Shown: positions 1 to 64,000, numbered from the stretch's first letter. The stretch: DNA of 64,000 bases from Vreelandella sedimenti (GCF_013416325.1 NZ_JACCGK010000001.1:124001-188000); one strand, 5' to 3'. Notes: generated from the sequence alone by a model not told the origin. Numbers and translations are program-made.

Positions 1-227
1 ATATTTCCTTTGTGCGCGAAATGCTCGAAAACAAAAATGACCGCACCATTGTTCAGACCATCATCGCCATGGCAAAAGCGCTAGAGATGAAAACCGTGGC
101 GGAAGGCGTAGAAACGCGCGACCAAGCGAATTTGCTTGCCGAAATGGGGTGCAATGAGGCGCAAGGGTACTGGTTTGGCCGTCCCCTGCCTGCCGATGAG
201 TTTGCGATGCAGTGGTTAACTACTTAG
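1..227 (+). CDS. C-terminal end of an EAL-domain cyclic-di-GMP phosphodiesterase (partial)
   Basis: The reading frame is open from the window edge, so the gene starts outside; only about 75 C-terminal residues are visible. They match the end of EAL domains: the AEGVET motif (about residue 31 of the visible part), followed by a QA..L..MGC segment and QGYWFGRPLP. EAL domains hydrolyse cyclic-di-GMP to pGpG in the cytoplasm and are often preceded by GGDEF and sensor domains, which cannot be seen here. The internal GTG at 12 is not a true start. No gene in the rest of the window is functionally tied to it. Confidence 0.9.
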   Translation, partial: ISFVREMLENKNDRTIVQTIIAMAKALEMKTVAEGVETRDQANLLAEMGCNEAQGYWFGRPLPADEFAMQWLTT

Positions 228-258
228 CCTTCTATTTGCTCATCGTCGTCTTCTATTA

Positions 259-276
259 GCGTCATCGTCTTGTCAT
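259..276 (+). promoter_or_regulatory. Pho box (PhoB site) upstream of the HAD-phnR pair
   Basis: The sequence GCGTCATCGTCTTGTCAT forms two 7-bp half sites (GCGTCAT, TTGTCAT) separated by 4 bp, the 11-bp periodicity of PhoB boxes (consensus CTGTCAT-N4-CTGTCAT). It lies about 50 bp before the next start codon. Very similar sites occur at 1808-1825 and 34497-34514. Assignment is by motif only. Confidence 0.6.
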
Positions 277-328
277 CACCTTTGGCATACCCTACGCGCC
301 GCCAACCCGCGATGAAAGGAGTGCTCCC

Positions 329-1054
329 ATGCGCCTGGCCCTGTTTGATCTTGACGACACCCTCCTGGACGGAGACTGCAGCGACCGCTGGAATTTATGG
401 ATGATAGAGCAAGGCTGGATCAGCGATGCCGAAGCGTTTATGGCGCGGGCGGAGCAAATGCACCAGGCCTATCATGCGGGGAAGCTAAAGCTTGAAGAGT
501 ATTTGGCCATGACCCTAGCACCGCTGCGAGGGCGCAGGGTGAAAGATGTGCAAAAAGAGGTCGAGCGCTTTGTGGCCACGCACCTACAACCGCGTATTTT
601 TGAACAAGCCTGGGCCTGCCTGGAAGCGCACCGCCAAGCAGGCGATACCCTGGTACTGATTTCCGCCTCGTCACGGCATCTGGTCGAGCCGATAGCGACC
701 ACTCTGGGTATTGAACACGTGCTGGCGGTAGAGCTAAGCGTGGAACACGGCATCAATGAAGACGCGCGCTATACCGGTGGCAGCGAGGGTATTTTTTCTT
801 ATCGCGGCGGTAAGGTGCTGCGTTTAAAACAGTGGCTGGCCGAGCAGCAGTTCACCCCTAGCCACACTACTTTCTACTCAGACTCCCGCAACGACCTCCC
901 GCTGTTGCAGTACGTGGATTGCCCTGTAGCGGTCAATCCCGATCCAGTGCTTGCTGAGGTGGCTAGCGTTGAAGGTTGGCGGCGCTTAGACTGGCGGGCT
1001 CCCCCGAGCGCTTCGTCGCCTAATGCTCTGCCAGGAAAATCGGCGCATGTCTGA
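329..1054 (+). CDS. HAD-superfamily hydrolase, subfamily IB (SerB-like phosphatase)
   Basis: The 241-residue protein has all four HAD motifs: FDLDDT at residues 6-11 (Asp7 nucleophile, Asp9 acid/base), a serine in LISASS near 111, a lysine in GGK near 160, and the acidic DSRNDLP motif near 184. Subfamily IB enzymes are cytoplasmic phosphomonoesterases, acting for example on phosphoserine or phosphocholine; the substrate here cannot be deduced. A clear AAAGGAG ribosome binding site precedes the ATG. The gene overlaps the following GntR gene by 8 bp and lies behind a Pho box, so a role in phosphate or phosphonate supply is inferred. Confidence 0.85.
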   Translation: MRLALFDLDDTLLDGDCSDRWNLWMIEQGWISDAEAFMARAEQMHQAYHAGKLKLEEYLAMTLAPLRGRRVKDVQKEVERFVATHLQPRIFEQAWACLEAHRQAGDTLVLISASSRHLVEPIATTLGIEHVLAVELSVEHGINEDARYTGGSEGIFSYRGGKVLRLKQWLAEQQFTPSHTTFYSDSRNDLPLLQYVDCPVAVNPDPVLAEVASVEGWRRLDWRAPPSASSPNALPGKSAHV

Positions 1055-1757
1055 TGCCTACTATCTAAAGTTAACCGAACAGCTTCGTACCTTGATCGAC
1101 CAAAATGCTGCCCTGTGGGAAGGAAAGCTCCCTGCAGAGCGGTCATTGGCCGAGCGCTTTGCCACCACTCGTGTGACCCTGCGCCAAGCGCTTTCACAGT
1201 TGGAAATGGAGGGCTTAATCCACCGCAGCAACCGGCGCGGCTGGTTTATTTCCCCCGCCCGTTTAGTTTACGACCCCACCCGTGACGCGGGCTTTAATGA
1301 CTATGTACGTGCACAGGGGCGGCAGCCGCGAACGGCAGTGTTGAAGCTGGAAACCCGTGCCCATCTGCCTGCCGCGCGGGCACTGAACCTGCCGGATGAC
1401 CAGCCGTTTCATCATATTCGCCGCCGTCGCTATGTGGATGATCGCGCCGTGCTGGTGGAGTCGCTGTGGGTGGTGCCAACGTGCGCCCCAGAGTTGCTGG
1501 ACATCTACACCGGGCAGTCGCTGTGGGGGCTGCTGCGCGAACGCTGGGGGCACTACTTAGCCAATCGCTCTATCCGCATGGTGTCTGAAGCGCTTTCGCC
1601 GATTGATGCCGAAGAGCTGCTGGTGGCACCCGGCACCGCCGGGCTGAACATTAGCCGTGCCATTTTAGACGATCAGCAGCGCCCCATTGAGTTTGACGAG
1701 GAGCACTGGCTCCACGACTCACTGTGTATCAGCGTGGAACTATCGGGTCAGCGCTAG
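1047..1757 (+). CDS. phnR: GntR/HutC-family (UTRA) transcriptional regulator, PhnR-like
   Basis: A 236-residue cytoplasmic regulator with an N-terminal winged helix-turn-helix (about residues 4-68; PAERSLAERF...TTRVTLRQAL) and a UTRA effector domain (about 85-230). This is the HutC/PhnF architecture. An upstream in-frame ATG at 1023 exists, but the ATG at 1047 has AGGAAA about 10 nt upstream and overlaps the HAD stop by 8 bp, so it is preferred. Its position directly before phosphonate transport and phnWX genes fits PhnR, the GntR regulator associated with 2-aminoethylphosphonate loci. Two HutC-type operators (1844-1855, 5819-5830) are probably its targets. The ligand and the sign of regulation are inferred. 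Confidence 0.82.
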   Translation: MSDAYYLKLTEQLRTLIDQNAALWEGKLPAERSLAERFATTRVTLRQALSQLEMEGLIHRSNRRGWFISPARLVYDPTRDAGFNDYVRAQGRQPRTAVLKLETRAHLPAARALNLPDDQPFHHIRRRRYVDDRAVLVESLWVVPTCAPELLDIYTGQSLWGLLRERWGHYLANRSIRMVSEALSPIDAEELLVAPGTAGLNISRAILDDQQRPIEFDEEHWLHDSLCISVELSGQR

Positions 1758-1807
1758 CGGCGACAACCTGGTCGCGGTCATCACCCCTTAAAAAAACGTT
1801 CAAACAA

Positions 1808-1825
1808 GCGTCATCGCAGTGTCAT
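1808..1825 (+). promoter_or_regulatory. Pho box upstream of the aminoethylphosphonate transporter
   Basis: GCGTCATCGCAGTGTCAT contains half sites GCGTCAT and GTGTCAT with a 4-bp spacer, matching the PhoB 11-bp repeat. It lies 52 bp before the binding-protein start and 18 bp before a HutC-type operator, consistent with PhoB activation combined with repression by the neighbouring GntR protein. Motif-based call. Confidence 0.6.
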
Positions 1826-1843
1826 TTAACGCCTTCAGACTTC

Positions 1844-1855
1844 TGGTCTATACCA
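1844..1855 (+). promoter_or_regulatory. HutC-type GntR operator before the phosphonate transporter
   Basis: TGGTCTATACCA contains GTCTATAC, an exact match to the HutC-subfamily operator consensus GTMTAKAC, with TGG/CCA flanks extending the symmetry. It lies 22 bp before the transporter start codon and just downstream of the Pho box. A sister site with the same flanks is at 5819-5830 before phnW. Confidence 0.65.
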
Positions 1856-1876
1856 ATTAGCCAGGAGACTATCATC

Positions 1877-2908
1877 ATGATGCCACGCCGTTTATTCCCT
1901 TCAACGTTGCTAGCAGGCGCTGCTGTTGCGCTTGCCTCCAACGCCCAAGCAACTGAATTAACGGTGTATACCGCCGTTGAGTCGGACGACCTGCAAAAAT
2001 ACGCTGAACGCTTCAGCGCGGCCCACCCGGATATCGATATTAACTGGGTGCGCGACTCCACCGGCGTGATTACCGCCCGCCTGCTGGCCGAGAAAGACAA
2101 CCCCCAGGCCGACGTGATCTGGGGCCTGGCCGCTACCAGCCTGCTGGTTCTGGAAGAGGAGGGCATGCTGGAGCGCTACGCTCCCGCTGGCGTTGAGAAT
2201 CTCGACCCCAAATTTGTCGATGTGGCCTATCGTGATGGTGAAGACCCGGCTTGGGTTGGTATGGACGCCTGGGTCGCTGCTATTTGCTACAACACCATTG
2301 AGGGCGAGCGCCAGGGCGTGCCGATGCCGACCTCTTGGGAAGCTCTCACCCAGCCAGAGTTTGAAGGCCATGTGATTATGCCTAACCCCAACTCGTCGGG
2401 TACCGGCTATCTGGATGTGGCCAGCTGGCTGCAGCTATGGGAAGAGGATCAGGGCTGGGATTATATGGATCGCCTGCATAGCAACATCGCCCGTTACACC
2501 CATTCTGGCTCCGCCCCTTGTAGCCTGGCGGCCACCGGTGAAACCGTGGTGGGCGTATCATTTGCTTTCCGCGGTGCGCGCTTGAAGTCCCAGGGGGCGC
2601 CTATTGAAGTTATCTTCCCTGAAGAAGGGCTGGGCTGGGATATGGAAGCCGCCGCTATTATGGCCGGTACCGACAAGCTGGAAGCCGCGAAAACGCTCAT
2701 GGACTGGGCAATCTCCCGCGAGGCCAACGAACTGTATAACGAAGGCTATGCAGTGGTTGCCTACCCAGGTGTGGCACAGCCGATCGACAATTACCCTGCT
2801 GATATCACCGACCTTATGATCGACGCCGACTTCCAGTGGGCTGCCGTCAATCGCGAGCGCGTACTGGCCGAATGGCAGCGCCGTTACGATGGTAAAACCG
2901 AACAATAA
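1877..2908 (+). CDS. phnS: 2-aminoethylphosphonate ABC transporter, periplasmic substrate-binding protein
   Basis: A 343-residue exported protein with a Sec signal (MMPRRLFPSTLLAGAAVALA, cleavage probably after NAQA near residue 26), followed by an iron/phosphonate-type family 1 binding-protein fold (LTVYTAVESDDLQKYAERF...). The open frame extends upstream to 1724, but the ATG at 1877 has a CAGGAG site at the right distance and restores the signal peptide. Putative 2-aminoethylphosphonate transporters of this family (PhnS2; the AepX class) pair with an ATPase and a fused permease exactly as here, next to phnW and phnX. An intercistronic hairpin follows the gene. Substrate is assigned from context plus family and was not shown directly. 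Confidence 0.85.
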   Translation: MMPRRLFPSTLLAGAAVALASNAQATELTVYTAVESDDLQKYAERFSAAHPDIDINWVRDSTGVITARLLAEKDNPQADVIWGLAATSLLVLEEEGMLERYAPAGVENLDPKFVDVAYRDGEDPAWVGMDAWVAAICYNTIEGERQGVPMPTSWEALTQPEFEGHVIMPNPNSSGTGYLDVASWLQLWEEDQGWDYMDRLHSNIARYTHSGSAPCSLAATGETVVGVSFAFRGARLKSQGAPIEVIFPEEGLGWDMEAAAIMAGTDKLEAAKTLMDWAISREANELYNEGYAVVAYPGVAQPIDNYPADITDLMIDADFQWAAVNRERVLAEWQRRYDGKTEQ

Positions 2909-2921
2909 ACCGCGATCAGTT

Positions 2922-2942
2922 GCCCCGGCCATGCGCCGGGGC
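2922..2942 (+). terminator. Intercistronic hairpin after the phosphonate binding-protein gene
   Basis: GCCCCGGC and GCCGGGGC form an 8-bp GC stem with a 5-nt loop, 14 bp after the stop codon and immediately before the GGAG ribosome binding site of the ATPase gene. There is no T-tract, so it is more likely an mRNA stabiliser or partial attenuator that favours binding-protein expression than a full terminator. Confidence 0.6.
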
Positions 2943-2953
2943 TTGGAGATGTT

Positions 2954-4078
2954 ATGCACACGACAATGACATCGCTGCTGGCGGCCGACACACCAACGGT
3001 GATGACTCCCACTACTTCCCATTTAACCATTGAAGCAGTCACTAAGCGTTTTGGTAGTTTTACCGCGCTGGATGGTATTTCCCTGACCATTAACGAGGGC
3101 GAATTTGTCTGCTTTTTGGGACCCTCCGGCTGTGGCAAAACAACTCTGCTGCGCACCATTGCGGGTCTTGCCCAGCAAACCGCGGGCACGCTTATTCAGC
3201 GCGGCGAGGATATATCCTCGCTGCCCCCCCAGGCGCGGGATTTCGGCATTGTGTTCCAGTCCTATGCGCTGTTTCCCAACCTCACGGTGTTTAACAATGT
3301 GGCCTATGGGTTGCGTAACCGGCGGGTAGAGCGGTCGCACATCCATGCTCGGGTTAATGAGCTGCTCGCGCTGGTGAACTTAACCGGCAGTGAAAAGAAG
3401 TACCCGGCGGCACTTTCCGGTGGGCAACAGCAGCGCGTTGCGCTGGCGCGGGCACTGGCCACCGAGCCCGGTCTGCTGCTGCTGGACGAGCCGCTTTCGG
3501 CGTTGGACGCCCGGGTGCGGGGCCACCTGCGCAGCCAGATTAAAGCCCTGCAGGCGCGCCTGGGGGTGACCACAATCATGGTGACCCACGACCAGGAAGA
3601 GGCACTCACCATGGCCGACCGCATCGTGGTGATGAACCACGGCGTGATCGAGCAAGTGGGTACCCCAGCCGAGATCTACCACCAGCCTGCCAGCGCCTTT
3701 GTGGCCTCGTTTATCGGCAGCATGAACTTCCTGGAAGTGACCGCTCAGGGCGATAACCAAGCGCTGCTGGGTACCACGTCCTGCGCCTGCCTATCGCATA
3801 CCCTAAAAGTGGGCCAAGCCGCCCAACTGGCTATTCGGCCTGAAACGGTGGCACTTAGCCGCCAAGCGGGAGCGCTGAATGGTGAGGTGATCGGCATCGA
3901 GTTTTTAGGTCCCTTTCAGCGGGTCACTTTGCGCCTAACGGATGCTGACCAAACGCTCATTGCCGATGTGCCTAGCCGCGATAGTACCGACCTATGCCTT
4001 TACCAGGGGCAGGTTCTAGGTATTCACCTGCCCGCCGAAGCCGCCCGTCTTTACCCCGCCGGGAGCAGCCAGCAATGA
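2954..4078 (+). CDS. phnT: 2-aminoethylphosphonate ABC transporter ATP-binding protein
   Basis: A 374-residue cytoplasmic ABC ATPase. Walker A is GPSGCGKTT near residue 56, followed by the Q-loop (FQSYALFPNLTV), the signature LSGGQQQRVALARA, Walker B LLLLDEPLSALD and the H-loop VTHDQEEA. A C-terminal TOBE-like domain follows (about residues 285-365), as in CysA/PotA-type importers. A TTGGAG site lies 5 nt before the ATG. The stop overlaps the permease start in an ATGA arrangement, indicating translational coupling. It powers uptake together with the adjacent binding protein and fused permease. Confidence 0.88.
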   Translation: MHTTMTSLLAADTPTVMTPTTSHLTIEAVTKRFGSFTALDGISLTINEGEFVCFLGPSGCGKTTLLRTIAGLAQQTAGTLIQRGEDISSLPPQARDFGIVFQSYALFPNLTVFNNVAYGLRNRRVERSHIHARVNELLALVNLTGSEKKYPAALSGGQQQRVALARALATEPGLLLLDEPLSALDARVRGHLRSQIKALQARLGVTTIMVTHDQEEALTMADRIVVMNHGVIEQVGTPAEIYHQPASAFVASFIGSMNFLEVTAQGDNQALLGTTSCACLSHTLKVGQAAQLAIRPETVALSRQAGALNGEVIGIEFLGPFQRVTLRLTDADQTLIADVPSRDSTDLCLYQGQVLGIHLPAEAARLYPAGSSQQ

Positions 4079-5769
4079 TGGCCGAGAGCTTTGTAAAATC
4101 GGCGACCAAGCCGTCGCTAGAGTCGTTGATCCGCTTATTGGCGTTACTCGCTGGCGTTGCGTTGCTGGTGGTGGGACTGTTATTCCCACTACTGACCATG
4201 CTGATCAAGAGCCTGCAAGACCGCGCCGGCGACTTTATCGGACTGGCCAACTTTGCGCACTACTTTCAAACCCCGACGCTGGTCAATTCGATTGCCAACT
4301 CGTTGCGGGTGGCGTTGATGACTACCGGTGTGGTGGTCGGGTTAGCGTTTTTATGCGCCTACGGGATCACCCGAACCTGCATGCCGGGCAAGCGGTTATT
4401 TCGGATGTTGGCGATTCTGCCCATTTTGGCGCCATCGCTGCTGCCCGCTATTAGCCTGGTCTATCTGTTTGGCAATCAGGGATTTCTGCGCGATTTACTG
4501 GCCGGCCAGTCGGTTTATGGACCCATCGGCATTGTCATGGGTATGAGCTTCTGGATATTCCCTCACGCGCTAATGCTGCTGACCACCGCGCTGACCAACA
4601 GCGATGCGCGGCTCTACGAAGCGGCCGACGCGCTAGGTACCCCAAAGTGGCGTACGTTTTTGACTATTACGTTGCCCGGCGTGCGCTACGGGCTGATTTC
4701 CTGCCTGTTTGTGGTGTTTACCCTGGCGATTACCGACTTTGGCGTGCCTAAAATCATCGGCGGCCAGTTCAGTGTGCTGGCCACCGACGTCTATCGCCAA
4801 GTGGTGGGGCAGCAGAACTTTCAGATGGGGGCGGTGGTGAGCGTGATTCTGCTGCTGCCTGCAGTGCTCTCGTTTATCGTTGACCGCTGGATTCAGCGGC
4901 GCCAAGTGGCGCAACTCTCGGCACGGGCCGTGCCGTGGCAGCCTAGCCCCAGCCCGCTGCGAGATTGGATATTTACACTGCTTTGCTACACGGTAGCGGG
5001 CGTCATTCTGCTCGTCATCGGTACAGCGGTGTATGCCTCGCTGATACAATTCTGGCCCTATAACCTGTCCTTCACGCTGGAACACTACACCTTCCAAGGC
5101 ATGGCCGATGGTGGCTGGGGGGCGTGGTTTAACTCGCTTAAGTTAGCGTTTAGCGTGGCTTTGGTGGGCACGCTGGTAATCTTCTTTAACGCCTGGCTCA
5201 TCGAAAAGAGCGAGGGCTATCGCCCGCTGCGCCAAGGGCTGCACTTTATGGCCATGCTGCCCATGGCAGTGCCTGGCATGGTGCTGGGTCTTGCCTATAT
5301 CTTCTTTTTTAACCAGGCAGGTAATCCCCTTAACTGGCTTTACAGCACGATGGTGATTCTGGTGCTCAACACGCTGGTGCATTTTTATACGGTGTGTCAC
5401 CTCACCTCTGTGACCGCACTCAAGCAGCTTGACCCTGAGTTTGAAGCGGTGGGGGCCTCACTAAAAGTGCCGTTTTGGACCACGTTCAGCCGCATCACGC
5501 TGCCGGTGTCCCTGCCTGCTGTGCTGGATATTTCGGTCTACCTATTCGTCAATGCCATGACGACGGTGTCGGCGGTGGTGTTTCTCTATAACAGCGATAC
5601 GCGGCTTGCGTCGGTAGCGGTGCTGCACCTGGATGAAGCTGGCTACTTTGCCAGCGCTGCGGCCATGGCGGTGCTGATTTTCCTGACATCCTTGGTGGTT
5701 AAACTGCTGCATGCGGTACTTACTCATGTGCTGTTAAATAACGCTCAACGCTGGCGCTTGGTGAGCTAG
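4075..5769 (+). CDS. phnU: 2-aminoethylphosphonate ABC transporter permease, two fused permease domains
   Basis: A 564-residue inner-membrane protein containing two binding-protein-dependent permease modules in one chain. The first EAA-like loop is near EAADALGTPKWRTFLTITLPG and the second near EAVGASLKVPFWTTFSRITLPV; both carry the conserved EAA...G pattern that contacts the ATPase. About 12 membrane segments are visible. The frame extends upstream to 3994, but the ATG at 4075 overlaps the ATPase stop and has GGGAG upstream, so it is the likely start. The fused arrangement is characteristic of the PhnU2-type phosphonate permeases and of FbpB-like iron permeases; context favours phosphonate. 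Confidence 0.87.
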   Translation: MMAESFVKSATKPSLESLIRLLALLAGVALLVVGLLFPLLTMLIKSLQDRAGDFIGLANFAHYFQTPTLVNSIANSLRVALMTTGVVVGLAFLCAYGITRTCMPGKRLFRMLAILPILAPSLLPAISLVYLFGNQGFLRDLLAGQSVYGPIGIVMGMSFWIFPHALMLLTTALTNSDARLYEAADALGTPKWRTFLTITLPGVRYGLISCLFVVFTLAITDFGVPKIIGGQFSVLATDVYRQVVGQQNFQMGAVVSVILLLPAVLSFIVDRWIQRRQVAQLSARAVPWQPSPSPLRDWIFTLLCYTVAGVILLVIGTAVYASLIQFWPYNLSFTLEHYTFQGMADGGWGAWFNSLKLAFSVALVGTLVIFFNAWLIEKSEGYRPLRQGLHFMAMLPMAVPGMVLGLAYIFFFNQAGNPLNWLYSTMVILVLNTLVHFYTVCHLTSVTALKQLDPEFEAVGASLKVPFWTTFSRITLPVSLPAVLDISVYLFVNAMTTVSAVVFLYNSDTRLASVAVLHLDEAGYFASAAAMAVLIFLTSLVVKLLHAVLTHVLLNNAQRWRLVS

Positions 5770-5818
5770 ACGACACCTAGACAGCCGCTTTGCTTGCGAT
5801 TAAAGTGTTTAAAAAATC

Positions 5819-5830
5819 TGGTATATACCA
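5819..5830 (+). promoter_or_regulatory. HutC-type GntR operator abutting the phnW start codon
   Basis: TGGTATATACCA is a perfect 12-bp palindrome containing GTATATAC, an exact match to the HutC consensus GTMTAKAC. It ends 2 bp before the phnW ATG, occupying the place where a ribosome binding site would normally be. It shares its TGG/CCA flanks with the site at 1844-1855. Confidence 0.65.
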
Positions 5831-5832
5831 AA

Positions 5833-6969
5833 ATGACTAACTCAATCAAAGAGCCTTATCTGTTAACCCCGGGGCCGTTGACCACCTCCCACGCGACCAA
5901 AGCGGCCATGCTGCGTGACTGGGGCTCCTGGGATGACGACTTTAATCAGGTAACGGCCGACGTGCGCACTCAACTGCTTGCCATGGCGGAAGCGGCGAGC
6001 GGCGAGTACGCCTGTGTGCCCATGCAGGGCAGCGGCACCTTTGCCGTTGAGAGCGCGCTGGCTTGCGCTACCGACCCAAATGACAAAGTACTGGTGCTGA
6101 TGAACGGTGCCTACGGTAAGCGTGCCGCTCAACTGCTCCATATGATGGGCCGCCGCTACGTGACGCTGGATAAGGGTGATTACCTGCCACCCCAGCCCAA
6201 TGAAGTGGCGGTGCTACTGGAGCAATACCCAGAGATTACATCGGTATTTTTAGTCCATTGCGAAACCAGCTCGGGCATTTTGAACCCGTTAGAGGCGATT
6301 GCAGAGGTGGTACACACTCATGGTAAAACACTCATCGTCGATGCGATGAGTTCATTTGGCGGCGTACCCATCAGCCTCGCGAAAACACCTATCGATGTGC
6401 TGGTTTCCTCTGCCAACAAGTGCATTGAGGGCGTGCCAGGATTTGGTTTTGTGATTATTCGCAAAGCGTTGCTTGAAGCAGGAAAGGGGCGAGCCCACTC
6501 GCTGAGTCTGGATCTCTACGCCCAGTGGGAATATATGGAACGCACCGGTCAGTGGCGATTTACCCCGCCCACCCACACCGTGGTGGCCTTTCAGACTGCG
6601 CTTGCCCAGCACCGGGAAGAGGGCGGTGTGCGAGGGCGCTGCGCGCGCTATACCCGCAATCGTGATGCGCTGGTAAAAGGCATGCGGGCGATAGGCTTCG
6701 GCACGCTGTTAGAAGACGGATGGCTATCGCCGATCATCACTACCTTTTTAAGCCCTAACGACCCAGCGTTTGAGTTTAACGCTTTCTACGCGGCGCTAAA
6801 GTCGCGTGGATTTTTGATCTACCCCGGCAAGTTGACCGAAGTGGAGAGTTTTCGTATCGGCTGTATCGGCCAACTGGATGCGGCGGTAATGGAAACGCTG
6901 CTGGTGGCTATGCAAGACGCGCTGAGTGAGATGGGCGTCTTCCTTTCTTCACACTCACGGAGCGCATAA
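5833..6969 (+). CDS. phnW: 2-aminoethylphosphonate--pyruvate transaminase
   Basis: A 378-residue PLP enzyme that transfers the amino group of 2-aminoethylphosphonate to pyruvate, giving phosphonoacetaldehyde and alanine in the cytoplasm. The N-terminal [10 protein letters not shown] and the lysine in [15 protein letters not shown] (Schiff-base Lys) are family hallmarks, and the length matches PhnW. The ATG at 5833 gives the conventional N-terminus; a TTG at 5794 would add 13 residues. There is no recognisable ribosome binding site, because a HutC-type operator occupies that position. The stop overlaps the phnX start by one base (TAATG), so the two are coupled and form the classic phosphonatase route. 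Confidence 0.93.
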
Positions 6970-7787
6970 TGCAGTATCAAACGCCTCAACGCCTTCAGGC
7001 GATTATCTGTGACTGGGCGGGCACGCTGGTCGACTTTGGCTCCTTTGCGCCTACCCAGATCTTTGTTGAAGCCTTTGCCGAACTGGGCGTGGCGATTAGT
7101 CTGGAAGAAGCTCGTGGCCCCATGGGCATGGGCAAATGGGACCATATTCGTACACTCTGCAATCACCCAGACATCGCCGAACGCTTTGTTCAGGCGTTAG
7201 GCCACGCGCCTTCTGATGACGATGTAACGGCGCTTTACGAGCGCTTTATGCCGCTGCAGATTGCCAAAATTGCCGATCACTCGACGCTGATTCCCGGCGC
7301 GCTAGACACCTTAGCTACGCTGCGTGACCAGGGGCTTAAGATTGGTTCTTGCTCCGGCTATCCATTAGTAGTGATGGAAAAAGTTGTCGCCCTAGCAGCG
7401 GCCAACGACTTGCAAGTAGATCATGTGGTGGCGACCGATGAAGTGCCTAACGGGCGACCACACCCCTCCCAGGCGCTGGCCAATGTGATTGCCCTGGGTG
7501 TTAGCGATGTCGCCGCCTGCGTTAAAGTCGATGACACCACGCCGGGCATTCTTGAAGGGCGCAGCGCGGGCATGTGGACGGTGGCGCTTACCTGCTCGGG
7601 CAATGCGCTGGGGCTAACCTATGCGCAATATCAAGCGTTGAGTGATGCCGAGCGCCACGCCGCCCACGAGCGGGTGGCCGCGCAGTTTGCCCCCTCAGCA
7701 CCGCACTACTGCATTGAGACCATTGCCGAGCTACCCAGCGTGGTCGATGCCATCACTACACGTCTTCAACAGGGAGAGCGTCCTTGA
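6969..7787 (+). CDS. phnX: Phosphonoacetaldehyde hydrolase (phosphonatase)
   Basis: A 272-residue HAD-family enzyme cleaving the C-P bond of phosphonoacetaldehyde to acetaldehyde and phosphate. The nucleophile motif is [12 protein letters not shown] (Asp near residue 15, replacing the usual DxDGT). The cap-domain lysine that forms a Schiff base with the substrate is in [10 protein letters not shown] near residue 56. [11 protein letters not shown] near residue 183 supplies the acidic motif. It is translationally coupled to phnW upstream, and its stop overlaps the next gene. It completes mineralisation of 2-aminoethylphosphonate to phosphate. Confidence 0.93.
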
Positions 7788-8677
7788 GTCCAGCCGCGCT
7801 TGCTCTGGTGCTGGTCTCGGTATGTATGCACGCCGGATGGAACGTGTTGGGCAAACGCAATGCGCCGTCGTTAGCCTCTTTTACCCTGGCTTACGGCGCG
7901 GGTGGGGCGGTGATGCTGCCGCTGGTGTTGCTTGGGCCGACGCTCACTGCGTTACCAAGTGCATTCTGGGGCTGGTTGGCGCTTTCGGGATTATGCCAAA
8001 TGCTCTACATGGGCGGCTTAGCCTGGGCCTACGCGAGAGGGGACGTTAGCGTACTCTACCCCATCGCCCGGGCATTGCCGGTAGTGCTAGTGCCGCTGGT
8101 ATCCATTGCGCTGTTGGGTAGTCGGGTGCTGGATCGCTGGGACGGTCTTGGCATGGTGCTAGTCGTGGCAGGCGCGCTCTGCCTACCCCTTAGCCATCCG
8201 CAGGCGCGTAGGATATCCACCTATCTCACCCCGGCCATGGGGTTTGCGCTACTAGCGGCAGCAGGCACCGTAGGCTACTCGCTAATCGATAAGCAGGCCC
8301 TCGGGCTAATGCAGGGGGCAGGGCACAGCGGGTTAACCGCCGGGGCGGTGTTTATGGTGCTGCAAGCGCTGATGACGCTCACCTGGGCGGTACCCCTGCT
8401 GGCGCTGCTGCCCGCAGAACGGCGCCGGCTACCCGCGCTCCGTCAGCAGGGATTTACCATGCTGATCGTTACCGGGTTGATGATGACCTGCACTTACGGT
8501 CTAGTATTAATCGCCATGGCGCTTACCAAAGAGGTGAGTTATGTGGTGGCACTGCGCCAGCTGTCTATTCCTGTGGGCGTATTGATGGGCGTGCTATGGC
8601 TAAAAGAGCCTGCCTCCAGGGCGAAAGCCGTAGGCACGCTGGTGATGTTGGCGGGGCTGGTGTTGGTGGTGCTTTAG
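7784..8677 (+). CDS. DMT-superfamily (EamA) transporter
   Basis: A 297-residue inner-membrane protein with ten predicted hydrophobic segments in two EamA repeats (about residues 5-140 and 150-297). The TTG start at 7784 overlaps the phnX stop (TTGA) and has GGGAGAG upstream, making it the last gene of the phosphonate operon. EamA proteins transport metabolites or amino acids, often as exporters; the substrate is unknown. Coupling to phnX suggests a role with phosphonate catabolism, for example alanine or aldehyde-derived product efflux, but this is inference. It converges on a leftward TauE gene only 11 bp downstream. Confidence 0.8.
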
Positions 8678-8688
8678 GTCAGCGATAA

Positions 8689-9432
8689 CTATTTCAGCGC
8701 CTGCCAAATTAGATTAAAACCGACCAAAAACATGGCTAAAATCACCAATCGATAAAACAGCGCTTCGTTTACACGGCTTTGTAGCCAGAGGCCGTTGCGC
8801 ACGCCGATCCAGGCGATGGGCACTAGCAGCAGCGACGCCCAAGCGCTGGTGACGTTGATCTCACCAAGCCACATATAAGGGGCCAGTTTAATCACGTTGA
8901 CCACCGCAAAGGATACCGCGCAGGTGGCGATAAAGGTCTCTTTAGAGAGTTTGCGCGGCAGTAGATACACGTTTAGCGGCGGCGCTCCCGCATGGGCCAT
9001 AAAGCTGGTAAAGCCGCAGACGCTTGCTGCGGGTAGGGCCCAACGGGAAGAAATGGGCTTTTTGGCGACGGGCTTGAGTAGCATGTAAGCGGCGAACAGC
9101 AAAGTGATAACGCCAAGTGTCAGGCGCAAGCCCTGCTCGCTCAGGCTGCCAAACAGCAGCGTGCCGACTGCCACGCCAATGAATAAGCCCGGCACAAAGC
9201 GCCAGACTTCGGCGTTTGATTGCTTGCCCCACCATGCTTTCACCGCAAACACGTCCATCACCAGCAGTAGCGGCAGTAGTAAGCCCGCTGCCTGGGCGGG
9301 GCTGATCGCCAGCGCCATTAGCGGTACCGAGAGCGTGCCAAAACCACCCGCAAAGCCACCTTTTGAAACACCGGTCAGGTAAACGGAAAATGCAATTAAC
9401 AACCAGGCGATGACGGAGTAGTCGGGGAGCAT
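8689..9432 (-). CDS. TauE/SafE-family (sulfite exporter-like) membrane permease
   Basis: A 247-residue protein with about eight hydrophobic segments and the glycine-rich GGFAGGFGTLSVPLM motif near the N-terminus that typifies TauE/SafE (DUF81) permeases. Such proteins move small anions such as sulfite, sulfoacetate or other organosulfur or organic acids; no specific substrate can be deduced. The frame can be extended to 9480, but that would run into the terminator of the iolB transcript. The ATG at 9432 has AGAGG 5 nt upstream and is preferred. It is a leftward gene, convergent with the DMT transporter. Confidence 0.82.
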   Translation of the reverse strand: MLPDYSVIAWLLIAFSVYLTGVSKGGFAGGFGTLSVPLMALAISPAQAAGLLLPLLLVMDVFAVKAWWGKQSNAEVWRFVPGLFIGVAVGTLLFGSLSEQGLRLTLGVITLLFAAYMLLKPVAKKPISSRWALPAASVCGFTSFMAHAGAPPLNVYLLPRKLSKETFIATCAVSFAVVNVIKLAPYMWLGEINVTSAWASLLLVPIAWIGVRNGLWLQSRVNEALFYRLVILAMFLVGFNLIWQALK

Positions 9433-9465
9433 TGAGGCCTCTGGATACGCAAAAAAGTGAACCAC

Positions 9466-9490
9466 AAAAAAGCCCCGCATTAGCGGGGCT
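9466..9490 (-). terminator. Rho-independent terminator of the leftward iol transcript
   Basis: Read leftward, AGCCCCGC-TAAT-GCGGGGCT is a perfect 8-bp stem with a 4-nt loop followed by a run of T. It lies about 50 bp after the iolB stop. Confidence 0.85.
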
Positions 9491-9537
9491 AGTTAGCATA
9501 ACATTAGATAAATGTTAGCGGGCGAAGTGTCGTTCCA

Positions 9538-10341
9538 TCAAGCGTTCATTAGCCACTCGTGGTCGGGGTCGTTGTGAAATTTCCATACCCGCTTGGGCCC
9601 CGCCATCACATTTAAGTAGTAGAGCGAGTAACCATGAGAGGCGCCCACAGGGTGGTAACCCTTGGGAACCAACACACAGCAGCCGTTTTCCACCGCCATC
9701 GTCTCGTCTAGGCTGCGATCATCGGTATAAACGCGCTGAAAGGCGAACCCTTGTTCAGGGTTAATGCGGTGGTAGTAGGTTTCTTCCAGGAGTGATTCCT
9801 GGGGTAAGTTATCCACATCGTGTTTATGGGGTGGGTAGCTCGACCAGTTACCCGCGGGTGTGAATACTTCGACTACTAATAGGCTATCGGCGGGCTCGGT
9901 TTCCGGCAGAATATCGTGAACATGGCGGGTGTTGGTGCCCTGGCCACGGGTGCTTTGCTTGATATTGTCAGGCACGATGAGCCGTGGGGCATGGTTGCCA
10001 TGCCCAGGGGCGGCGCACACCGCTAGCTCTAAGTCCGTTGTCGCCTCCACCGAGTAGCTAACATGGTCAGGCAGGTAAACCGCATAGGGCGGAATCTGCT
10101 CAAAAATATCCATGCGCTCGCCGATGTCGTCAAAACGGTGCTCGCCGCAGACCACATTGGCGCGACCGGAGAGCAGCACCAGGCAGATTTCCTGATCATC
10201 GCTGCTGGCCTCCAGGCGCTGGCCTTTGGCGAGTTTATGCACCCGAAAGCCAACGTGCGTCCAGCCAGCCGATTCAGGGGTAACGTTAATCACGCTGCCT
10301 TGGCTGTCTGGGGCGGTGGGGCGTACCAGTAGGGAAGCCAT
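9538..10341 (-). CDS. iolB: 5-deoxy-glucuronate isomerase
   Basis: A 267-residue cupin-fold enzyme converting 5-deoxy-D-glucuronate to 5-dehydro-2-deoxy-D-gluconate, the fourth step of myo-inositol catabolism. Recognisable IolB features include AGWTHVGFRVHKLAKG near the N-terminus, the metal-site cluster YPPHKHDVDNLPQES with ETYYHRINPEQGFAFQRVY in the middle, and PKGYHPVGASHGYSLYYLN with MAGPKRVW towards the C-terminus. AAGGAG precedes the ATG. It follows iolG in the same leftward operon after a small intercistronic hairpin and ends at a strong terminator. Confidence 0.94.
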   Translation of the reverse strand: MASLLVRPTAPDSQGSVINVTPESAGWTHVGFRVHKLAKGQRLEASSDDQEICLVLLSGRANVVCGEHRFDDIGERMDIFEQIPPYAVYLPDHVSYSVEATTDLELAVCAAPGHGNHAPRLIVPDNIKQSTRGQGTNTRHVHDILPETEPADSLLVVEVFTPAGNWSSYPPHKHDVDNLPQESLLEETYYHRINPEQGFAFQRVYTDDRSLDETMAVENGCCVLVPKGYHPVGASHGYSLYYLNVMAGPKRVWKFHNDPDHEWLMNA

Positions 10342-10358
10342 ATGTCGCTCCTTCTGAT

Positions 10359-10385
10359 GGCTAGCTGCTCTGTTGGCAGCTAGCC
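10359..10385 (-). terminator. Intercistronic hairpin between iolG and iolB
   Basis: GGCTAGCTGC and GCAGCTAGCC form a 10-bp stem with a 7-nt loop between the iolG stop and the iolB ribosome binding site. There is no clear T-run on either strand, so partial attenuation or mRNA processing is as likely as termination. Confidence 0.5.
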
Positions 10386-10430
10386 GTTTACGATATGAAT
10401 GGTCTGAAAAATAGGTACATTGGTGTCTGT

Positions 10431-11426
10431 TTACACCGAGGCGTCGAGAAGAATTTTGCGCCCTTCACGCAATGAACGCTCCGCTGCATCGGCTAAGCGC
10501 AACGCCTCTAAGCCATCCTGGGCACCTGCGAGTGGTGCACGTTTCTCTTGCCAAGCGGCAACAAAATCACCAATTTCAAGTTGATAGGCCTGGGCATAGC
10601 GCTCTAGGAAGAACCACTTGGGTTTCTCCTCCACCTGCCCCGCTTCACCAGTGAAGCGCAGACGGGTGTCGCTTTCGTTTTGGGCCTGCAGCATGCCTTG
10701 GCTACCAAAGGCTTCGATACGCTGATCGTAGCCGTAGCAGGCGCGTCGTGAGTTGCTGATTTGGCATAGTTTTCCGCTGGCCGTGGTGAGAGTAACCATC
10801 GCGGTATCCACGTCGCCCGCCTCGCCAATAGCAGGGTCAATAATGCTGCTACCAACGGCAAAGACACTTTCGATGGGTTCATCGAGTAGCCAGCGCGCCA
10901 TGTCTAGATCGTGAATCATCATGTCCCGAAACAGGCCGCCAGAATCGCCTATATACTCAGCGGGCGGGGGAGAGGGGTCGCGGCTGATGATAGTCAGCGT
11001 TTCCAGCGCGCCAATACGGCCTCCGGTAATCGCTTTTTTCAGTGCCGCAAACTGAGGATCGTGGCGACGATTAAAGCCTAGTGCACAGGTCACTGGATGC
11101 TCACTGAGTACCTGCAGAGCATCTCGCGTGCGGGCTAAATCCAGGGCGATGGGCTTTTCGCATAGAACCGCCTTGCCCGCGCGTGCGGCACGCTCCAGAT
11201 ACTCCGCGTGGGTGGGCGTGCTTGAAGCAATCAGTACGGCATCAATGGCGTCGTCCGCGAAGATTTCATCCACAGAGACCGCTCGGCTGGCGTACTGCTC
11301 GGCCAACGCTTCTGCGGCAGGCTGATGAAAATCAGCCACGGCGGCCAGCGTAACGTTCGGGTGCGAGTAAATGGCCTGGGCGTGCACCTTGCCGATGCGT
11401 CCAGCGCCGATGAGTGCGAGTTTCAT
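10431..11426 (-). CDS. iolG: Inositol 2-dehydrogenase
   Basis: A 331-residue Gfo/Idh/MocA enzyme oxidising myo-inositol to 2-keto-myo-inositol with NAD. The N-terminal Rossmann motif is GAGRIGKVHAQ. The catalytic lysine is in CEKPIALD near residue 96, and DMMIHDLDMARWLL near residues 168-181 holds the conserved His/Asp pair. The frame opens upstream at 11540, but the ATG at 11426 has AGGAGAG before it and gives the family N-terminus MKLALIGAGRIG. It lies between the RpiR-type regulator and iolB in a leftward operon. Confidence 0.93.
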   Translation of the reverse strand: MKLALIGAGRIGKVHAQAIYSHPNVTLAAVADFHQPAAEALAEQYASRAVSVDEIFADDAIDAVLIASSTPTHAEYLERAARAGKAVLCEKPIALDLARTRDALQVLSEHPVTCALGFNRRHDPQFAALKKAITGGRIGALETLTIISRDPSPPPAEYIGDSGGLFRDMMIHDLDMARWLLDEPIESVFAVGSSIIDPAIGEAGDVDTAMVTLTTASGKLCQISNSRRACYGYDQRIEAFGSQGMLQAQNESDTRLRFTGEAGQVEEKPKWFFLERYAQAYQLEIGDFVAAWQEKRAPLAGAQDGLEALRLADAAERSLREGRKILLDASV

Positions 11427-11469
11427 AAGCTCTCCTGTTTTGTTTTTGCTGTTGGCTTGTTTCTGGTGT

Positions 11470-12333
11470 TTAGGCCTTGCGCTTTTTGTCATGGCCTTTT
11501 TCTTTGTCGCGTGTTTTGTCTTGCCGCACGCCCAGGGCAATTGCCAAGGTCTGGGTCAAGCAGAGCGACGCGGTCAAACTACGGAAACTTTTCACTTCGG
11601 CTTCGTTGACCACGAAGACGACATCCGCGAAGCGGGCCAGCGGGCTGAGATTCGAGTCGGTAATCACCACAATAGGTAGACCGCGCTGATGGGCATCCTC
11701 GCAGGCTTTTTGGCTCTCTTCGGCATAGGGAGAAAAGCTGATGGTTAACAGGGCGTCATGTTGGCTCATAGCGCGTAGTTGCTCGCCGTACATCCCTCCC
11801 AAACCATTGACCAGCAGCGCAGGTTTATCCACATGCGCTAAGGCATAGGTCATGTAGCTGGCTACCATGAAGCTTCGTCGTGCGCCCATCACATGAATGG
11901 CGTGCGCCTTCTCAAAAATATCCAACGCTTTTTCCAGGCTCTCTGGATTAATGCGGCTGGGTAGCTGCTCAAGCACGGCGCGGTTGGCATCGGCGAATTC
12001 CCATAACAGCTGGGTACTATCCGGTGTTTCTCCGGTGGCGCTGCGTACCGCACGGATTCGCTCGGTGTAGTTAGGCAGCTCATCGACCAGACGGCTGCGA
12101 AACAGCTGCTGCATTTCGGAAAAGCCCTTAAAGCCCAAGCTATTGGCCAAGCGAATTAAGGTGGATGGAGTGACATCTGCCTGCTCGGCAATTTTGGCCA
12201 CGGTCGCTAAAGCAACCTCCTGGGGGTGATCAAGCATAAAACGCGCGGTTTGCTGCAAACGTTTGCTTAGCGTGGCGTACTCGGCAGTGATCAGAATTTC
12301 CAGCTCACGGTAGCTTTGTGGTGGCTGCGACAT
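11470..12333 (-). CDS. iolR: RpiR-family transcriptional regulator, probable IolR
   Basis: A 287-residue regulator with an N-terminal helix-turn-helix of the RpiR type (about residues 10-85; ADVTPSTLIRLANSLGFKGFSEMQQLFR) and a C-terminal SIS sugar-phosphate-binding domain (about 125-255; VMGARRSF...ISFSPYAEES). A lysine- and arginine-rich tail follows. In Sinorhizobium the RpiR protein IolR represses inositol genes through GGAA-N6-TTCC sites; two exact matches lie just upstream here, between this gene and the divergent inositol transporter operon. The ligand is probably a phosphorylated pathway intermediate, by analogy. Confidence 0.88.
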   Translation of the reverse strand: MSQPPQSYRELEILITAEYATLSKRLQQTARFMLDHPQEVALATVAKIAEQADVTPSTLIRLANSLGFKGFSEMQQLFRSRLVDELPNYTERIRAVRSATGETPDSTQLLWEFADANRAVLEQLPSRINPESLEKALDIFEKAHAIHVMGARRSFMVASYMTYALAHVDKPALLVNGLGGMYGEQLRAMSQHDALLTISFSPYAEESQKACEDAHQRGLPIVVITDSNLSPLARFADVVFVVNEAEVKSFRSLTASLCLTQTLAIALGVRQDKTRDKEKGHDKKRKA

Positions 12334-12433
12334 ACAAATTCCTTAGCGTTAACTCATGTACCACTCATTCACTCATGCACGACTGGGAAGTAGCACTGAG
12401 CAAAGTGGCTGGCTGTCATGCAGTCTAGTTGAT

Positions 12434-12449
12434 TGGAATAAATATTCCA
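12434..12449. promoter_or_regulatory. IolR-type operator 1 (GGAA-N6-TTCC)
   Basis: TGGAATAAATATTCCA has 7-bp inverted arms around AA and fits GGAA-N6-TTCC exactly. It lies about 100 bp before the iolR start, in the divergent promoter region. Confidence 0.75.
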
Positions 12450-12493
12450 TTTATACCAAAGTATAGAATAAATAATTTGCAGTAATTGCTACT

Positions 12494-12509
12494 TGGAACC
12501 TATATTCCA
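12494..12509. promoter_or_regulatory. IolR-type operator 2 (GGAA-N6-TTCC)
   Basis: TGGAACCTATATTCCA fits GGAA-N6-TTCC, 62 bp before the transporter start codon and exactly 60 bp from operator 1. A smaller inverted repeat (TATAC-CAAA-GTATA, about 12453-12466) lies between the two. Confidence 0.75.
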
Positions 12510-12571
12510 TAGCGCCAAGGCATTTAATGTCACTTCCCTACCAACAACGATAACGTTAAGAGGAATTATTT

Positions 12572-13528
12572 ATGGCACGTCTATCTCAATGGCTTCTAGC
12601 CTCTGCCGCCACCACGGCATTAATGGCAGGTGCCGCACAAGCACAAGCACAAGAACCGGAACAAGAAGCGAGCCGTTTCGTCATGGTGACCCATGGTGTC
12701 CCCTCTGACCCTTTCTGGTCAGTGGTGAAAAACGGCGCAGAGGCAGCTGCTGATCTCGTGGGCGCAGAGCTGGAATACCGTGCACCGTCCACCTTTGATA
12801 TGGCCAAGATGCAACAGCTTGTACAGGCGGCGGTAGCGTCTCAACCAGACGGTTTGATCCTTTCTTTCACCGACGAAAATGCCCTGGGTGGTGCTGTACA
12901 AAATGCTGTCGACAACGGCATTCCAGTGATCACCATTAACTCCGGCGGCGACGTGGCAAGGGATTATGGTGCCCGGCTGCACATTGGGCAGAGTGAATAC
13001 GAGGCGGGCAAACAGGCCGCCGAGCGCATGCAGGAACTGGGCGTTGAGAAAGGCGTCTGTGTTAACCATGAACAAGGTAATCAGGGACTTGATCAGCGTT
13101 GTGATGGATTTGTCGAGGGCTTTGACGGCAATGCTGAGCAGCTAGCGACTACCTACGACCCCACCAATATTCGCAATGCCATTGTCGCGTACCTCAACGA
13201 GAACAGTGATGTGCGTGGTGTGCTGACCTTGGGTGCATTGGCCGCTGATCCGATGATTCGGGCCATGCGCGAGCAGGGGGCAACCGATATGTTCACCCTC
13301 GGTACCTTTGATCTATCACCCGGTATTTTGGAGGCTTTGGATGCGGGGGAGCTGGACTTTGCGATCGACCAACAGCAGTACATGCAGGGCTACTTGCCCG
13401 TTATGTTCCTCGATCAGTTCGTCAAGAACGGGCTGCTACCCGCAGGGGATGTTGCCACCGGCCCAGGGTTTGTCACTCAAGAGAACGCTGCACAGGTCAT
13501 TGAGTTGAGTAGCCAGGGCATCCGTTGA
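12572..13528 (+). CDS. Inositol/sugar ABC transporter periplasmic substrate-binding protein
   Basis: A 318-residue exported protein of the ribose-binding (PBP1, type I) class. The signal peptide spans about residues 1-25 (ends AAQAQA). VTHGVPSDPFWSVVKNGAEAAADL is the typical first strand-helix pair, TFDMAKMQQLVQAAV follows, and GTFDLSPGILEALDAG is the C-terminal sugar-binding segment. It captures inositol or a related sugar for the permease and ATPase downstream; the substrate is inferred from the iol operon. AGGAATT lies before the ATG. A hairpin separates it from the permease gene. The gene begins a rightward operon that runs to iolA. Confidence 0.88.
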   Translation: MARLSQWLLASAATTALMAGAAQAQAQEPEQEASRFVMVTHGVPSDPFWSVVKNGAEAAADLVGAELEYRAPSTFDMAKMQQLVQAAVASQPDGLILSFTDENALGGAVQNAVDNGIPVITINSGGDVARDYGARLHIGQSEYEAGKQAAERMQELGVEKGVCVNHEQGNQGLDQRCDGFVEGFDGNAEQLATTYDPTNIRNAIVAYLNENSDVRGVLTLGALAADPMIRAMREQGATDMFTLGTFDLSPGILEALDAGELDFAIDQQQYMQGYLPVMFLDQFVKNGLLPAGDVATGPGFVTQENAAQVIELSSQGIR

Positions 13529-13545
13529 TAACTACCTAATCGGAA

Positions 13546-13568
13546 AAGGCTCGGCGGTGTCGAGCCTT
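13546..13568 (+). terminator. Intercistronic hairpin after the inositol binding-protein gene
   Basis: AAGGCTCG and CGAGCCTT form an 8-bp stem with a 7-nt loop directly before the GGGAG ribosome binding site of the permease gene. There is no T-tract; a stabiliser or partial attenuator is likely. Confidence 0.6.
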
Positions 13569-13582
13569 GGGAGTCGGTCACC

Positions 13583-14713
13583 ATGAATTCCACTGAAACG
13601 AAACAATCGGTTGCGCCAGCAACGGTTGATCAAGATGAGCGTATCCAGAGAGTCTCTTTCTGGAAGAAAGCGCTTAATCGCCCGGAGTTGGGAGCGCTGG
13701 CTGGTGCCGTGTTGGTGCTTGCCTTTTTTATCGCTGCTTCCAGCGGCACTGGGATGTTTACCCCAGCGGGTATTATTAATTTTCTTGAAGTCGCCGCTCA
13801 GCTCGGCATTATCGCCACGGCGGCTGCGTTGCTGATGATCGGCGGAGAGTTTGATCTTTCGATAGGTTCGATGATTGGCTTGGCGGGCATTCTAATTGCC
13901 ATCCCTGCGGTGGAGTATGGCTGGCCACTATGGGCCGCTATTTTATTGGCGTTCGCCTGTGCGGGCCTGGTGGGCTGGATTAACGGCAATCTAGTCAATA
14001 AAACGGGGTTGCCGTCATTTATCGTTACCTTAGGCTTCCTGTTCATTCTGCGTGGCCTGGCTATCGGTACTAGCCGGTTGTTGACGGGACGTACTCAGGT
14101 GGGGGGAGTGCAGGATCATATCCCCGGAGATTGGTTCGCGGCGCTTTTCTCTGGAGAAGTCGCTACGGGACTATTTAGCTGGATGGCGGCAAATGGCTGG
14201 ATGGCGACCAACTTTGCGGGCAACCCCACGGTCACCGGCATTCCCGTCTCGATTGTCTGGTGGCTGGGCTTAACCGCTGTAGCGACTTGGGTGCTGCTGT
14301 GCACGCCTTACGGCAACTGGATCTTCGCCAGCGGCGGCGATGCCAATGCGGCGCGCAATTCGGGCGTCCCCGTCCACCGCGTCAAGATTTCACTGTTCAT
14401 GTTCACCGCTTTCTCCGCAACCATCTTTGCCTGCATTCAGGTGATGGATACCGGTTCGGCGGACACCATCCGTGGTCTGCTAAAAGAACTGGAAGCCATT
14501 ATTGCCGTCGTCATTGGCGGTGCTTTGCTGACCGGTGGTTATGGCTCTGCTATAGGTGCAGCGCTGGGTGCGCTGATCTTCGGTATGGTGCAAATGGGCA
14601 TTTTTTACACTGGCGTTAACACGGATTGGTTCCAGGTTTTCCTGGGCGTGATGTTACTGGTGGCGGTGCTATTCAACAATTACATGCGCAAAAAGGCGAT
14701 GGAGGCTAAATAA
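13583..14713 (+). CDS. Inositol/sugar ABC transporter permease
   Basis: A 376-residue inner-membrane protein of the RbsC/FrcC family with about ten hydrophobic segments. It shows the conserved [16 protein letters not shown] segment (near residue 90) and the [31 protein letters not shown] coupling region near residue 310, both hallmarks of sugar permeases of this family. The charged N-terminus (about residues 1-35) is cytoplasmic. GGGAG precedes the ATG, immediately after the intercistronic hairpin. The next gene begins 1 bp after the stop. It functions as a homodimer with the single-domain ATPase downstream. Confidence 0.88.
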
Positions 14714-14714
14714 C

Positions 14715-15605
14715 ATGACTGCACGCACTCCAATGATTGAAATGCGCAGTGTCAGCAAACACTTCGGCAGCGTTATCGCCATCAGTGATATCTCGATGCA
14801 GGTCTATTCCGGTGAGGTAATGTGCCTGCTGGGGGATAACGGTGCTGGCAAGTCAACGTTGATTAAAACCCTTTCCGGTGTTCACCAGCCCACCCATGGC
14901 GAGATGCTACTGGATGGAAAACCCGCTCGTTTCAAGTCCCCGGCTTATGCACTAGACGCCGGTATCGCCACCGTTTTCCAGGATCTGGCGATGGTGCCTT
15001 TGATGTCGATTACCCGTAACTTTTTTATGGGTCGCGAACCGACGGTAGGTTGGGGGCCTTTAAAGCGGATTGATTGGAAATATGCCGACCGGGTTGCCAA
15101 AGAGGAAATGGCTAAAATAGGTATCGATGTACGCGACCCAAGCCAGCCAGTGGGTACGCTTTCAGGCGGGGAGCGCCAGTGTGTGGCGATTGCCCGTGCC
15201 GTCTATTTTGGCGCCAAAGTGCTGATCCTTGATGAGCCCACGTCAGCGCTTGGTGTCAAGCAGGCCTCCGTCGTACTACGCTACATTGCCAAAGCCCGCG
15301 CCGATGGCCTTGCGGTCATCTTTATTACCCACAACGTTCATCATGCTTACCCAGTGGCCGATGCGTTCACCCTATTGTCACGCGGCGGCAGTTTGGGCTC
15401 CTTCCGCAAAGAAGAAGTCAGCCGCGAAGAAGTGCTCAATATGATGGCGGGTGGCGCTGAGCTTGAAAGCCTGGATGCGGAGCTTGCGGAATTCCAGCGG
15501 GACGATAAAGCCAAGAAGGCCAGCTTAGCCGATCAAGACACTCAGCCTGCGGATGAAACAGGCAGCACTGAACCCCCTTCACCGCGAACGGCGAGCGGCT
15601 ATTAA
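14715..15605 (+). CDS. Inositol/sugar ABC transporter ATP-binding protein, single-domain (FrcA-like)
   Basis: A 296-residue cytoplasmic ATPase with one nucleotide-binding domain: Walker [10 protein letters not shown] near residue 37, Q-loop [10 protein letters not shown], signature [14 protein letters not shown], Walker [13 protein letters not shown] and H-loop ITHNVHH. Most sugar ATPases of this family (RbsA, MglA) have two domains in about 500 residues; the one-domain form resembles FrcA of the rhizobial fructose system. The last 45 or so residues (after [11 protein letters not shown]) form a charged, Pro/Ser/Thr-rich tail with no recognised fold. Spacing to the permease is 1 bp. Confidence 0.87.
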
Positions 15606-15611
15606 GGAGCC

Positions 15612-16412
15612 ATGATGACTAAACCTACCCCATCATCCCCGTTCACGCTGGCCGTTTGCGCTGAAATGGTTTTCCGCGATTTACCCGTGTTGGAACGAAT
15701 TAAGCGCATTTCTGATTTGGGCTTTCAAGTCGAAATCTGGGACTGGACTAAGCACGACATTGATGCACTGGCCAATAGCGGGGCGACGTTTTCATCCATG
15801 ACCGGCTATGTCACCGGCACCCTGGCGGATGCAGCTGGGGCAGATGAACTGCTACGCACCTCCGCTCAGTCGGTCGAGGTAGCAAAGCGCCTTGGCATTC
15901 CGCGCCTTAACCTTCACGGCACCGGGCTAGATGGTAATGGGTTGCCCGTTCAGCCTTGCCAGCAGATGACTGGCGCTATGTGGCTAAAAGCCCGCGACAC
16001 ACTCAATCGACTGGCGGATCTGGGCGAGCAGAACGACGTCACCTTTGTGCTTGAAAACCTCAATACCGACGTTGATCACCCCGGTGTGCCGTTTGCGCGC
16101 TTGGAAGATGTTCTAGCGCTGGTGGAAAGTGTTGATCGGCCCAGCTTGCGCATTATGTTGGACGTTTATCACGCCCAAATTGGCGAGGGTAATCTGATCG
16201 AATTGATTCGCCGCTGCGGGCCGTACATTGGTGAAGTGCAGGTGGCTGATGTGCCTGGGCGCTGCGAACCGGGGACTGGCGAGATTAACTACCCGGCCAT
16301 TGCCAAAGCGCTGAACGACATGGGCTACCGAGGCACCGTAGGGCTGGAAGGCTGGGCCTCTGGCGACGACGACCTCGCGCTCGAGCGATTCCGTGCTGCC
16401 TTCTCAATTTAA
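15612..16412 (+). CDS. TIM-barrel isomerase, hydroxypyruvate-isomerase (Hyi)/IolI-like
   Basis: A 266-residue sugar phosphate isomerase/epimerase-type TIM barrel. N-terminal FTLAVCAEMVFRDLPVLERI, central LNLHGTGLDGNG and VLENLNTDVDHPGVPFARLEDVL, then IMLDVYHAQIGEGNLIELI and GEVQVADVPGRCEPGTGEINY hold the acidic and histidine metal ligands of the Hyi family (E/D/H near residues 152, 188 and 253). In this context an inositol-isomer or keto-inositol isomerase role (IolI-like) is plausible; Hyi activity is the sequence-based alternative. AAGGAG precedes two adjacent ATG codons (15612 and 15615). It lies between the ABC transporter and iolC in one operon. Confidence 0.8.
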   Translation: MMTKPTPSSPFTLAVCAEMVFRDLPVLERIKRISDLGFQVEIWDWTKHDIDALANSGATFSSMTGYVTGTLADAAGADELLRTSAQSVEVAKRLGIPRLNLHGTGLDGNGLPVQPCQQMTGAMWLKARDTLNRLADLGEQNDVTFVLENLNTDVDHPGVPFARLEDVLALVESVDRPSLRIMLDVYHAQIGEGNLIELIRRCGPYIGEVQVADVPGRCEPGTGEINYPAIAKALNDMGYRGTVGLEGWASGDDDLALERFRAAFSI

Positions 16413-16512
16413 GCAGCGGTTGATAAGCCTTATCGATTGCCACCCAAGACGCTTGCATGCCCAGTGCCATCTTGTGACCAGTACCACGAATTTGTGACGT
16501 GGGGAGACATTT

Positions 16513-18471
16513 ATGCTGAATAACAATAGTCAACACCGACCGCTTGACCTGATTTGCCTGGGGCGCGTGGCGGTTGATCTCTACGCCGAGCAGATTGGCA
16601 GTCGCCTGGAAGATGTAGCCAGCTTTGCCAAGTACCTCGGCGGCAGCTCGGGCAATATGGCCTACGGCACTGCGCGCCTAGGATTAAAATCCGCCATGCT
16701 CTCGCGAGTTGGCGACGAGCAGATGGGCAACTTCGTGCGCGAAGAGCTGGAGCGGGTGGGGGTAGATACCACCGCGCTACAAACCGACCCTGAGCGCCAC
16801 ACCGGCCTGGTGCTGCTGGCGTTAAAAGATCGCGAGAGTTTTCCACTACTGTTTTATCGCCGTGACTGTGCGGATATGGCCATCGACGCCGACGCTATTG
16901 ACCCTGAATATATCGCCCGGGCCAAGGCGCTGGCGATCACCGGCACCCACCTTTCTACCGATACCACCCGCCGAGCCTGCCGCAAGGCACTGGACGCCGC
17001 CGCCCATTATGGCGTGAAGCGGGTGCTGGATATCGACTATCGCCCCGTGCTGTGGGGGCTGACTAACCCTGGCGATGGTGAAACCCGTTTTATCGCGGAT
17101 GAAAAAGTCACTACAGATCTTCAACGCTGGTTGCCAGATTTTGATCTAATTGTAGGCACCGAAGAGGAGTTTCATATTGCCGGCGGCAGCACGGACACTT
17201 TAGCGGCCCTGCGCGCGGTGCGCGAGGTTAGCCAGGCCACCCTGGTATGCAAGCTGGGGCCCATGGGCTGTGTGGTATTTGAAGGTGCTATTCCTGAACG
17301 CATTGAAGACGGCATTTTAGTTAAGGGCGTACAGGTCGAGGTGCTCAATGTACTGGGCGCCGGAGATGCCTTTATGAGCGGGCTGCTACGTGGCTGGCTA
17401 CGCAATGAACCCTGGCAAACCAGCGCGGGTTACGCCAATGCCTGTGGCGCGCTGGTGGTCTCCCGCCACGGCTGTGCCCCGGCCATGCCCACAGAGGACG
17501 AGTTATTCGATTACCTGGCACGCCGCGATGAGGTGCCCCGTCCGGATATCGATCAACGCCTGAATCATTTACACCGCGTCACCACCCGAGTGCCCGTTCA
17601 GTGGCCTGAAGTACTCGGGCTGGCGTTTGACCACCGCCGCCAGCTCACCGATATGGCCCGCGAAGAGTATGCCGACAGCGCGCGGCTGCCAGCACTTAAA
17701 AAACTCCTGGTCACCGCCGCCGAAGAGGGTGCCAAGCTGGGCGGTATTACCACCCCCGCGATTCTGGTAGACGACGTATTGGGTCAAGACGCGCTCAATC
17801 AAGCCAGTGGAAAAGGCTGGTGGATTGGTCGACCGGTAGAGCTCCCAGGCTCACGCCCGCTGCGTTTCCAGCATGGCGATGATTTAGGTGCCTGCCTGCG
17901 TAACTGGCCTAGAGAACAGATCATTAAATGCCTGGTGTTCTACCACCCTGACGATGAAATCTCACTGCGCCTGGAGCAGGAGGAGCGGCTACGCCAGCTC
18001 TACCAGGCGGCCTGTGCTTATGGGCTGGAACTGCTAATTGAGGTCATTCCCCCCGCGAACATGCCCAATGACGACACTACCTTGCCGCGCAGCCTTCAGC
18101 GGCTCTACAACCTCGGCATTCGTCCTGACTGGTGGAAACTACCTGCCATGTCAGATGCAGCCTGGAAGGCGGCGAGTGAAACCATTGAGCGCGAGGATGC
18201 TTACTGCCGTGGGGTGGTACTGCTCGGGCTCGACGCCCCTATGGACGAAATGAAACGCGGCTTTAAAGCAGCGGCCAATCATGCCTGCTGTAAGGGGTTC
18301 ACCGTTGGCCGCACGCTATTTGCCAGTGCGAGTCGTGATTGGCTGGCCGGGCGTATCGACGACGCTAGCTTGGTAGAGCGGGTCGCCCAGAACTATGCCG
18401 AACTGATAAAAGCGTGGCGGCAATTAAGGCAGGCGCAGCCGCAAACCCTGGCTAACACCGAGGAGGCGTAA
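16513..18471 (+). CDS. iolC: 5-dehydro-2-deoxygluconokinase fused to a DUF2090 (aldolase-like) domain
   Basis: A 652-residue two-domain protein. Residues about 10-325 form a PfkB-family kinase (GGSSGNMAYGTARLGL near 43, anion-hole and base motif NVLGAGDAFMSGLLRG near 280) that phosphorylates 5-dehydro-2-deoxygluconate. Residues about 345-640 form the DUF2090 domain (LGLAFDHRRQL, LLIEVIPP, GFTVGRTLFASASRDWLAG). Such fusions are annotated as kinase plus 5-dehydro-2-deoxyphosphogluconate aldolase, and no separate iolJ is present in the window, which supports that reading. GGGGAG precedes the ATG. iolD follows after 1 bp. Confidence 0.93.
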   Translation: MLNNNSQHRPLDLICLGRVAVDLYAEQIGSRLEDVASFAKYLGGSSGNMAYGTARLGLKSAMLSRVGDEQMGNFVREELERVGVDTTALQTDPERHTGLVLLALKDRESFPLLFYRRDCADMAIDADAIDPEYIARAKALAITGTHLSTDTTRRACRKALDAAAHYGVKRVLDIDYRPVLWGLTNPGDGETRFIADEKVTTDLQRWLPDFDLIVGTEEEFHIAGGSTDTLAALRAVREVSQATLVCKLGPMGCVVFEGAIPERIEDGILVKGVQVEVLNVLGAGDAFMSGLLRGWLRNEPWQTSAGYANACGALVVSRHGCAPAMPTEDELFDYLARRDEVPRPDIDQRLNHLHRVTTRVPVQWPEVLGLAFDHRRQLTDMAREEYADSARLPALKKLLVTAAEEGAKLGGITTPAILVDDVLGQDALNQASGKGWWIGRPVELPGSRPLRFQHGDDLGACLRNWPREQIIKCLVFYHPDDEISLRLEQEERLRQLYQAACAYGLELLIEVIPPANMPNDDTTLPRSLQRLYNLGIRPDWWKLPAMSDAAWKAASETIEREDAYCRGVVLLGLDAPMDEMKRGFKAAANHACCKGFTVGRTLFASASRDWLAGRIDDASLVERVAQNYAELIKAWRQLRQAQPQTLANTEEA

Positions 18472-18472
18472 G

Positions 18473-20320
18473 ATGAGCACCATTCGACTCACCATGGCCC
18501 AGGCGCTGGTCAAGTACCTCGCCGCCCAGCGTATTGAGGTTGATGGCCAAGAGGTGGCGCTGTTTGAAGGCGCGTTTGCGATTTTTGGTCATGGCAATGT
18601 GGCGGGAATGGGTGAAGCGCTCTATCAGGTAAAAGACACGCTGCCCACCTTCCGCGCCCATAACGAACAGTCCATGGCCCACGCGGCGATTGCTTTTGCT
18701 AAAGCCAATGGCCGCCAACGGTTAATGGCTGCGACCAGTTCCATCGGCCCAGGTGCGACCAACATGGTCACCGCTGCGGCACTCGCTCACGCCAACCGTT
18801 TGCCGATCTTGCTGCTGCCGGGGGACACCTTTGCCACCCGCGAACCGGATCCGGTATTGCAGCAGGTGGAACATTTCGGTGACCCGACCATTACCGTCAA
18901 CGACTGTTTTCGCCCGGTATCGCGCTACTTCGACCGTATTAATCGCCCGGAACAGCTGCTGACCAGCTTACCCCAGGCGATTGCCACCCTGCTTGACCCT
19001 GAGCACTGCGGCCCCGCGACTCTGGCGCTGCCCCAGGATGTGCAAACCTTTGCCTACGATTACCCGGAGGCGTTTTTTGCCCCCAAGGTACATCGCATTC
19101 GCCGCTCGCCGCCGGATGCTTACGAGCTTCGTCAAGCCATCGCCGCGCTGCAACAGGCCAAACGCCCGCTGATTATCGCCGGTGGCGGCGTGCATTACGC
19201 TGCTGCCTGCGACGCCCTGGCAGAGTTTGCCAAAGCGCGCGGCATCCCTGTGGCTGAAACCCAGGCGGGGAAGGGCGCACTGGCCGATAGCCACCCTTGC
19301 GCGGTGGGTGCCATTGGGGTGACCGGCAGCGCAGCCGCCAATCAGTTGGCGGAGCAGGCGGATGTCATTTTGGCGGTGGGCACGCGACTGCAAGACTTTA
19401 CCACTGGCTCACGAGCACTGTTTGAAGGCAGCGAAAAAATGCTGATCGCCCTCAACGTTGGCCGTTTCGACAGCCTCAAGCATCAAGCGCTGCCGCTAAG
19501 CTGCGACGCCTTGGTCGGGCTGGGTCAACTCGACGCGGCGCTGGGTGAATGGCGCGGCAGCAATGAATGGCGCGAACAAACCGGAACGCTCAAGCGCGAA
19601 TGGGCCGAAATCGTGCGCCGTGTGACCGCCGACCAAGGGCTGGCGCTGCCTACCGATGCCCAGGTGATCGGCGCCGTCAATCGTCAGGCAGGCGACGATA
19701 CCACCGTGGTATGCGCGGCCGGTGGCTTGCCCGGCGAGCTACATAAGCTCTGGCAATGCTCAGGCCCCGGCAGTTACCACGTGGAGTACGGCTTCTCCTG
19801 CATGGGCTATGAAATTGCGGGCGGGCTGGGCGTCAAGATGGCCAAGCCCGACAACGAAGTGGTGGTGATGGTGGGCGACGGCAGCTACCTGATGCACAAC
19901 TCGGAGCTGGCGACCTCGGTGATGCTAGGCCACAAGCTGATTGTGGTGGTGTTGGATAACCGCGGCTATGGCTGCATCAACCGCTTGCAGCAGGCCACAG
20001 GCGGCGCAGGATTCAACAACCTGCTGCAAGATTGCCGCACTGTGGAGGCTGGCGCCCCCAAAACTGATTTTGCCGCCCATGCCAAAGCGTTGGGCTGTGA
20101 GTCTGAATCGGTAAGCGGCATTGCGGAGCTGGAGCAGGCGCTGGTGCGCGCTCGCAGCGCCACCTCGACCTATGTGATTGCTCTGGATACTGACCCATTA
20201 CCCAGCACTCAGGAAGGCGGTGCCTGGTGGGACGTCGCCGTGCCCGAGGTTTCCGAGCGTGAAGCGGTCAATAAAGCTTATCAGGGCTATCGCGAGGCCA
20301 AGCAGCGCCAATGCCATTAA
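18473..20320 (+). CDS. iolD: 3D-(3,5/4)-trihydroxycyclohexane-1,2-dione acylhydrolase (decyclizing)
   Basis: A 615-residue thiamine-diphosphate enzyme that hydrolytically opens the diketo-inositol ring to 5-deoxy-glucuronate. The N-terminal ThDP domain carries the catalytic glutamate region (NEQSMAHAAIAFAKA), and a central domain (about residues 205-345) follows. The C-terminal ThDP/Mg motif runs from VGDGSYLMHNSEL near residue 465 to LDNRGYGCINRL. EAYR-like arrangement and length fit IolD. It starts 1 bp after the iolC stop, with GAGGAG as ribosome binding site within the iolC end, and is followed by iolE. Confidence 0.94.
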   Translation: MSTIRLTMAQALVKYLAAQRIEVDGQEVALFEGAFAIFGHGNVAGMGEALYQVKDTLPTFRAHNEQSMAHAAIAFAKANGRQRLMAATSSIGPGATNMVTAAALAHANRLPILLLPGDTFATREPDPVLQQVEHFGDPTITVNDCFRPVSRYFDRINRPEQLLTSLPQAIATLLDPEHCGPATLALPQDVQTFAYDYPEAFFAPKVHRIRRSPPDAYELRQAIAALQQAKRPLIIAGGGVHYAAACDALAEFAKARGIPVAETQAGKGALADSHPCAVGAIGVTGSAAANQLAEQADVILAVGTRLQDFTTGSRALFEGSEKMLIALNVGRFDSLKHQALPLSCDALVGLGQLDAALGEWRGSNEWREQTGTLKREWAEIVRRVTADQGLALPTDAQVIGAVNRQAGDDTTVVCAAGGLPGELHKLWQCSGPGSYHVEYGFSCMGYEIAGGLGVKMAKPDNEVVVMVGDGSYLMHNSELATSVMLGHKLIVVVLDNRGYGCINRLQQATGGAGFNNLLQDCRTVEAGAPKTDFAAHAKALGCESESVSGIAELEQALVRARSATSTYVIALDTDPLPSTQEGGAWWDVAVPEVSEREAVNKAYQGYREAKQRQCH

Positions 20321-20351
20321 TACCAACAAACATAATCACAAGGAATACGCT

Positions 20352-21254
20352 ATGCCAACGGTTACTTTAGGCATTAACCCGCTCACCTGGACGAACGATG
20401 ACTTGCCCAGCCTGGGTGGCGCAACACCGCTGGAAATCTGTTTGAAAGAGGGGCGCGAAGCAGGCTTTAGCGGCTTTGAACTGGGTAATAAATTTCCCCG
20501 CACGCCCGACGCTTTGAGTCAGGTGCTTAGCGCTCACGACTTGGTGCTCGTTTCGGGCTGGTACTCCGCACGCTTGCTGGAGCGCACTCCTGAAGAAGAG
20601 ATTGAAGCCATTCAGGATCATATGAACCTGCTCAAGCAGTGCGGCGCTAAAGTAATGGTGCTGTGTGAAGTCACCCATTGTGTACACGGCGATCAGGAGC
20701 GCCCGCTCTCCCAGCGTCCGCACCTTTCCGAGCAAGAGTGGCAGCGCCTGCTGCATGGCCTGGAGGTGGTGGGCGACTACCTGAAGTCCCAGGGCATTCA
20801 ACTGGTGTATCACCACCACCTGGGCACGGTGATCGAAAGCCAGGCCGACGTTGAACGCTTGATGGACAACACCGGCGAAGGCGTGGGGCTGCTGCTTGAT
20901 TTTGGCCATTTGCGAGGTGCTGGCGGTGACCCGCTCGCCGTCGCCAAACGCTACAGCCAGCGTATCCATCATGTGCACTGCAAAGATCTGCGCTTCCCAG
21001 TGCTGGACGCGGTACGCAACCGCGACAAAAGCTTTTTAAACGGCGTGTTAGACGGCCTGTTTACGGTGCCGGGGGATGGCAATGTGGATTTCCTGCCCGC
21101 CTTAACCCACCTGTGCGAACAGGGCTACCAGGGCTGGTTAGTGGTTGAAGCCGAACAAGACCCGGAAGTTGCCCATCCGCTGACATATGCCCGCCTCGGT
21201 TACCGCAACTTACGCCAACTTGCCGAGCAGGCAGGTTTCGACATTGCCAGCTAA
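20352..21254 (+). CDS. iolE: Myo-inosose-2 dehydratase
   Basis: A 300-residue TIM-barrel enzyme dehydrating 2-keto-myo-inositol to the diketo-inositol that IolD opens. The N-terminus TLGINPLTWTNDDLPSLGG is characteristic of IolE. Metal- and substrate-site segments include FSGFELGNKFPR, LVYHHHLGTVIES, LLLDFGHLRGAGGDP and HHVHCKDLR. The open frame reaches back into iolD (20178), but the ATG at 20352 has AAGGAA upstream and gives the standard protein. Its overlap-free 31-bp gap to iolD and 33-bp gap to iolA fit one operon. Confidence 0.94.
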   Translation: MPTVTLGINPLTWTNDDLPSLGGATPLEICLKEGREAGFSGFELGNKFPRTPDALSQVLSAHDLVLVSGWYSARLLERTPEEEIEAIQDHMNLLKQCGAKVMVLCEVTHCVHGDQERPLSQRPHLSEQEWQRLLHGLEVVGDYLKSQGIQLVYHHHLGTVIESQADVERLMDNTGEGVGLLLDFGHLRGAGGDPLAVAKRYSQRIHHVHCKDLRFPVLDAVRNRDKSFLNGVLDGLFTVPGDGNVDFLPALTHLCEQGYQGWLVVEAEQDPEVAHPLTYARLGYRNLRQLAEQAGFDIAS

Positions 21255-21287
21255 AAAGCACCCGCCGCCTTTTAATCAGGAGCTCGT

Positions 21288-22790
21288 ATGAAGACGCTAT
21301 CCCACTATCTCAATGGTCAGCTCTCTGCCGGTCAGAGCCAGCGCACGTCGCCGGTTTATAATCCGGCGACCGGTGAGCAAAGCGCCCAGGTGGCGCTGGC
21401 CACCGCCGATGAGACCCGCGAAGCAGTGCGCATCGCCGATGATGCCTTTGTCGCTTGGTCAAAAACTTCGCCGCTAAAGCGCTCGCGCATCCTGTTCAAG
21501 TTTAAAGCGCTGGTTGAGGAGCACACCGATGAGCTGGCGCGACTGATTTCCAGCGAACACGGCAAGGTGTTTTCAGACGCCAAAGGCGAAGTGACCCGCG
21601 GTCTGGAAGTGGTTGAGTTTGCCTGCGGCATTCCCCACTTGCAGAAGGGCGAGCACTCCATGAACGTCGGCACTGGCGTCGATAGCTACTCGATGATGCA
21701 GCCGCTGGGCGTGTGCGCAGGTATCTCACCGTTCAACTTCCCCGCCATGGTGCCCATGTGGATGTTCCCCATCGCCCTGGCTTGCGGCAACACCTTCGTC
21801 ATGAAGCCTTCAGAGAAAGACCCCTCTACGCCGCTGCGTTTAGCCGAGCTGCTTAAAGAAGCGGGTCTGCCGGATGGCGTCTTTAATGTCGTCAATGGTG
21901 ATAAAGAAGCGGTGGATGTACTGCTCACCGATGAGTGTGTTCAGGCGGTAAGCTTTGTGGGCTCCACGCCCATCGCCGAGTATATCTACGCTACCGCATC
22001 CAAGCATGGCAAGCGCGTTCAGGCCCTTGGCGGTGCCAAAAACCATATGGTGATCATGCCCGATGCAGATCTCGATCAAGCCGTGGGTGCCCTGATGGGC
22101 GCGGCCTATGGCTCTGCTGGCGAGCGCTGCATGGCGATTTCGGTGGCGGTGCCCGTGGGCGAAGAAACCGCCAATCGCCTGCGCGAAAAACTGGTGGCCG
22201 AACTGGATAAGCTGACGGTCGGGCCTGGCCTAGTCGATGGCCCGGATAACGATATGGGGCCGCTGATCACCCGCGAGCACCGTGACAAAGTGGCAGGCTA
22301 TATCCAAACCGGCGTGGATGAAGGCGCAGAGCTAGTGGTCGACGGTCGCCAGACAACGATTGACGGCGCAGGCGATGGCTACTTTATCGGCGGCAGCCTG
22401 TTTGATCATGTCACGCCCTGCATGCGTATTCACTCCGAGGAGATCTTCGGCCCGGTGCTGGCAATTACCCGCGTGGCGAGCTTCGACGAAGCGGTCAGCA
22501 TGATCAACGCCCACGAATACGGTAACGGAACGGCGATCTTTACCCGCGATGGCGATGCGGCGCGCCAGTACTGCGAGCAGATCCAGGTCGGCATGGTCGG
22601 CGTTAACGTACCGATTCCAGTGCCCATGGCGTTCCACAGCTTCGGCGGCTGGAAGCGCTCGCTGTTTGGCCCGCTGCATATGCACGGCCCGGACGGTGTG
22701 CGTTTCTACACCCGGATGAAAACCATCACCCAGCGCTGGCCCAGCGGTATTCGTGAAGAGACCAACCACTTCACCATGCCGACCATGTAA
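21288..22790 (+). CDS. iolA: CoA-acylating methylmalonate-semialdehyde dehydrogenase
   Basis: A 500-residue aldehyde dehydrogenase converting malonic semialdehyde (and methylmalonate semialdehyde) to acetyl-CoA (propionyl-CoA) and CO2, the last inositol step. Visible features are the N-terminal [18 protein letters not shown]-site [30 protein letters not shown], and the nucleophile cysteine in [13 protein letters not shown] near residue 286. In place of the usual catalytic Glu the protein has [16 protein letters not shown], as expected for the CoA-dependent MMSDH class. AGGAG precedes the ATG. A strong terminator follows, ending the iol operon. Confidence 0.94.
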
Positions 22791-22817
22791 ACAGTCTACG
22801 GGGGCAAGACACCAGTC

Positions 22818-22848
22818 AACGCCGGGCCCAGCCCGGCGTTATTGTTTT
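22818..22848 (+). terminator. Rho-independent terminator of the rightward iol operon
   Basis: AACGCCGGGC-CCA-GCCCGGCGTT is a perfect 10-bp stem followed by ATTGTTTT, 27 bp after the iolA stop. Confidence 0.9.
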
Positions 22849-22872
22849 AAAACCGGCCAGTGTATCAGGTGA

Positions 22873-22965
22873 TGAGGGCAGGTTTCCGCGAGGGCGCTGT
22901 GAACCCGTCCATGGGCGCTACTTTCGCCATCTATGGCGAAAGACCCTCGCTTCAACCTGCCCTCA
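22873..22965. repeat. 93-bp multi-stem palindromic intergenic element
   Basis: The ends pair perfectly over 12 bp (22873-22884 TGAGGGCAGGTT with 22954-22965 AACCTGCCCTCA). After a 3/3 internal loop, GCGAGGG (22888-22894) pairs with CCCTCGC (22944-22950). Inside lies a 9-bp hairpin (CTTTCGCCA-TCTA-TGGCGAAAG, 22921-22942) and a weaker GC-rich arm (22895-22918). The shape is cloverleaf-like and sits between the iol terminator and the next gene. It looks like a REP/ERIC-type dispersed intergenic repeat, possibly common in Halomonas, but no second copy is in this window. Confidence 0.6.
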
Positions 22966-23040
22966 CACCCCTTTCATCGAGTGCTTGTAAAAACAGTTAT
23001 TTTTTTACCGGCAATGAACTTGTTAACAGGGATAACGATA

Positions 23041-24162
23041 ATGAAAACCCTCAAAATTGGCCTCATCGGCACCGGCTTTATGGGCAAAGCCCACGCCATT
23101 GCCTTTAACGCTGCGTCCAGCGTTTTTGAGTTACCCGCCAAACCCGTTTGCGAACTGCTGGCGGATGTTGATCTTGCCACCGCGGAGAGCCGAGCGCGAG
23201 CTTGGGGATTTGCCCGCGCCACCGATGACTGGCGCGCTCTGGTGGCCGACAGTGTCGTAGATGTGGTGGATATCTGCGCGCCTAATTTCCTGCATAAAGA
23301 GATGGCACTGGCTGCCATTGCCGCTGGTAAGCATGTTTACGCCGAAAAACCGCTGGCGCTTAGCACGGCAGACGCCAACGAGATGGTCGTCGCGGCTGAA
23401 AAGGCGGGCGTCAAAACCCTGGTGGGCTTTAACTACATTCGCAATTCCGCCACCCAGCTGGCCCGCCAGATTGTTGCCAGCGGCGATATCGGAGAGCTGA
23501 TTCACTTTCGTGGTCGGCACAACGAGGATTACCTGCTCGACCCGCAAAAGCCCCACGATTGGCATACCAAGCGGGCGACCGCAGGCGCCGGTGCGTTAGG
23601 TGATGTGGGGTCGCATATTCTCAATATGGCCGAGTTTTTAACCGGGCAGCGCATTACCGAGGTTTGCGGCCAGCTACAAACCGTTATTGCTTCGCGCCCC
23701 AATGCTAATGGCAGTGGGATGGCATCGGTGGAAAACGACGATCAAGCACAGGCCATGCTGCGGTTTGACCAGGGATTAATCGGTAATATCGAAACCTCCC
23801 GGGTGGCTGCTGGTCGCAAAATGGGCTTGGCCTACACGCTAACGGGCACCAAAGGCGCCATTGTGTTTGACCAGGAGCGCATGAGCGAGCTGCAGCTATA
23901 TCGCCATGGCGACGCCCATGGCAGGCGCGGGTTCACCACCCTGTTAGCGGGCCCCGAACACCCTGACTATGCGGCCTTCAGTCCCGCACCGGGCCATGGT
24001 CTGGGCTATAACGATCAGAAGATTATCGAAGTGCGCGACCTGGTGGAAGGTATCATCAACGATCGTCCCCTCTATCCAGACTTCAGCGAAGCCGCGCGGG
24101 TTAATCGATTAATAGATGCCATCGAAAAGTCAGATCAGATGGGGCAGTGGGTGATGGTATAG
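23041..24162 (+). CDS. Gfo/Idh/MocA-family oxidoreductase, probable inositol-isomer dehydrogenase
   Basis: A 373-residue NAD(P)-dependent dehydrogenase. Rossmann motif GLIGTGFMGKAHA lies at the N-terminus, the catalytic lysine in YAEKPLALS near residue 103, and the GALGDVGSHILNMAEFL segment near residue 186 carries the conserved Asp and His. Family members oxidise sugars, scyllo-inositol or keto-inositols. Proximity to the iol operon suggests an inositol-isomer substrate, but the gene stands alone between two terminators, so it has its own transcription. The frame extends to 22933; the ATG at 23041 with AGGGAT upstream gives the family N-terminus. Confidence 0.85.
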   Translation: MKTLKIGLIGTGFMGKAHAIAFNAASSVFELPAKPVCELLADVDLATAESRARAWGFARATDDWRALVADSVVDVVDICAPNFLHKEMALAAIAAGKHVYAEKPLALSTADANEMVVAAEKAGVKTLVGFNYIRNSATQLARQIVASGDIGELIHFRGRHNEDYLLDPQKPHDWHTKRATAGAGALGDVGSHILNMAEFLTGQRITEVCGQLQTVIASRPNANGSGMASVENDDQAQAMLRFDQGLIGNIETSRVAAGRKMGLAYTLTGTKGAIVFDQERMSELQLYRHGDAHGRRGFTTLLAGPEHPDYAAFSPAPGHGLGYNDQKIIEVRDLVEGIINDRPLYPDFSEAARVNRLIDAIEKSDQMGQWVMV

Positions 24163-24183
24163 TCGTTGCTACTGCACTAAGCG

Positions 24184-24209
24184 TTTGGGCCTTTCTATAA
24201 AGGCCCAAA
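24184..24209. terminator. Bidirectional terminator between the dehydrogenase gene and mgtE
   Basis: TTTGGGCCTTT-CTAT-AAAGGCCCAAA is a perfect 11-bp stem with T-rich arms, between two convergent genes, and can serve both strands. Confidence 0.85.
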
Positions 24210-24229
24210 TGCCGACTGGAAAGAAAAAA

Positions 24230-25585
24230 TCACAAAATAATCAGCGTCGCGAGCCCTAAGAATGAAAGAAATCCGACCACATCGGTCACAGTCGTCAAAA
24301 TAACCGCACCGGATAACGCGGGGTCGATCTGGAGCTTTTTCAACACCATGGGAATGAGTACGCCGGATAAGTTGGCGAGACTCATATTGATAAAGATGGC
24401 CAGGGTGATCACCAGCGTGATCATGGCGTCGCCAAACCAGAGATGGGAAATCAAGCCGACCACTAATGCCCAAACCAAGCCGTTACTCATCCCCACCCAC
24501 ATCTCTTTGTTATATAGCCAGCGGACGTTGTTACCCGCGAGCTGCCCCAGCGCCAGGCCGCGTATAACCACAGTGAGCGTTTGGCTACCAGCAATACCTC
24601 CCATGCTCGCTACCACCGGCATCAAAATGGCCAGCGCTACAATTTGATCTAATGCCGCTTCGAATTGCCCGATAACGAACGCAGCTAAAAAAGCCGTTAA
24701 CAGATTAATACCCAGCCAAATGCCACGACTTTTTGCACTGCGTAAAACGGGCGTGAAGACTTCCTCTTCGTTACTGACGCCGGACATATGCTTTAGCGTC
24801 ATGTCAGCGTCGTCTTGGGTAATTTCAAGTACGTCGGCGGCGTTTAGCTGGCCTACCAATAACCCATCGCTATCGCAAACGGGCACAAAGGGCAGCTCTT
24901 TAGAACGCAATAACGCCGCCGCATCACTGACTTTCATTTGATCATTTAGGGTGAAAAAGTCATCCATATAATCATCAACCACCGCATCTTGTGGTTGCTT
25001 GATTAAATCAATCAGGGTCAAAGTGCCGAGTAAGCGTTTGTCCTTATCCGTAATCATGATCTGCTGCGACTCATCGTCGAGCAGATGGTGGATGCGAATA
25101 TAGCGCTGCACGGCCTCTAACGACACGCCCTGTTTTACATTGACTGTCTCGGGATCCATGTAACGGCCAACCACGTCATCGTCATAGGCGTGAAGATTCT
25201 CAACCTGGGCGCGGATCTCTTGCTCTAAGCTGGCGTAGACGCTGGTTTTTATGGCTTCATCAGCAACATCTAAAACTTCAGCAACTTCTTGAGCATCCAA
25301 GCCTTTAACAATTTCTTCTACATCGCTGGCCGATAAGTCTTCGATGTAGTCAGCACGGATGTCTTCGTCAACTTCGGCGAGAACCTCGCCGATAAAGTCG
25401 TCGGGAACATACTCCCAAAGAAAATCTCGCGTTTTAGCCGGGAAGGACTCCAGTGTTCGCGCGATGTCTAAAATATCGAGTTCAGAGAAATACGCTTTTA
25501 GTGCCGTTGTGTCTGGGTCATCTAGCAGGTTTTGAAGGTGGAGTAGCTGCTCTTCGGAATTGGTGTATTTTTCATCATCGCGCAT
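24230..25585 (-). CDS. mgtE: Magnesium transporter MgtE
   Basis: A 451-residue Mg2+ channel. The N-terminal helical domain spans about residues 10-130 (rich in Asp/Glu pairs), two CBS domains follow (about 135-190 and 200-260; YMDPETVNVKQG, VDDYMDDFFTLND), and five membrane segments run from about 290 to 450 with the pore motif PVVASMGGIAGSQT. The N-domain and CBS acidic clusters gate the channel in response to cytoplasmic Mg2+ in the family. AAGGACGG precedes the ATG. The 68-bp leader is too short for a magnesium riboswitch, and none was seen. Confidence 0.93.
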   Translation of the reverse strand: MRDDEKYTNSEEQLLHLQNLLDDPDTTALKAYFSELDILDIARTLESFPAKTRDFLWEYVPDDFIGEVLAEVDEDIRADYIEDLSASDVEEIVKGLDAQEVAEVLDVADEAIKTSVYASLEQEIRAQVENLHAYDDDVVGRYMDPETVNVKQGVSLEAVQRYIRIHHLLDDESQQIMITDKDKRLLGTLTLIDLIKQPQDAVVDDYMDDFFTLNDQMKVSDAAALLRSKELPFVPVCDSDGLLVGQLNAADVLEITQDDADMTLKHMSGVSNEEEVFTPVLRSAKSRGIWLGINLLTAFLAAFVIGQFEAALDQIVALAILMPVVASMGGIAGSQTLTVVIRGLALGQLAGNNVRWLYNKEMWVGMSNGLVWALVVGLISHLWFGDAMITLVITLAIFINMSLANLSGVLIPMVLKKLQIDPALSGAVILTTVTDVVGFLSFLGLATLIIL

Positions 25586-25653
25586 AGAGTCCGTCCTTGT
25601 TGGAAGCTAAATATTAAAGAAGTGCAAACTCCTGGCGGCTCGCTTTATGAATG

Positions 25654-25995
25654 TTATAGACAGGTATGGTTGAACGCCACGCGAACACCATAGGCCATGC
25701 GCTGCTGGGCAGAAACGGGCGGTACGTCGGTGCCAATCATCTCATCATCGGCGTCGGCCCAGGTCAGTGTCCCGTGGGTGAAACCCAACGGCGCCAGCGC
25801 ACGGCCAATCCACTGCGTACCGGTAAAGCGTTGCGTCTCGCCATTCTGGTCGGTAAGCACGCTGATGGCGTTACCCTGATGCAGGCGAACGATGTACCAG
25901 CCCCTATCGAGCCCGTGTACTTCGATCTCGGGCAGCGGTGCTGGGTAGTGGGCAAGTTCGTCAAGGGTGAGATGGGCGGGAAGCGTTGAAGACAT
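25654..25995 (-). CDS. Small conserved-type protein, possibly DUF6482-like
   Basis: A 113-residue soluble protein with no signal peptide, membrane segment or catalytic motif that I recognise. Its middle (EVHGLDRGWYIVRLHQGNAISVLTDQNGETQRFTG) loosely resembles the small DUF6482 proteins seen in pseudomonads and halomonads, in which a WYIV/YLLE strand pair precedes a L.D..G motif. A GAGGAT site lies before the ATG. It is transcribed leftward between acdS and mgtE. A 107-residue frame on the opposite strand covers the same region but lacks a ribosome binding site and protein-like features. Function unknown. Confidence 0.6.
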   Translation of the reverse strand: MSSTLPAHLTLDELAHYPAPLPEIEVHGLDRGWYIVRLHQGNAISVLTDQNGETQRFTGTQWIGRALAPLGFTHGTLTWADADDEMIGTDVPPVSAQQRMAYGVRVAFNHTCL

Positions 25996-26120
25996 GGCGT
26001 ATCCTCATGAGTGAACATCTTATACGCCAAGACTAAAGGGTGTGCATTATTTGTACAGCAGTAACCGCCTGATCGGCGTCATTGAGGCGCTGGATCAGAC
26101 GGTTCGAGGTAGGTGTTTTA

Positions 26121-27137
26121 TTACCCGTTTCTAAATAGGAAACTATAGGCATTCAGCGCAGGTACGCCGCCTAGGTGGGCATAGAGCACTTTTGAGCCAG
26201 CGGGAAATTCACCGTTGCGCACCATGTCTATCATACCGTGCATGGATTTGCCTTCGTAAACCGGGTCGGTGAGTACGCCTTCCAGGCGGGCGCATAGGCG
26301 AATAGCTTCCAGTGTACCTTCATTAGGTAGGCCATATTCTGGGCCGCCGTAGCGGGTATCAAGTATCACGTCGTCATCGGCGATGCCACCTTCTAGCTCC
26401 ACTAGTTCTGCGGTGTTGCGAGCTATACGCAGGATCTGTTCGCGAGTTTGTTCGGGCTTGGCTGACGCATCAATGCCAATCACTCGCTGGGCACGGCCAT
26501 CTGCGGCAAACCCCACCACCATGCCTGCCTGGGTGCTGCCGGTGACCGAGCACACCACAATATAGTCAAACGTAAAGCCCAGCTCGTTCTCCTGCTGACG
26601 CACCTCTTCAGCAAAACCTACAAAGCCTAAACCGCCGTAAGGGTGCTCGGAGCAGCCAGCGGGAATCGGGAAGGGCTTACCACCGCGCTGGCGAACATCC
26701 TCCATCGCCTGCTCCCAGCTGGGGCGAATGCCGATATCGAAACCCGCGTCATCCAAGCGCACATCGGCGCCCATAATCCGTGACATCTCGATGTTGCCCA
26801 CGCGGTCATACACTGCATCGGAGTAGTTAACCCAGTTCTCTTGCACCAATACGCACTGCATACCCAGGTGAGCGGCCACCGCGGCAACCTGGCGGGTCTG
26901 GTTGGATTGAATACCACCAATCGATACCAGCGTATCGCAGCCCTGCTTAATCGCTTCGGGAATCAAGTACTCCAGCTTGCGGGTCTTATTGCCACCAAAG
27001 GCGAGGCCGCTGTTGCAGTCTTCGCGCTTGGCGTAGAGCTCCACTTCACCGCCTAAATGCTCGCTTAGCCGCTTGAGCGGCGTAATCGGAGAGGGGCCAA
27101 AGGTAAGCGGGTAACGTGGGAAGCGTTCGAGGTTCAT
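26121..27137 (-). CDS. acdS: 1-aminocyclopropane-1-carboxylate deaminase
   Basis: A 338-residue PLP enzyme that opens ACC to 2-oxobutyrate and ammonia. The Schiff-base lysine is in [10 protein letters not shown] near residue 51. Residues that separate true ACC deaminases from D-cysteine desulfhydrases are present: the glutamate in [11 protein letters not shown] and the leucine in [13 protein letters not shown] near the C-terminus. [15 protein letters not shown] is the conserved PLP/substrate loop. Length equals that of characterised AcdS. It faces a divergent Lrp-family gene across 203 bp, the usual acdS-acdR arrangement. Confidence 0.92.
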
Positions 27138-27282
27138 AGCAATCTCCAGCTTGAAAACATTGGGTGCGATATAGGGCGGCTAAGGTTGTTGTGAACAATT
27201 GGCGTGCTTTCTGCTATTAATAGTAAGTGTTAGCTATGATTTTTGTGTTGCAAAGTTGGCTTGTTTAAAGCAATAAAAGTTG

Positions 27283-27300
27283 ATATAAAATGTTTTATAT
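27283..27300. promoter_or_regulatory. AT palindrome in the acdS-acdR intergenic region
   Basis: ATATAAAA-TG-TTTTATAT is an 18-bp inverted repeat 41 bp before the Lrp-type regulator start. AT-rich inverted repeats are typical of Lrp-family sites, so it is a candidate operator. The rest of the 203-bp spacer is AT-rich with no other clear motif. Confidence 0.45.
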
Positions 27301-27340
27301 GGTTTTAAATAGTGTTTTTTGATAAAAAAGGTAAATAATA

Positions 27341-27847
27341 GTGCGCTCAAAATCCTCCCGTTCACGCCCTGAGCCTGATGATCAGGCCACTGAACTAGAC
27401 CGAACAGATCGGCGTATTCTTAAGCTGCTTCAGGAAGATGCCACGCTCTCCAATGTGGCGTTGGCAGAGCAGGTGAGTTTGAGCCCGGCGGCGTGCTTAC
27501 GCAGGGTGGAAAAGCTCAAGCGGGATGGGGTGATCAGCCGGGTGGTGGCGCATTTAGACCCGGAGCAGCTCCAGGCAGGTATGGTGGTATTGATTGGCGT
27601 AGTGCTGGATCGCTCGACGCCGGAATCCTTCGCCGCCTTTGAAGAGTCGGCCCAGAAGGTGTCAGGCTGCATGGAGTGTCACGTGGTGACCGGGGAGTTT
27701 GATTACTTCATGCTGGTGCGCACCCGGGACAGCCAAAGCTTTAATAGGCTGCACGCCGAACAGCTGCTCTACCTACCCGGGGTACGCCAGATCCGCTCGT
27801 TCATGGGGCTGCGGGAGGTGGTCTCGACCCATAAGGTGCCAATTTAG
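27341..27847 (+). CDS. acdR: Lrp/AsnC-family regulator, probable AcdR
   Basis: A 168-residue regulator with an N-terminal helix-turn-helix (LDRTDRRILKLLQEDATLSNVALAEQVSLSPAACLRRVEKL, about residues 20-60) and a C-terminal RAM ligand-binding domain (about 80-160; ECHVVTGEFDYFMLV). It starts at GTG. Its position directly opposite acdS matches AcdR, the Lrp-type activator of ACC deaminase in several proteobacteria. The assignment rests on family and position. Confidence 0.83.
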   Translation: MRSKSSRSRPEPDDQATELDRTDRRILKLLQEDATLSNVALAEQVSLSPAACLRRVEKLKRDGVISRVVAHLDPEQLQAGMVVLIGVVLDRSTPESFAAFEESAQKVSGCMECHVVTGEFDYFMLVRTRDSQSFNRLHAEQLLYLPGVRQIRSFMGLREVVSTHKVPI

Positions 27848-27854
27848 TCGCGTG

Positions 27855-28229
27855 TTAAGGCGAAGACGAAGGCTCTGGCCGGGTGGCCAACCAAACGGCA
27901 GTCAGCACCAGTAGGGCGATCACGCCCCAGCGAGTCCAGCCGGGGCCGAGTGACCAACTGGTGATCAGCGCACTCAATGCGATCATGCTAACAGCCGCCA
28001 ACTTAGCGCGCCTGGGTATCGCGCGCTCTTGTTCCCAGTTAACCAGTAGGGGGCCGACATAGTGGCGGGAGCGGATCCAGGCTTCAAAACGCGGTGAGCC
28101 TTTGGAAGCACAGTAAACCGCTATTAGCATAAACACGGTGGTAGGCAGCAGGGGTAGAAAAATGCCTAGTACTCCGATGCTAAAACTCAACCCTGCCAGA
28201 ATTACCCACATGAGGCTGATCAGTCTCAT
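27855..28229 (-). CDS. YbaN/DUF454-family inner-membrane protein
   Basis: A 124-residue protein with three to four hydrophobic segments and the DUF454 signature near the N-terminus: GVLGIFLPLLPTTVFMLIAVYCASKGSPRFEAWI. Function of the family is unknown; members are inner-membrane proteins often found near iron or heme genes, as here with hmu genes upstream on the same strand. It converges with the acdR gene, 7 bp apart. Confidence 0.82.
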   Translation of the reverse strand: MRLISLMWVILAGLSFSIGVLGIFLPLLPTTVFMLIAVYCASKGSPRFEAWIRSRHYVGPLLVNWEQERAIPRRAKLAAVSMIALSALITSWSLGPGWTRWGVIALLVLTAVWLATRPEPSSSP

Positions 28230-28340
28230 TCTTGCTCCCCAATTGGCACACGGTGATGCCTATATTGCCCGTTACGTATGGATAAGTATGGACTTATATG
28301 AGGGCTTTGCCACTCGACTCGTTGGCTGCTGAAAGCCGTC

Positions 28341-29102
28341 TTAAGGCGCCAGGGCAAGCAGGGGCTTGCCGTGGGTGCCGCCCTCAATGCGCTGCAGCTC
28401 GGCCGCGTAAATCTTGGCAATGGTCGCGGGGTTGAGCACTTGGTTGGGTAGGCCATGGTCAATACGCTGCCCTTGATGCAGCAGCCATACCCGGTCAGCG
28501 TAGGTGCTGGCGAGATTCAGGTCGTGAAGCACGCAAACAATGGCCATGTGGTGCTGGGTGGCCCAGCTGCGTAGTTGGCGCATCAGCCGCTGCTGCTGGC
28601 CGATATCCAAGGCGCTGGTCGGTTCGTCCAGCAGTAAAATACCGCCCTCCTTGGCGGTGGGAGAACACCTCGAAAGTAGCTGGCAGGCGCCTCGGGCGAT
28701 CATCACCCGCTGGCGTTCTCCGCCGGAAAGCGAGAGCACGCTGCGCTTGGCGAGGTGGGTAATATCCAGGTCGTCAAGTAGCGCCGCGACCAGAGATTTG
28801 GACGGGTTACTGCCTAGGCTCAACAGCTCGTTAGTTTGCCAGTCAAAGCCAGGAAGTTCCTGCTGGGCGACCAGCGCCCGCCGGTTGGCAAGCTCGGTGA
28901 TGGGCCATGCGCGCAAGGGTTTGCCATCCAGATGTAGCTCGCCCTGTTCGGCGCTGCGAAAGCCCGACAGCATACTGAGCAGCGTGCTCTTGCCCGCACC
29001 GTTGGGGCCGACAATGGCAAGCAGCTCGCCGGGTCGAATCGTGCCGTCTAGTGGGGCGATAGCGGGAGTGTTAGTCAAGCCAGCCTGATGGAGCGTTAGC
29101 AT
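28341..29102 (-). CDS. hmuV: Heme ABC transporter ATP-binding protein
   Basis: A 253-residue ATPase energising heme import across the inner membrane. Walker A GPNGAGKST lies near residue 33, the signature LSGGERQRVMIARGA near residue 122, and Walker [14 protein letters not shown] near residue 152, with H-loop VLHDLNLAS. The insert after RGACQLLSRCSPTAKEGG before Walker B is usual for HmuV proteins. It overlaps the hmuU end by 7 bp. It is the last gene of the leftward heme operon; no clear terminator follows. Confidence 0.93.
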   Translation of the reverse strand: MLTLHQAGLTNTPAIAPLDGTIRPGELLAIVGPNGAGKSTLLSMLSGFRSAEQGELHLDGKPLRAWPITELANRRALVAQQELPGFDWQTNELLSLGSNPSKSLVAALLDDLDITHLAKRSVLSLSGGERQRVMIARGACQLLSRCSPTAKEGGILLLDEPTSALDIGQQQRLMRQLRSWATQHHMAIVCVLHDLNLASTYADRVWLLHQGQRIDHGLPNQVLNPATIAKIYAAELQRIEGGTHGKPLLALAP

Positions 29103-30136
29103 GCTCGGTTCCTGCGCATCAGTAGGTACAGGAAATAGGGGCCGCCGAGCAGGCTAGTCAGCAGACCCACGGGGATTTCTGCCGGGGCAGCGATGGTGCG
29201 GGCTAGCGTATCAGCAACGACCAGCAGCAACGCGCCGCCGAGCATTGAGGCGGGCAGCAGCAGCCGATGGCTAGGCCCTAACCAAAGCCGCAGGCAGTGG
29301 GGTACCAGCAGGCCCAAAAAGCCAATCACGCCCGTTAGCGCTACACATAGGCCTACGCCCAGCGAGGTCGCGACCACCACCCGGTGTTTTAAGCGGCTTG
29401 CATCCAGCCCCGCCGCATGCGCGGTAGCTTCGCCTAGCTGGAGCAGGTCGAGTTCACGAGCGCTACGCATTAACAGCCACAGGGCAGCGGCAATGAGTAC
29501 CAGGGCGAGCGCCGTGGTGCGCCACAGGGCGTTAGTGAGCGTACCCATGCCCCATAAACTAAGCTGGCGTAGCTGTTCATCGCTGGCGATAAAGGCTAAA
29601 ACCCCACCGCCAGCCCCGGCTAGGGTGTTGATGGCCAAACCAGCCAGTAAAAGGGTCATTACCGCAGCACTGCCGCCGCCCTGGCGCTTGGCGATGCCAA
29701 ATACGATCAAACAGACGCATAAGGCGCCCAGGAAACCTGCCGCAAACTGACCGTAAAGGCTGCCTGCGCCGCTGTCTTGAAAGAACACAATCCACAGCGC
29801 TACAAATAGCCCGGCACCACTGGCAAGGCCGAGCAGGGTGGGGTCTGCCAGCGGGTTACGAAACAGTCCCTGCATGGCGGCGCCGCTACCGGCAAGCATC
29901 GCCCCCACCGCTACACCCAGCAGTAGGCGTGGCAGGCGCAACTGCCACCAAACTTGCACACTGAACGGGTCTTCCTGGCCGCGGAGTACTTCCCAGAGCG
30001 AGATACCCAGCGCGCCAGAGGCGGCAGCCCAGACTAAGGCCAGCAACAGCGCAGCGGTTAATCCTGCGAGCACGCGGGTTGTGCGGTTAACTGGAATCAG
30101 CATGCGATAGCGGTAGGCATTAAGTATTGCAATCAT
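29096..30136 (-). CDS. hmuU: Heme ABC transporter permease
   Basis: A 346-residue FecCD-family inner-membrane protein with about ten hydrophobic segments. LLLGVAVGAMLAGSGAAMQGLFRNPLADPTLLG is the family signature near residue 80, and GVIGFLGLLVPHCLRLWLGPSHR lies near residue 260. The start at 30136 overlaps the hmuT stop (ATGA); a second ATG 11 codons in is possible, but coupling favours the first. Works with HmuT and HmuV to move heme from periplasm to cytoplasm. Confidence 0.93.
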   Translation of the reverse strand: MIAILNAYRYRMLIPVNRTTRVLAGLTAALLLALVWAAASGALGISLWEVLRGQEDPFSVQVWWQLRLPRLLLGVAVGAMLAGSGAAMQGLFRNPLADPTLLGLASGAGLFVALWIVFFQDSGAGSLYGQFAAGFLGALCVCLIVFGIAKRQGGGSAAVMTLLLAGLAINTLAGAGGGVLAFIASDEQLRQLSLWGMGTLTNALWRTTALALVLIAAALWLLMRSARELDLLQLGEATAHAAGLDASRLKHRVVVATSLGVGLCVALTGVIGFLGLLVPHCLRLWLGPSHRLLLPASMLGGALLLVVADTLARTIAAPAEIPVGLLTSLLGGPYFLYLLMRRNRAC

Positions 30137-31017
30137 GGGCTTATCAGAGCAGTGGCGGTTATGCCTAGTAGAGCTTCGACGTCCTGACGCAAGGTGAGCA
30201 ATTGATCAGGGGCACGAGGGCCAAAGCCCAGCAGCGCTTGGTCGTTAATCACGATAAATTGCCGTGCGCGGCCTGCAGGTGTTAACGCCATGCCGGGCAG
30301 TTGCCATAGCGCCGCTTCACCGCCCATTGCCGCCAAGCCCCGTTCCGAGACAACCACAATCTCCGGCGCCTGCCGAGCCAGGGCTTCGGCGCCCACGCTG
30401 TGGTAGCCCTGCATCTCGGCGAAGGCATTTGCCAGGCCCACTGCTTCGAGCGCGGTATGCGCCGCCGTGTCGCTGCCTGCCGCCCGGGGTGTTAAGCCGC
30501 TATGCTGCATGATAAACATGGCGCGAGTGGGGGGTAGAGCAGACAGGCTGGCTAGCCGGTCAAGTTTGGCGTTCAACGCGTTTGCCAAGGCCTCTGCCGC
30601 GTCGCGACGGTCAGTTACTTGGCCGACGGCGCGGACTTTATCGGCAATCGCATTAAGGGTGGGCGGTGCGCTGATGAGCTCTACGCTGACACCGACAGCC
30701 CCCAACTGCTCAAGCACTTCCTTGGGGCCTGCGTGCCCGGCGGCTAACACCTGGTCAGGTTTAACCGACAGGACGCTTTCAGCGGAGAGCTGGCGCAGAT
30801 AACCCACCGAGGGCAGCGCCGCCATAGACGTTGGATACACCACCGTGTCATCCCGAGCAATGACATTAATGTTGGCCTCCAGGGCGGCAACGGTTTCGGC
30901 GATATCGCCGCCCAGCACCACCCAACGCTCGTTAGCATGGGCCAAAGGTGTGCCAGCCAGTAGCCATCCCAATACAGCTATCCCCAACAATCGCGTCTTT
31001 ATATAGTAGGAGGTCAT
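30133..31017 (-). CDS. hmuT: Periplasmic heme-binding protein
   Basis: A 294-residue exported protein with a signal peptide (about residues 1-28, ending LAHA) and the cluster-9 binding-protein fold typical of heme and siderophore carriers: RWVVLGGDIAETVAALEAN, then VGYLRQLSAESVLSVKPDQVLAAGHAGPKEVLEQL. The conserved tyrosine of heme-binding HmuT proteins is plausibly in PSVGYLRQ. The coding ends overlap hmuS upstream and hmuU downstream, each by ATGA, so translation is coupled. Confidence 0.91.
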   Translation of the reverse strand: MTSYYIKTRLLGIAVLGWLLAGTPLAHANERWVVLGGDIAETVAALEANINVIARDDTVVYPTSMAALPSVGYLRQLSAESVLSVKPDQVLAAGHAGPKEVLEQLGAVGVSVELISAPPTLNAIADKVRAVGQVTDRRDAAEALANALNAKLDRLASLSALPPTRAMFIMQHSGLTPRAAGSDTAAHTALEAVGLANAFAEMQGYHSVGAEALARQAPEIVVVSERGLAAMGGEAALWQLPGMALTPAGRARQFIVINDQALLGFGPRAPDQLLTLRQDVEALLGITATALISP

Positions 31018-32069
31018 GCCACCGCCTCTTGGCTGCCGAGTTCATCCAGCAATTGCCGCCACTCGCGGCGCTCCGCCCGGCCTTCCTGGCGTTCCGCGTA
31101 AAGTTGCAGCACTAGCGAGCCTTCGGTATCGAAGGCCTCGATGCTGGTCACGCCGCCGTCGCGGTTGGGTTTGCTAACTTGCCACACTTGGTCAATCGCA
31201 GTGTCATCAAGGTGCAGGGTGAACTGCTCGCCAAAAAGGTTTAGCCAGCCGCGGGCGCGTTGAGGGGCGGGCAATGTGCCGGTGCGTATTTGCACGCAGC
31301 CGGGGCTAGCGACAAACAGCATCAACGGCAGCGCGCGAAGGCTGGCGTGCTGAAGCACTGTTTCCAGGGAATTGACGGGCAGCGTTTGGGTGTAGCGTCC
31401 TTCCATTAACTGGTTGGCCTCAATACGCTCCAGATGATGGCGCTGGAGGAGGGCAAAGAACTGGTGCACATCGCGCATCGCGCCCCACTCGCTAGCGAGG
31501 GTCGGCGCTTCGGGCAGTGGGCGGTTTAGGCGGGGCATGCTTTGGGTAAATGCCGGAGTGTCCCGGGTGCCCAAGGCCGCTAAGGCACCCCAGGGACGCG
31601 GCAGTGGGTTCTCCAGGGCAAAGCATTTGTGAACGGCGCAGCCATGTTGATTAAATATCTGCAGGCTCCAGCGCCACTGCGCCTCTTGCGCACTGGTGGC
31701 CGGCATAGGGTCACGAATCAGGCAGGCCCAGTGCCAGTTCGTGTAGAGCAGCCGTAAATCCAGGCCGCCAGGGTCGAGCAACAGGCCAGTATGCTCCCCG
31801 CCGCTTAGTTCAGGGTAGTCGCCGGTTTGCTCTAGCACGGCCAACCGGGAGCGGGTCAACGCCTTAACCCGCCCCAGTTGGGGCAGGTAGGCAGCGATAT
31901 CGCTGGGCGAGAGCGGCAGCGTCCATACGTCACGGCCTAAACGGGCAGCCTGTAGCTCGCCTTCACTGATCGATAAGCGTTCGGCAATCTCAATGGCGGG
32001 AAGGCGCGGCTGCGCGGCGCGCGCCGCATCAAGGGCTTCGATAATGGCGATCTGTTGGGATGGAATCAT
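31014..32069 (-). CDS. hmuS: Hemin-degrading/heme-trafficking protein HmuS
   Basis: A 351-residue cytoplasmic protein of the ChuS/HemS family, built from two similar ChuX-like halves (about residues 20-175 and 195-345). Members bind imported heme and either deliver or degrade it. Segments such as RVKALTRSRLAVLEQTGDYPE and PGCVQIRTGTLPAPQRARGWLNLFGEQFTLHLDD are family-typical. GAGGTG precedes the ATG. It lies between the receptor gene and hmuTUV, the standard order. Confidence 0.9.
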   Translation of the reverse strand: MIPSQQIAIIEALDAARAAQPRLPAIEIAERLSISEGELQAARLGRDVWTLPLSPSDIAAYLPQLGRVKALTRSRLAVLEQTGDYPELSGGEHTGLLLDPGGLDLRLLYTNWHWACLIRDPMPATSAQEAQWRWSLQIFNQHGCAVHKCFALENPLPRPWGALAALGTRDTPAFTQSMPRLNRPLPEAPTLASEWGAMRDVHQFFALLQRHHLERIEANQLMEGRYTQTLPVNSLETVLQHASLRALPLMLFVASPGCVQIRTGTLPAPQRARGWLNLFGEQFTLHLDDTAIDQVWQVSKPNRDGGVTSIEAFDTEGSLVLQLYAERQEGRAERREWRQLLDELGSQEAVA

Positions 32070-32101
32070 AACGCACCTCTTTTATGGTTCACTGGTTGGG
32101 T

Positions 32102-34078
32102 TTACCACTGCCAGTTGAGGGTGGCGAACAGGCTGCGCCCATCGCCTAGACTACCGTCGGGGCGGTACCACACCTTGTCAGCCAGATTGGCAAGGCGCAG
32201 CGAGGTATCCACGGCCGGAGTGATTTGCCAAGCGAGATGAACATCGTGCAGGCCATAGCCGGGCAGGCGTTCATCGTCGCCCTGTTGATCGAAAGACTGG
32301 GCAAAGCGCGCTTGCCAGCCGAGGCGCACATCGCTGCTGTACAGTGCCACCTCGCTACCCAGGGTCGCTTCCAGCGGTGTTTGACTGCCCAGTGGTTCGC
32401 CAGAGTCGCGGTCTTTACCGGAGACTTCCGAAAGGCCCACAAAGCTAGCGAGTAGCGGGAAGGCGCTGGGCTGCCAGGTCACTCGGGCGTCATAGCCCCA
32501 TAGCTGGGCGCGCTGAACGTTCACTGCCTGGGTGGTGCCCGCCATGATGTCGACGTGGGTGTCGATAAAATCGTCGGCGCGGGTGTCGAAATAGCTGGCA
32601 CGAACCTGCCAGTCGCCCTGATGCCAAACCACGCCGCTCTCCCAGGTATGGCTGGATTCCGGCGACAGGTTGGGATTGGGAATCCAGTAGTTATCTGGTG
32701 TACAGAAGAAAGGCCCGGCGCAGAAGCCGGCGAAGTGGCGCTCGTTGGCGTAAAGCTCGGAAAGGCTGGGGGCACGAAATGCTTCGGCGTAGCCTGAGAA
32801 CAGCATCAAGGCGTCATCGGGCCGCCAGGCAAGACGAAAGCGCGGTGACACTTGGTCGTGGACGCTATCGGATTCATTTTGGCCGCTGGCGTCGTAACGG
32901 TCGTAGCGGGCTCCCAGGCCAACGTCGAACTGCCCGGTGCCGCCATCGGCTAGATATCGTCCTGCGCTGAGTGTGGTGTCGAGATAGGCTGCCTGGGTGT
33001 CGATATCGGCGTTGGGGAAGCCATTCGCTTCGCCATCTGGCCGTTGGCGTGCCTGCTCCAGCTCGGCGCCGAACACCAGTGTTTGCGAGAGCCAGTCGTG
33101 ATCCATGCTGTGGTAGCCGTCGCTCTGGAGACCGGCCCGCTCTAGAGTGCGGTTGGCATGGGGCTCGTCAATATCCTGCTGGCTAAAGGTAAGCTGCGAA
33201 GTGATTTCGGTGGCAGCGCTGGGCTGCCAGCGGTGGCCCAACTGGACGTTGTTGCTTTCCACATCGCGGTCACGCAGCGGATTGCTGGCATCGGTTGAAC
33301 GCTGCTGTGGGTTGGCGGGCTGGGTGGCGCGTTCGTCGTAGTGCTGCCAGCTCATAAACAGCCGCTGGTCGCCGCTTGGCTCCCAACCGCCTTTTAGTAG
33401 CAGGCTATTGAGCGTTGCATCTTCTTCGGCTTCATCGCCCCCGGCGCGGCGAATATCGCCGGATTCACTGCGGCCGATTGAAAACAGGCCATCCACCTGG
33501 CCGTTGGCGGTATCGCGGCGGCCAAAGGCCGTAAGGCTCCCCCGCATCTCGTCGCTAGCCGTCGCACCGCCTACGGAAAGGCGTACGCCGCTATCTTCGC
33601 CGGGAGCAAGCAGGTCGTTGGCATCCACACTGGTGAAGCTGACGACACCGCCCATGGCATTGCTGCCGTAAAGACTGGAGAGCGCACCGCGCGCTATCTG
33701 TACTTCTTGAATTAAGCCAGGGTCGAGGAAAAAGTTGCCGATATGGCCGGTGGAGATATCCTGACGAACGCCATCCAAACGCACCAGCACTCCTTTGCTG
33801 CCAAAGCCGCGCATACTCAAAGTTTGGCCATTTCGACGCCCTTGGCCAGCCACATGCAGGCCGGGTTGGCGGCTAAGCACGTCTTCGACTCGGCTGGCGG
33901 TGGCCAGTACCGCATCATCGCGATTAATAATATCGATAATCAGCGGTGCCCTGGAAAGGTCAGTAGGCGCCCGGGTGCCGGTGACCGTCACTGGGTTAAG
34001 CTCGGCGTCGTCTGCTTGAGCGGCTAGCAGTGGGAGCAGCGTTAAACAGAGGCCACCAAAAGCGCGTGTGTGGTGCAT
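32102..34078 (-). CDS. hmuR: TonB-dependent heme/hemoglobin outer-membrane receptor
   Basis: A 658-residue beta-barrel receptor. A signal peptide (about residues 1-22) and a TonB-box/plug domain (about 25-150; NPVTVTGTRAP, LSMRGFGSKGVLVRLDGVRQD) are followed by a barrel ending in a C-terminal aromatic residue (NWQW). The FRAP motif (AEAFRAPSLSELY) and NPNL motif (IPNPNLSPESSHTWE) that mark heme receptors are both present, with a histidine between them (ERHFAG). It is transcribed after hemP and before hmuS. The start has only a weak ribosome binding site. Confidence 0.92.
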   Translation of the reverse strand: MHHTRAFGGLCLTLLPLLAAQADDAELNPVTVTGTRAPTDLSRAPLIIDIINRDDAVLATASRVEDVLSRQPGLHVAGQGRRNGQTLSMRGFGSKGVLVRLDGVRQDISTGHIGNFFLDPGLIQEVQIARGALSSLYGSNAMGGVVSFTSVDANDLLAPGEDSGVRLSVGGATASDEMRGSLTAFGRRDTANGQVDGLFSIGRSESGDIRRAGGDEAEEDATLNSLLLKGGWEPSGDQRLFMSWQHYDERATQPANPQQRSTDASNPLRDRDVESNNVQLGHRWQPSAATEITSQLTFSQQDIDEPHANRTLERAGLQSDGYHSMDHDWLSQTLVFGAELEQARQRPDGEANGFPNADIDTQAAYLDTTLSAGRYLADGGTGQFDVGLGARYDRYDASGQNESDSVHDQVSPRFRLAWRPDDALMLFSGYAEAFRAPSLSELYANERHFAGFCAGPFFCTPDNYWIPNPNLSPESSHTWESGVVWHQGDWQVRASYFDTRADDFIDTHVDIMAGTTQAVNVQRAQLWGYDARVTWQPSAFPLLASFVGLSEVSGKDRDSGEPLGSQTPLEATLGSEVALYSSDVRLGWQARFAQSFDQQGDDERLPGYGLHDVHLAWQITPAVDTSLRLANLADKVWYRPDGSLGDGRSLFATLNWQW

Positions 34079-34197
34079 AAGCCAGAGATTTCCAACAGGG
34101 TTAAGTGGAAGAGGTCGCTGGCTGGGTGCGATGGGCTACCTGGCTTGCTTTGCTGTATAAATCTTTAAATTAATCAGGGGCTAAAATATTAAGAGCT

Positions 34198-34368
34198 TTA
34201 GGCGTTAAGGATTAACTTGCCGCTTTTAGTACGGCGCAACACATAGCGGCGCTGTTCATGGTGGATAACCAACTGGTCTGAGTTGCCAAGTAATTCTCTG
34301 CTATCCACCTCGCGGGGCGTCGAGACCGGCGTATCTCCCTGGCCAGTGCCCTTAGCGGGTAACTGCAT
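34198..34368 (-). CDS. hemP: Hemin uptake protein HemP
   Basis: A 56-residue protein read leftward from ATG at 34368 to TAA at 34198. Its C-terminal two thirds match the HemP family: DSRELLGNSDQLVIHH, then RRYVLRRTKSGKLILNA (S-x-x-L-x-G...Y-x-L-R-x-T-x-x-G-K-L-I-L). AGGAG stands about 10 nt before the ATG, and a Fur-like box precedes that. HemP/HmuP proteins are short, basic and found at the head of heme receptor operons, where HmuP is needed for receptor expression in some bacteria. A longer frame in the same place (34212-34481) is out of phase and spurious. Confidence 0.92.
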   Translation of the reverse strand: MQLPAKGTGQGDTPVSTPREVDSRELLGNSDQLVIHHEQRRYVLRRTKSGKLILNA

Positions 34369-34385
34369 GAGAGAGTAACTCCTGT

Positions 34386-34404
34386 GTTAATGATAACTAT
34401 TAGC
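34386..34404. promoter_or_regulatory. Fur box upstream of hemP and the heme operon
   Basis: GTTAATGATAACTATTAGC matches the 19-bp Fur consensus GATAATGATAATCATTATC at 15 positions by eye. It lies 18-36 bp before the hemP ATG on the leftward strand, as expected for iron repression of heme uptake. Confidence 0.75.
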
Positions 34405-34496
34405 GTTAATTTAGCAGAGTTGCAGACATCCCTCAATAGGGTTTGGGGAGTAAAGGTGACTAGCATTCGACCTTTCTTCATCTAAATGCAGGCGCT

Positions 34497-34514
34497 CCGT
34501 CATCGTGCTGTCAT
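34497..34514 (+). promoter_or_regulatory. Pho box upstream of phoX
   Basis: CCGTCATCGTGCTGTCAT consists of half sites CCGTCAT and CTGTCAT (the latter a perfect consensus) with a 4-bp spacer, 65 bp before the phoX ATG. It closely resembles the sites at 259 and 1808. Confidence 0.75.
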
Positions 34515-34578
34515 TGAGCCTCTTTAGTGTCTCCTAACGTTCAATCGTTGACCTACAAACGATCAGGGGGAGACTAAA

Positions 34579-36714
34579 ATGAGTAAAGAGATCGAAGATC
34601 ATCGCCTGTTTAACCACAGCGGCAACCAACCTTTCGTGGAGGTATTGGCGCGCCATGTATCCCGGCGTGATGTGATGCGCGGTGGTTTGAGCATGGCGGC
34701 TGCCTCGATGCTCAGTTTTGGCGGTGCTGCTCAAGCGCTTGCCTCAAGCAGCAACCACAAAACAACCCTGACACTGGCGTTTGAGGCGGTTCACGGTTCA
34801 CGCACCGATGCCGTGGTGGTGCCGGAAGGTTATGTTGCCCAAGTCTTGGTGCCGTGGGGTACACCGCTGAACCAAAATGTTGCCTGGCAGCCCGAACAGC
34901 CGATGACCGCTGAGCGTCAGGCGGAGAGTGTGGGCATGCACCACGACGGTATGGCCGGTTTTGCCCTGGATACCGACAACGCCTCGCGCCGTTTTGTGCT
35001 GGCGCTCAACAATGAGTATATCGACCAAGCAGCGCTATGGGCGCCTCAAGGAGGCCCCACTAATGCTGATGAGGGCCAGCGGCCGGCAGCGGAGTCGCGC
35101 ACTGAGATCAACGCCCACGGTGTCACCCTTGTTGAGGTCGAAAAGAACGCCAGCGGCCAATGGGCGCATGTGCCAGGTTCGCATTATAACCGCCGCCTCA
35201 CCAGTGCGACGGTGATGGAACTTTCCGGGCCAGTGGCGGGCAGTGACTACGTCAAAACGCGCTTTTCACCTGAGGGTACCCAAACCCGTGGTACCAACAA
35301 TAATTGTGGTAACGGGGTAACGCCCTGGGGCACCTATATTGCCTGTGAAGAGAACTGGCCCAATGTGTTCGTTAATCATGGCGAACGCTTCCAGGACGAC
35401 GCGCGGATTGGTATTCCCACCGATAAAAGCCGCTATGGTTGGGATACTTCGGAGGGAGACGCCTCTGAACAGAATGACGAATTTACTCGCTTCGACATTA
35501 CCCCGCGCGGCGAGCGTGCTGAAGATGATTATCGCAACGAAGCACGTACTTTCGGCTACCAGGTGGAGGTCGATCCTTATAGTGATGCATTGGCGGTTAA
35601 GCGTACGGCACTTGGCCGTTTCCGCCATGAAGGGTGTTGGTTAGGCAAGCTGGAAGCCGGTCAGCCAGTGGTTTACTACTCGGGCCACGATTCCCGCAAC
35701 GAGTACGTATATAAATATGTTTCTGATGCTGCCTGGGATCCCGCCGATGCCAACCGCCCAGGTGAAGAGTACGATCGTCTTGCCATTGGCAACAAATATA
35801 TGGATAACGGCACCCTCTATGTGGCTCGTTTCCATGCCAATGGCAGCGGTGAGTGGCTACCGCTAACGCCCAGTGCTCAAACGCGCGATGGTCGCACGCT
35901 GGCGGCGGCGTTGGGGCTAGCCGACGACGATGCGGCAGGTATTATCATCAACACCTGCGATGCAGCGGATTTGTTGGGCGCCACGCCAATGGATCGTCCT
36001 GAGTGGGCTTCCGTCGATCCGGCATCCGGTGAAGTGTATCTCACCCTCACCAATAACACGCAGCGCACCGCTGAAGAGACAGCCCCAACTTACACTAATG
36101 ACGGTGAGCATTTGGAACAAGCAGGTGTTGGTTACGATTTAGCGCCCACTAATGCTGCCAACCCTCGCGCCAATAACGAAGCGGGGCATATTATTCGTTG
36201 GCGCGAAAGCCGGTTGCCCAACGCCTTTACTTGGGAAGTGTTTGTGTTTGGCGCGGCCGCTGACGATGCGGATAACCACTCAGGCCTGACAGAAATGAAT
36301 CAGTTCGCCAGCCCCGACGGACTCTGGTTCGACGAGCGAGAAGACGGTCAGGGGATCCTCTGGATCCAGACCGATAACGGTTATGATGGGGTAACCGAGT
36401 ACACCAACGATCAGCTGCTTGCCGTGGTACCTAATGGGCTAGACGACATCCAGGGAACCGGCCCGGTGATTAACAGCAGCAACCAGCAACAGCTTAAGCG
36501 CTTTGCGGTAGGGCCGAACGGCTGTGAAGTTACTGGTATTTTTGCCACGCCGGATAAAACCGCGCTGTTTGTTAACATTCAGCACCCCGGTAACTGGCCC
36601 GCGGATGGTAGCGAGTTAGTGCAAGACGCCACCGTTGCAGCCAGCGGCCAAGTACGCCCTCGGGCGTCGACCGTTGTTATTCAAAAACGCGATGGCGGGC
36701 CGATAGGAGTTTAA
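34579..36714 (+). CDS. phoX: PhoX-family alkaline phosphatase (DUF839), Tat-exported
   Basis: A 711-residue secreted phosphatase. The N-terminal region carries a twin-arginine signal (SRRDVMRGGLSMAAASML, about residues 36-53) after a leader of about 35 residues. The rest fits the DUF839/PhoX beta-propeller family: NNCGNGVTPWGTYIACEENWPN near residue 243, GRFRHEGCWLGKLE, DRPEWASVDPASGEVYLTLTNN, and FASPDGLWFDE near 578. PhoX enzymes use calcium and iron and release phosphate from many monoesters. GGGGGAG precedes the ATG, a Pho box lies upstream and a strong terminator follows, so it is a stand-alone phosphate-starvation gene. Confidence 0.9.
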   Translation: MSKEIEDHRLFNHSGNQPFVEVLARHVSRRDVMRGGLSMAAASMLSFGGAAQALASSSNHKTTLTLAFEAVHGSRTDAVVVPEGYVAQVLVPWGTPLNQNVAWQPEQPMTAERQAESVGMHHDGMAGFALDTDNASRRFVLALNNEYIDQAALWAPQGGPTNADEGQRPAAESRTEINAHGVTLVEVEKNASGQWAHVPGSHYNRRLTSATVMELSGPVAGSDYVKTRFSPEGTQTRGTNNNCGNGVTPWGTYIACEENWPNVFVNHGERFQDDARIGIPTDKSRYGWDTSEGDASEQNDEFTRFDITPRGERAEDDYRNEARTFGYQVEVDPYSDALAVKRTALGRFRHEGCWLGKLEAGQPVVYYSGHDSRNEYVYKYVSDAAWDPADANRPGEEYDRLAIGNKYMDNGTLYVARFHANGSGEWLPLTPSAQTRDGRTLAAALGLADDDAAGIIINTCDAADLLGATPMDRPEWASVDPASGEVYLTLTNNTQRTAEETAPTYTNDGEHLEQAGVGYDLAPTNAANPRANNEAGHIIRWRESRLPNAFTWEVFVFGAAADDADNHSGLTEMNQFASPDGLWFDEREDGQGILWIQTDNGYDGVTEYTNDQLLAVVPNGLDDIQGTGPVINSSNQQQLKRFAVGPNGCEVTGIFATPDKTALFVNIQHPGNWPADGSELVQDATVAASGQVRPRASTVVIQKRDGGPIGV

Positions 36715-36781
36715 AAGCAGGCGTTGAGCGCAAAGCTTAGTAACTATATGAGGTGCTTAAAACGCTATTAAGGGCTTCATT

Positions 36782-36818
36782 AAAAGCTTCGAACCTCTCA
36801 CAGGTTCGAAGCTTTTTT
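36782..36818 (+). terminator. Rho-independent terminator of phoX
   Basis: A 15-bp perfect stem (AAAAGCTTCGAACCT with AGGTTCGAAGCTTTT) with a 5-nt loop, ending in six or more T. It is also close to the end of the convergent DUF1127 gene. Confidence 0.92.
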
Positions 36819-36822
36819 GATT

Positions 36823-37158
36823 CTAGGCCTGCTGAACTTGCCGCTTTTTCTGCCGGGCTTCTAACGCGTGAATGGCATCGACCTTCAGTGGAAGCTGGCT
36901 GGCCCAGAGAATATCTTCGCGGCTATGACCAATATCCCGCAGTAATTGGTCGTCGTGGGTCAGTAGCGGCACTATATGGCGGCGGAAAAGCCAACGCCGC
37001 CGGCAGTGCCACCAGGCCATATCGAGCGCGCGAATTAACCTCATTGACGGCATGGCAGGCATGTAAAAATGCAATTGTGGTGGCTTGGGCGGCGGCGCCA
37101 ATTGGCGAGCTTTTTCCCAGGCGTTATGGGCATGTTGGGCTGGGCATTCACACTTCAT
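36823..37158 (-). CDS. DUF1127-domain small protein
   Basis: A 111-residue protein whose C-terminal half (RRHIVPLLTHDDQLLRDIGHSREDILWASQLP, about residues 66-98) is a recognisable DUF1127 motif: arginine-rich helix, then L.D..LRDIG..R.DI. The open frame starts at 37179, but a perfect AAGGAGG lies 7 nt before the ATG at 37158, so that is the start. DUF1127 proteins are small, positively charged and in some bacteria bind RNA or affect metabolism; no specific role can be given. The opposite-strand frame 36753-37217 is rejected. It is divergent from a LysR gene. Confidence 0.78.
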   Translation of the reverse strand: MKCECPAQHAHNAWEKARQLAPPPKPPQLHFYMPAMPSMRLIRALDMAWWHCRRRWLFRRHIVPLLTHDDQLLRDIGHSREDILWASQLPLKVDAIHALEARQKKRQVQQA

Positions 37159-37345
37159 CGCGCACCTCCTTTTCTTCACAACGGCTATACAGTATGCGGC
37201 GGCTGGGCACCGACTGAACCGATGTGATCTGTGATTAATAAGTGGGAGGGTCGCGACCTCTGTTTATCAGCTTGGCGCTTTGCCTTGGATCAATCAAACG
37301 AAAAGATCTACACTGAGTGTTAAGATTTTCTGAAAGGTTGGCGTA

Positions 37346-38239
37346 ATGAATCAACTATCGACTATGGCTCCCAGCCGGGCTGTCTTACCGCTACTGGATA
37401 GCGAGGTGCTGCGTACCTTTGTGACAATTGCGGAGAGCGGCAGCTTCACCCGCGCCGCCCAGCAGCTGTTTCGTACCCCTTCCGCGTTAAGCATGCAGAT
37501 CAAACGCCTGGAAGAAACGCTCGGGCAAACGCTGTTTGTGCGCGAGGCGCGCTATGTGCGGCTTACTGCCGAAGGTGAAGTACTCCTGGGCTACGGACGG
37601 AGGCTGCTTAAGCTCAATGCCGAAGCCGTCACCCAGTTTTTAGCCCCCGCCATAGAAGGGCGCGTGGGGCTGGGGATAACCGACGACGTGGTAGGGCGTA
37701 TCCTGCCCACTGTGTTGGCTCAGTTTGCCCGCTCGCACCCAGCGGTGCAGGTCGATGTCGTGGTGGGGCGCAGCAAAGATTTGCTCGCCCAGCTGGATGA
37801 TGGAGAGCTCGATCTTGCGCTGGTGATGAGCGTAGAGCCTGGTCAGGCGCCACGCGGCGACATTGTTCATAGCGAACCGTTAGTGTGGGCGGGCCGTGAG
37901 GATGGTGTTGCCATACAGCGAACGCCACTGCCAGTGACCTTGGCCCAACAGGGGTGCGCGTGGCGTAGGATCGCGCTCAACGCCCTTGATCATGCCGGGG
38001 TTAATTACCGAATCGCATACTCCTGCGACCATTGCGCAGGGCAGGAAGCCGCTATGCTGGCTGACCTAGCCGTGACGGCTTTTCCAAAAAGTTTGATTCG
38101 ACCACCGCTCAAGCGTCTCCACAACGAATCACTGCCACCGCTAGGGGATTATCAAGTAGCGCTGGTGAAGCGTGCAGGCAGTGGTGATGCCAGCGAAGTG
38201 TTGTCCGAGCGGGTGGTGGAGGCGTTTCGTGAGGGGTGA
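37346..38239 (+). CDS. LysR-family transcriptional regulator
   Basis: A 297-residue regulator with the N-terminal winged helix (LDSEVLRTFVTIAESGSFTRAAQQLFRTPSALSMQIKRLEETLG, about residues 16-60) and a two-lobed effector domain (about 95-290). GAAAGG lies upstream of the ATG. The divergent neighbour is the DUF1127 gene, a common LysR target position. The stop is only 3 bp from the end of a convergent Lrp gene. Ligand and regulon are unknown. Confidence 0.88.
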   Translation: MNQLSTMAPSRAVLPLLDSEVLRTFVTIAESGSFTRAAQQLFRTPSALSMQIKRLEETLGQTLFVREARYVRLTAEGEVLLGYGRRLLKLNAEAVTQFLAPAIEGRVGLGITDDVVGRILPTVLAQFARSHPAVQVDVVVGRSKDLLAQLDDGELDLALVMSVEPGQAPRGDIVHSEPLVWAGREDGVAIQRTPLPVTLAQQGCAWRRIALNALDHAGVNYRIAYSCDHCAGQEAAMLADLAVTAFPKSLIRPPLKRLHNESLPPLGDYQVALVKRAGSGDASEVLSERVVEAFREG

Positions 38240-38242
38240 AGG

Positions 38243-38731
38243 CTAATCCTCCATTAAGGTACGAAGCGGGAGTTGCTCTTTATTGATAGGCGTCTTGATA
38301 ACGATATAGCTGAAGTACTTTTCAATGCCGATTTCGTCCTCAATAAGTGCCTCCATCACTCGTTGGTAATGGGCGATGCTGCGCGCTATAAAGCGCAGTA
38401 AATAGTCATAACCGCCGCTGATAAGGTGGCACTCCATGACTTCATCGGCCTGCCGAATTTTTTGTTCAAAGCGTAGAAAGTCTTCTCGATGGTGATCTGA
38501 CAGGGTGACCTCCGTAAAGACGGTAACGCTTTCCATCATTTTCGATAGATTGAGTCGGGCTTGAAACGAAGTGATATAACCAGCGGCTTCTAATCGTTTG
38601 ACTCGCTGTAGGCAGGGACTGGGCGATAGCCCGACAGCATCGGCCAAATGGACGTTGGTCATCCGTCCATCTGCTTGAAGCTGAACAAGAATATTTATGT
38701 CGATACGATCAAGACGAACGCTAGCCACCAT
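38243..38731 (-). CDS. Lrp/AsnC-family transcriptional regulator
   Basis: A 162-residue regulator with the helix-turn-helix at about residues 6-48 (LDRIDINILVQLQADGRMTNVHLADAVGLSPSPCLQRVKRLE) and a RAM domain (about 65-150; CHLISGGYDYLLRF). AAGGAC precedes the ATG. It is read in the same direction as the HAD and gabT genes behind it (38797-40771), which points to local control of amino-acid or amine breakdown. DoeX-type regulators of ectoine degradation are the same family, but no ectoine genes are nearby. Confidence 0.86.
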   Translation of the reverse strand: MVASVRLDRIDINILVQLQADGRMTNVHLADAVGLSPSPCLQRVKRLEAAGYITSFQARLNLSKMMESVTVFTEVTLSDHHREDFLRFEQKIRQADEVMECHLISGGYDYLLRFIARSIAHYQRVMEALIEDEIGIEKYFSYIVIKTPINKEQLPLRTLMED

Positions 38732-38796
38732 GTAAAGTCCTTTACTTATTAGGGGGCGGTGGAAGTCGCCCCGCGGTTTTTGACTAATACCTTTGT

Positions 38797-39441
38797 CTAA
38801 AGCAATTCTCCGCGTAGAGCAAGCTGGTGTTGATAAATAAAATCACTTAGCGAGATAAATGACTGCGTTTGGGGATGCTCGGCTTTGGCACTGCGCGTGA
38901 TACGGCAGTGCCCGCCTCGGCTATTCACTGATGGGGGGCCAGCCGTTAAGAGCAGAACCTGGCTATCCGCCTCCATCTCCCGCAGCTTGGCACGCGCGGC
39001 CACAAAGCTGCCGGTGGTGAGCCGCTCACTACCGGAAAGGCCAATGCGCTGATTAAAAGCAAAGAACTCCTGCTCATTCAGGGAAGTGACTACTCTGAGC
39101 TGATAGAACTTGCGCAGGTAGTGGATAGCGCCAGGGGCATCTTCATAAAGCGATCCAAAGCCCAGCGCACTGGCGAATTCAATTCCTTGTTGCCAATCTG
39201 CCTCCAGCCCCCAACGGCTCGCCAGGGTGCGATAGACCGTGCAGTGGGCAGAAACGGCGCCCATCTGCTCATCCGTCAACTCGTGCAGCGCATGCACATA
39301 GTCTGCTAATACCTGCTTCTGTGGTGGCGGGTTGGGCAGCATCGCTAACAGTGGCGCTAGGCCCCGCACAATGCCTCTATCCCGATCAATCAGCACGCCA
39401 TGGGCATCCATGCATAGCGTCGTATAGTCAGTCAATGGCAT
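38797..39441 (-). CDS. HAD-like protein, haloacid-dehalogenase type II relative with altered motifs
   Basis: A 214-residue HAD protein. Motif I is CMDAHGVLID (Asp12 nucleophile kept, usual tyrosine and threonine of DAYGTL replaced by His and Val). Motif II is VVTSLNE with the serine/threonine near residue 120. The final acidic motif, normally SSNxxDxxGA, is TAGPPSVNSRGG and lacks the aspartate. This suggests a changed or lost activity. AGGA precedes the ATG. It lies between the Lrp gene and gabT, all leftward. A second, intact type II HAD is at 50376-51050. Confidence 0.7.
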   Translation of the reverse strand: MPLTDYTTLCMDAHGVLIDRDRGIVRGLAPLLAMLPNPPPQKQVLADYVHALHELTDEQMGAVSAHCTVYRTLASRWGLEADWQQGIEFASALGFGSLYEDAPGAIHYLRKFYQLRVVTSLNEQEFFAFNQRIGLSGSERLTTGSFVAARAKLREMEADSQVLLLTAGPPSVNSRGGHCRITRSAKAEHPQTQSFISLSDFIYQHQLALRGELL

Positions 39442-39478
39442 GATGTCCTGCTCTCCCGGCGTTGGCGATTAACAAGCA

Positions 39479-40771
<1,293 letters not shown>

Positions 40772-41107
40772 CTGCGGGCTCCTTAAACATTGTCGCGATA
40801 TAGTCACGATGGTCATGTTGTGGTGTGTTGGCGCTGCCTTTAGAACGTGGAGAGCGAACGCCAACACCCATACGTTTTTGAGCTTACCGCTGTTAGCAAA
40901 CCAGATACGCTTGGCATGGCGTCAGCAACCGCGTAATCCTTCGTATTGTCTAGCTTGTGCAGCATGATTCACTGTCATGGGGAGCGCAGTGTAATCTGCG
41001 CCTTAAGCGTCGATTTAGACGCACTGCTTCGCTCCACAGCCGCCAAAACGGTATCCGCTGCCTCTCAAACCACCGTAGGATGACGTTTTAGCTAAGGAGA
41101 CGCTGCT
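40772..41107. other. 336-bp spacer between divergent gabT and ghrA
   Basis: No credible small gene was found. It holds the gabT and ghrA ribosome binding sites (AAGGAG both) and a short inverted repeat GCGTC-GATTTA-GACGC near 41007. A lone CTGTCAT lies near 40973 without a partner half site, so it is not called a Pho box. Promoters for both genes must lie here. Confidence 0.5.
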
Positions 41108-42034
41108 ATGGCACTTCTGTATAAATCTGACCCGGTGCGCGGCGCCCGGTGGAAAGAACTTTTTGCCCAACACGCGCCGGATATTGAGTTCCGCCAATGG
41201 CCCGATATGGGTGACCCGGACGAGATCCGCTACTTGCTAGCGTGGATGCCCCCGGAGAACATAATGGCGTGCCTGCCGTCCCTTGAGGTGCTGTTTGCCA
41301 CTTCCGCGGGTGTCGATCAGTTTGAGTTTGACGCACTGCCTCCAGAGCTGCCGGTCGTGCGGATGCTCGACCCTGCCATTGAGCGCGGAATGATTGAGTA
41401 CGCCACCTTTGCAACGCTATGGCTGCACCGCAGGATGGGTGATTATGCGCGCCAGCAGCGCGAGGGGCAGTGGCAAGCGCATATGCTTGTGCCCACCGAA
41501 AAGCGGCGTATCGGGATTCTTGGCTTAGGCCAGTTGGGCTGCGCTATTGCCACCCATCTAGCTGGTTACGGTTTTGACGTGAGCGGGTGGGCGCGTTCGC
41601 CACGAGAGCTAGCTAATGTTCATTGTCATAGTGGTGAGGAAGCGCTGGATGGGTTTCTGGCCTCAAGCGATATTGTGATCTGCGTGCTGCCACTGACCGA
41701 CGCCACCCGAGGAATCCTCAACGCAGACCTATTTGCGCGTATGCCTAAAGGTGCGGCCTTGATCAATATTGGCCGTGGTGAGCACTTGGTTGAACACGAC
41801 CTGACGCAAGCCCTCGACGACGGGCAGTTAAGTGCGGCGGTATTGGATGTGTTGAGCGAAGAGCCGCCCGCCGACGATCATCTCTTCTGGCAGGACGAGC
41901 GTATTTTGCTGACGCCCCATGTGGCCGCGATGACGCAGCCCGATAGCGCTTTCCCTGTCCTGCTGGACAACCTGCGTCGTCATCAACGCGGCGAACCAAT
42001 GGTTGGGCGTGTCGATCTGCAGCGTGGTTACTAG
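41108..42034 (+). CDS. ghrA: Glyoxylate/hydroxypyruvate reductase A
   Basis: A 308-residue D-2-hydroxyacid dehydrogenase reducing glyoxylate and hydroxypyruvate with NADPH. The Rossmann motif is GILGLGQLGCAIA near residue 137. The catalytic arginine is in INIGRGEHLVE near residue 225, the glutamate follows in VLSEEPP, and the histidine is in LLTPHVAAMT near 275. The length is that of the GhrA group. AAGGAG precedes the ATG. It is the only rightward gene in this leftward block and ends in a long hairpin. Confidence 0.9.
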   Translation: MALLYKSDPVRGARWKELFAQHAPDIEFRQWPDMGDPDEIRYLLAWMPPENIMACLPSLEVLFATSAGVDQFEFDALPPELPVVRMLDPAIERGMIEYATFATLWLHRRMGDYARQQREGQWQAHMLVPTEKRRIGILGLGQLGCAIATHLAGYGFDVSGWARSPRELANVHCHSGEEALDGFLASSDIVICVLPLTDATRGILNADLFARMPKGAALINIGRGEHLVEHDLTQALDDGQLSAAVLDVLSEEPPADDHLFWQDERILLTPHVAAMTQPDSAFPVLLDNLRRHQRGEPMVGRVDLQRGY

Positions 42035-42044
42035 AATAGCGTTT

Positions 42045-42081
42045 CCCAGTCGCTCGCCCTGGGTATCGGCGAGCGACTGGG
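42045..42081. terminator. Long hairpin between convergent ghrA and gabD
   Basis: CCCAGTCGCTCGCC and GGCGAGCGACTGGG make a perfect 14-bp stem with a 9-nt loop. Neither strand has a good T-tract, but position between convergent genes supports transcript-end protection or termination. Confidence 0.65.
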
Positions 42082-42108
42082 GTGATGTCAGCGGTAGTTA
42101 TGTGTACA

Positions 42109-43569
42109 TTAGCTCAGTCCGCCCATATGAAACGCTTTCTCTTCTAAATATTCATCTAGCCCTTGGCGAGCACCTTCACGGCCCAGCCCCGACTGTTTCA
42201 TACCGCCAAACGGCGCTACTTCCATGGAAATGGAACCGGTGTTGAGGCCGACCATACCGAATTCCAGCGCTTCGCCAACCCGCCAGGCACGGCGCACACT
42301 CTCGGTAAAGAAGTAGGCGGCTAGCCCGTAGGGTGTTGCGTTGGCAATGCGGATGGCGTCTTCTTCGCTGTCAAATTGCATAATGGGCGCAACGGGGCCA
42401 AAGGTCTCTTCCTGGGTGACCAGCATGGCTTCGGTTACCTTGGTGAGCAGTACCGGCGTCACAAAGCGATCCTGGCCACTGGGCACCTCGCCGAGCACCC
42501 GTTCCGCACCATGGGATAAGGCATCATCGAGATGGCGGGCGACTTTGCTCACCGCCTGGTCATTGATAAGTGGGCCGATAGTGGTGCCTTCCTCCATCCC
42601 GTCGCCACAGCGCAGCGCCGCGATTTCCGTCGCCAAGCGGGCGACAAAGCGGTCATGGATGCCGGATTGAACCAGAATACGGTTAGCGCAAACACAGGTC
42701 TGCCCGGCATTGCGGAACTTGCTCGCCATAGCCCCGGCGACTGCGAGTTCCAGGTCAGCATCGTCAAACACGATCAGCGGGGCATTGCCGCCCAGTTCCA
42801 GGCTGAGGCGCTTTATATCGTCGGCACTCTGGCGCATCAGTAAGCTGCCCACCCGGGTAGAGCCGGTGAAGGAGAGCTTGCGCACGGTGGGGTTGGAGGT
42901 CAGTTCGCCACCAATCCCTTCGGGCAGCCCGGTAACAATATTGATCACCCCCGGAGGAAAGCCAGCACGCTCCGCGAGTATCGCCAAGGCCAGCGCTGAC
43001 AGCGGCGTCAGTTCTGACGGTTTGATCACAATCGGGCACCCCGCCGCCAGCGCCGGGGCGCACTTGCGGGTAATCATGGCAGTAGGGAAATTCCAGGGCG
43101 TAATCGCACCGCACACGCCTACCGGCTGCTTGAGGATCACAATGCGGCGATCCGCGCTGGGGGAGGGGATCGTCTCGCCATAGGCACGCCGCGCCTCTTC
43201 CGCAAACCACTTGATAAAACTTGCGCCGTACTGGATCTCTCCCCGCGCTTCGCTCAGCGGCTTGCCCTGTTCCAGGGTCATTAATATCGCCAGATCGTCG
43301 CTGTTTTCCAGTATCAGCGTATACCAGCGTTCCAACAGTGCCGCGCGCTCCGCCGCGGTGCGGGCACGCCAGGCAGGCCAGGCTGCTTCGGCGGCTTCAA
43401 TGGCACGGCGGGTTTCGCTGGCGCCCAGGCTGGGCACTCGGGCCAGTTCTTCGCCGGTGGCGGGGTTAGTGACGGTGAGCGTGGCCCCATCGTCGGCATC
43501 ACACCACTGGGCGTTGATAAAGGCCTGCTCGCGTAGCAGGTCATGGTCATTGAGGGGCAGCGTCGGCAT
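42109..43569 (-). CDS. gabD: NAD(P)-dependent succinate-semialdehyde dehydrogenase
   Basis: A 486-residue aldehyde dehydrogenase oxidising succinate semialdehyde to succinate. Motifs: the NAD loop GVCGAITPWNFPTAMITRK near residue 154, FTGSTRVG near 230, catalytic glutamate in LELGGNAPLIVFDDAD near 255, and catalytic cysteine in NAGQTCVCANR near 289. These match the GabD class. AAGGAG precedes the ATG. It lies behind the ABC transporter operon on the same strand and pairs with gabT. Glutarate semialdehyde is a possible alternate substrate. Confidence 0.9.
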   Translation of the reverse strand: MPTLPLNDHDLLREQAFINAQWCDADDGATLTVTNPATGEELARVPSLGASETRRAIEAAEAAWPAWRARTAAERAALLERWYTLILENSDDLAILMTLEQGKPLSEARGEIQYGASFIKWFAEEARRAYGETIPSPSADRRIVILKQPVGVCGAITPWNFPTAMITRKCAPALAAGCPIVIKPSELTPLSALALAILAERAGFPPGVINIVTGLPEGIGGELTSNPTVRKLSFTGSTRVGSLLMRQSADDIKRLSLELGGNAPLIVFDDADLELAVAGAMASKFRNAGQTCVCANRILVQSGIHDRFVARLATEIAALRCGDGMEEGTTIGPLINDQAVSKVARHLDDALSHGAERVLGEVPSGQDRFVTPVLLTKVTEAMLVTQEETFGPVAPIMQFDSEEDAIRIANATPYGLAAYFFTESVRRAWRVGEALEFGMVGLNTGSISMEVAPFGGMKQSGLGREGARQGLDEYLEEKAFHMGGLS

Positions 43570-43619
43570 GCTTTTCTCCTTGTTATCAATAGGTCTAGGT
43601 CATCAATAGGGGCTAGTGT

Positions 43620-45278
43620 TTAAACGGGCGAAGTTGACGGCTGTGTATGGGTCGACCATTGGCACGCCTCCAACCAGCCTGGTTGGAGCTCAGGCACCGA
43701 ACCAATCAGCTTGCGGGTGTAGTCGTGCTGGGGGTGATTGAGAACCGTGCTGCAGGGGCCGAATTCCACACACTCACCCTGGTAAAGCACCATGACGTCG
43801 TCGCACAGCGAGCGTACCGTCGAGATATCGTGGCTGATAAACAGGTAGGCAACGCCAAGCTCACGGCGCAGTTCTGCCAACAGTTCAAGAATGGCAGCAC
43901 CGACGACGGTATCTAACGCCGACGTCACTTCATCGCAAAGAATCAGGTCAGGTTCCGCAGCGAGCGCTCGGGCGAGATTGACGCGCTGTTTTTGGCCACC
44001 AGAAAGCTCGCTGGGCTTGCGGTCGAGCAGGGTGCGCGGCAGTTTGACCAGATCCATTAATTCTTCCACTCGCTGTCGGCGAGCATCGCGACTCATCTGG
44101 AAATAGGTTTCCAGCGGTCGGTTGAGTAGTCGCCTAACCGTGTGGGCTGGGTTGAGCGCATTGTCGGCGCTCTGAAAGACAATCTGGATACGCCGAAACT
44201 GCTCTGATGTGCGTCCGCGCAGCGTGGGAGATAGCTCCCGGCGGTTGAACTGTACTTCACCCCGTGAAGGGGCCACCAAACCAGCGACTGCCCGGGCAAG
44301 CGTCGACTTGCCTGACCCGGACTCGCCAATCACGCCTAGGGCCTGGCCTCGATCAATCCGCAGTCGAATGTGATCAAGCACGATATTGTCCGGTTCGCCG
44401 CTGCGGTTACGGTGCCCATAGCCCACTTGCAGATCATCAATGCGCAACAGTTCGTCGCCGCTGGACGCAAGTCTGGAGGGCACGCGGGTCTCCGGACGAG
44501 CCGCCGCCAATAAGCTACGCGTGTAGGCATGGCCCGGCTTGTCCAGAATTTGCCCAATGGGCCCTTGCTCCTGCTCTTCACCTGCTTGAAGCACCAAGAC
44601 GTGATCAGCAATCTGTGCGACGACAGCGAGGTCGTGAGAGACGTACAGCGCCGTGGTACCACGCTCGCGCATAACTCGCTTGAAGGCCCGCAGCACATCG
44701 ACCTGAGTGGTCACATCCAGTGCGGTGGTGGGCTCATCCAGAATCACTAGCGCGGGGTCGGTAATCAAGGCCATCGCGGCCATAAGACGCTGTAGCTGGC
44801 CGCCGGAGACCTGGTGAGGGTAACGGTCGCCAATATGTTCAGGGTCGGGCAGGGCCAGCTCGGCGAATAGTTGAATGGCTTTCTGCTGGGCTTGCTGTCG
44901 ATCCATAACGCCATGGATCAGCGCGCCTTCGATGACTTGATCCATTAGCCGGCGCGAGGGGTTGAAGGCTGCGGCTGCGCTTTGGGCGATATAGGTCACC
45001 CGGTGTCCGCGCAGCGCGCGGGTTTCCAGCGCAGGCAGCGTGAGTATATCGGTCTCGCCCAGTTGCACGCTGCCACCGGCGATCCGACAGCCGCGCCGGG
45101 CGTAACCCATCATGGCCAGCGCAATAGTGGTCTTGCCCGAACCGGACTCGCCGATCAACGCCATCACCTCGCCTGGCTTGAGCGCAAAACTAATCTGGCT
45201 GACGATCGTGCGCTCAACCTCTCCAGGCGGGGTCGCACAGATATCAAGATCGCGTACGATCAGTGATTCACCTTGCAT
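43620..45278 (-). CDS. Peptide/opine-type ABC transporter, two fused ATP-binding domains
   Basis: A 552-residue ATPase in which DppD-like and DppF-like domains are joined. Domain 1 (about residues 5-255) has Walker A GESGSGKTT and signature VSGGQLQRLMAAMAL. Domain 2 (about 275-530) has GESGSGKSTLAR, signature LSGGQKQRVNLARAL and Walker B LILCDEVTSALD. Such fused ATPases (GsiA-like) serve dipeptide, glutathione or opine importers. An AAGGAG site lies at the end of the preceding permease gene. It is part of a leftward operon with two permeases and a binding protein. Confidence 0.9.
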   Translation of the reverse strand: MQGESLIVRDLDICATPPGEVERTIVSQISFALKPGEVMALIGESGSGKTTIALAMMGYARRGCRIAGGSVQLGETDILTLPALETRALRGHRVTYIAQSAAAAFNPSRRLMDQVIEGALIHGVMDRQQAQQKAIQLFAELALPDPEHIGDRYPHQVSGGQLQRLMAAMALITDPALVILDEPTTALDVTTQVDVLRAFKRVMRERGTTALYVSHDLAVVAQIADHVLVLQAGEEQEQGPIGQILDKPGHAYTRSLLAAARPETRVPSRLASSGDELLRIDDLQVGYGHRNRSGEPDNIVLDHIRLRIDRGQALGVIGESGSGKSTLARAVAGLVAPSRGEVQFNRRELSPTLRGRTSEQFRRIQIVFQSADNALNPAHTVRRLLNRPLETYFQMSRDARRQRVEELMDLVKLPRTLLDRKPSELSGGQKQRVNLARALAAEPDLILCDEVTSALDTVVGAAILELLAELRRELGVAYLFISHDISTVRSLCDDVMVLYQGECVEFGPCSTVLNHPQHDYTRKLIGSVPELQPGWLEACQWSTHTQPSTSPV

Positions 45279-45282
45279 AGCG

Positions 45283-46191
45283 TCACTCCTTCTGGTTATC
45301 GCGGCTGTTCGAGAGACTGTCGATCAACAGGTTAGCGCCGACGGTTAATGAGCCAATCGCCAGTGCCGGGGCAATCACTGCCAGCGCCCCCTGGCTAAGA
45401 CCGCCGATGTTTTCACGCACCAGAGAGCCCAGGTCGGCGACCGGCGGCTGCACGCCCAGACCCAGAAAGCTCATGCCACTGAGCAGCAGGACGATAAACA
45501 CAAAGCGCATGCCCATATCGGTGAGCACGGGTTGGATCATGTTGGGAAAGATTTCCACAGCGGCGATGTACAGCCGTCCTTCTCCCCGGGTACTAGCGAC
45601 CTGCACGTACTCCAGGGTGGCGAGATTTTTGGCCAAGCTATGGGAAATGCGGAAAGAGCCCGGCGCATAGCTGAGCACTGCCGCCAGGATAAGCAGAGGA
45701 ATAGAGGTGCCAAAGGCGGACACCATCACCAGGGCCATCATTTTGCTGGGGATCGAGATGAGCGTGTCGAATACCCGGCGGATACTCTCTTCAAGCCAGT
45801 GCGGCAGTAACACTGTTAGCATGCCAAAGCCCGCCCCAACCAGAGTTGACAGTAACGCGGCCACCAGCGCCAGCCCCACGGTATAGCGCGCTCCTGTCAA
45901 TATACGGCTGAGCATATCGCGACCCATGTAGTCGGTGCCGAGCAGATGGGCAGCACTTGCCCCGCCGTATATCTGATCAGATACAAAGGCCCCCATTGGG
46001 TAGGGTGCAAACAGGGGCCCAAATATGGCCACTAATAGCCAGAAGCTAAATAAGCCAAGACCGATCCAGCGGGTTAGTTGCAACCGAGAACGATTGCGTT
46101 GTTTTGGTGAAGTAATCGGCAGGCGACTGCCCGCCATGGCATGTTGATGCGTGTTGCCCTTGGCGGATGGAATTACCTTGGTGTTATTCAT
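45283..46191 (-). CDS. Peptide/opine-type ABC transporter permease (DppC-like)
   Basis: A 302-residue inner-membrane protein with a cytoplasmic N-terminal tail of about 45 residues, then about six hydrophobic segments. The DppC/OppC N-terminal and coupling features include the GTDYMGRDMLSRILTGARYTVG segment near residue 92 and the EAA-like loop around YVQVASTRGEGRLYIAAVEIFPN near 200. The start overlaps the upstream permease stop by ATGA. It forms a heterodimer with the DppB-like protein. Confidence 0.88.
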   Translation of the reverse strand: MNNTKVIPSAKGNTHQHAMAGSRLPITSPKQRNRSRLQLTRWIGLGLFSFWLLVAIFGPLFAPYPMGAFVSDQIYGGASAAHLLGTDYMGRDMLSRILTGARYTVGLALVAALLSTLVGAGFGMLTVLLPHWLEESIRRVFDTLISIPSKMMALVMVSAFGTSIPLLILAAVLSYAPGSFRISHSLAKNLATLEYVQVASTRGEGRLYIAAVEIFPNMIQPVLTDMGMRFVFIVLLLSGMSFLGLGVQPPVADLGSLVRENIGGLSQGALAVIAPALAIGSLTVGANLLIDSLSNSRDNQKE

Positions 46192-47144
46192 CGGTTTCTC
46201 AGCCTCGGGTTAGAGAGGATCGCGCACAGGTCGGCCAGCATGACCAGCAGCAGATAAGCGCCGCAAAAGATCATGGCGCAGGCCTGTACCAGGGCGAGAT
46301 CCCGGTTGGAAACCGCATCGACCATTAAGCTGGCGATGCCTGGATAGTTGAAGATGGTTTCGACAATAATGACGCCACCGAGCAGGTACGAAAGACTCAG
46401 CGCCACTGCGTTGGCAATCGGGCCGACGGCGTTAGGCAGCGCATGACGCAGCACGCGCCGCATGGGCGGAACGCCTTTGAGCCGCGCCATCTCAACGTAA
46501 GCGCTGTCGAGTTGGTCGATTAAAGCGGCTCGGGTCATACGCGCCATTTGAGCAATTAATACGCTACACAGGGTGAGCACCGGCATGGCGTAAACTTTCA
46601 TAAAGGCGCCGAAACTGTCGACGGTGGAGACATAGGAGAGTGCCGGTAACCAGCCGAGTTGCACGGCAAAAATCAGCACCGCCAGGGTGGCGACCAGAAA
46701 CTCGGGTACCGCCACCATCGACAGGGTGATCAGGTTCAGGGTGCGGTCAAGCACGCCACCCCGGCGCATGGCGGCAGCGATACCCATAGTCAGCGCCACA
46801 GGGACAGAGATAGCGGTGGTAATCGCGGCTAGCAGTAACGAATTGGGGAGCCGGTCATTGACCAACTGTATGACATCCACGCCATTGCTAGCGGAGCGGC
46901 CCAGGTCGCCGGTGGCAAAGCCACTCAGCCACTGCCAGTAGCGCAGTAAGGGCGGCTGATTAAGGCCTAGCTGGGCACGCAGCGCCTCCACCTGTTCCGG
47001 GGTGGCAAACTGCCCCAGCACCTGCTGGGCGGTATCGCCTGGCAGCAGCGAGGTAATCGCAAAGATCACCAGCGATACCAGCAGCAGGGTAATAAGACTG
47101 GAGGCCAAGCGACCTAGCACCAGTCCAAAGAGAGAGTCGCGCAT
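46188..47144 (-). CDS. Peptide/opine-type ABC transporter permease (DppB-like)
   Basis: A 318-residue inner-membrane protein. The DppB/OppB hallmark N-terminal helix (RLASSLITLLLVSLVIFAITSLLPGD) is followed by ALRAQLGLNQPPLLRYWQWL, and the coupling loop is YVEMARLKGVPPMRRVLRHALPNA near residue 215. A TTG at 47162 would add six residues, but GGAGA sits between it and the ATG at 47144, which is therefore preferred. A complex hairpin lies between this gene and the binding-protein gene upstream. Confidence 0.88.
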   Translation of the reverse strand: MRDSLFGLVLGRLASSLITLLLVSLVIFAITSLLPGDTAQQVLGQFATPEQVEALRAQLGLNQPPLLRYWQWLSGFATGDLGRSASNGVDVIQLVNDRLPNSLLLAAITTAISVPVALTMGIAAAMRRGGVLDRTLNLITLSMVAVPEFLVATLAVLIFAVQLGWLPALSYVSTVDSFGAFMKVYAMPVLTLCSVLIAQMARMTRAALIDQLDSAYVEMARLKGVPPMRRVLRHALPNAVGPIANAVALSLSYLLGGVIIVETIFNYPGIASLMVDAVSNRDLALVQACAMIFCGAYLLLVMLADLCAILSNPRLRNR

Positions 47145-47163
47145 CTTTCTTCTCCGGCTCAAG

Positions 47164-47222
47164 GGCCATGTTGATCATCACCAGGGTAGAAATTAAACGC
47201 CCTGGTGATGATGTCCATGGCC
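47164..47222. terminator. Two-tier intercistronic hairpin after the opine/peptide binding-protein gene
   Basis: An outer 7-bp stem (GGCCATG with CATGGCC) encloses a symmetric 5/5 internal loop and an inner 11-bp stem (CATCACCAGGG with CCCTGGTGATG) with a 13-nt loop. It lies between the binding-protein stop and the first permease gene. There is no T-run, so a stabiliser or attenuator role is likely. Confidence 0.65.
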
Positions 47223-47248
47223 TGTGATCACAGTAGGGAGAGCAGGAA

Positions 47249-48889
47249 TTAGCCTTTCCACCAGATATGCTCGGCGAACATATAGCCCATGAAGCTGCCC
47301 AGGGGGACGGTGCGATCCATCCCGCCAATGCGCCCATCAAAGCCTTCGATGCTGCTTAGGAAGACGGGGATGCCGATGCCGCCCTCTTCATGAATCATGG
47401 TCTGCATATCGGCATACATCTGCTTGCGGGTGGCCTCATCGGGTTCACCTCGGGAGGCAATCACCAGTTGATCGAACTGCTCGTTCTGCCAGCCGGATTC
47501 GTTCCAGGCAGCGCTGGAGAGGAAGAACTGGGAGAGCAAAATATTCGCCGTGGGGCGCGGGTTGATATTGCCGAACCCAAGTGGGTGCTTCATCCAGTGG
47601 TTCGACCAGTAGCCGTCGGAGGGAACCCGGTTGATATTCAGGTTAAGCCCTGCCTGTGCCGCGGACTGCTGGAGTAGCACGGCCATATCTTCCGACGAGG
47701 AAGCCGCAGGCGACGCCACCAGCGGTACTGTTGCTCCACTAACCCCCGCCTTGGCAAGCAAGGAGGCGGCCCGCTCCGGGTCGTACTCGCGCTGGGGTAA
47801 CCCATCGAAGTGGTAGGGGGAACTGGAGATAATCGGCTGATCGTTGGCAACCTCGCCATAGCCGCGCAGGGCGACGCGTTTGATCTGCTCGCGGTCGAAG
47901 AGGTACTTCATCGCCTCGCGGAATTCGGGGCGACTGGTGGGCTGTTGGTCAAAGCGCATGACAAGGTCGGTGTAGTTACCGGCGTTCGTCGCTTTTACCT
48001 GATAGCCGTCACTGGTTTTCAAGCGCTCTGCGGAGTTGCCACTGACTTCATTGATCATCTGCACATCGCCAGAGAGCAGTGCATTGACCCGTGACGATTC
48101 GTCGCTAATCCCCACCACCTCGATGGAATCCAGGTAGGGATAGCCATCGCGCCAGTAGTTCTCATTCCGAACGCCGATCGAACGCACGCCGGGGGTAAAC
48201 TCTTGACACTTAAAGGCGCCGGTACCCAGCCCTTTCGAGAAGTCGGTGGTTCCATCGGCCACAATCACTAGGTGCGAAACGGCCAGGATAGAGGGCAACT
48301 CGATATTGGGCGAGGAGAGGTTGAGCTCGACACGCTGATCATCCAGGGCCCTGATACTGTCGATTTGCTCGACCATGGAGGCGACCTTTGAACCGGTGGC
48401 AGGGTCTTTATGACGCATGATCGAAAAGATCACATCCTGGGGTGTCAGTGGTTTGCCATCGTGGAAGGTAACGCCGCGCCGCAGGGTAAAGATCCAGTGG
48501 CTGCCGTTATCGGTATTCTCAAACGACTCCGCCAGGCAGGGCTGGGGCGTCAGATCTTCATCGTATTGGGTTAGGCCGTTATAAAACATGTAGGCGCGGA
48601 CATAGTCGATGGCCGTCGCCCCTAAGGCGGGATCCAGGGTGTCTTTCGTGGACGCCGAGTGTGCCGCGACGCGAATACTGCCGCCGTACTGGGGTGTTGC
48701 GCTTTCGCTGTCCGCCGCCCAAGCTGAAGAGAAACCGGGAAAGGCGCCAGACGCGGCGGCAAAGACACCCGCCGCGCCAATAACTTTCATGGCCTCGCGT
48801 CGAGACAGCCCGCGCTGCATGGCGTTGTAAACCTGCATGCTTTGTTCGGGAGAAACAAACAGATCATTAGGATTTTTTTCACGTGTCAT
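47249..48889 (-). CDS. Family 5 (peptide/opine/nickel) ABC transporter substrate-binding protein, Tat signal
   Basis: A 546-residue exported protein. LSRREAMKVIGAAGVFAAAS (about residues 28-47) is a twin-arginine signal after a cytoplasmic leader, so it is exported folded, unusual but known for this family. The mature part shows the SBP_bac_5 pattern: RVAAHSASTKDTLDPALGAT, then FHDGKPLTPQDVIFSIMRH, and VKATNAGNYTDLVMRFDQ. The frame extends to 48961; the ATG at 48889 has GGAGAAGG upstream. It opens the leftward transporter operon, with tandem repeats in its promoter region. Substrate unknown. Confidence 0.87.
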   Translation of the reverse strand: MTREKNPNDLFVSPEQSMQVYNAMQRGLSRREAMKVIGAAGVFAAASGAFPGFSSAWAADSESATPQYGGSIRVAAHSASTKDTLDPALGATAIDYVRAYMFYNGLTQYDEDLTPQPCLAESFENTDNGSHWIFTLRRGVTFHDGKPLTPQDVIFSIMRHKDPATGSKVASMVEQIDSIRALDDQRVELNLSSPNIELPSILAVSHLVIVADGTTDFSKGLGTGAFKCQEFTPGVRSIGVRNENYWRDGYPYLDSIEVVGISDESSRVNALLSGDVQMINEVSGNSAERLKTSDGYQVKATNAGNYTDLVMRFDQQPTSRPEFREAMKYLFDREQIKRVALRGYGEVANDQPIISSSPYHFDGLPQREYDPERAASLLAKAGVSGATVPLVASPAASSSEDMAVLLQQSAAQAGLNLNINRVPSDGYWSNHWMKHPLGFGNINPRPTANILLSQFFLSSAAWNESGWQNEQFDQLVIASRGEPDEATRKQMYADMQTMIHEEGGIGIPVFLSSIEGFDGRIGGMDRTVPLGSFMGYMFAEHIWWKG

Positions 48890-48966
48890 AAGCCTTCTCC
48901 TTACTGCGATTAAGTGTTTTTGTGAGTCTGGCAGCGCGTGCTTAGCTTTTTTTATAGCCATTTCTG

Positions 48967-49029
48967 TTAGTGGCTGTTTTTGTTAATAGCTGTCTTATTA
49001 ATAGCTGTTTTGATTAGTCGCTCTCTTGG
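48967..49029. repeat. Four imperfect tandem repeats (15-16 bp) upstream of the binding-protein gene
   Basis: Units TTAGTGGCTGTTTTTG, TTAATAGCTGTCTTA, TTAATAGCTGTTTTGA and TTAGTCGCTCTCTTGG follow each other without gaps. They lie 78-140 bp before the ABC binding-protein start, in the only long spacer of this operon, and could be an array of regulator sites or a slippage-derived repeat. Confidence 0.55.
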
Positions 49030-49066
49030 TGTGTCTTGTTAGCAATGTGCGGGCTAGGATGGTGGC

Positions 49067-50341
49067 TTAATGCAATCGATCCTGTAGTCGGTACCAACTG
49101 CCCACCAGGGGTAAAAACCACGGTTTTCCAAAATGACCGGGGATAGCTGGCCACTTGGTGTCCTGCCAAGGATGGTTTTGGCGGTTGCCCAGGATAACGT
49201 CGCCAAGCACATGCCCCATATGCACCGACATCTGTACCCCATGGCCGCTATAGCCCATGGCGTAGTACATGCCGTTGTGCTGTCCTGCATGGGGAAACCG
49301 GTCTTTGCTCATATCGACCAAACCACCCCAGCAGTAGTCGAGACGCACCCCTTTCAGTTGGGGAAAGGCCTCTTCCAGCCCCCGGCGCAGTATCTCGCCG
49401 CTTTTGGCATCCGATTGGCTACCGGACATGGCAAAACGAGCCCGCCCGCCAAACAGCAGCCGGTTATCGGCGGTAAGGCGGAAGTAGTGACCGACAATGC
49501 GACTGGTGACATAAGAGCGCCGCTGGGGAAGAAACTGGGCACACTGCGCTGCTGAAAGAGGCTCGGTGACGACGATAAAACTACCCACCGGTACCAGACG
49601 GCGGCGAAACCAGCTCAGCGGGCCTGTTTGCGATGCGCCGGTGGCCAGTAGTACGTTTTCGGCGCGAATATCGCCACTGGGTGTGCCTAATCGATACGCT
49701 GATTTCTCACGGGTTAAGCGGGTCATCGGCGTATGCTCAAAAAGATGCGCGCCATGACTGGCCGCCGCTTCGGCTAAGCCGATGCCAAAGCGGCCCATAT
49801 GCATTTGGCCACCGTTATGTTGCAGCAGTCCGCCATAATAGAGCGGCGAATCGACCTCCTCTCTAACGGCGGTTGCGGAGAGCATCTCTACGCCGCTATC
49901 CACATCACGGCGAATGGCGTCGCAGGTGCGCGCAAGTTTGTCGTAGTGTTCCGGCTTAGCCGCCAGTTTTAGCTTGCCGTGGCGCAGGTAGTCGCAGTTA
50001 ATGGTCTCTTCGGCAATCACCTGCTCGACGCTGGAGACTGCCTCGGCGTAGGTGGTGTAGTGGGCAATCGCCCGCTCGCGGCCAAATTGTTCGACCAGAC
50101 TGGCGTAGTCTTGGGCCACGCCGGTGTTGCACTGGCCGCCATTGCGCCCTGAAGCTTCACCAATGAGTTGGCTCGCCTCCAGTAGCGCTACACGGGCACC
50201 GCCTCGGGCTAGCGTGCGGGCAGCGGATAGCCCGGTAAAACCACCGCCAACCACTGCAACATCGTAGTGCTCTTGAGTGAATGCCTGCTGGCCCGCGCTA
50301 AAGGTGGGAGCCGTGGACAGCCAATAGGAGTTTAGTTGCAT
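49067..50341 (-). CDS. FAD-dependent amine oxidoreductase (PuuB/DadA-like)
   Basis: A 424-residue flavoprotein. The FAD motif is VAVVGGGFTGLSAARTLARGG near residue 28, followed by EASGRNGGQCNTG, the pattern of gamma-glutamylputrescine oxidase and related amine oxidases. The C-terminal YAMGYSGHGVQMSVHMGHVLGD segment closes the FAD site. The frame extends to 50467, but the ATG at 50341 has AGGAG upstream. With an aldehyde dehydrogenase and GabT/GabD nearby, it may produce an aldehyde from an N-substituted amine or amino acid; PuuA and PuuD are absent, so the standard Puu pathway is not complete here. Confidence 0.83.
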   Translation of the reverse strand: MQLNSYWLSTAPTFSAGQQAFTQEHYDVAVVGGGFTGLSAARTLARGGARVALLEASQLIGEASGRNGGQCNTGVAQDYASLVEQFGRERAIAHYTTYAEAVSSVEQVIAEETINCDYLRHGKLKLAAKPEHYDKLARTCDAIRRDVDSGVEMLSATAVREEVDSPLYYGGLLQHNGGQMHMGRFGIGLAEAAASHGAHLFEHTPMTRLTREKSAYRLGTPSGDIRAENVLLATGASQTGPLSWFRRRLVPVGSFIVVTEPLSAAQCAQFLPQRRSYVTSRIVGHYFRLTADNRLLFGGRARFAMSGSQSDAKSGEILRRGLEEAFPQLKGVRLDYCWGGLVDMSKDRFPHAGQHNGMYYAMGYSGHGVQMSVHMGHVLGDVILGNRQNHPWQDTKWPAIPGHFGKPWFLPLVGSWYRLQDRLH

Positions 50342-50375
50342 GGGCGACTCCTGCACGGTTCGCGCAACAGACGGC

Positions 50376-51050
50376 TTAAAGACCGACGAGTGCTGGCAAG
50401 TCGCGGATATCGTTAATTTTGGTGGCCCCATAGCCGTCGCAATAGGGTTCGTGATTGCGTGCCACAAAGGCTTTATTCTTAATACCCATTAGATGGGCTG
50501 AAATAAGGTCGTAGCGGAAACTTGATGAAACGTGCAGAAGCTCATCAGGGTGGCAGTCCAAGCTATCGATCATGGCTTCGAAGGCGGCTAAACGGGGCTT
50601 ATAGACTTTGAACGTATCGGCAGTGAAAACCTTGTGAAAAGGCACCTCAAGCTTTTGCACGTTAGCCATGATTTGGCTGTCATCGGCGTTGGAGTAAATC
50701 ACCAGGGGGATTTTGTCGGCAATTTTCGCCAGTCCCTTAATCACGTCTGGGTGCGGGCCCCAGGTGGGTACGGCCTGGTAATACAGCATGCCTTCGTTGT
50801 CACGGTATTCGATGCCCCAACGTTTGCAGGTGCGTTCAAGCGCCGCGCAGAGAATCTCAGCGTAGGGCTTCCACTCGCCGAGCACTTCGTCATAACGGTA
50901 GGCGCCAAAGTCTTGTACGAAACGTTCCATGCGTTCTGCATCAGGGATACGATCGGCAAAAATTTCGCGCGTCATGCGCCCCATCTGGAAGTTGGTGAGT
51001 GTGCCGTAACAATCAAAGGTGATGTACTTAGGGCGCATAATCTCGCTCAT
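50376..51050 (-). CDS. Haloacid dehalogenase, type II-like
   Basis: A 224-residue HAD protein with motif I FDCYGTLTNFQ (Asp nucleophile, residue 10), motif II VIYSNADD (Ser near 120), a lysine in VYKPRLAAF near residue 150, and the end motif VSSSFRYDLISAHLMGIKNKAFVAR. These fit L-2-haloacid dehalogenase relatives, which replace a 2-halogen or act on related 2-substituted acids. The terminal NxxD is RYD here. GAGG lies upstream of the ATG. It sits between two FAD oxidoreductase genes on the same strand, so its substrate is probably an intermediate of that pathway and not a halogenated acid; this is inference. Confidence 0.8.
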   Translation of the reverse strand: MSEIMRPKYITFDCYGTLTNFQMGRMTREIFADRIPDAERMERFVQDFGAYRYDEVLGEWKPYAEILCAALERTCKRWGIEYRDNEGMLYYQAVPTWGPHPDVIKGLAKIADKIPLVIYSNADDSQIMANVQKLEVPFHKVFTADTFKVYKPRLAAFEAMIDSLDCHPDELLHVSSSFRYDLISAHLMGIKNKAFVARNHEPYCDGYGATKINDIRDLPALVGL

Positions 51051-51218
51051 GTTGTTTGATCCTCTTTTGTCATCATCGTGGTGGTGGGAGAGTTCTTAGC
51101 GCAGCCACTCATTTCATTACAGCATTCTCGAGCAGGCGCCAGACGCTGAAAGTGCGCGCCTGACTAACACAAACGCGCTTTTTTTTTGGCCCATGCAGCA
51201 CACAATGCGGCGGCCCAT

Positions 51219-52550
51219 TTACATCATTTCTGGCTGGCGGATACGACTGCCATCGGAGAAACGTTTGATGTGGTAAGGGAGGGGATTAACCACCGGCGCG
51301 GAATTGGTGGCTAAATCAGCCGCTAACCGGCCGGCCCCCGGGCCAATGCCAAAGCCGTGGCCGCTAAAGCCAGCGGCGACGATAAAGCCGGGGATGGCAT
51401 CCACCGGGGAGATGATCGGTATCATATCCGGCGTGGTATCGATCATGCCGGCCCAGGCGCGGGCAATATGGACACCTTTGAGCGCCGGGTACTCGGCCTG
51501 CAGGGCAGCCAGGGCAGCACGTGCCTGAGGAATGTCAGGGGTGGGGTCAAGCACGCGCTGGCGCTCAAACGGCGATACCTGATCAAACTGCCAGCTACCC
51601 GCCGCTTCTGGCCCATTGAAGAAAGACGCGCCAATGCGGATTTGCAGCTTTTTGGCTAATTTGCTTCGGTAGGCGGCGTAGAATTTGCTCGCATAGCGAA
51701 TCCCTTGGGGGCTGATTTCCACCCGGCCAAGCCCTGGCAGCGCCAAGGTGTAGCTGCCATCCAGGCGGCGGCGCAGTGCGACCTTGGGGGTGATCAGACA
51801 GCCCGGTGTGACCTCCGGCGCGGCGGTGGTTTGCAGTGCGGTGCCCATGATATTGGCCGAAGGTAGCTCAACGCCGTGGCGACGGCAGAAGCGAGAACTC
51901 CAGGCCCCGCCTGCACAGATGACCGTCGAGGCTTTGATCAATCCGTGCTCCGTCCAAACGCCGCCCACACGCCCGTCATGCAGGTCCAGGCCGCGCACCG
52001 CACAGTTTTGGTGAAGGTAGGCGCCGTGTTCACGGGCCCCAGTAGCGATGGCCGAGCAGGCCATCGAGGGCTCGGCCTGGGCATCGCTGGGCGACCAGAC
52101 GCCACCAATGCAGGTTGAGGTAGTGCCAGGCGCCCGCTCACGGGCTTCTTCGGCACTCAACATATGGCTGGTAAAGCCCTGTTCCTGGGCCTGTTGCCCC
52201 CACGCCTCCCATTTAGCAAGGCTAGCTTGGCTATCGGTGGTGTAAACAATGCCGTTGCGACGAAACCCCACGTCGCGCCCAATCTCGGTGGAGAACGCTT
52301 GCCAACGATCGAGGCTATACATGGCTAGCGGCAGTTCGAACATATCGCGATTCTGCTGGCGTACCCAGCCCCAGTTGCGGCTTGATTGCTCAGCGCCGAT
52401 AAGCCCCTTCTCCAGCAGCGCCACCGATACCCCTTGGCGAGCCAACTCATAGGCGGCGGTCGTCCCCACAATGCCGCCACCGATAACCACCACATCAACC
52501 TGTTCGGGCAGGGCAGGAGAGTCGTGCACGGCGTCTACGTTGATAAACAT
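51219..52550 (-). CDS. FAD-dependent amino-acid/opine oxidoreductase (DadA/OoxB-like)
   Basis: A 443-residue DAO-family flavoprotein. The FAD motif is VVVIGGGIVGTTAAYELARQG near residue 20, and a SSRNWGWVRQQNRD segment follows near 57. AWAGMIDTTPDMIPIIS and AAGFSGHGFGIGPGAGRLAADL near the C-terminus are typical of D-amino-acid dehydrogenase and octopine/nopaline oxidase-type B subunits. GAGG lies upstream of the ATG. It is the second FAD oxidase of the block; together with the peptide/opine-type transporter it suggests import and oxidative cleavage of an N-substituted amino acid. Substrate not determinable. Confidence 0.82.
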   Translation of the reverse strand: MFINVDAVHDSPALPEQVDVVVIGGGIVGTTAAYELARQGVSVALLEKGLIGAEQSSRNWGWVRQQNRDMFELPLAMYSLDRWQAFSTEIGRDVGFRRNGIVYTTDSQASLAKWEAWGQQAQEQGFTSHMLSAEEARERAPGTTSTCIGGVWSPSDAQAEPSMACSAIATGAREHGAYLHQNCAVRGLDLHDGRVGGVWTEHGLIKASTVICAGGAWSSRFCRRHGVELPSANIMGTALQTTAAPEVTPGCLITPKVALRRRLDGSYTLALPGLGRVEISPQGIRYASKFYAAYRSKLAKKLQIRIGASFFNGPEAAGSWQFDQVSPFERQRVLDPTPDIPQARAALAALQAEYPALKGVHIARAWAGMIDTTPDMIPIISPVDAIPGFIVAAGFSGHGFGIGPGAGRLAADLATNSAPVVNPLPYHIKRFSDGSRIRQPEMM

Positions 52551-52602
52551 GCTTGCTACCTCTATTTGGTAGATAAAGTAACCATCGAATTCGCTGCGTC
52601 AC

Positions 52603-54078
52603 TCACTGGTCGAGATCAATCAGCACGCTTTTGTGCTGCAGGCAGGCGTCAAAGGCGGCACGGCCTAGATCACGGCCTACGCCTGAGCGCTTATAGCCGC
52701 CAGTGGGCAGAATGTAGTCGTTGCTGCGGCCGTAACGGTTAACCCATACCGTGCCCGCCGAAAGTCTGCGCACTGTGCGCAGCGCGCGCCCCAGGTCAGC
52801 GGTATGAATGCCAGCTGCTAAGCCGTAAACATCGTGCTCGGCCAGCGCTAACGCCTCCTCTTCACTCTCGAAGGTTTGAATGGTCAGCACCGGACCGAAG
52901 ATTTCTTCCTCCACGGCGGGATTGTGGCGGTCGTTCGTATGCAGCAGGGTGGGTTGGTAAAAGTGGCCGCCATCATTGCGTTCAAAGCGCTCTCCACCGC
53001 CCAGCAATTCAGCGCCCGCCTCGCGGGAGCGTGCCACAATGGATTCAATGCGGGTCAACTGGGTAGCGGAAATAATCGGTGAAAACCAACCACCTGTTTG
53101 CCAGGTAGGGCCAGGGGTGAGGGCGTTAAAATGCTTGCTCAAGCGCTCAATCATGGGCTCCAACAGTTCGTGTTGGATCAATAGCCGTGAGCCTGCGACG
53201 CATACTTGCCCAGCGTTGCCGGTAATCGCCGCAGCGAGGGTTTTAGCGGTGCGATCAATATCCGGGATATCGGCAAACACCAGTTGCGGGCTCTTGCCAC
53301 CTAGCTCCAGGGTGACCGGCTTGGGTCCGGTTTCTGCACAGGCGCCCATGATGGTGCGCCCTGTCACCGTTGAGCCGGTGAAGGTGACCTTGGCCACATA
53401 GGGGTGACGGCATAGCGCGTCGCCGGTCACGGGGCCATTGCCTTGAATGACGTTGAACACACCTGGAGGCATGCCCGCCTTAATGGCTAACTCGGCCAGC
53501 CGCACGGCGGTGAAAGGGGTCATCTCGGAGGGTTTGAGCACCACTGTGTTGCCTGCGGCCAAAGCGGGGGCGACTTTCCAGCAGGTCATGCTGAGGGGAA
53601 AATTCCAGGGCGCGATGGCCCCGACGACGCCCAACGGCTCGGCAATCTGCATACCCAGATGGTCGTGGGCGGTCGCTGCTACCTCGCCGCCGTGCTTGTC
53701 GGCGAATTCCGCAAAGAAGCGAATGCCCTCAGCGGTGTAGGGCACATCCCAGGCCCGGGTCTGATCAATCGGCCGGGTGGAGCCGAGGGATTCCAGCGGG
53801 GCGAGATAGTCAATATCGGCCTCAATCAGGTCTGCCCAGCGGCGCATGATGCGTGCCCGCTCCCGCGGCGCGCAGCGTGACCAGTCGCCGCGCACAAACG
53901 CTTGGTGAGCACTGGTGACGGCATCATCGACGCGATTGGCATCGGCCATGGGCAGTTCGGCATAAACGGCGCCGTCGGAGGGGCGGGATACGCTGAGCGC
54001 GCTGGGGTCAGTTACGCGCTGTCCCTGAATAAAGTGCGCACAGGGCAAGGCAATGCGGGCAGGATCGAAACTTGGCAT
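52603..54078 (-). CDS. NAD-dependent aldehyde dehydrogenase (betaine-/aminobutyraldehyde-type)
   Basis: A 491-residue aldehyde dehydrogenase. NAD loop GVVGAIAPWNFPLSMTCWK lies near residue 153, FTGSTVTGRTIM near 230, catalytic glutamate in LELGGKSPQLVFAD near 253, and catalytic cysteine in NAGQVCVAGSRL near 287. Similar enzymes (PuuC-like, BetB-like) oxidise amino- or betaine-type aldehydes. It is the most upstream gene of the leftward FAD-HAD-FAD-ALDH run and plausibly removes the aldehyde produced by the oxidases. Confidence 0.87.
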   Translation of the reverse strand: MPSFDPARIALPCAHFIQGQRVTDPSALSVSRPSDGAVYAELPMADANRVDDAVTSAHQAFVRGDWSRCAPRERARIMRRWADLIEADIDYLAPLESLGSTRPIDQTRAWDVPYTAEGIRFFAEFADKHGGEVAATAHDHLGMQIAEPLGVVGAIAPWNFPLSMTCWKVAPALAAGNTVVLKPSEMTPFTAVRLAELAIKAGMPPGVFNVIQGNGPVTGDALCRHPYVAKVTFTGSTVTGRTIMGACAETGPKPVTLELGGKSPQLVFADIPDIDRTAKTLAAAITGNAGQVCVAGSRLLIQHELLEPMIERLSKHFNALTPGPTWQTGGWFSPIISATQLTRIESIVARSREAGAELLGGGERFERNDGGHFYQPTLLHTNDRHNPAVEEEIFGPVLTIQTFESEEEALALAEHDVYGLAAGIHTADLGRALRTVRRLSAGTVWVNRYGRSNDYILPTGGYKRSGVGRDLGRAAFDACLQHKSVLIDLDQ

Positions 54079-54243
54079 GAGAGTCCTTGAAGGTAGTCCA
54101 ATAGTATTTTCGTTTAGCTACCATCCTAGGTCGGATGACCCAGCATGGGGTGCTGAGTACAGGGCGTTTGGGCGCAGGTGATGCGCTCACCTATAGCAGT
54201 GACGGTTAAATCTGCTGAATTGCGCAAAGCGACCTTTACGACG

Positions 54244-54258
54244 TGGCACAGCGCTTGC
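54244..54258 (+). promoter_or_regulatory. Possible sigma-54 promoter before the GNAT-amidohydrolase pair
   Basis: TGGCACAGCGCTTGC fits the -24/-12 consensus (TGGCAC-N5-TTGC) with exact GG-N10-GC spacing. It lies 56 bp before the GNAT start codon. No clear NtrC-type enhancer was found in the 235-bp spacer, and the match rests on one site. Confidence 0.45.
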
Positions 54259-54313
54259 GCGAGTGCCAAAGTAGCGGCAAACCGATCAACCCCAGCGCAA
54301 GGAAAATAGTGCG

Positions 54314-55183
54314 ATGCCCCACTCCTCTTCGATGTCTGCTTCTGCTAACCCTCCCTCCCGCTTTGAACGTGAGGACTTAACGTGGCGAACCATGACCCTG
54401 AACGATCTTGAGGCGGCGCATCGCCTGTCGTTCAAGCTCGGCTGGCCTCACCGCATCGATGATTGGCGCCAGATGCTTGATGTAGGAGAGGGCGTCGTGC
54501 TGGAAAGCGTCGACGGTGAGTTAGTGGGAACCGGGCTCTGTTTCAACCAAGGGGCTGTGGCTAACCTGGGGCTGGTGATTATTAGCGACGAGTGGCAGGG
54601 CTGGGGGCTCGGGCGCGAGATGATGACGCGGCTGATGGCCCTAGCGGGCAAGCGGACGCTGCTGTTGGTCGCCACGACCGCAGGCCTGCCCTTGTACCAA
54701 AAACTGGGCTTTGAGCCCTGCAATCGGATCTGCCAATACCAGGGGAGGGTCACCGAGGTTCCGTCTGCGCCGCTGCAGCCGGGTTTACGCGCGATGGAGG
54801 CAAGCGATCAGGCGGCGCTGCTCGCGCTCTCTCCCGACAGCCCGGCTCATGCGGTGGCCGTTCAATCTGCTAACAAAGGGGTGGTGATTGAAAATGCGGG
54901 CGTTATTGAAGGGTTAGCGCTAAAGCGTACTTATGGGCGCGGTGAGCATATTGGCCCCATTCTAGCGCGCAGTGCCGAACAGGCTCAGGCGTTGGTATTG
55001 GCGCTGTTGGCGGACGCTGAGGGTGATTTTATACGCATCGACTTAGTCGATCCCGACGACGATAGCTGGCTGACGGCCTTAGGACTTAACTGCGTCGACC
55101 AGATTACCCGCATGCGCTGTGGCGATGCCGTCGGGGAAGGGCCACTAACGCGCTTTGGCTTGATTACTCAGGCAATGGGTTAG
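54314..55183 (+). CDS. GNAT-family N-acetyltransferase
   Basis: A 289-residue protein with an acetyl-CoA-binding GNAT domain (about residues 22-150): the EWQGWGLGREMMTRLMA loop near residue 96 is the Q/RxxGxG/A pyrophosphate motif. A second domain (about 160-285) resembles the YitH/HpaA-type C-terminal acetyltransferase-like fold. AAGGAAA precedes the ATG at 54314; an internal ATG eight codons in is also possible. It is followed after 15 bp by an amidohydrolase, suggesting opposite reactions on an amino or acyl-amino compound. Substrate unknown. Confidence 0.8.
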   Translation: MPHSSSMSASANPPSRFEREDLTWRTMTLNDLEAAHRLSFKLGWPHRIDDWRQMLDVGEGVVLESVDGELVGTGLCFNQGAVANLGLVIISDEWQGWGLGREMMTRLMALAGKRTLLLVATTAGLPLYQKLGFEPCNRICQYQGRVTEVPSAPLQPGLRAMEASDQAALLALSPDSPAHAVAVQSANKGVVIENAGVIEGLALKRTYGRGEHIGPILARSAEQAQALVLALLADAEGDFIRIDLVDPDDDSWLTALGLNCVDQITRMRCGDAVGEGPLTRFGLITQAMG

Positions 55184-55198
55184 CCTTGGAGGCATCTT

Positions 55199-56494
55199 AT
55201 GGACGCTAATATAAGGGATGCTGCCAACGCCATCGCTACTCAGCTCTATGCCCAACGGCGTGATTTTCATCGCTACCCCGAGCAGGGATGGATGGAATTC
55301 CGCACCGCCAGTCATGTGGCTGAGAGGCTTAGCCAACTGGGCTTTGCCGTTCAGTTGGGGCAAACGGTGGTGAGTGAGCGTGCGCGAATGGGCGTGCCTG
55401 ATATACAAACGCTGAACGAAGCATTGGCGCGTGCGCGCACTCAGGGTGCTGTTGAGCGCTGGTTGCCTGCCTTGGAAGGGGGCTTTACCGGCGTGGTGGG
55501 TACACTGGATACACAGCGACCTGGGCCAACCCAAGCATTCCGTTTTGACCTTGATGCGCTGCCAATCGTTGAGTCCACTGAGGATGATCACCGTCCTTAC
55601 CAGGAGGGTTTTCACTCGCTCAATCAAGGCTCTATGCATGCCTGCGGTCATGATGGCCATGCCACTATTGGGCTGGGGATGGCGGAACTGCTGTGCCAGT
55701 TTTCTAGCCAGCTGTGTGGCAAAATAAAATTGATTTTTCAACCCGCCGAAGAGGGCGTTCGAGGCGCCCAATCCATGGTCGAAGCGGGAGTGGTGGATGA
55801 TGTTAATAGGCTAGTTGCGACGCACTTGGGGCTCGGCCATGCCAGCGGCCATGTAATTTGCGCCGCCGATAGCTTTCTTGCCACCACCAAACTGGATGCG
55901 CACTTTTCAGGCACAGCAGCCCACGCCGGCGGGCAACCAGAGGTAGGCCAAAATGCCTTGCTGGCGGCAGCCCAGGCTGCTCTTGGTTTGCATGCCATTG
56001 CCCCCCACAGCAAAGGCGCTGCGCGGATTAATGTTGGTCAACTGCATGCCGGTAGTGGGCGCAATATCATTGCCGATAGTGCGCTGTTACGGCTGGAAAC
56101 CCGTGGCGCCACAGCGGATATAAATGGCTACTTGGAAAGTCGTGCCCTCGAGGTACTAAAAGGCGCTGCCGCTATGCAGGGAGTGAGTGTCTCTATTGAA
56201 CGCGTAGGCGCTGCTAGTGCATGTGCTGCCAGCCCTGAACTGGTAGAAAAAATTGCTTCTTGCCTCGCCGGTTACTCTGGTATCACCCAGTTAGCGAGAC
56301 ACGATATAACGCCAGCGGGCTCTGAAGATGCCACCTCGCTAATGACTAGAGTAATGGAGCGCGGCGGCCAGGCAACCTACATGATCTTCGGTGCTGATCT
56401 TGCGGCTGGTCATCACCACGCCTGCTTTGACTTTGATGAGTCAGTGATACCACTGGCAGTAGGCGCGTTGCTGCAGATAGCTCTTGATCCTTAA
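55199..56494 (+). CDS. M20-family amidohydrolase, AbgA-like (p-aminobenzoyl-glutamate hydrolase type)
   Basis: A 431-residue M20D metallopeptidase. Metal ligands are visible in MHACGHDGHATIGLGMAELL near residue 145 and FQPAEEGVRGAQSM near 180; HLGLGHASGHVICA and the late HHHACFDFDE supply the remaining histidines. A lid domain (about residues 225-345) carries AHFSGTAAHAGGQPEVGQNALLAAA. The N-terminal RRDFHRYPEQGWMEFRTA and the length match AbgA. It hydrolyses an amide bond of a small N-acyl or aminobenzoyl amino acid; the exact substrate is not known. It shares a transcript with the GNAT gene. Confidence 0.87.
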   Translation: MDANIRDAANAIATQLYAQRRDFHRYPEQGWMEFRTASHVAERLSQLGFAVQLGQTVVSERARMGVPDIQTLNEALARARTQGAVERWLPALEGGFTGVVGTLDTQRPGPTQAFRFDLDALPIVESTEDDHRPYQEGFHSLNQGSMHACGHDGHATIGLGMAELLCQFSSQLCGKIKLIFQPAEEGVRGAQSMVEAGVVDDVNRLVATHLGLGHASGHVICAADSFLATTKLDAHFSGTAAHAGGQPEVGQNALLAAAQAALGLHAIAPHSKGAARINVGQLHAGSGRNIIADSALLRLETRGATADINGYLESRALEVLKGAAAMQGVSVSIERVGAASACAASPELVEKIASCLAGYSGITQLARHDITPAGSEDATSLMTRVMERGGQATYMIFGADLAAGHHHACFDFDESVIPLAVGALLQIALDP

Positions 56495-56562
56495 TAGATT
56501 AACTTTGTGACAAAACGAGACAAATTTACAATGCCAAGAAGGATAAAGTAGCTCGCATTCCG

Positions 56563-57321
56563 CTAACGTGGTGCCGCACTCAATTCGCTGTCTCCTTCAT
56601 AGGTAAGGTTGGTTTCCCAGCTATCGCTGCTAACGGCTATCGCTGCATGAATACCGGCAGTATCGCCTGCTTTGAAGGCAGCATAGATAGCCTTATGGTC
56701 CTTCAAAGCGGTTTCCGGTAGTGAGCGCATGGAGGTTTCCAGTGCGGCTTCGATCAGTTGCAATAAGGTTTCGCCGACGCGGATGGTCATGGGGTTATGG
56801 GTGCTGTGCAGAATGGCGCGATGGAAGGCAATATCGTGCTTGGAGGTTTGAGCACCCGCTCGGATGGCTTCTTCCATGGCGTCGATACTCTGCTGAATAC
56901 GTTGATGATCTTCTGCTGTGGCGCTATGCATGGCTTGAAGGGTATACGCTGGTTCAAACATAAGACGGAATTCCAATACGTCCCGTGTCATGCCTCGCGC
57001 CAGGATCATCCCGAAAGCCATCGGGTCGACGAGCGGCGTGCCTGGTTCACGGCGGATCATGGTGCCTTGGCCCCGTTTGACCTCAACGATCCCTATCGCT
57101 TGCAGCATCTTGATGGCTTCACGCACGCTGGATTTACCAATGCCCAGGGTGTGAGTGAGCTCCGTTTCCGAGGGCAGGTAATCCCCTGGCTTGAGGTCGC
57201 CTCGTATAAGAGCGCTTTTAATACGCTCTAGCAGTTGCAGCGCAACTGAACTGCGATCCATCGAATCCCCAAAAGAGGTTGTACTGGTCGAGTTAATCTC
57301 GGGCTGGCGTTTAAAACTCAT
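56563..57321 (-). CDS. GntR-family regulator, FadR/FCD type
   Basis: A 252-residue regulator with a GntR winged helix (about residues 28-95; LKPGDYLPSETELTHTLGIGKSSVREAIKMLQAIGIVEVKRGQG) and an all-helical FCD effector domain (about 105-235) with metal-site histidines (ISKHDIAFHRAIL). GAGG precedes the ATG at 57321; a second ATG 20 codons in also exists. It is divergent from the asparaginase-TRAP operon and faces a strong palindrome (57484-57500), its likely operator. Confidence 0.87.
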   Translation of the reverse strand: MSFKRQPEINSTSTTSFGDSMDRSSVALQLLERIKSALIRGDLKPGDYLPSETELTHTLGIGKSSVREAIKMLQAIGIVEVKRGQGTMIRREPGTPLVDPMAFGMILARGMTRDVLEFRLMFEPAYTLQAMHSATAEDHQRIQQSIDAMEEAIRAGAQTSKHDIAFHRAILHSTHNPMTIRVGETLLQLIEAALETSMRSLPETALKDHKAIYAAFKAGDTAGIHAAIAVSSDSWETNLTYEGDSELSAAPR

Positions 57322-57474
57322 GTGGGCCTCGCGTGGCTCATCGGTGTTTCCTGCATTTTATCAATGCCCTAAGCCTAGCGGCTTAAGACAGCCGTTTGCA
57401 TATATTTAAAAGAAATATTCTTATCTTCTATTGTTTTATGTGACTGCCTTGCTAATGGTTTGTTCTTTAGTCTA

Positions 57475-57500
57475 GTCTGAAATCAGACATCTGATGTCTG
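57475..57500. promoter_or_regulatory. Overlapping palindromes, candidate operator of the FCD regulator
   Basis: CAGACATC-T-GATGTCTG (57484-57500) is a 17-bp inverted repeat with perfect 8-bp arms. GTCTGA-AA-TCAGAC (57475-57488) overlaps it. It lies 38 bp before the asparaginase start and between the two divergent genes. Confidence 0.65.
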
Positions 57501-57537
57501 TTGTGTGTGGCAAAAAGCATAAAAAATGGGAACCTGA

Positions 57538-58533
57538 ATGACAAAAAAGCACATCGTGGTATTGACCACGGGCGGCACTATTGCCAGCAAGCCCAGTGAC
57601 TCAGGGCGAAGCCAGTCAGGGGCTTTAAGCGGCGAGCAGTTACTGGATCAGGTAGCGCTACCGCAGGGTGTCGATGTCACGTTAGAGGTGATGTCGATCC
57701 TGCAGAAACCCAGTAATGCCGTCACTCTCGCCGATCTTGCTGAACTCCATTGCCAAGGGCGAAGAGTATTGTCGCGAGCCGATGTGGACGGTCTGGTGAT
57801 CACCCACGGTACCGATACCTTGGAGGAGACCGCTTACTTTTTATCGCTCACGCTTCCAGCGGATAAACCTTGTGTCATCACTGGTTCCCAGCGGGCGCCT
57901 CACCAGTTAGGTACCGACGCCTTTAAAAATATCTGCGATGCCATCGTGGCGGCGGTCAGCCCCCAACTGAGTCAGCTTGGCTGTGTCTTGGTGTTCAACG
58001 AGTCGCTATTTGCTGCGCGCTATGCCCGCAAAGTGAGCAGTTTCCAGTTGCATGGATTTGACGCCCCCGGCGCTGGTTCGCTGGGGTATATCGACGGTCA
58101 ACGGCTCAAGCTTTATCACACAGGGACGTCGATTGAGCCCCCCATTGAAGGCTGGGGTGTTCCGCTGCCGCGTGTCGATCTACTGCCCGCCTATCTGGAT
58201 GCCTCGCCAGCACTGCTGAAAGCCTGCGTGGAGAGTGGGGCGAACGGGGTGGTGATCGATGGCTTAGGCCGGGGCCATGTGCCACCTGGCTGGATGAACG
58301 AAATACGAGCATTGATTCGCGCAGGTGTCCCTATAGCGGTAGTGAGTAGTTGCGCTCAAGGGCCGGTGAACACCAGTTATGAGTTTAGCGGCAGCCTGGC
58401 TGATTTGGTCTCGGCTGGGGTGATCGCGCTCAACGATATCAGTGCACGCAAGGCAAGGCTTGCACTTGCCTTGCTGCTGAGTAGTACCCCGCGCGAAGCG
58501 CTGGGGGATGCGATGGAACGCTTAATGGCGTGA
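57538..58533 (+). CDS. L-asparaginase (type II-like fold, cytoplasmic)
   Basis: A 331-residue asparaginase hydrolysing L-asparagine to aspartate and ammonia. The first catalytic threonine is in LTTGGTIAS (Thr14), and the second motif ITHGTDTLEETAYFLSLTL lies near residue 88. There is no signal peptide, so it is cytoplasmic, unlike E. coli AnsB. The next genes (TRAP transporter, RidA, amidase) run in the same direction and form an amide-utilisation block under the divergent FCD regulator. Glutaminase or other amide activity cannot be excluded. Confidence 0.9.
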   Translation: MTKKHIVVLTTGGTIASKPSDSGRSQSGALSGEQLLDQVALPQGVDVTLEVMSILQKPSNAVTLADLAELHCQGRRVLSRADVDGLVITHGTDTLEETAYFLSLTLPADKPCVITGSQRAPHQLGTDAFKNICDAIVAAVSPQLSQLGCVLVFNESLFAARYARKVSSFQLHGFDAPGAGSLGYIDGQRLKLYHTGTSIEPPIEGWGVPLPRVDLLPAYLDASPALLKACVESGANGVVIDGLGRGHVPPGWMNEIRALIRAGVPIAVVSSCAQGPVNTSYEFSGSLADLVSAGVIALNDISARKARLALALLLSSTPREALGDAMERLMA

Positions 58534-58610
58534 GCGGCCTTTTAACCTTGCTCAACTGCAGTAACAGGAAACTAAAAAGCAATTCATCATAACTAAATAA
58601 GGTGCTGGAC

Positions 58611-59612
58611 ATGAAACTAACGCTGACAAAAGCCACCCTCTCTGCTGCTATTGCTGTCGCTTCTCTAAGCGCGGCTCAACTCCATGCGGCCGACTATACC
58701 TTCAGCTTCGCTCACGTATTGATTGAAGAGACGCCGAACGGCCAGGCGGCGCTGCGCTTTAAAGAGGAGGTAGAGGAGAAGTCCGACGGTCGTATCGAGA
58801 TTAACGTGCTGCCGGCCGCTCAGGTGGGTGGCGACGTTGAAATCATTGAGCAGATTCAGATGGGCCTGGTCGATATCGGTATCCCGCCAACGGCCACCCT
58901 GGGCAACTTTGAGCCGCGCATGCAGATTTTGGATCTGCCGTTCTTGATTGCCGATTACGACACCATGGTGGAAACCCTGGATGGTGAAGTGGGCCGCGAA
59001 ATCCTCGATACCCTGAATGGCCATAACATGTACGGCGTCAACTTTTGGGGAGCGGGTTTCCGGCATATTACCAACAATGATCGCCCGATCGAAAACCCAG
59101 AAGATATGGAGAGTATCCGCATGCGCACCATGCAGGCGCCGATCATCATCTCCACCTATGAAAACCTGGGCGCTAACGCCACCGCTATGGCCTTCACCGA
59201 GGTTTACAACGGCCTGCAGCAGGGCGTGGTGTCGGGGCAGGAAAACCCACTGGCCAACATCTACACCATGCGTTTCCATGAGGTGCAGGATTATCTCTCG
59301 CTGACCAATCACGCTTATCACGCCTATGCGGCGGTAATAAACCAGGACTCCTGGGACTCGCTGCCGGAAGATCTGCAGGCGGTGATGCTGGAAGCCTTCG
59401 ATAATGGCCGAGACACGTCCCGTGCGCTAACGCTGCAGGACGAAGAGACCATCATGGAAGAGATCAAAGACGAAATTGCGATCAATGAGCTCACCCCAGA
59501 GCAGCGCAACGCCTTTATTGAAGCCAGCATGCCGGTGCACGAAGAGTATGAAGAAATCGTCACCACGGAGTTGCTGCATAAGGTATATGACGCCGTGGGT
59601 ATCGAGTATTGA
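58611..59612 (+). CDS. TRAP transporter periplasmic substrate-binding protein (DctP family)
   Basis: A 333-residue exported protein with a signal peptide (about residues 1-26, ending QLHA) and the DctP fold. RIEINVLPAAQVGGDVEIIEQIQMG and the MRTMQAPI segment near residue 170, which carries the arginine that holds ligand carboxylates, are family markers. The frame starts with GTG at 58602, but AAGG precedes the ATG at 58611, so that start is preferred. It captures an organic or amino-acid-type acid for the QM permease genes downstream; the ligand is unknown. Confidence 0.9.
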   Translation: MKLTLTKATLSAAIAVASLSAAQLHAADYTFSFAHVLIEETPNGQAALRFKEEVEEKSDGRIEINVLPAAQVGGDVEIIEQIQMGLVDIGIPPTATLGNFEPRMQILDLPFLIADYDTMVETLDGEVGREILDTLNGHNMYGVNFWGAGFRHITNNDRPIENPEDMESIRMRTMQAPIIISTYENLGANATAMAFTEVYNGLQQGVVSGQENPLANIYTMRFHEVQDYLSLTNHAYHAYAAVINQDSWDSLPEDLQAVMLEAFDNGRDTSRALTLQDEETIMEEIKDEIAINELTPEQRNAFIEASMPVHEEYEEIVTTELLHKVYDAVGIEY

Positions 59613-59674
59613 TCCAACGGGTCGGCTAAGACTTAGCTCTTCTCTTCTTACCCCTTTCAGGGTGTGGATATCTC

Positions 59675-60196
59675 ATGTTCGAAGCGCTCAACAAATGTCT
59701 TGATCGCTTGGAGAGTGTGGCGATGGTCGTTTTCATGTCGATTGCGACCATCCTCACTACCATCCAAGTCGTGTATCGCTACGGCTTTAGCGGTTCGCTA
59801 TTTTGGGCTGAAGAAGTCGTTATTTACTCCATTATCTGTATGAGTTTTGTAGGCGCCAGTATGGGTGTGCGCCATGGCACGCATATTTCGGTGGATGTGC
59901 TGAATGCCATTGCCTCGCCCGCTGTGAACCGCTGGCTGCACATGATCGCAGCACTGATAGGTATCGTGTTCGCAGGCTTTATGACCTATTACGGCTTTGT
60001 TCTCTATTTCAGCACGCTGGATCGCGGGCAGTTAACCGCCGCACTTCGCCTGCCGATGGCATGGTTCTATCTGCCGATTGGCGTTTCTGGTGTGCTGCTG
60101 ATTCTGCGTTATCTATGGGTCATCAATGAAGTCTGGAAAAAGCCTCCGGTGAGTCTTTCCGAAGAGCTTGTGGCTGAGTCGGATAAGCTCATTTAA
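59675..60196 (+). CDS. TRAP transporter small permease (DctQ)
   Basis: A 173-residue protein with four hydrophobic helices (about residues 13-40, 47-75, 88-112 and 128-150), the size and layout of DctQ subunits. WAEEVVIYSIICMSFVGASMGVRHGTHISVDVL is the typical mid-section. It assists the large DctM subunit. Spacing of 15 bp to the DctM gene indicates one operon. Confidence 0.9.
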   Translation: MFEALNKCLDRLESVAMVVFMSIATILTTIQVVYRYGFSGSLFWAEEVVIYSIICMSFVGASMGVRHGTHISVDVLNAIASPAVNRWLHMIAALIGIVFAGFMTYYGFVLYFSTLDRGQLTAALRLPMAWFYLPIGVSGVLLILRYLWVINEVWKKPPVSLSEELVAESDKLI

Positions 60197-60211
60197 CCCT
60201 GGAGGGCGACC

Positions 60212-61486
60212 ATGATTACTGCATTATTACCGATCTTTTTTGCCGTTCTACTGCTCGGGCTGCCCATCTTTGCTTCCTTGGCATTGGCGGTGTTTCTTGC
60301 CATTGAATTCTTTGGCGCCACCAATCCGGTCATCGTGCCGATGCGCATGTTTACCGGCATGAACAACTTTTCGCTGATGGCGATTCCGTTCTTTATTCTG
60401 GCGGCGGAGCTTATGCGGATTGGTGGGCTTTCCGACCGGTTGATCAATCTTGCCAAGGCGTTGGTAGGGTGGGTGCCAGGGGGCTTGGCAGCGGCCACGG
60501 TGCTGTCATGCCTCTTCTTCGGGGCCATTTCCGGTTCAAGTCCCGCCACGGTGGTGGCGATTGGCTCGATCATGTTCCCGGCGCTTGTCGCTGCTGGCTA
60601 CGATAAGCGCTTTGCGATTGGGTTGATCGCCACTGCTGGTACCTTGGGACCGATCGTGCCGCCGAGTATTGCGTTGATTATCTACGGCTCAGTGACCGGT
60701 ACTTCGGTGGGGCGGCTGTTTGCAGCAGGTCTGCTGCCCGCTATTGTGATTGCCTCGATTCTCATCGCCTACTGCATCGTCTTTAGCAGCATCAAAGGCT
60801 ATGAGCGCGCTCCTTTCCCTTCGCTGCGGCAAATTTTAGTTGCCTTTAAAGATGCTGCCTGGGGCCTGGGACTGCCGGTGATTCTACTGGGGGGCATCTA
60901 CAGTGGCGTCTTTACCCCGACCGAATCGGCGGCGGTCGCCTGTGTATATGGTCTGTTCGTCGGCATGGTGGTCTATCGCACCATTAACGTAACGGAACTG
61001 GTGGGAACGTTAAGAAGCTCTGGATTGATTTCCGCGACGCTGCTGCTGATTACTGCAGGTGCCTCTGCTTTCTCTTGGCTGCTCGCCATTACCGGTACGC
61101 CTAGCCAACTGGCAGGCGAGGTGCTGTCGTGGACAGACGATCCGTTTCAGGTCATGGCGCTGTTTAATGTCGTGATGATCGTTGCTGGCTTTTTCCTCGA
61201 TAGCGCCTCGGCCATCATTGTGCTCTCGCCGCTACTGCAGCCTATTGCGGCCCAGGTCGGCGTTGACCCGGTGCATTTTGGGGTGATCACGCTGATCAAC
61301 TTCTCGGTGGGGATGATTACGCCGCCGGTAGGGTTGAACCTGTTCGTCGCTATGGCGATCTCCAAGATGTCGCTGCAGGAAGTGTTCAAGGCCTGCTTAC
61401 CGCTGATTGGCTTGATGCTGTTAGCGCTGATCATCATCACCTATATACCGTGGCTGAGTACCTGGCTGCCCTCATTAATCTATTAA
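60212..61486 (+). CDS. TRAP transporter large permease (DctM)
   Basis: A 424-residue protein with 12 or so hydrophobic segments. Signatures include PFFILAAELMRIGGLSDRLINLAKALVGWVPGGLA, GAISGSSPATVVAIGSIMFP near residue 110, and TPPVGLNLFVA near 370, all conserved in DctM proteins. It uses a sodium or proton gradient to import the ligand held by the DctP protein. GGAGG precedes the ATG at 60212. RidA and amidase genes follow in the same direction. Confidence 0.92.
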   Translation: MITALLPIFFAVLLLGLPIFASLALAVFLAIEFFGATNPVIVPMRMFTGMNNFSLMAIPFFILAAELMRIGGLSDRLINLAKALVGWVPGGLAAATVLSCLFFGAISGSSPATVVAIGSIMFPALVAAGYDKRFAIGLIATAGTLGPIVPPSIALIIYGSVTGTSVGRLFAAGLLPAIVIASILIAYCIVFSSIKGYERAPFPSLRQILVAFKDAAWGLGLPVILLGGIYSGVFTPTESAAVACVYGLFVGMVVYRTINVTELVGTLRSSGLISATLLLITAGASAFSWLLAITGTPSQLAGEVLSWTDDPFQVMALFNVVMIVAGFFLDSASAIIVLSPLLQPIAAQVGVDPVHFGVITLINFSVGMITPPVGLNLFVAMAISKMSLQEVFKACLPLIGLMLLALIIITYIPWLSTWLPSLIY

Positions 61487-61526
61487 CAGCTGGCTTAATG
61501 AAGCTAAACAATAAGGACAACGAACC

Positions 61527-61994
61527 ATGAGCAATACGATTGAACAAGCGGTGGCGGAGCAGGGCCTTACGTTACCGGCGATTCCAAGGCCGCGTGGCCT
61601 GTTTCTACCCTGGTCCCAGTTGGGCAGCCAGCTGTTTTTAGCCGGGCAGATTTGCGAGCGTGACGGTGATGTTCTCTATCCCGGCAAGGTGGGGGCTGAG
61701 TTCGATCTTGAAACCGGCAAGCTGGCGGCCCAGGCGTGTGCCTTGAACCTGCTGGCCTCGTTAAGCGATGCCGTGGATGGCGATTTTCCCCGCGTGGTGC
61801 GCTGCGTGCGCATGAATGGTTTCGTCAATGTGGCGCCGGGCTTTCACGATGTGCCGCTGGTGATCAACGGGGCATCAGAGCTTTTTGTCGCGCTATTTGG
61901 CGATGCAGGGCGTCACGCTAGAACCGCCATTGGGGTGGCGACACTGCCCGGCAATGCGGCGGTGGAAGTCGAAGCGATTTTTGAAGTGCGTTAA
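61527..61994 (+). CDS. RidA/YjgF-family protein
   Basis: A 155-residue protein of the RidA family, which hydrolyses reactive enamine/imine intermediates or carries out related steps in amide and pyrimidine catabolism. The C-terminal block (HARTAIGVATLPGNAAVEVEAIF) contains the arginine needed for imine deamination and the V-E-V-E-A-I strand. The length exceeds the archetypal RidA by about 25 residues at the N-terminus. AAGGAC lies before the ATG. It is located between the TRAP and amidase genes. Confidence 0.87.
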   Translation: MSNTIEQAVAEQGLTLPAIPRPRGLFLPWSQLGSQLFLAGQICERDGDVLYPGKVGAEFDLETGKLAAQACALNLLASLSDAVDGDFPRVVRCVRMNGFVNVAPGFHDVPLVINGASELFVALFGDAGRHARTAIGVATLPGNAAVEVEAIFEVR

Positions 61995-62017
61995 GCATCC
62001 AAAGAGGTACGTAAAGC

Positions 62018-63418
62018 ATGCAGGATTCACCCATTTTTCTACCGTTACGTGAGCAGCGCGAGCGTCTGCGGGCGGGCACGCTGACCGCTACCGCGCTGGC
62101 CGAAGCGGCAGTCGCTGCTTATCAGCAGCGCGGCAAACACGACCATGCCTACCTCACCTGGAACGGTGAGCAGGCACTGGCAATGGCAAAAGCTGCCGAT
62201 GCGGTGCTCGCCCAGGGTGGTGATGCGGGGGCGCTAATGGGCTTGGCGGTATCGATCAAGGATATCTACGCCGTGACCGGGCTGCCCACTTATGCGGGCT
62301 CTTCTCAACGCCTGCCGAAGCGTTGGGAGCGGCCCGGCCCAGTGGTGGGCACGCTATTGAAACAGCTACCTTCTGTTATGGGTAAAACCCACTCCGTTGA
62401 GTTTGCCTTTGGCGGCTTGGGCACCAATGCCCATTGGGGCGCACCGCGCAACCCCTGGGATGCACATCAGCACCGCACGCCTGGCGGCTCAAGCTCCGGG
62501 GCGGGTGTTTCACTGGTGGGCGGTACGGCAAGTTTGGCATTAGGCACCGATACCGCCGGTTCAGTGCGTATTCCCGCCTCAATGACCGGCGTAGCGGGAT
62601 TGAAAACCACCGCCGGGCGCTGGTCGACCGAGCAGATCGTACCGCTTTCAAGCACGCTGGATACCCCAGGGTTACTGGCGCGTCGGGTAGATGACCTTGC
62701 CTTTGCGTTCGATGCGTTGGATGGCGGCCTTAGCGGTCAGGATGATCGAATGCCAGCAACACCGACGCTTGCCGGGTTGACCTTTGGAGTACCAGAAACG
62801 TTTTTCTGGGACGACTGCAGTCCAGGTATCGCGGAAACCGTACGCGGTGCCATTAAGCAGCTGGAAGCCGCCGGGGCGCGAATAGTGACCCTCGAGTTGC
62901 CTGGCATCGACGAAGCGTACGAACTCTTCAAGCTGGGCGGTGTGGCTGCGCCGGAATTGGCGGCGTTTCTAAACACCGAGCTACCCGAGATGATTGATTC
63001 CCTGGATCCTAACGTCGCCGCCCGCGTTAAAGCGGCAGATGACATGCCTGCCTGGGAGTATGTGCGTCGTCGCACGGTGCTGGACTCGCTTGCCGCCTCT
63101 GCCGCCGCTCGCATGGCCGATGTAGATGCAGTCCTTACTCCCACGGTGGCGATTACCCCGCCCACTATCGAGAGTCTTCAGCCCGAAGGTGCCTATCCCA
63201 AAGCCAACATGCATGCCCTGCGCAACACGGTGATCGCTAATTTCCTAGGCCTGTGTGCCTTAACGCTGCCGGTTGGGAAAGACGCCGCAGGTATGCCCGT
63301 TGGCCTGCAAGTGCTGGCCGGGCCGTGGCAAGACGCCAGCCTGCTGGCAATCGGTCAGGCAATTGAAAACGAGCTGGGATCAGGCTTGGAGATTCTTGGT
63401 CAACCACCAGCGATATGA
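62018..63418 (+). CDS. Amidase-signature-family amidase
   Basis: A 466-residue amidase hydrolysing a carboxamide to acid and ammonia. The Ser-cisSer-Lys triad is visible: lysine in VSIKDIYAVTG near residue 84, the cis-serine in the TPGGSSSGAGVSLVGG region near residue 158, and the nucleophile serine in DTAGSVRIPASMTGVAGLK near residue 183. AAGAGG precedes the ATG. It follows RidA after 23 bp and ends the amide block. Candidate substrates are small amides or carbamoyl compounds imported by the TRAP system; unproven. Confidence 0.9.
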   Translation: MQDSPIFLPLREQRERLRAGTLTATALAEAAVAAYQQRGKHDHAYLTWNGEQALAMAKAADAVLAQGGDAGALMGLAVSIKDIYAVTGLPTYAGSSQRLPKRWERPGPVVGTLLKQLPSVMGKTHSVEFAFGGLGTNAHWGAPRNPWDAHQHRTPGGSSSGAGVSLVGGTASLALGTDTAGSVRIPASMTGVAGLKTTAGRWSTEQIVPLSSTLDTPGLLARRVDDLAFAFDALDGGLSGQDDRMPATPTLAGLTFGVPETFFWDDCSPGIAETVRGAIKQLEAAGARIVTLELPGIDEAYELFKLGGVAAPELAAFLNTELPEMIDSLDPNVAARVKAADDMPAWEYVRRRTVLDSLAASAAARMADVDAVLTPTVAITPPTIESLQPEGAYPKANMHALRNTVIANFLGLCALTLPVGKDAAGMPVGLQVLAGPWQDASLLAIGQAIENELGSGLEILGQPPAI

Positions 63419-63431
63419 GCGTTGAGGCGGC

Positions 63432-64000
63432 CTAAGTACTCCCGCCGGTTTGGAGCGTAAAGCCCACATCGTGCTGGCGGCGGTAGACGTTTTTACCGCT
63501 TAGCCGCCGAATGAGTTCTTTGGCGGCTAAGCGGCCCATCTCTTCTCTGGGTGAAAGAATGGTCGTGAGCTGAGGAGTTACGTGCTGACCAAGGGGCAGG
63601 CCGTTAAACCCGGCAATGGCGATATCCCCTGGAACGTTTAGCCCTTGACGTTGAGCAGCCAGCAGGGCGCCTGCCGCCAAGTCGTCGTTGGCAAAGTGAA
63701 TGGCTTGGGTATGAGGGTATTGCGCGAGAACTTGGGCCAGCCCTTCAGCGCCCGCCTGTAGGCTGCCTAAGGTGTCTAGTTCCAGTAGTGGGGCGTCGAT
63801 CCCTTTCTCCTTTAGCACCGCTTTATGGCCTTCGTAGCGCATGCTGGCGCGATAATCCTGCGAGAGCCGTGCGCCCACATAAACAATATGGCGGTAGCCT
63901 TTGTCGAGAAGATGGTCGGCCATGCAGCGGCCTGCCGCCACGTGATCCAGCCCAACGTTAAGATCCATGCCTTTGCCCAGCTCCATCACCTCCATAATGG
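63432..64000 (-). CDS. LacI-family transcriptional regulator, partial (C-terminal effector domain)
   Basis: The leftward frame runs off the right edge, so the N-terminal helix-turn-helix is outside the window. The visible 189 residues are a periplasmic-binding-like effector domain: GRCMADHLLDKGYRHIVYVGA, IHFANDDLAAGALLAAQRQGL, IAIAGFNGLPLGQHVTPQLTTI and the terminal VGFTLQTGG, all typical of LacI/GntR-gluconate-type regulators. It converges with the amidase, 13 bp apart, and likely controls genes beyond the window. Confidence 0.88.
   Translation of the reverse strand, partial: IMEVMELGKGMDLNVGLDHVAAGRCMADHLLDKGYRHIVYVGARLSQDYRASMRYEGHKAVLKEKGIDAPLLELDTLGSLQAGAEGLAQVLAQYPHTQAIHFANDDLAAGALLAAQRQGLNVPGDIAIAGFNGLPLGQHVTPQLTTILSPREEMGRLAAKELIRRLSGKNVYRRQHDVGFTLQTGGST

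Follow-up and report, generated by a model that had tools for sequence, protein, structure and literature searches.

A conserved bacterial gene island that may catabolise nicotianamine and mugineic-acid-type metallophores

The window (the whole stretch of 64,000 nucleotides that was analysed, presumably from a halophile of the Halomonadaceae) carries a gene island that, on balance, we take to encode the catabolism of N-substituted L-azetidine-2-carboxylate (AZC) metallophores, namely nicotianamine, mugineic-acid phytosiderophores and simpler N-substituted AZC compounds. Grasses secrete mugineic acids for iron, and nicotianamine is general in plants. We favour a chelator of the nicotianamine type because an importer and amine-cleaving enzymes occur in the island together with a relative of the enzyme that opens the AZC ring. 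The original prediction had placed a catabolic system at 43620-54078, and every ORF that it named is present where it was placed. This core stands, but the island is wider, spanning about 38.2-55.2 kb of the window: it continues to the left to the genes for Lrp, HADb, GabT and GhrA and to the right to GNAT, with M20 added in Halomonadaceae. The genes are as follows.

38243..38731, minus strand: Lrp/AsnC-type regulator, left end of the island (PRK11169 Lrp model, 133.3 bits, below the cut-off of 233)
38797..39441, minus strand: HADb, a diverged HAD-like protein (PDB matches to AZC hydrolase and 8hp5-7 only)
39479..40867, minus strand: GabT-like class III aminotransferase, proposed 4-amino-2-hydroxybutyrate transaminase (TIGR00700, 511.4 against a cut-off of 506.65)
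41108..42034, plus strand: GhrA-type D-2-hydroxyacid dehydrogenase (PRK15469, 214.2 bits, below the cut-off of 403)
42109..43569, minus strand: GabD-type semialdehyde dehydrogenase, proposed to convert malate semialdehyde to D-malate (TIGR01780, 683.6 against 646.35)
43620..45278, minus strand: fused ABC ATPase of the importer (PF00005, two stretches)
45283..46191, minus strand: ABC permease C, Dpp/Opp/Nik-type (Opp1C/NikC-like, below cut-offs)
46188..47162, minus strand: ABC permease B, Dpp/Opp/Nik-type (Opp2B/NikB-like, below cut-offs)
47249..48961, minus strand: family 5 solute-binding protein (SBP) with a twin-arginine-type signal (PF00496 SBP_bac_5, 261.4 bits)
49067..50467, minus strand: FADa, DAO-family oxidase, proposed to carry out oxidative N-CH2 cleavage (PF01266)
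50376..51050, minus strand: HAD, type II HAD hydrolase, proposed azetidine ring-opening enzyme (TIGR01428, 156.2 against 125.4 bits)
51219..52550, minus strand: FADb, DAO-family FAD oxidase, L-amino-acid-deaminase-like (PDB matches 5fjm and 5hxw)
52603..54078, minus strand: ALDH, proposed to oxidise aspartate or malate semialdehyde (PF00171)
54314..55183, plus strand: GNAT acetyltransferase (PF00583, PF18014)
55199..56494, plus strand: M20 amidohydrolase, with the island in Halomonadaceae (TIGR01891, 318.9 against 153.75 bits)

The FADa ORF overlaps HAD because the listed FADa start is an upstream TTG; homologues begin at the segment matching MQLNSYWL, and the true start is probably near 50341.

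The HAD had been said to lack a place in known opine pathways. It does have a precedent, as its nearest solved relatives by sequence are AZC hydrolase and the protein of entry 8hp5. A single-sequence search of the PDB gave 76.8 bits for AZC hydrolase (3smv, 8ywo and 9v14) and 74.5 for 8hp5, the next matches being cis-epoxysuccinate hydrolases at 41.6; a profile of the HAD family gave 109.3 for 8hp5 and 105.7 for 3smv, followed again by cis-epoxysuccinate hydrolases at 61.4. Classic L-2-haloacid dehalogenases reached at most 56.1 bits in the profile search and are not its closest relatives by sequence. The 8hp5 protein was itself deposited under the name (S)-2-haloacid dehalogenase, and the title of entry 8hp7, a mutant of it, describes trapping with (2R)-4-amino-2-hydroxybutanoic acid. 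The expected arrangement of two DAO-family FAD oxidases flanking a type II HAD was borne out by Pfam matches and by a TIGR01428 score above cut-off. The HAD has the type II set of catalytic Asp, Thr, Asn, Lys and final Asp, whose roles we take to be those in haloacid dehalogenases, and D13, T17, N121, K151, S175 and D181 were invariant in 39 of 39 aligned sequences. Identity of the family to 3smv is only 28-36%, and the active-site letters differ (SSSFRYD in the HAD, AESLYHD in AZC hydrolase). In the tree, the HAD lies outside the clade of 3smv and 8hp5, in a separate clade (100/100) that is a weak sister (80/45) to a group of 3smv, 8hp5 and c38. In fold comparisons with a structure model (pLDDT 94.1), the top VIA row was 8hp7 (Z 25.7), with AZC hydrolases and ordinary haloacid dehalogenases tied in mixed order from Z 25.7 to 23.6; cis-epoxysuccinate hydrolases filled the first three Foldseek rows.

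The original prediction had proposed a comparison of gene neighbourhoods, and the neighbourhood proved to be conserved: all six core genes occur together in 57 of 84 homologous loci, and in 53 of the 84, among them loci of Halomonadaceae, Pseudomonas, Vibrio, Burkholderiales and Woeseia, they form an uninterrupted run on one strand (HAD-FAD oxidase-SBP-permeases-ATPase). Sinorhizobium/Ensifer loci have the same core genes divided between both strands. Similarity to the HAD was the basis for collecting the 84 loci, some of which are near-identical or share a genome, and they do not count as 84 independent events; at these frequencies, the linkage of the core genes is more than chance. GNAT is present in 50/84 loci and GhrA in 38/84, and M20 homologues of 62-91% identity adjoin GNAT in 10 loci. 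A window-type GabT was counted in 1/84 and HADb likewise in 1/84, in loci of about 20 kb that often end before them, and loci outside Halomonas mostly have other aminotransferases or none. An island gene is uncommon, being found in 22 of 151 genomes of the family and 12 of 390 of the order, and islands occur in various soil and plant bacteria, including Pseudomonas, Sinorhizobium (pSymA), Ralstonia, Variovorax and Halomonas.

From the gene families, their linkage, the kinship and fold of the HAD and the clade of GabT, we infer a substrate, an order of steps and the individual reactions. The SBP and the Dpp/Nik-type ABC transporter would import the chelator, free or metal-bound. FADa would cut N-CH2 bonds oxidatively to give aspartate or malate semialdehyde, joined in other species by an extra flavin oxidase pair, OxrB/FADc; FADb may deaminate the alpha-amine, and ALDH would oxidise the released semialdehydes. 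The Asp nucleophile of the type II HAD is predicted to attack azetidine C2, the ring nitrogen leaving like the halide in haloacid dehalogenases, to yield (2R)-4-amino-2-hydroxybutyrate, or an N-substituted form of it if the HAD precedes cleavage. GabT could then form malate semialdehyde, GabD D-malate, and a D-malate/tartrate dehydrogenase pyruvate. A single catabolic system that imports an N-substituted amino acid, cleaves it oxidatively at an N-C bond to give an aldehyde and has ALDH, GabT and GabD downstream, as first proposed, is still the best reading, but entry through succinate is not: D-malate and aspartate appear more likely, because the 8hp5 protein was trapped with (2R)-4-amino-2-hydroxybutanoic acid (entry 8hp7) and because, of the 22 loci with a tartrate/D-malate dehydrogenase gene (TTC), 17 have it no more than 400 bp from GabD. 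The dehydrogenase is beside GabD in many islands; in this genome, it is encoded elsewhere.

GabT links the island to authentic AZC hydrolase. GabD and GabT both score above the cut-offs of their models, GabT barely. Among the matches listed in eight genomes, the window GabT was 63-66% identical to nine GabT genes and at most 50% to the others; eight of the nine lie in HAD islands or AZC-hydrolase loci, and one had no HAD found nearby. Its clade in the tree (14 rows, 11 genes, support 99/98) comprises five genes in main-HAD islands, two in islands with a c38-type AZC-hydrolase-like HAD, three beside authentic AZC hydrolase and one with no HAD found. We rejected a housekeeping GABA transaminase, since copies beside GabD in presumed gabDT pairs are at most 50% identical and fall outside this clade. 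Orthologues of the window GabT (62-64%) are direct neighbours of authentic AZC hydrolase genes (99%, 85% and 81% identical to 3smv) or one gene removed from them. The GabD genes near these hydrolases are 48-50% identical to that of the window; in five genomes, GabD genes of 69-75% identity sit within the main-HAD or c38-HAD islands, and no other paralogue exceeds 61%. HADb had five significant PDB matches, all to AZC hydrolase or 8hp5-7 entries (best 52.9 bits), and nothing at E<=0.001 in Pfam and NCBIfam. In the alignment, its first Asp is kept but the Ser-Asn, Lys and last Asp motifs are missing, and it is possibly non-catalytic. The order GabT-HADb-Lrp is kept in islands L154, L156 and L158; after the transporter, the L157/L158 island reads OxrB-FADc-GabD-TTC-GhrA-GabT-HADb-Lrp, and contig C48 of the same genome carries c38-type HAD-FAD oxidase-GNAT-GhrA-GabD with a PotA-type importer.

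This linkage of GabT and GabD to authentic AZC hydrolase needs AZC alone, and it is conceivable, if unlikely, that the substrate is AZC itself or some other AZC derivative with no connection to metallophores, such as AZC-containing microbial products; N-alkyl or acyl forms would then be what the oxidases act on. Locus L117, which carries the 99% AZC hydrolase, argues for a difference between the two kinds of locus: an amino acid permease stands two genes away from its hydrolase, FADa, SBP and the permeases gave no match there, and only a distant ABC ATPase (26%) is present at the edge. The contrast is not clean, as two flavin oxidase genes and an ABC importer lie close to the authentic AZC hydrolase of another locus, L118. 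The SBP-5 importer, the amine oxidases and the second ALDH would nevertheless suit a larger, N-substituted molecule.

The importer and oxidases could also serve an opine, a polyamine or an N-alkyl amino acid that has no azetidine ring, as first suggested, with the HAD acting on another downstream 2-substituted acid; we regard this as rather improbable. In the PDB, the SBP is nearest by sequence to AapF and to AgaA, whose structure was determined with agropinic acid; OxrB and FADc occur in 38 and 37 of the 84 loci; and the ATPase passes the CntD and CntF staphylopine models (402.5 against 380 and 401.3 against 385) together with NikD and NikE. Such a substrate leaves unexplained both the AZC-hydrolase-type HAD and the GabT clade common to AZC-hydrolase loci. 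The family 5 SBP, permeases and fused ATPase are as predicted, but 'opine' is an analogy only, because, by fold, dipeptide, nickel-chelate and opine binders match the SBP model equally well. The signal region at the N-terminus of the SBP holds an Arg-Arg pair that is invariant in 16 of 16 aligned homologues. The SBP fails the CntA model (84.6 against 800), and with the permeases falls far below Cnt/Nik cut-offs. The best NCBIfam models for FADa were Phn_aa_oxid (180.6 bits) and L-pipecolate oxidase AmaA (174.4), both below cut-off, and the best PDB matches for FADb were 5fjm (210.7) and 5hxw (194.3). The 'betaine-aldehyde-type' label of ALDH is valid only for the superfamily because the subfamily model scores 420.6 bits against a cut-off of 668.6; all 25 subfamily models shown fall below theirs.

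Additional modules accompanying the core in related islands suit hydroxylated mugineic acids. TTC, the threonine-dehydratase-like and ornithine-cyclodeaminase-like genes and the kinase/phospho-lyase are absent from the window's own island. TTC passes TIGR02089 (577.8 against 470.4; one representative, L108). GabT3, which is aminotransferase-like, has PLP phospho-lyases of the ethanolamine-phosphate type as its nearest solved relatives (351.2 and 346.0 bits, next 178.4; one representative, L068), and a kinase-type gene is present in 15 of 15 GabT3 loci. This combination, predicted beforehand, fits the need of 4-amino-2,3-dihydroxybutyrate from 3-hydroxy-AZC. BhcB/BhcD hydroxyaspartate-cycle identity was rejected as superfamily resemblance only (NF045641, 266 against 550; NF045643, 225 against 500; L050 and L082). 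Siderophore-type TonB receptors adjoin some islands. Tentatively, these may be modular, horizontally spread islands that mineralise the whole mugineic-acid family. The core would handle nicotianamine and deoxymugineic acid, with the HAD opening an N-substituted azetidine; HAD2, kinase and phospho-lyase the 3-hydroxyazetidine of hydroxymugineic acids (3-hydroxy-AZC to 4-amino-2,3-dihydroxybutyrate, its phosphate and malate semialdehyde); the threonine-dehydratase-like and ornithine-cyclodeaminase-like pair the 3-hydroxyaspartate unit of mugineic acid; and the TonB receptors import of the iron complex. We know of no described HAD that opens an N-substituted azetidine.

The name of TTC, tartrate dehydrogenase, and the rank of cis-epoxysuccinate hydrolases in the sequence and Foldseek searches would agree with a HAD that works on a C4 dicarboxylate as an epoxide hydrolase or dehalogenase, turning cis-epoxysuccinate into tartrate. 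We consider this very improbable: these hydrolases score below AZC hydrolase in both sequence searches, and the amine oxidases, GabT, GabD and the SBP-5 importer would have no role. We give scarcely any credence to a mixed island, with transporter and oxidases for one compound, a GabT/GabD/HADb unit for AZC- or GABA-like amines and semialdehydes as their sole link, since the GabD-GabT-HADb-Lrp-GhrA part that occurs in G602 and G763 with no main-HAD match at E<=1e-60 travels there with another AZC-hydrolase-like HAD and a FADa paralogue, which is the same logic, even if several of the 84 loci show the HAD with no transporter in view.

The island differs in several ways from the known systems closest to it. 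AZC hydrolase of Pseudomonas sp. A2C (3smv, 8ywo) is likewise a type II HAD with GabT and GabD genes nearby; the island HAD is about 30% identical to it, in a clade of its own, and the island adds a peptide-type ABC importer, FAD amine oxidases and ALDH. Unlike AZC hydrolase, the island HAD probably acts on N-substituted AZC. Opine operons (the agropinic/mannopinic acid binders AgaA and MoaA, with opine oxidases) share an SBP-5 importer and a flavin oxidase acting on an N-substituted amino acid; the window oxidases are single-chain DAO proteins, and to our knowledge no opine catabolic operon has a ring-opening HAD. CntABCDF and NikABCDE share the ATPase type and the logic of metal-chelate import, whereas the island SBP and permeases score far lower and are linked to catabolic enzymes. 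The putrescine Puu route and GABA shunt have the same types of FAD oxidase, ALDH, GabT and GabD, but the window GabT belongs to an AZC-linked clade apart from presumed housekeeping gabDT copies. Aspergillus AzhA, in the portion of the source cited here, assimilates AZC through the GABA pathway alongside the Mpr1-type acetyltransferase NgnA, and the same text calls the Pseudomonas AZC hydrolase periplasmic (PMC8016842). By analogy with this GABA-type route and its acetyltransferase, GNAT (best PDB match only 28.9 bits) is proposed to N-acetylate and detoxify AZC-type intermediates, and may acetylate toxic AZC itself.

The literature, in the excerpts used here, describes rapid destruction of phytosiderophores by soil microbes, and a 2021 source states in the part cited that the taxa and genes behind this degradation were unknown (PMC7786132). 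Of the iron-responsive SBW25 genes in that source, the three with an annotation all fall outside the island families, and a fourth is unannotated. An iron-fertiliser study reports, in the section cited, that a deoxymugineic acid analogue with proline replacing AZC acted longer than the natural compound in calcareous soil, which fits ring-opening attack as an important step (PMC7946895). Having a defined set of genes in Pseudomonas, Sinorhizobium pSymA, Ralstonia, Variovorax and Halomonas would allow chelator degradation to be tested through simple gene deletions and would tie the iron nutrition of plants to bacteria that can be identified.

ORF and profile searches bore out the gene content that the original prediction had assigned to this system. 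All of the named genes are present, intact and leftward, with the families it had given: a fused ABC ATPase (ABC), two permeases (PermB and PermC), a family 5 solute-binding protein (SBP), two DAO-family FAD oxidases (FADa, 49067-50467, and FADb, 51219-52550), a type II HAD hydrolase that exceeds its curated cut-off (the main HAD, 50376-51050), an aldehyde dehydrogenase (ALDH) and GabD, with GabT further left. All 16 aligned homologues share the twin-arginine pair of the SBP. This observation is confirmed; the core genes stood, but the range had been drawn too narrowly, as the following genes recur with the island in relatives:

38243: Lrp, left part of the island
38797-39441: HADb, left part of the island
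39479, leftward: GabT, left part of the island
41108, strand opposite to the leftward genes: GhrA
54314: GNAT, right end of the island

HADb, a divergent HAD in which most catalytic motifs are missing, may serve as a pseudo-enzyme in regulation or scaffolding; its homologues (32-36% identity) adjoin GabT and Lrp in islands L068, L121, L122, L154, L156 and L158.

A PDB sequence search with the main HAD ranked L-azetidine-2-carboxylate (AZC) hydrolase structures best (3smv, 8ywo and 9v14; 76.8 bits), followed by 8hp5 (74.5 bits), cis-epoxysuccinate hydrolase (41.6 bits) and haloacid dehalogenases of other kinds (at most 36.2 bits). Similarly, a profile of 39 family members scored 8hp5 at 109.3 and 3smv at 105.7 bits, with the next entry at 61.4 and classic dehalogenases at 56.1 or below. 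The 8hp5 protein was deposited as an (S)-2-haloacid dehalogenase, and the title of entry 8hp7, a mutant of it, names (2R)-4-amino-2-hydroxybutanoic acid as the compound it was trapped with; this would be the AZC-hydrolase product with inverted configuration. Residues D13, T17, N121, K151, S175 and D181, whose catalytic roles we take to be those of haloacid dehalogenases, were invariant in 39 of 39 members. The predicted model was confident (pLDDT 94.1), but its best structural rows mixed AZC-type and haloacid dehalogenase entries (Z 25.7 to 23.6), and the Foldseek ranking began with cis-epoxysuccinate hydrolases and had 8ywo in fourth place, so function cannot be read from the fold alone. An epoxysuccinate or tartrate reading is thus weakened by the sequence searches, although Foldseek favours it. 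In a type II HAD tree of 37 rows, for which a D..GT motif filter removed 10 of 30 TIGR01428 loci and retained 20, main HADs and HAD2, a partner gene of related islands, formed one clade (support 100/100) that was sister, with weak support (80/45), to AZC hydrolases and c38-type HADs, a second AZC-hydrolase-like kind. The main HAD may well work like an AZC hydrolase without being a proven member of that group, and we consider it probable that it opens an azetidine-type ring.

An island that produces 4-amino-2-hydroxybutyrate would be expected to have a GabT related to those encoded next to real AZC hydrolases. The 3smv protein was matched in 5 of 249 genomes of a genus that is presumably Pseudomonas (E ≤ 1e-35), and the identity was 70-99% in three of them. 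In these three, a GabT 62-64% identical to that of the window adjoins the hydrolase or lies one gene away, GabD (48-50%) is nearby, and two also have GabT2 (56%), an aminotransferase of Burkholderiales and Ensifer islands. In the other two genomes (40-41%), a c38-type HAD occurs with GabD (69%), GabT (64-66%), HADb (32%) and Lrp (69-71%); a cupin gene, GhrA (54-55%) and a paralogue of FADa (33-34%) are also near. All other GabT paralogues listed in the eight genomes searched were at most 50% identical to the window's. A maximum-likelihood tree of 75 rows, midpoint-rooted and with long branches, placed the window GabT inside a 14-row, 11-gene set (support 99/98) comprising genes from five main-HAD islands (including the window's), two c38 islands and three loci beside authentic AZC hydrolases; the eleventh, on contig 24 of genome G649 (L153), has GabD present and no HAD found in 20 kb. 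Under the same midpoint root, island GabT2 groups with GabT2 of two AZC-hydrolase loci. A housekeeping GabDT pair is rejected on the identity gap and the tree. This kinship is the strongest evidence in the analysis.

The neighbourhood also proved to be conserved. We compared 84 loci (79 among the best 80 HAD matches in named bacterial genomes, and five plasmid records) of about 8-25 kb, some ending at contig ends. Partners were counted from a tblastn table from which matches covering less than 40% of the query were dropped; ORF clustering was set aside because of many shadow ORFs in GC-rich genomes. The run HAD-FADa-SBP-PermB-PermC-ABC was contiguous on one strand in 53 of the 84 listed loci. 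This run was preferred to HAD-FADa spacing within 250 bp (51/84), which is an undercount because the FADa query has an over-long N terminus that overlaps HAD in Halomonas. Transporter and oxidase partners among the listed loci were ABC (69), FADa (67), PermB (64), PermC (63) and SBP (63), followed by GNAT (50), ALDH (45), GabD (44), GhrA (38), OxrB (38), FADc (37), Lrp (35), FADb (33), a tartrate/D-malate dehydrogenase-type gene (TTC; 22), GabT2 (22), M20 (22), cupin (15), GabT3 (15), the threonine-dehydratase-like TD (12), c38-type HAD (10), the ornithine-cyclodeaminase-like OCD (9), HAD2 (9), kinase-type APH (9), APHb (7) and a TonB receptor (7). Window-type GabT and HADb were each scored in 1/84, in a table that misses genes cut by a locus end, such as GabT at the edge of L031, L033, L035, L037 and L038. 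Transporter genes lie a few genes away on the other strand in the Sinorhizobium/Ensifer loci L027, L097 and L108, and in some loci (for example, L045-L048, L059, L066, L075, L079 and L081) a complete transporter set is not in view beside the HAD.

The host taxa comprise, among others, Halomonadaceae, Pseudomonas, Vibrio, Pokkaliibacter, Marinobacterium, Woeseia, Ralstonia, Variovorax, Massilia, Paraburkholderia, Trinickia, Cupriavidus and Ensifer/Sinorhizobium (pSymA); Vreelandella titanicae BH1 (L031) and the laboratory strain Sinorhizobium meliloti 1021 (L110) are among the carriers. These loci are not independent, as seven have a HAD 95-99% identical to the window's and some genomes contribute two. 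Core proteins outside Halomonadaceae are about 44-72% identical to those of the window, which suggests that selection on the set as a whole, or its transfer, underlies the common order. The HAD gene is an accessory trait, found in 22 of 151 genomes of the window's family (E ≤ 1e-20), 12 of 390 of its order and 54 of 249 of one genus, presumably Pseudomonas (E ≤ 1e-60). In Halomonas LCM1.Bin22 (L034, 10001-20672), the adjacent enzymes ALDH, FADb, HAD and FADa share 90-98% identity with those of the window, and the importer is of a different Dpp type (26-43%). In G137 (contig C1, 1980272-1980948; L020 and L025), the HAD is in two pieces (86-87% identity) in different frames, which is a frameshift or sequencing error. 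TonB receptors related (41-100%) to one from Massilia that carries a siderophore-type annotation occur in 7/84 listed loci (L029, L099, L100, L101, L104, L105 and L109), from Massilia, Variovorax, Paucibacter, Woeseia and two bins; they are a possible outer-membrane route for an iron complex.

Elsewhere in the window, a sugar-type ABC importer, an IolC-DUF2090 fusion, IolD and an ALDH (12572-22790) probably form a myo-inositol catabolic cluster, and the genes at 3994-6969, for an ABC permease in which BPD_transp_1 is matched twice and then for a class V aminotransferase, could be a candidate 2-aminoethylphosphonate set. A TonB-dependent haem/haemoglobin-type receptor (32102-34078; TIGR01785, 368.1 versus a cut-off of 316.85) and a PhoX-family protein (34579-36714) are also present. 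Adjoining the island (56563-61994) are GntR and an asparaginase-like protein (each in 3/84 listed loci), a TRAP transporter and a 155-amino-acid protein, RidA-like by eye with no NCBIfam match (each in 1/84).

On the proposed pathway, oxidative cleavage of N-CH2 bonds, of the kind carried out by opine oxidases, would convert nicotianamine to aspartate semialdehyde and deoxymugineic acid to malate semialdehyde. The azetidine unit would be opened by the HAD to (2R)-4-amino-2-hydroxybutyrate, which GabT would convert to malate semialdehyde and GabD then to D-malate. FADb resembles L-amino acid deaminase. Of the 22 listed loci that hold TTC, 17 have it no more than 400 bp from GabD, and its representative scores above the cut-off of the tartrate-dehydrogenase model TIGR02089, a family that presumably oxidizes D-malate; the window's genome has two TTC homologues (50-52%) outside the island. 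Among the listed loci, a kinase-type gene accompanies HAD2 (9/9) and GabT3 (15/15), and the best-matching solved structures for one GabT3 are those of PLP phospho-lyases (351 and 346 bits, against 178 for the next), a kinship predicted before that search. TD is present in 9/9 listed loci holding OCD, and the representatives of both fell below the BhcB/BhcD cut-offs. These accessory modules would fit hydroxylated mugineic acids, if the structures and hydroxylation positions are as we take them to be. The predicted SBP structure (pLDDT 73.5) gave no ligand clue when compared with solved structures; GNAT had no close solved relative in the PDB search, and can be likened to Mpr1 by analogy only.

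Free AZC is a rival candidate substrate. L117, which encodes a 99% AZC hydrolase, is accompanied by genes for an amino acid permease, an EamA transporter and a PucR regulator; FADa, SBP and the permeases have no match there, and the only ABC ATPase is a distant one (26%) at the locus edge. In the island, by contrast, the ring-opening HAD is coupled to an SBP-5 importer and two or more flavin oxidases, with ALDH in 45/84 listed loci. The contrast is not clean, because L118, with an authentic AZC hydrolase, also carries an importer of the branched-chain type and two genes for flavin oxidases, one of them related to FADa (29%), and L120 has a 20% FADb relative. A second operon in the window's own genome (contig C48; L189, 4116-15249) has the same theme with another importer: a PotA-type ATPase (TIGR01187, 358.5 versus a cut-off of 355.6), a binding protein and two permeases, with a c38-type HAD (52%), a FADa paralogue (32%), GNAT (37%), GhrA (56%) and GabD (59%), adjoining AraC and LysE genes. 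We infer that the two operons serve two N-substituted AZC substrates of different size. A plain dipeptide or putrescine route is insufficient, as it accounts for neither the HAD nor the GabT clade.

In the accessible parts of the literature, which mostly exclude subscription journals, no description tied the gene set to AZC, nicotianamine or phytosiderophores, apart from PMC8016842, which concerns AZC hydrolase itself and describes, in Aspergillus, its product, assimilation through the GABA pathway and an acetyltransferase. According to PMC7786132, levels of mugineic and deoxymugineic acid fall with P. fluorescens SBW25, some P. putida strains did not degrade them, and the taxa and genes of phytosiderophore metabolism are 'currently unknown'. 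That paper gives four iron-responsive genes, and the three with an annotation all fall outside the island families, so the nicotianamine-family reading is not helped. PMC7946895 reports that PDMA, a proline analogue, acted longer in soil, and its authors suspect the strained ring; PDMA was itself biodegradable in an assay against citrate and EDTA. The lower microbial degradation on proline substitution is repeated in PMC12364333. In PMC8079746, mugineic acid comes up in a single passage and the island genes in none.

Together, these data improve on the earlier interpretation, in which an N-substituted amino acid or amine was oxidized to an aldehyde that entered through succinate; we lean towards a nicotianamine-family chelator as the natural substrate of the island. 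The requirement for a nicotianamine synthase in nitrogen fixation in Medicago nodules, as given in PMC10341464, is of interest because Sinorhizobium pSymA carries island genes.
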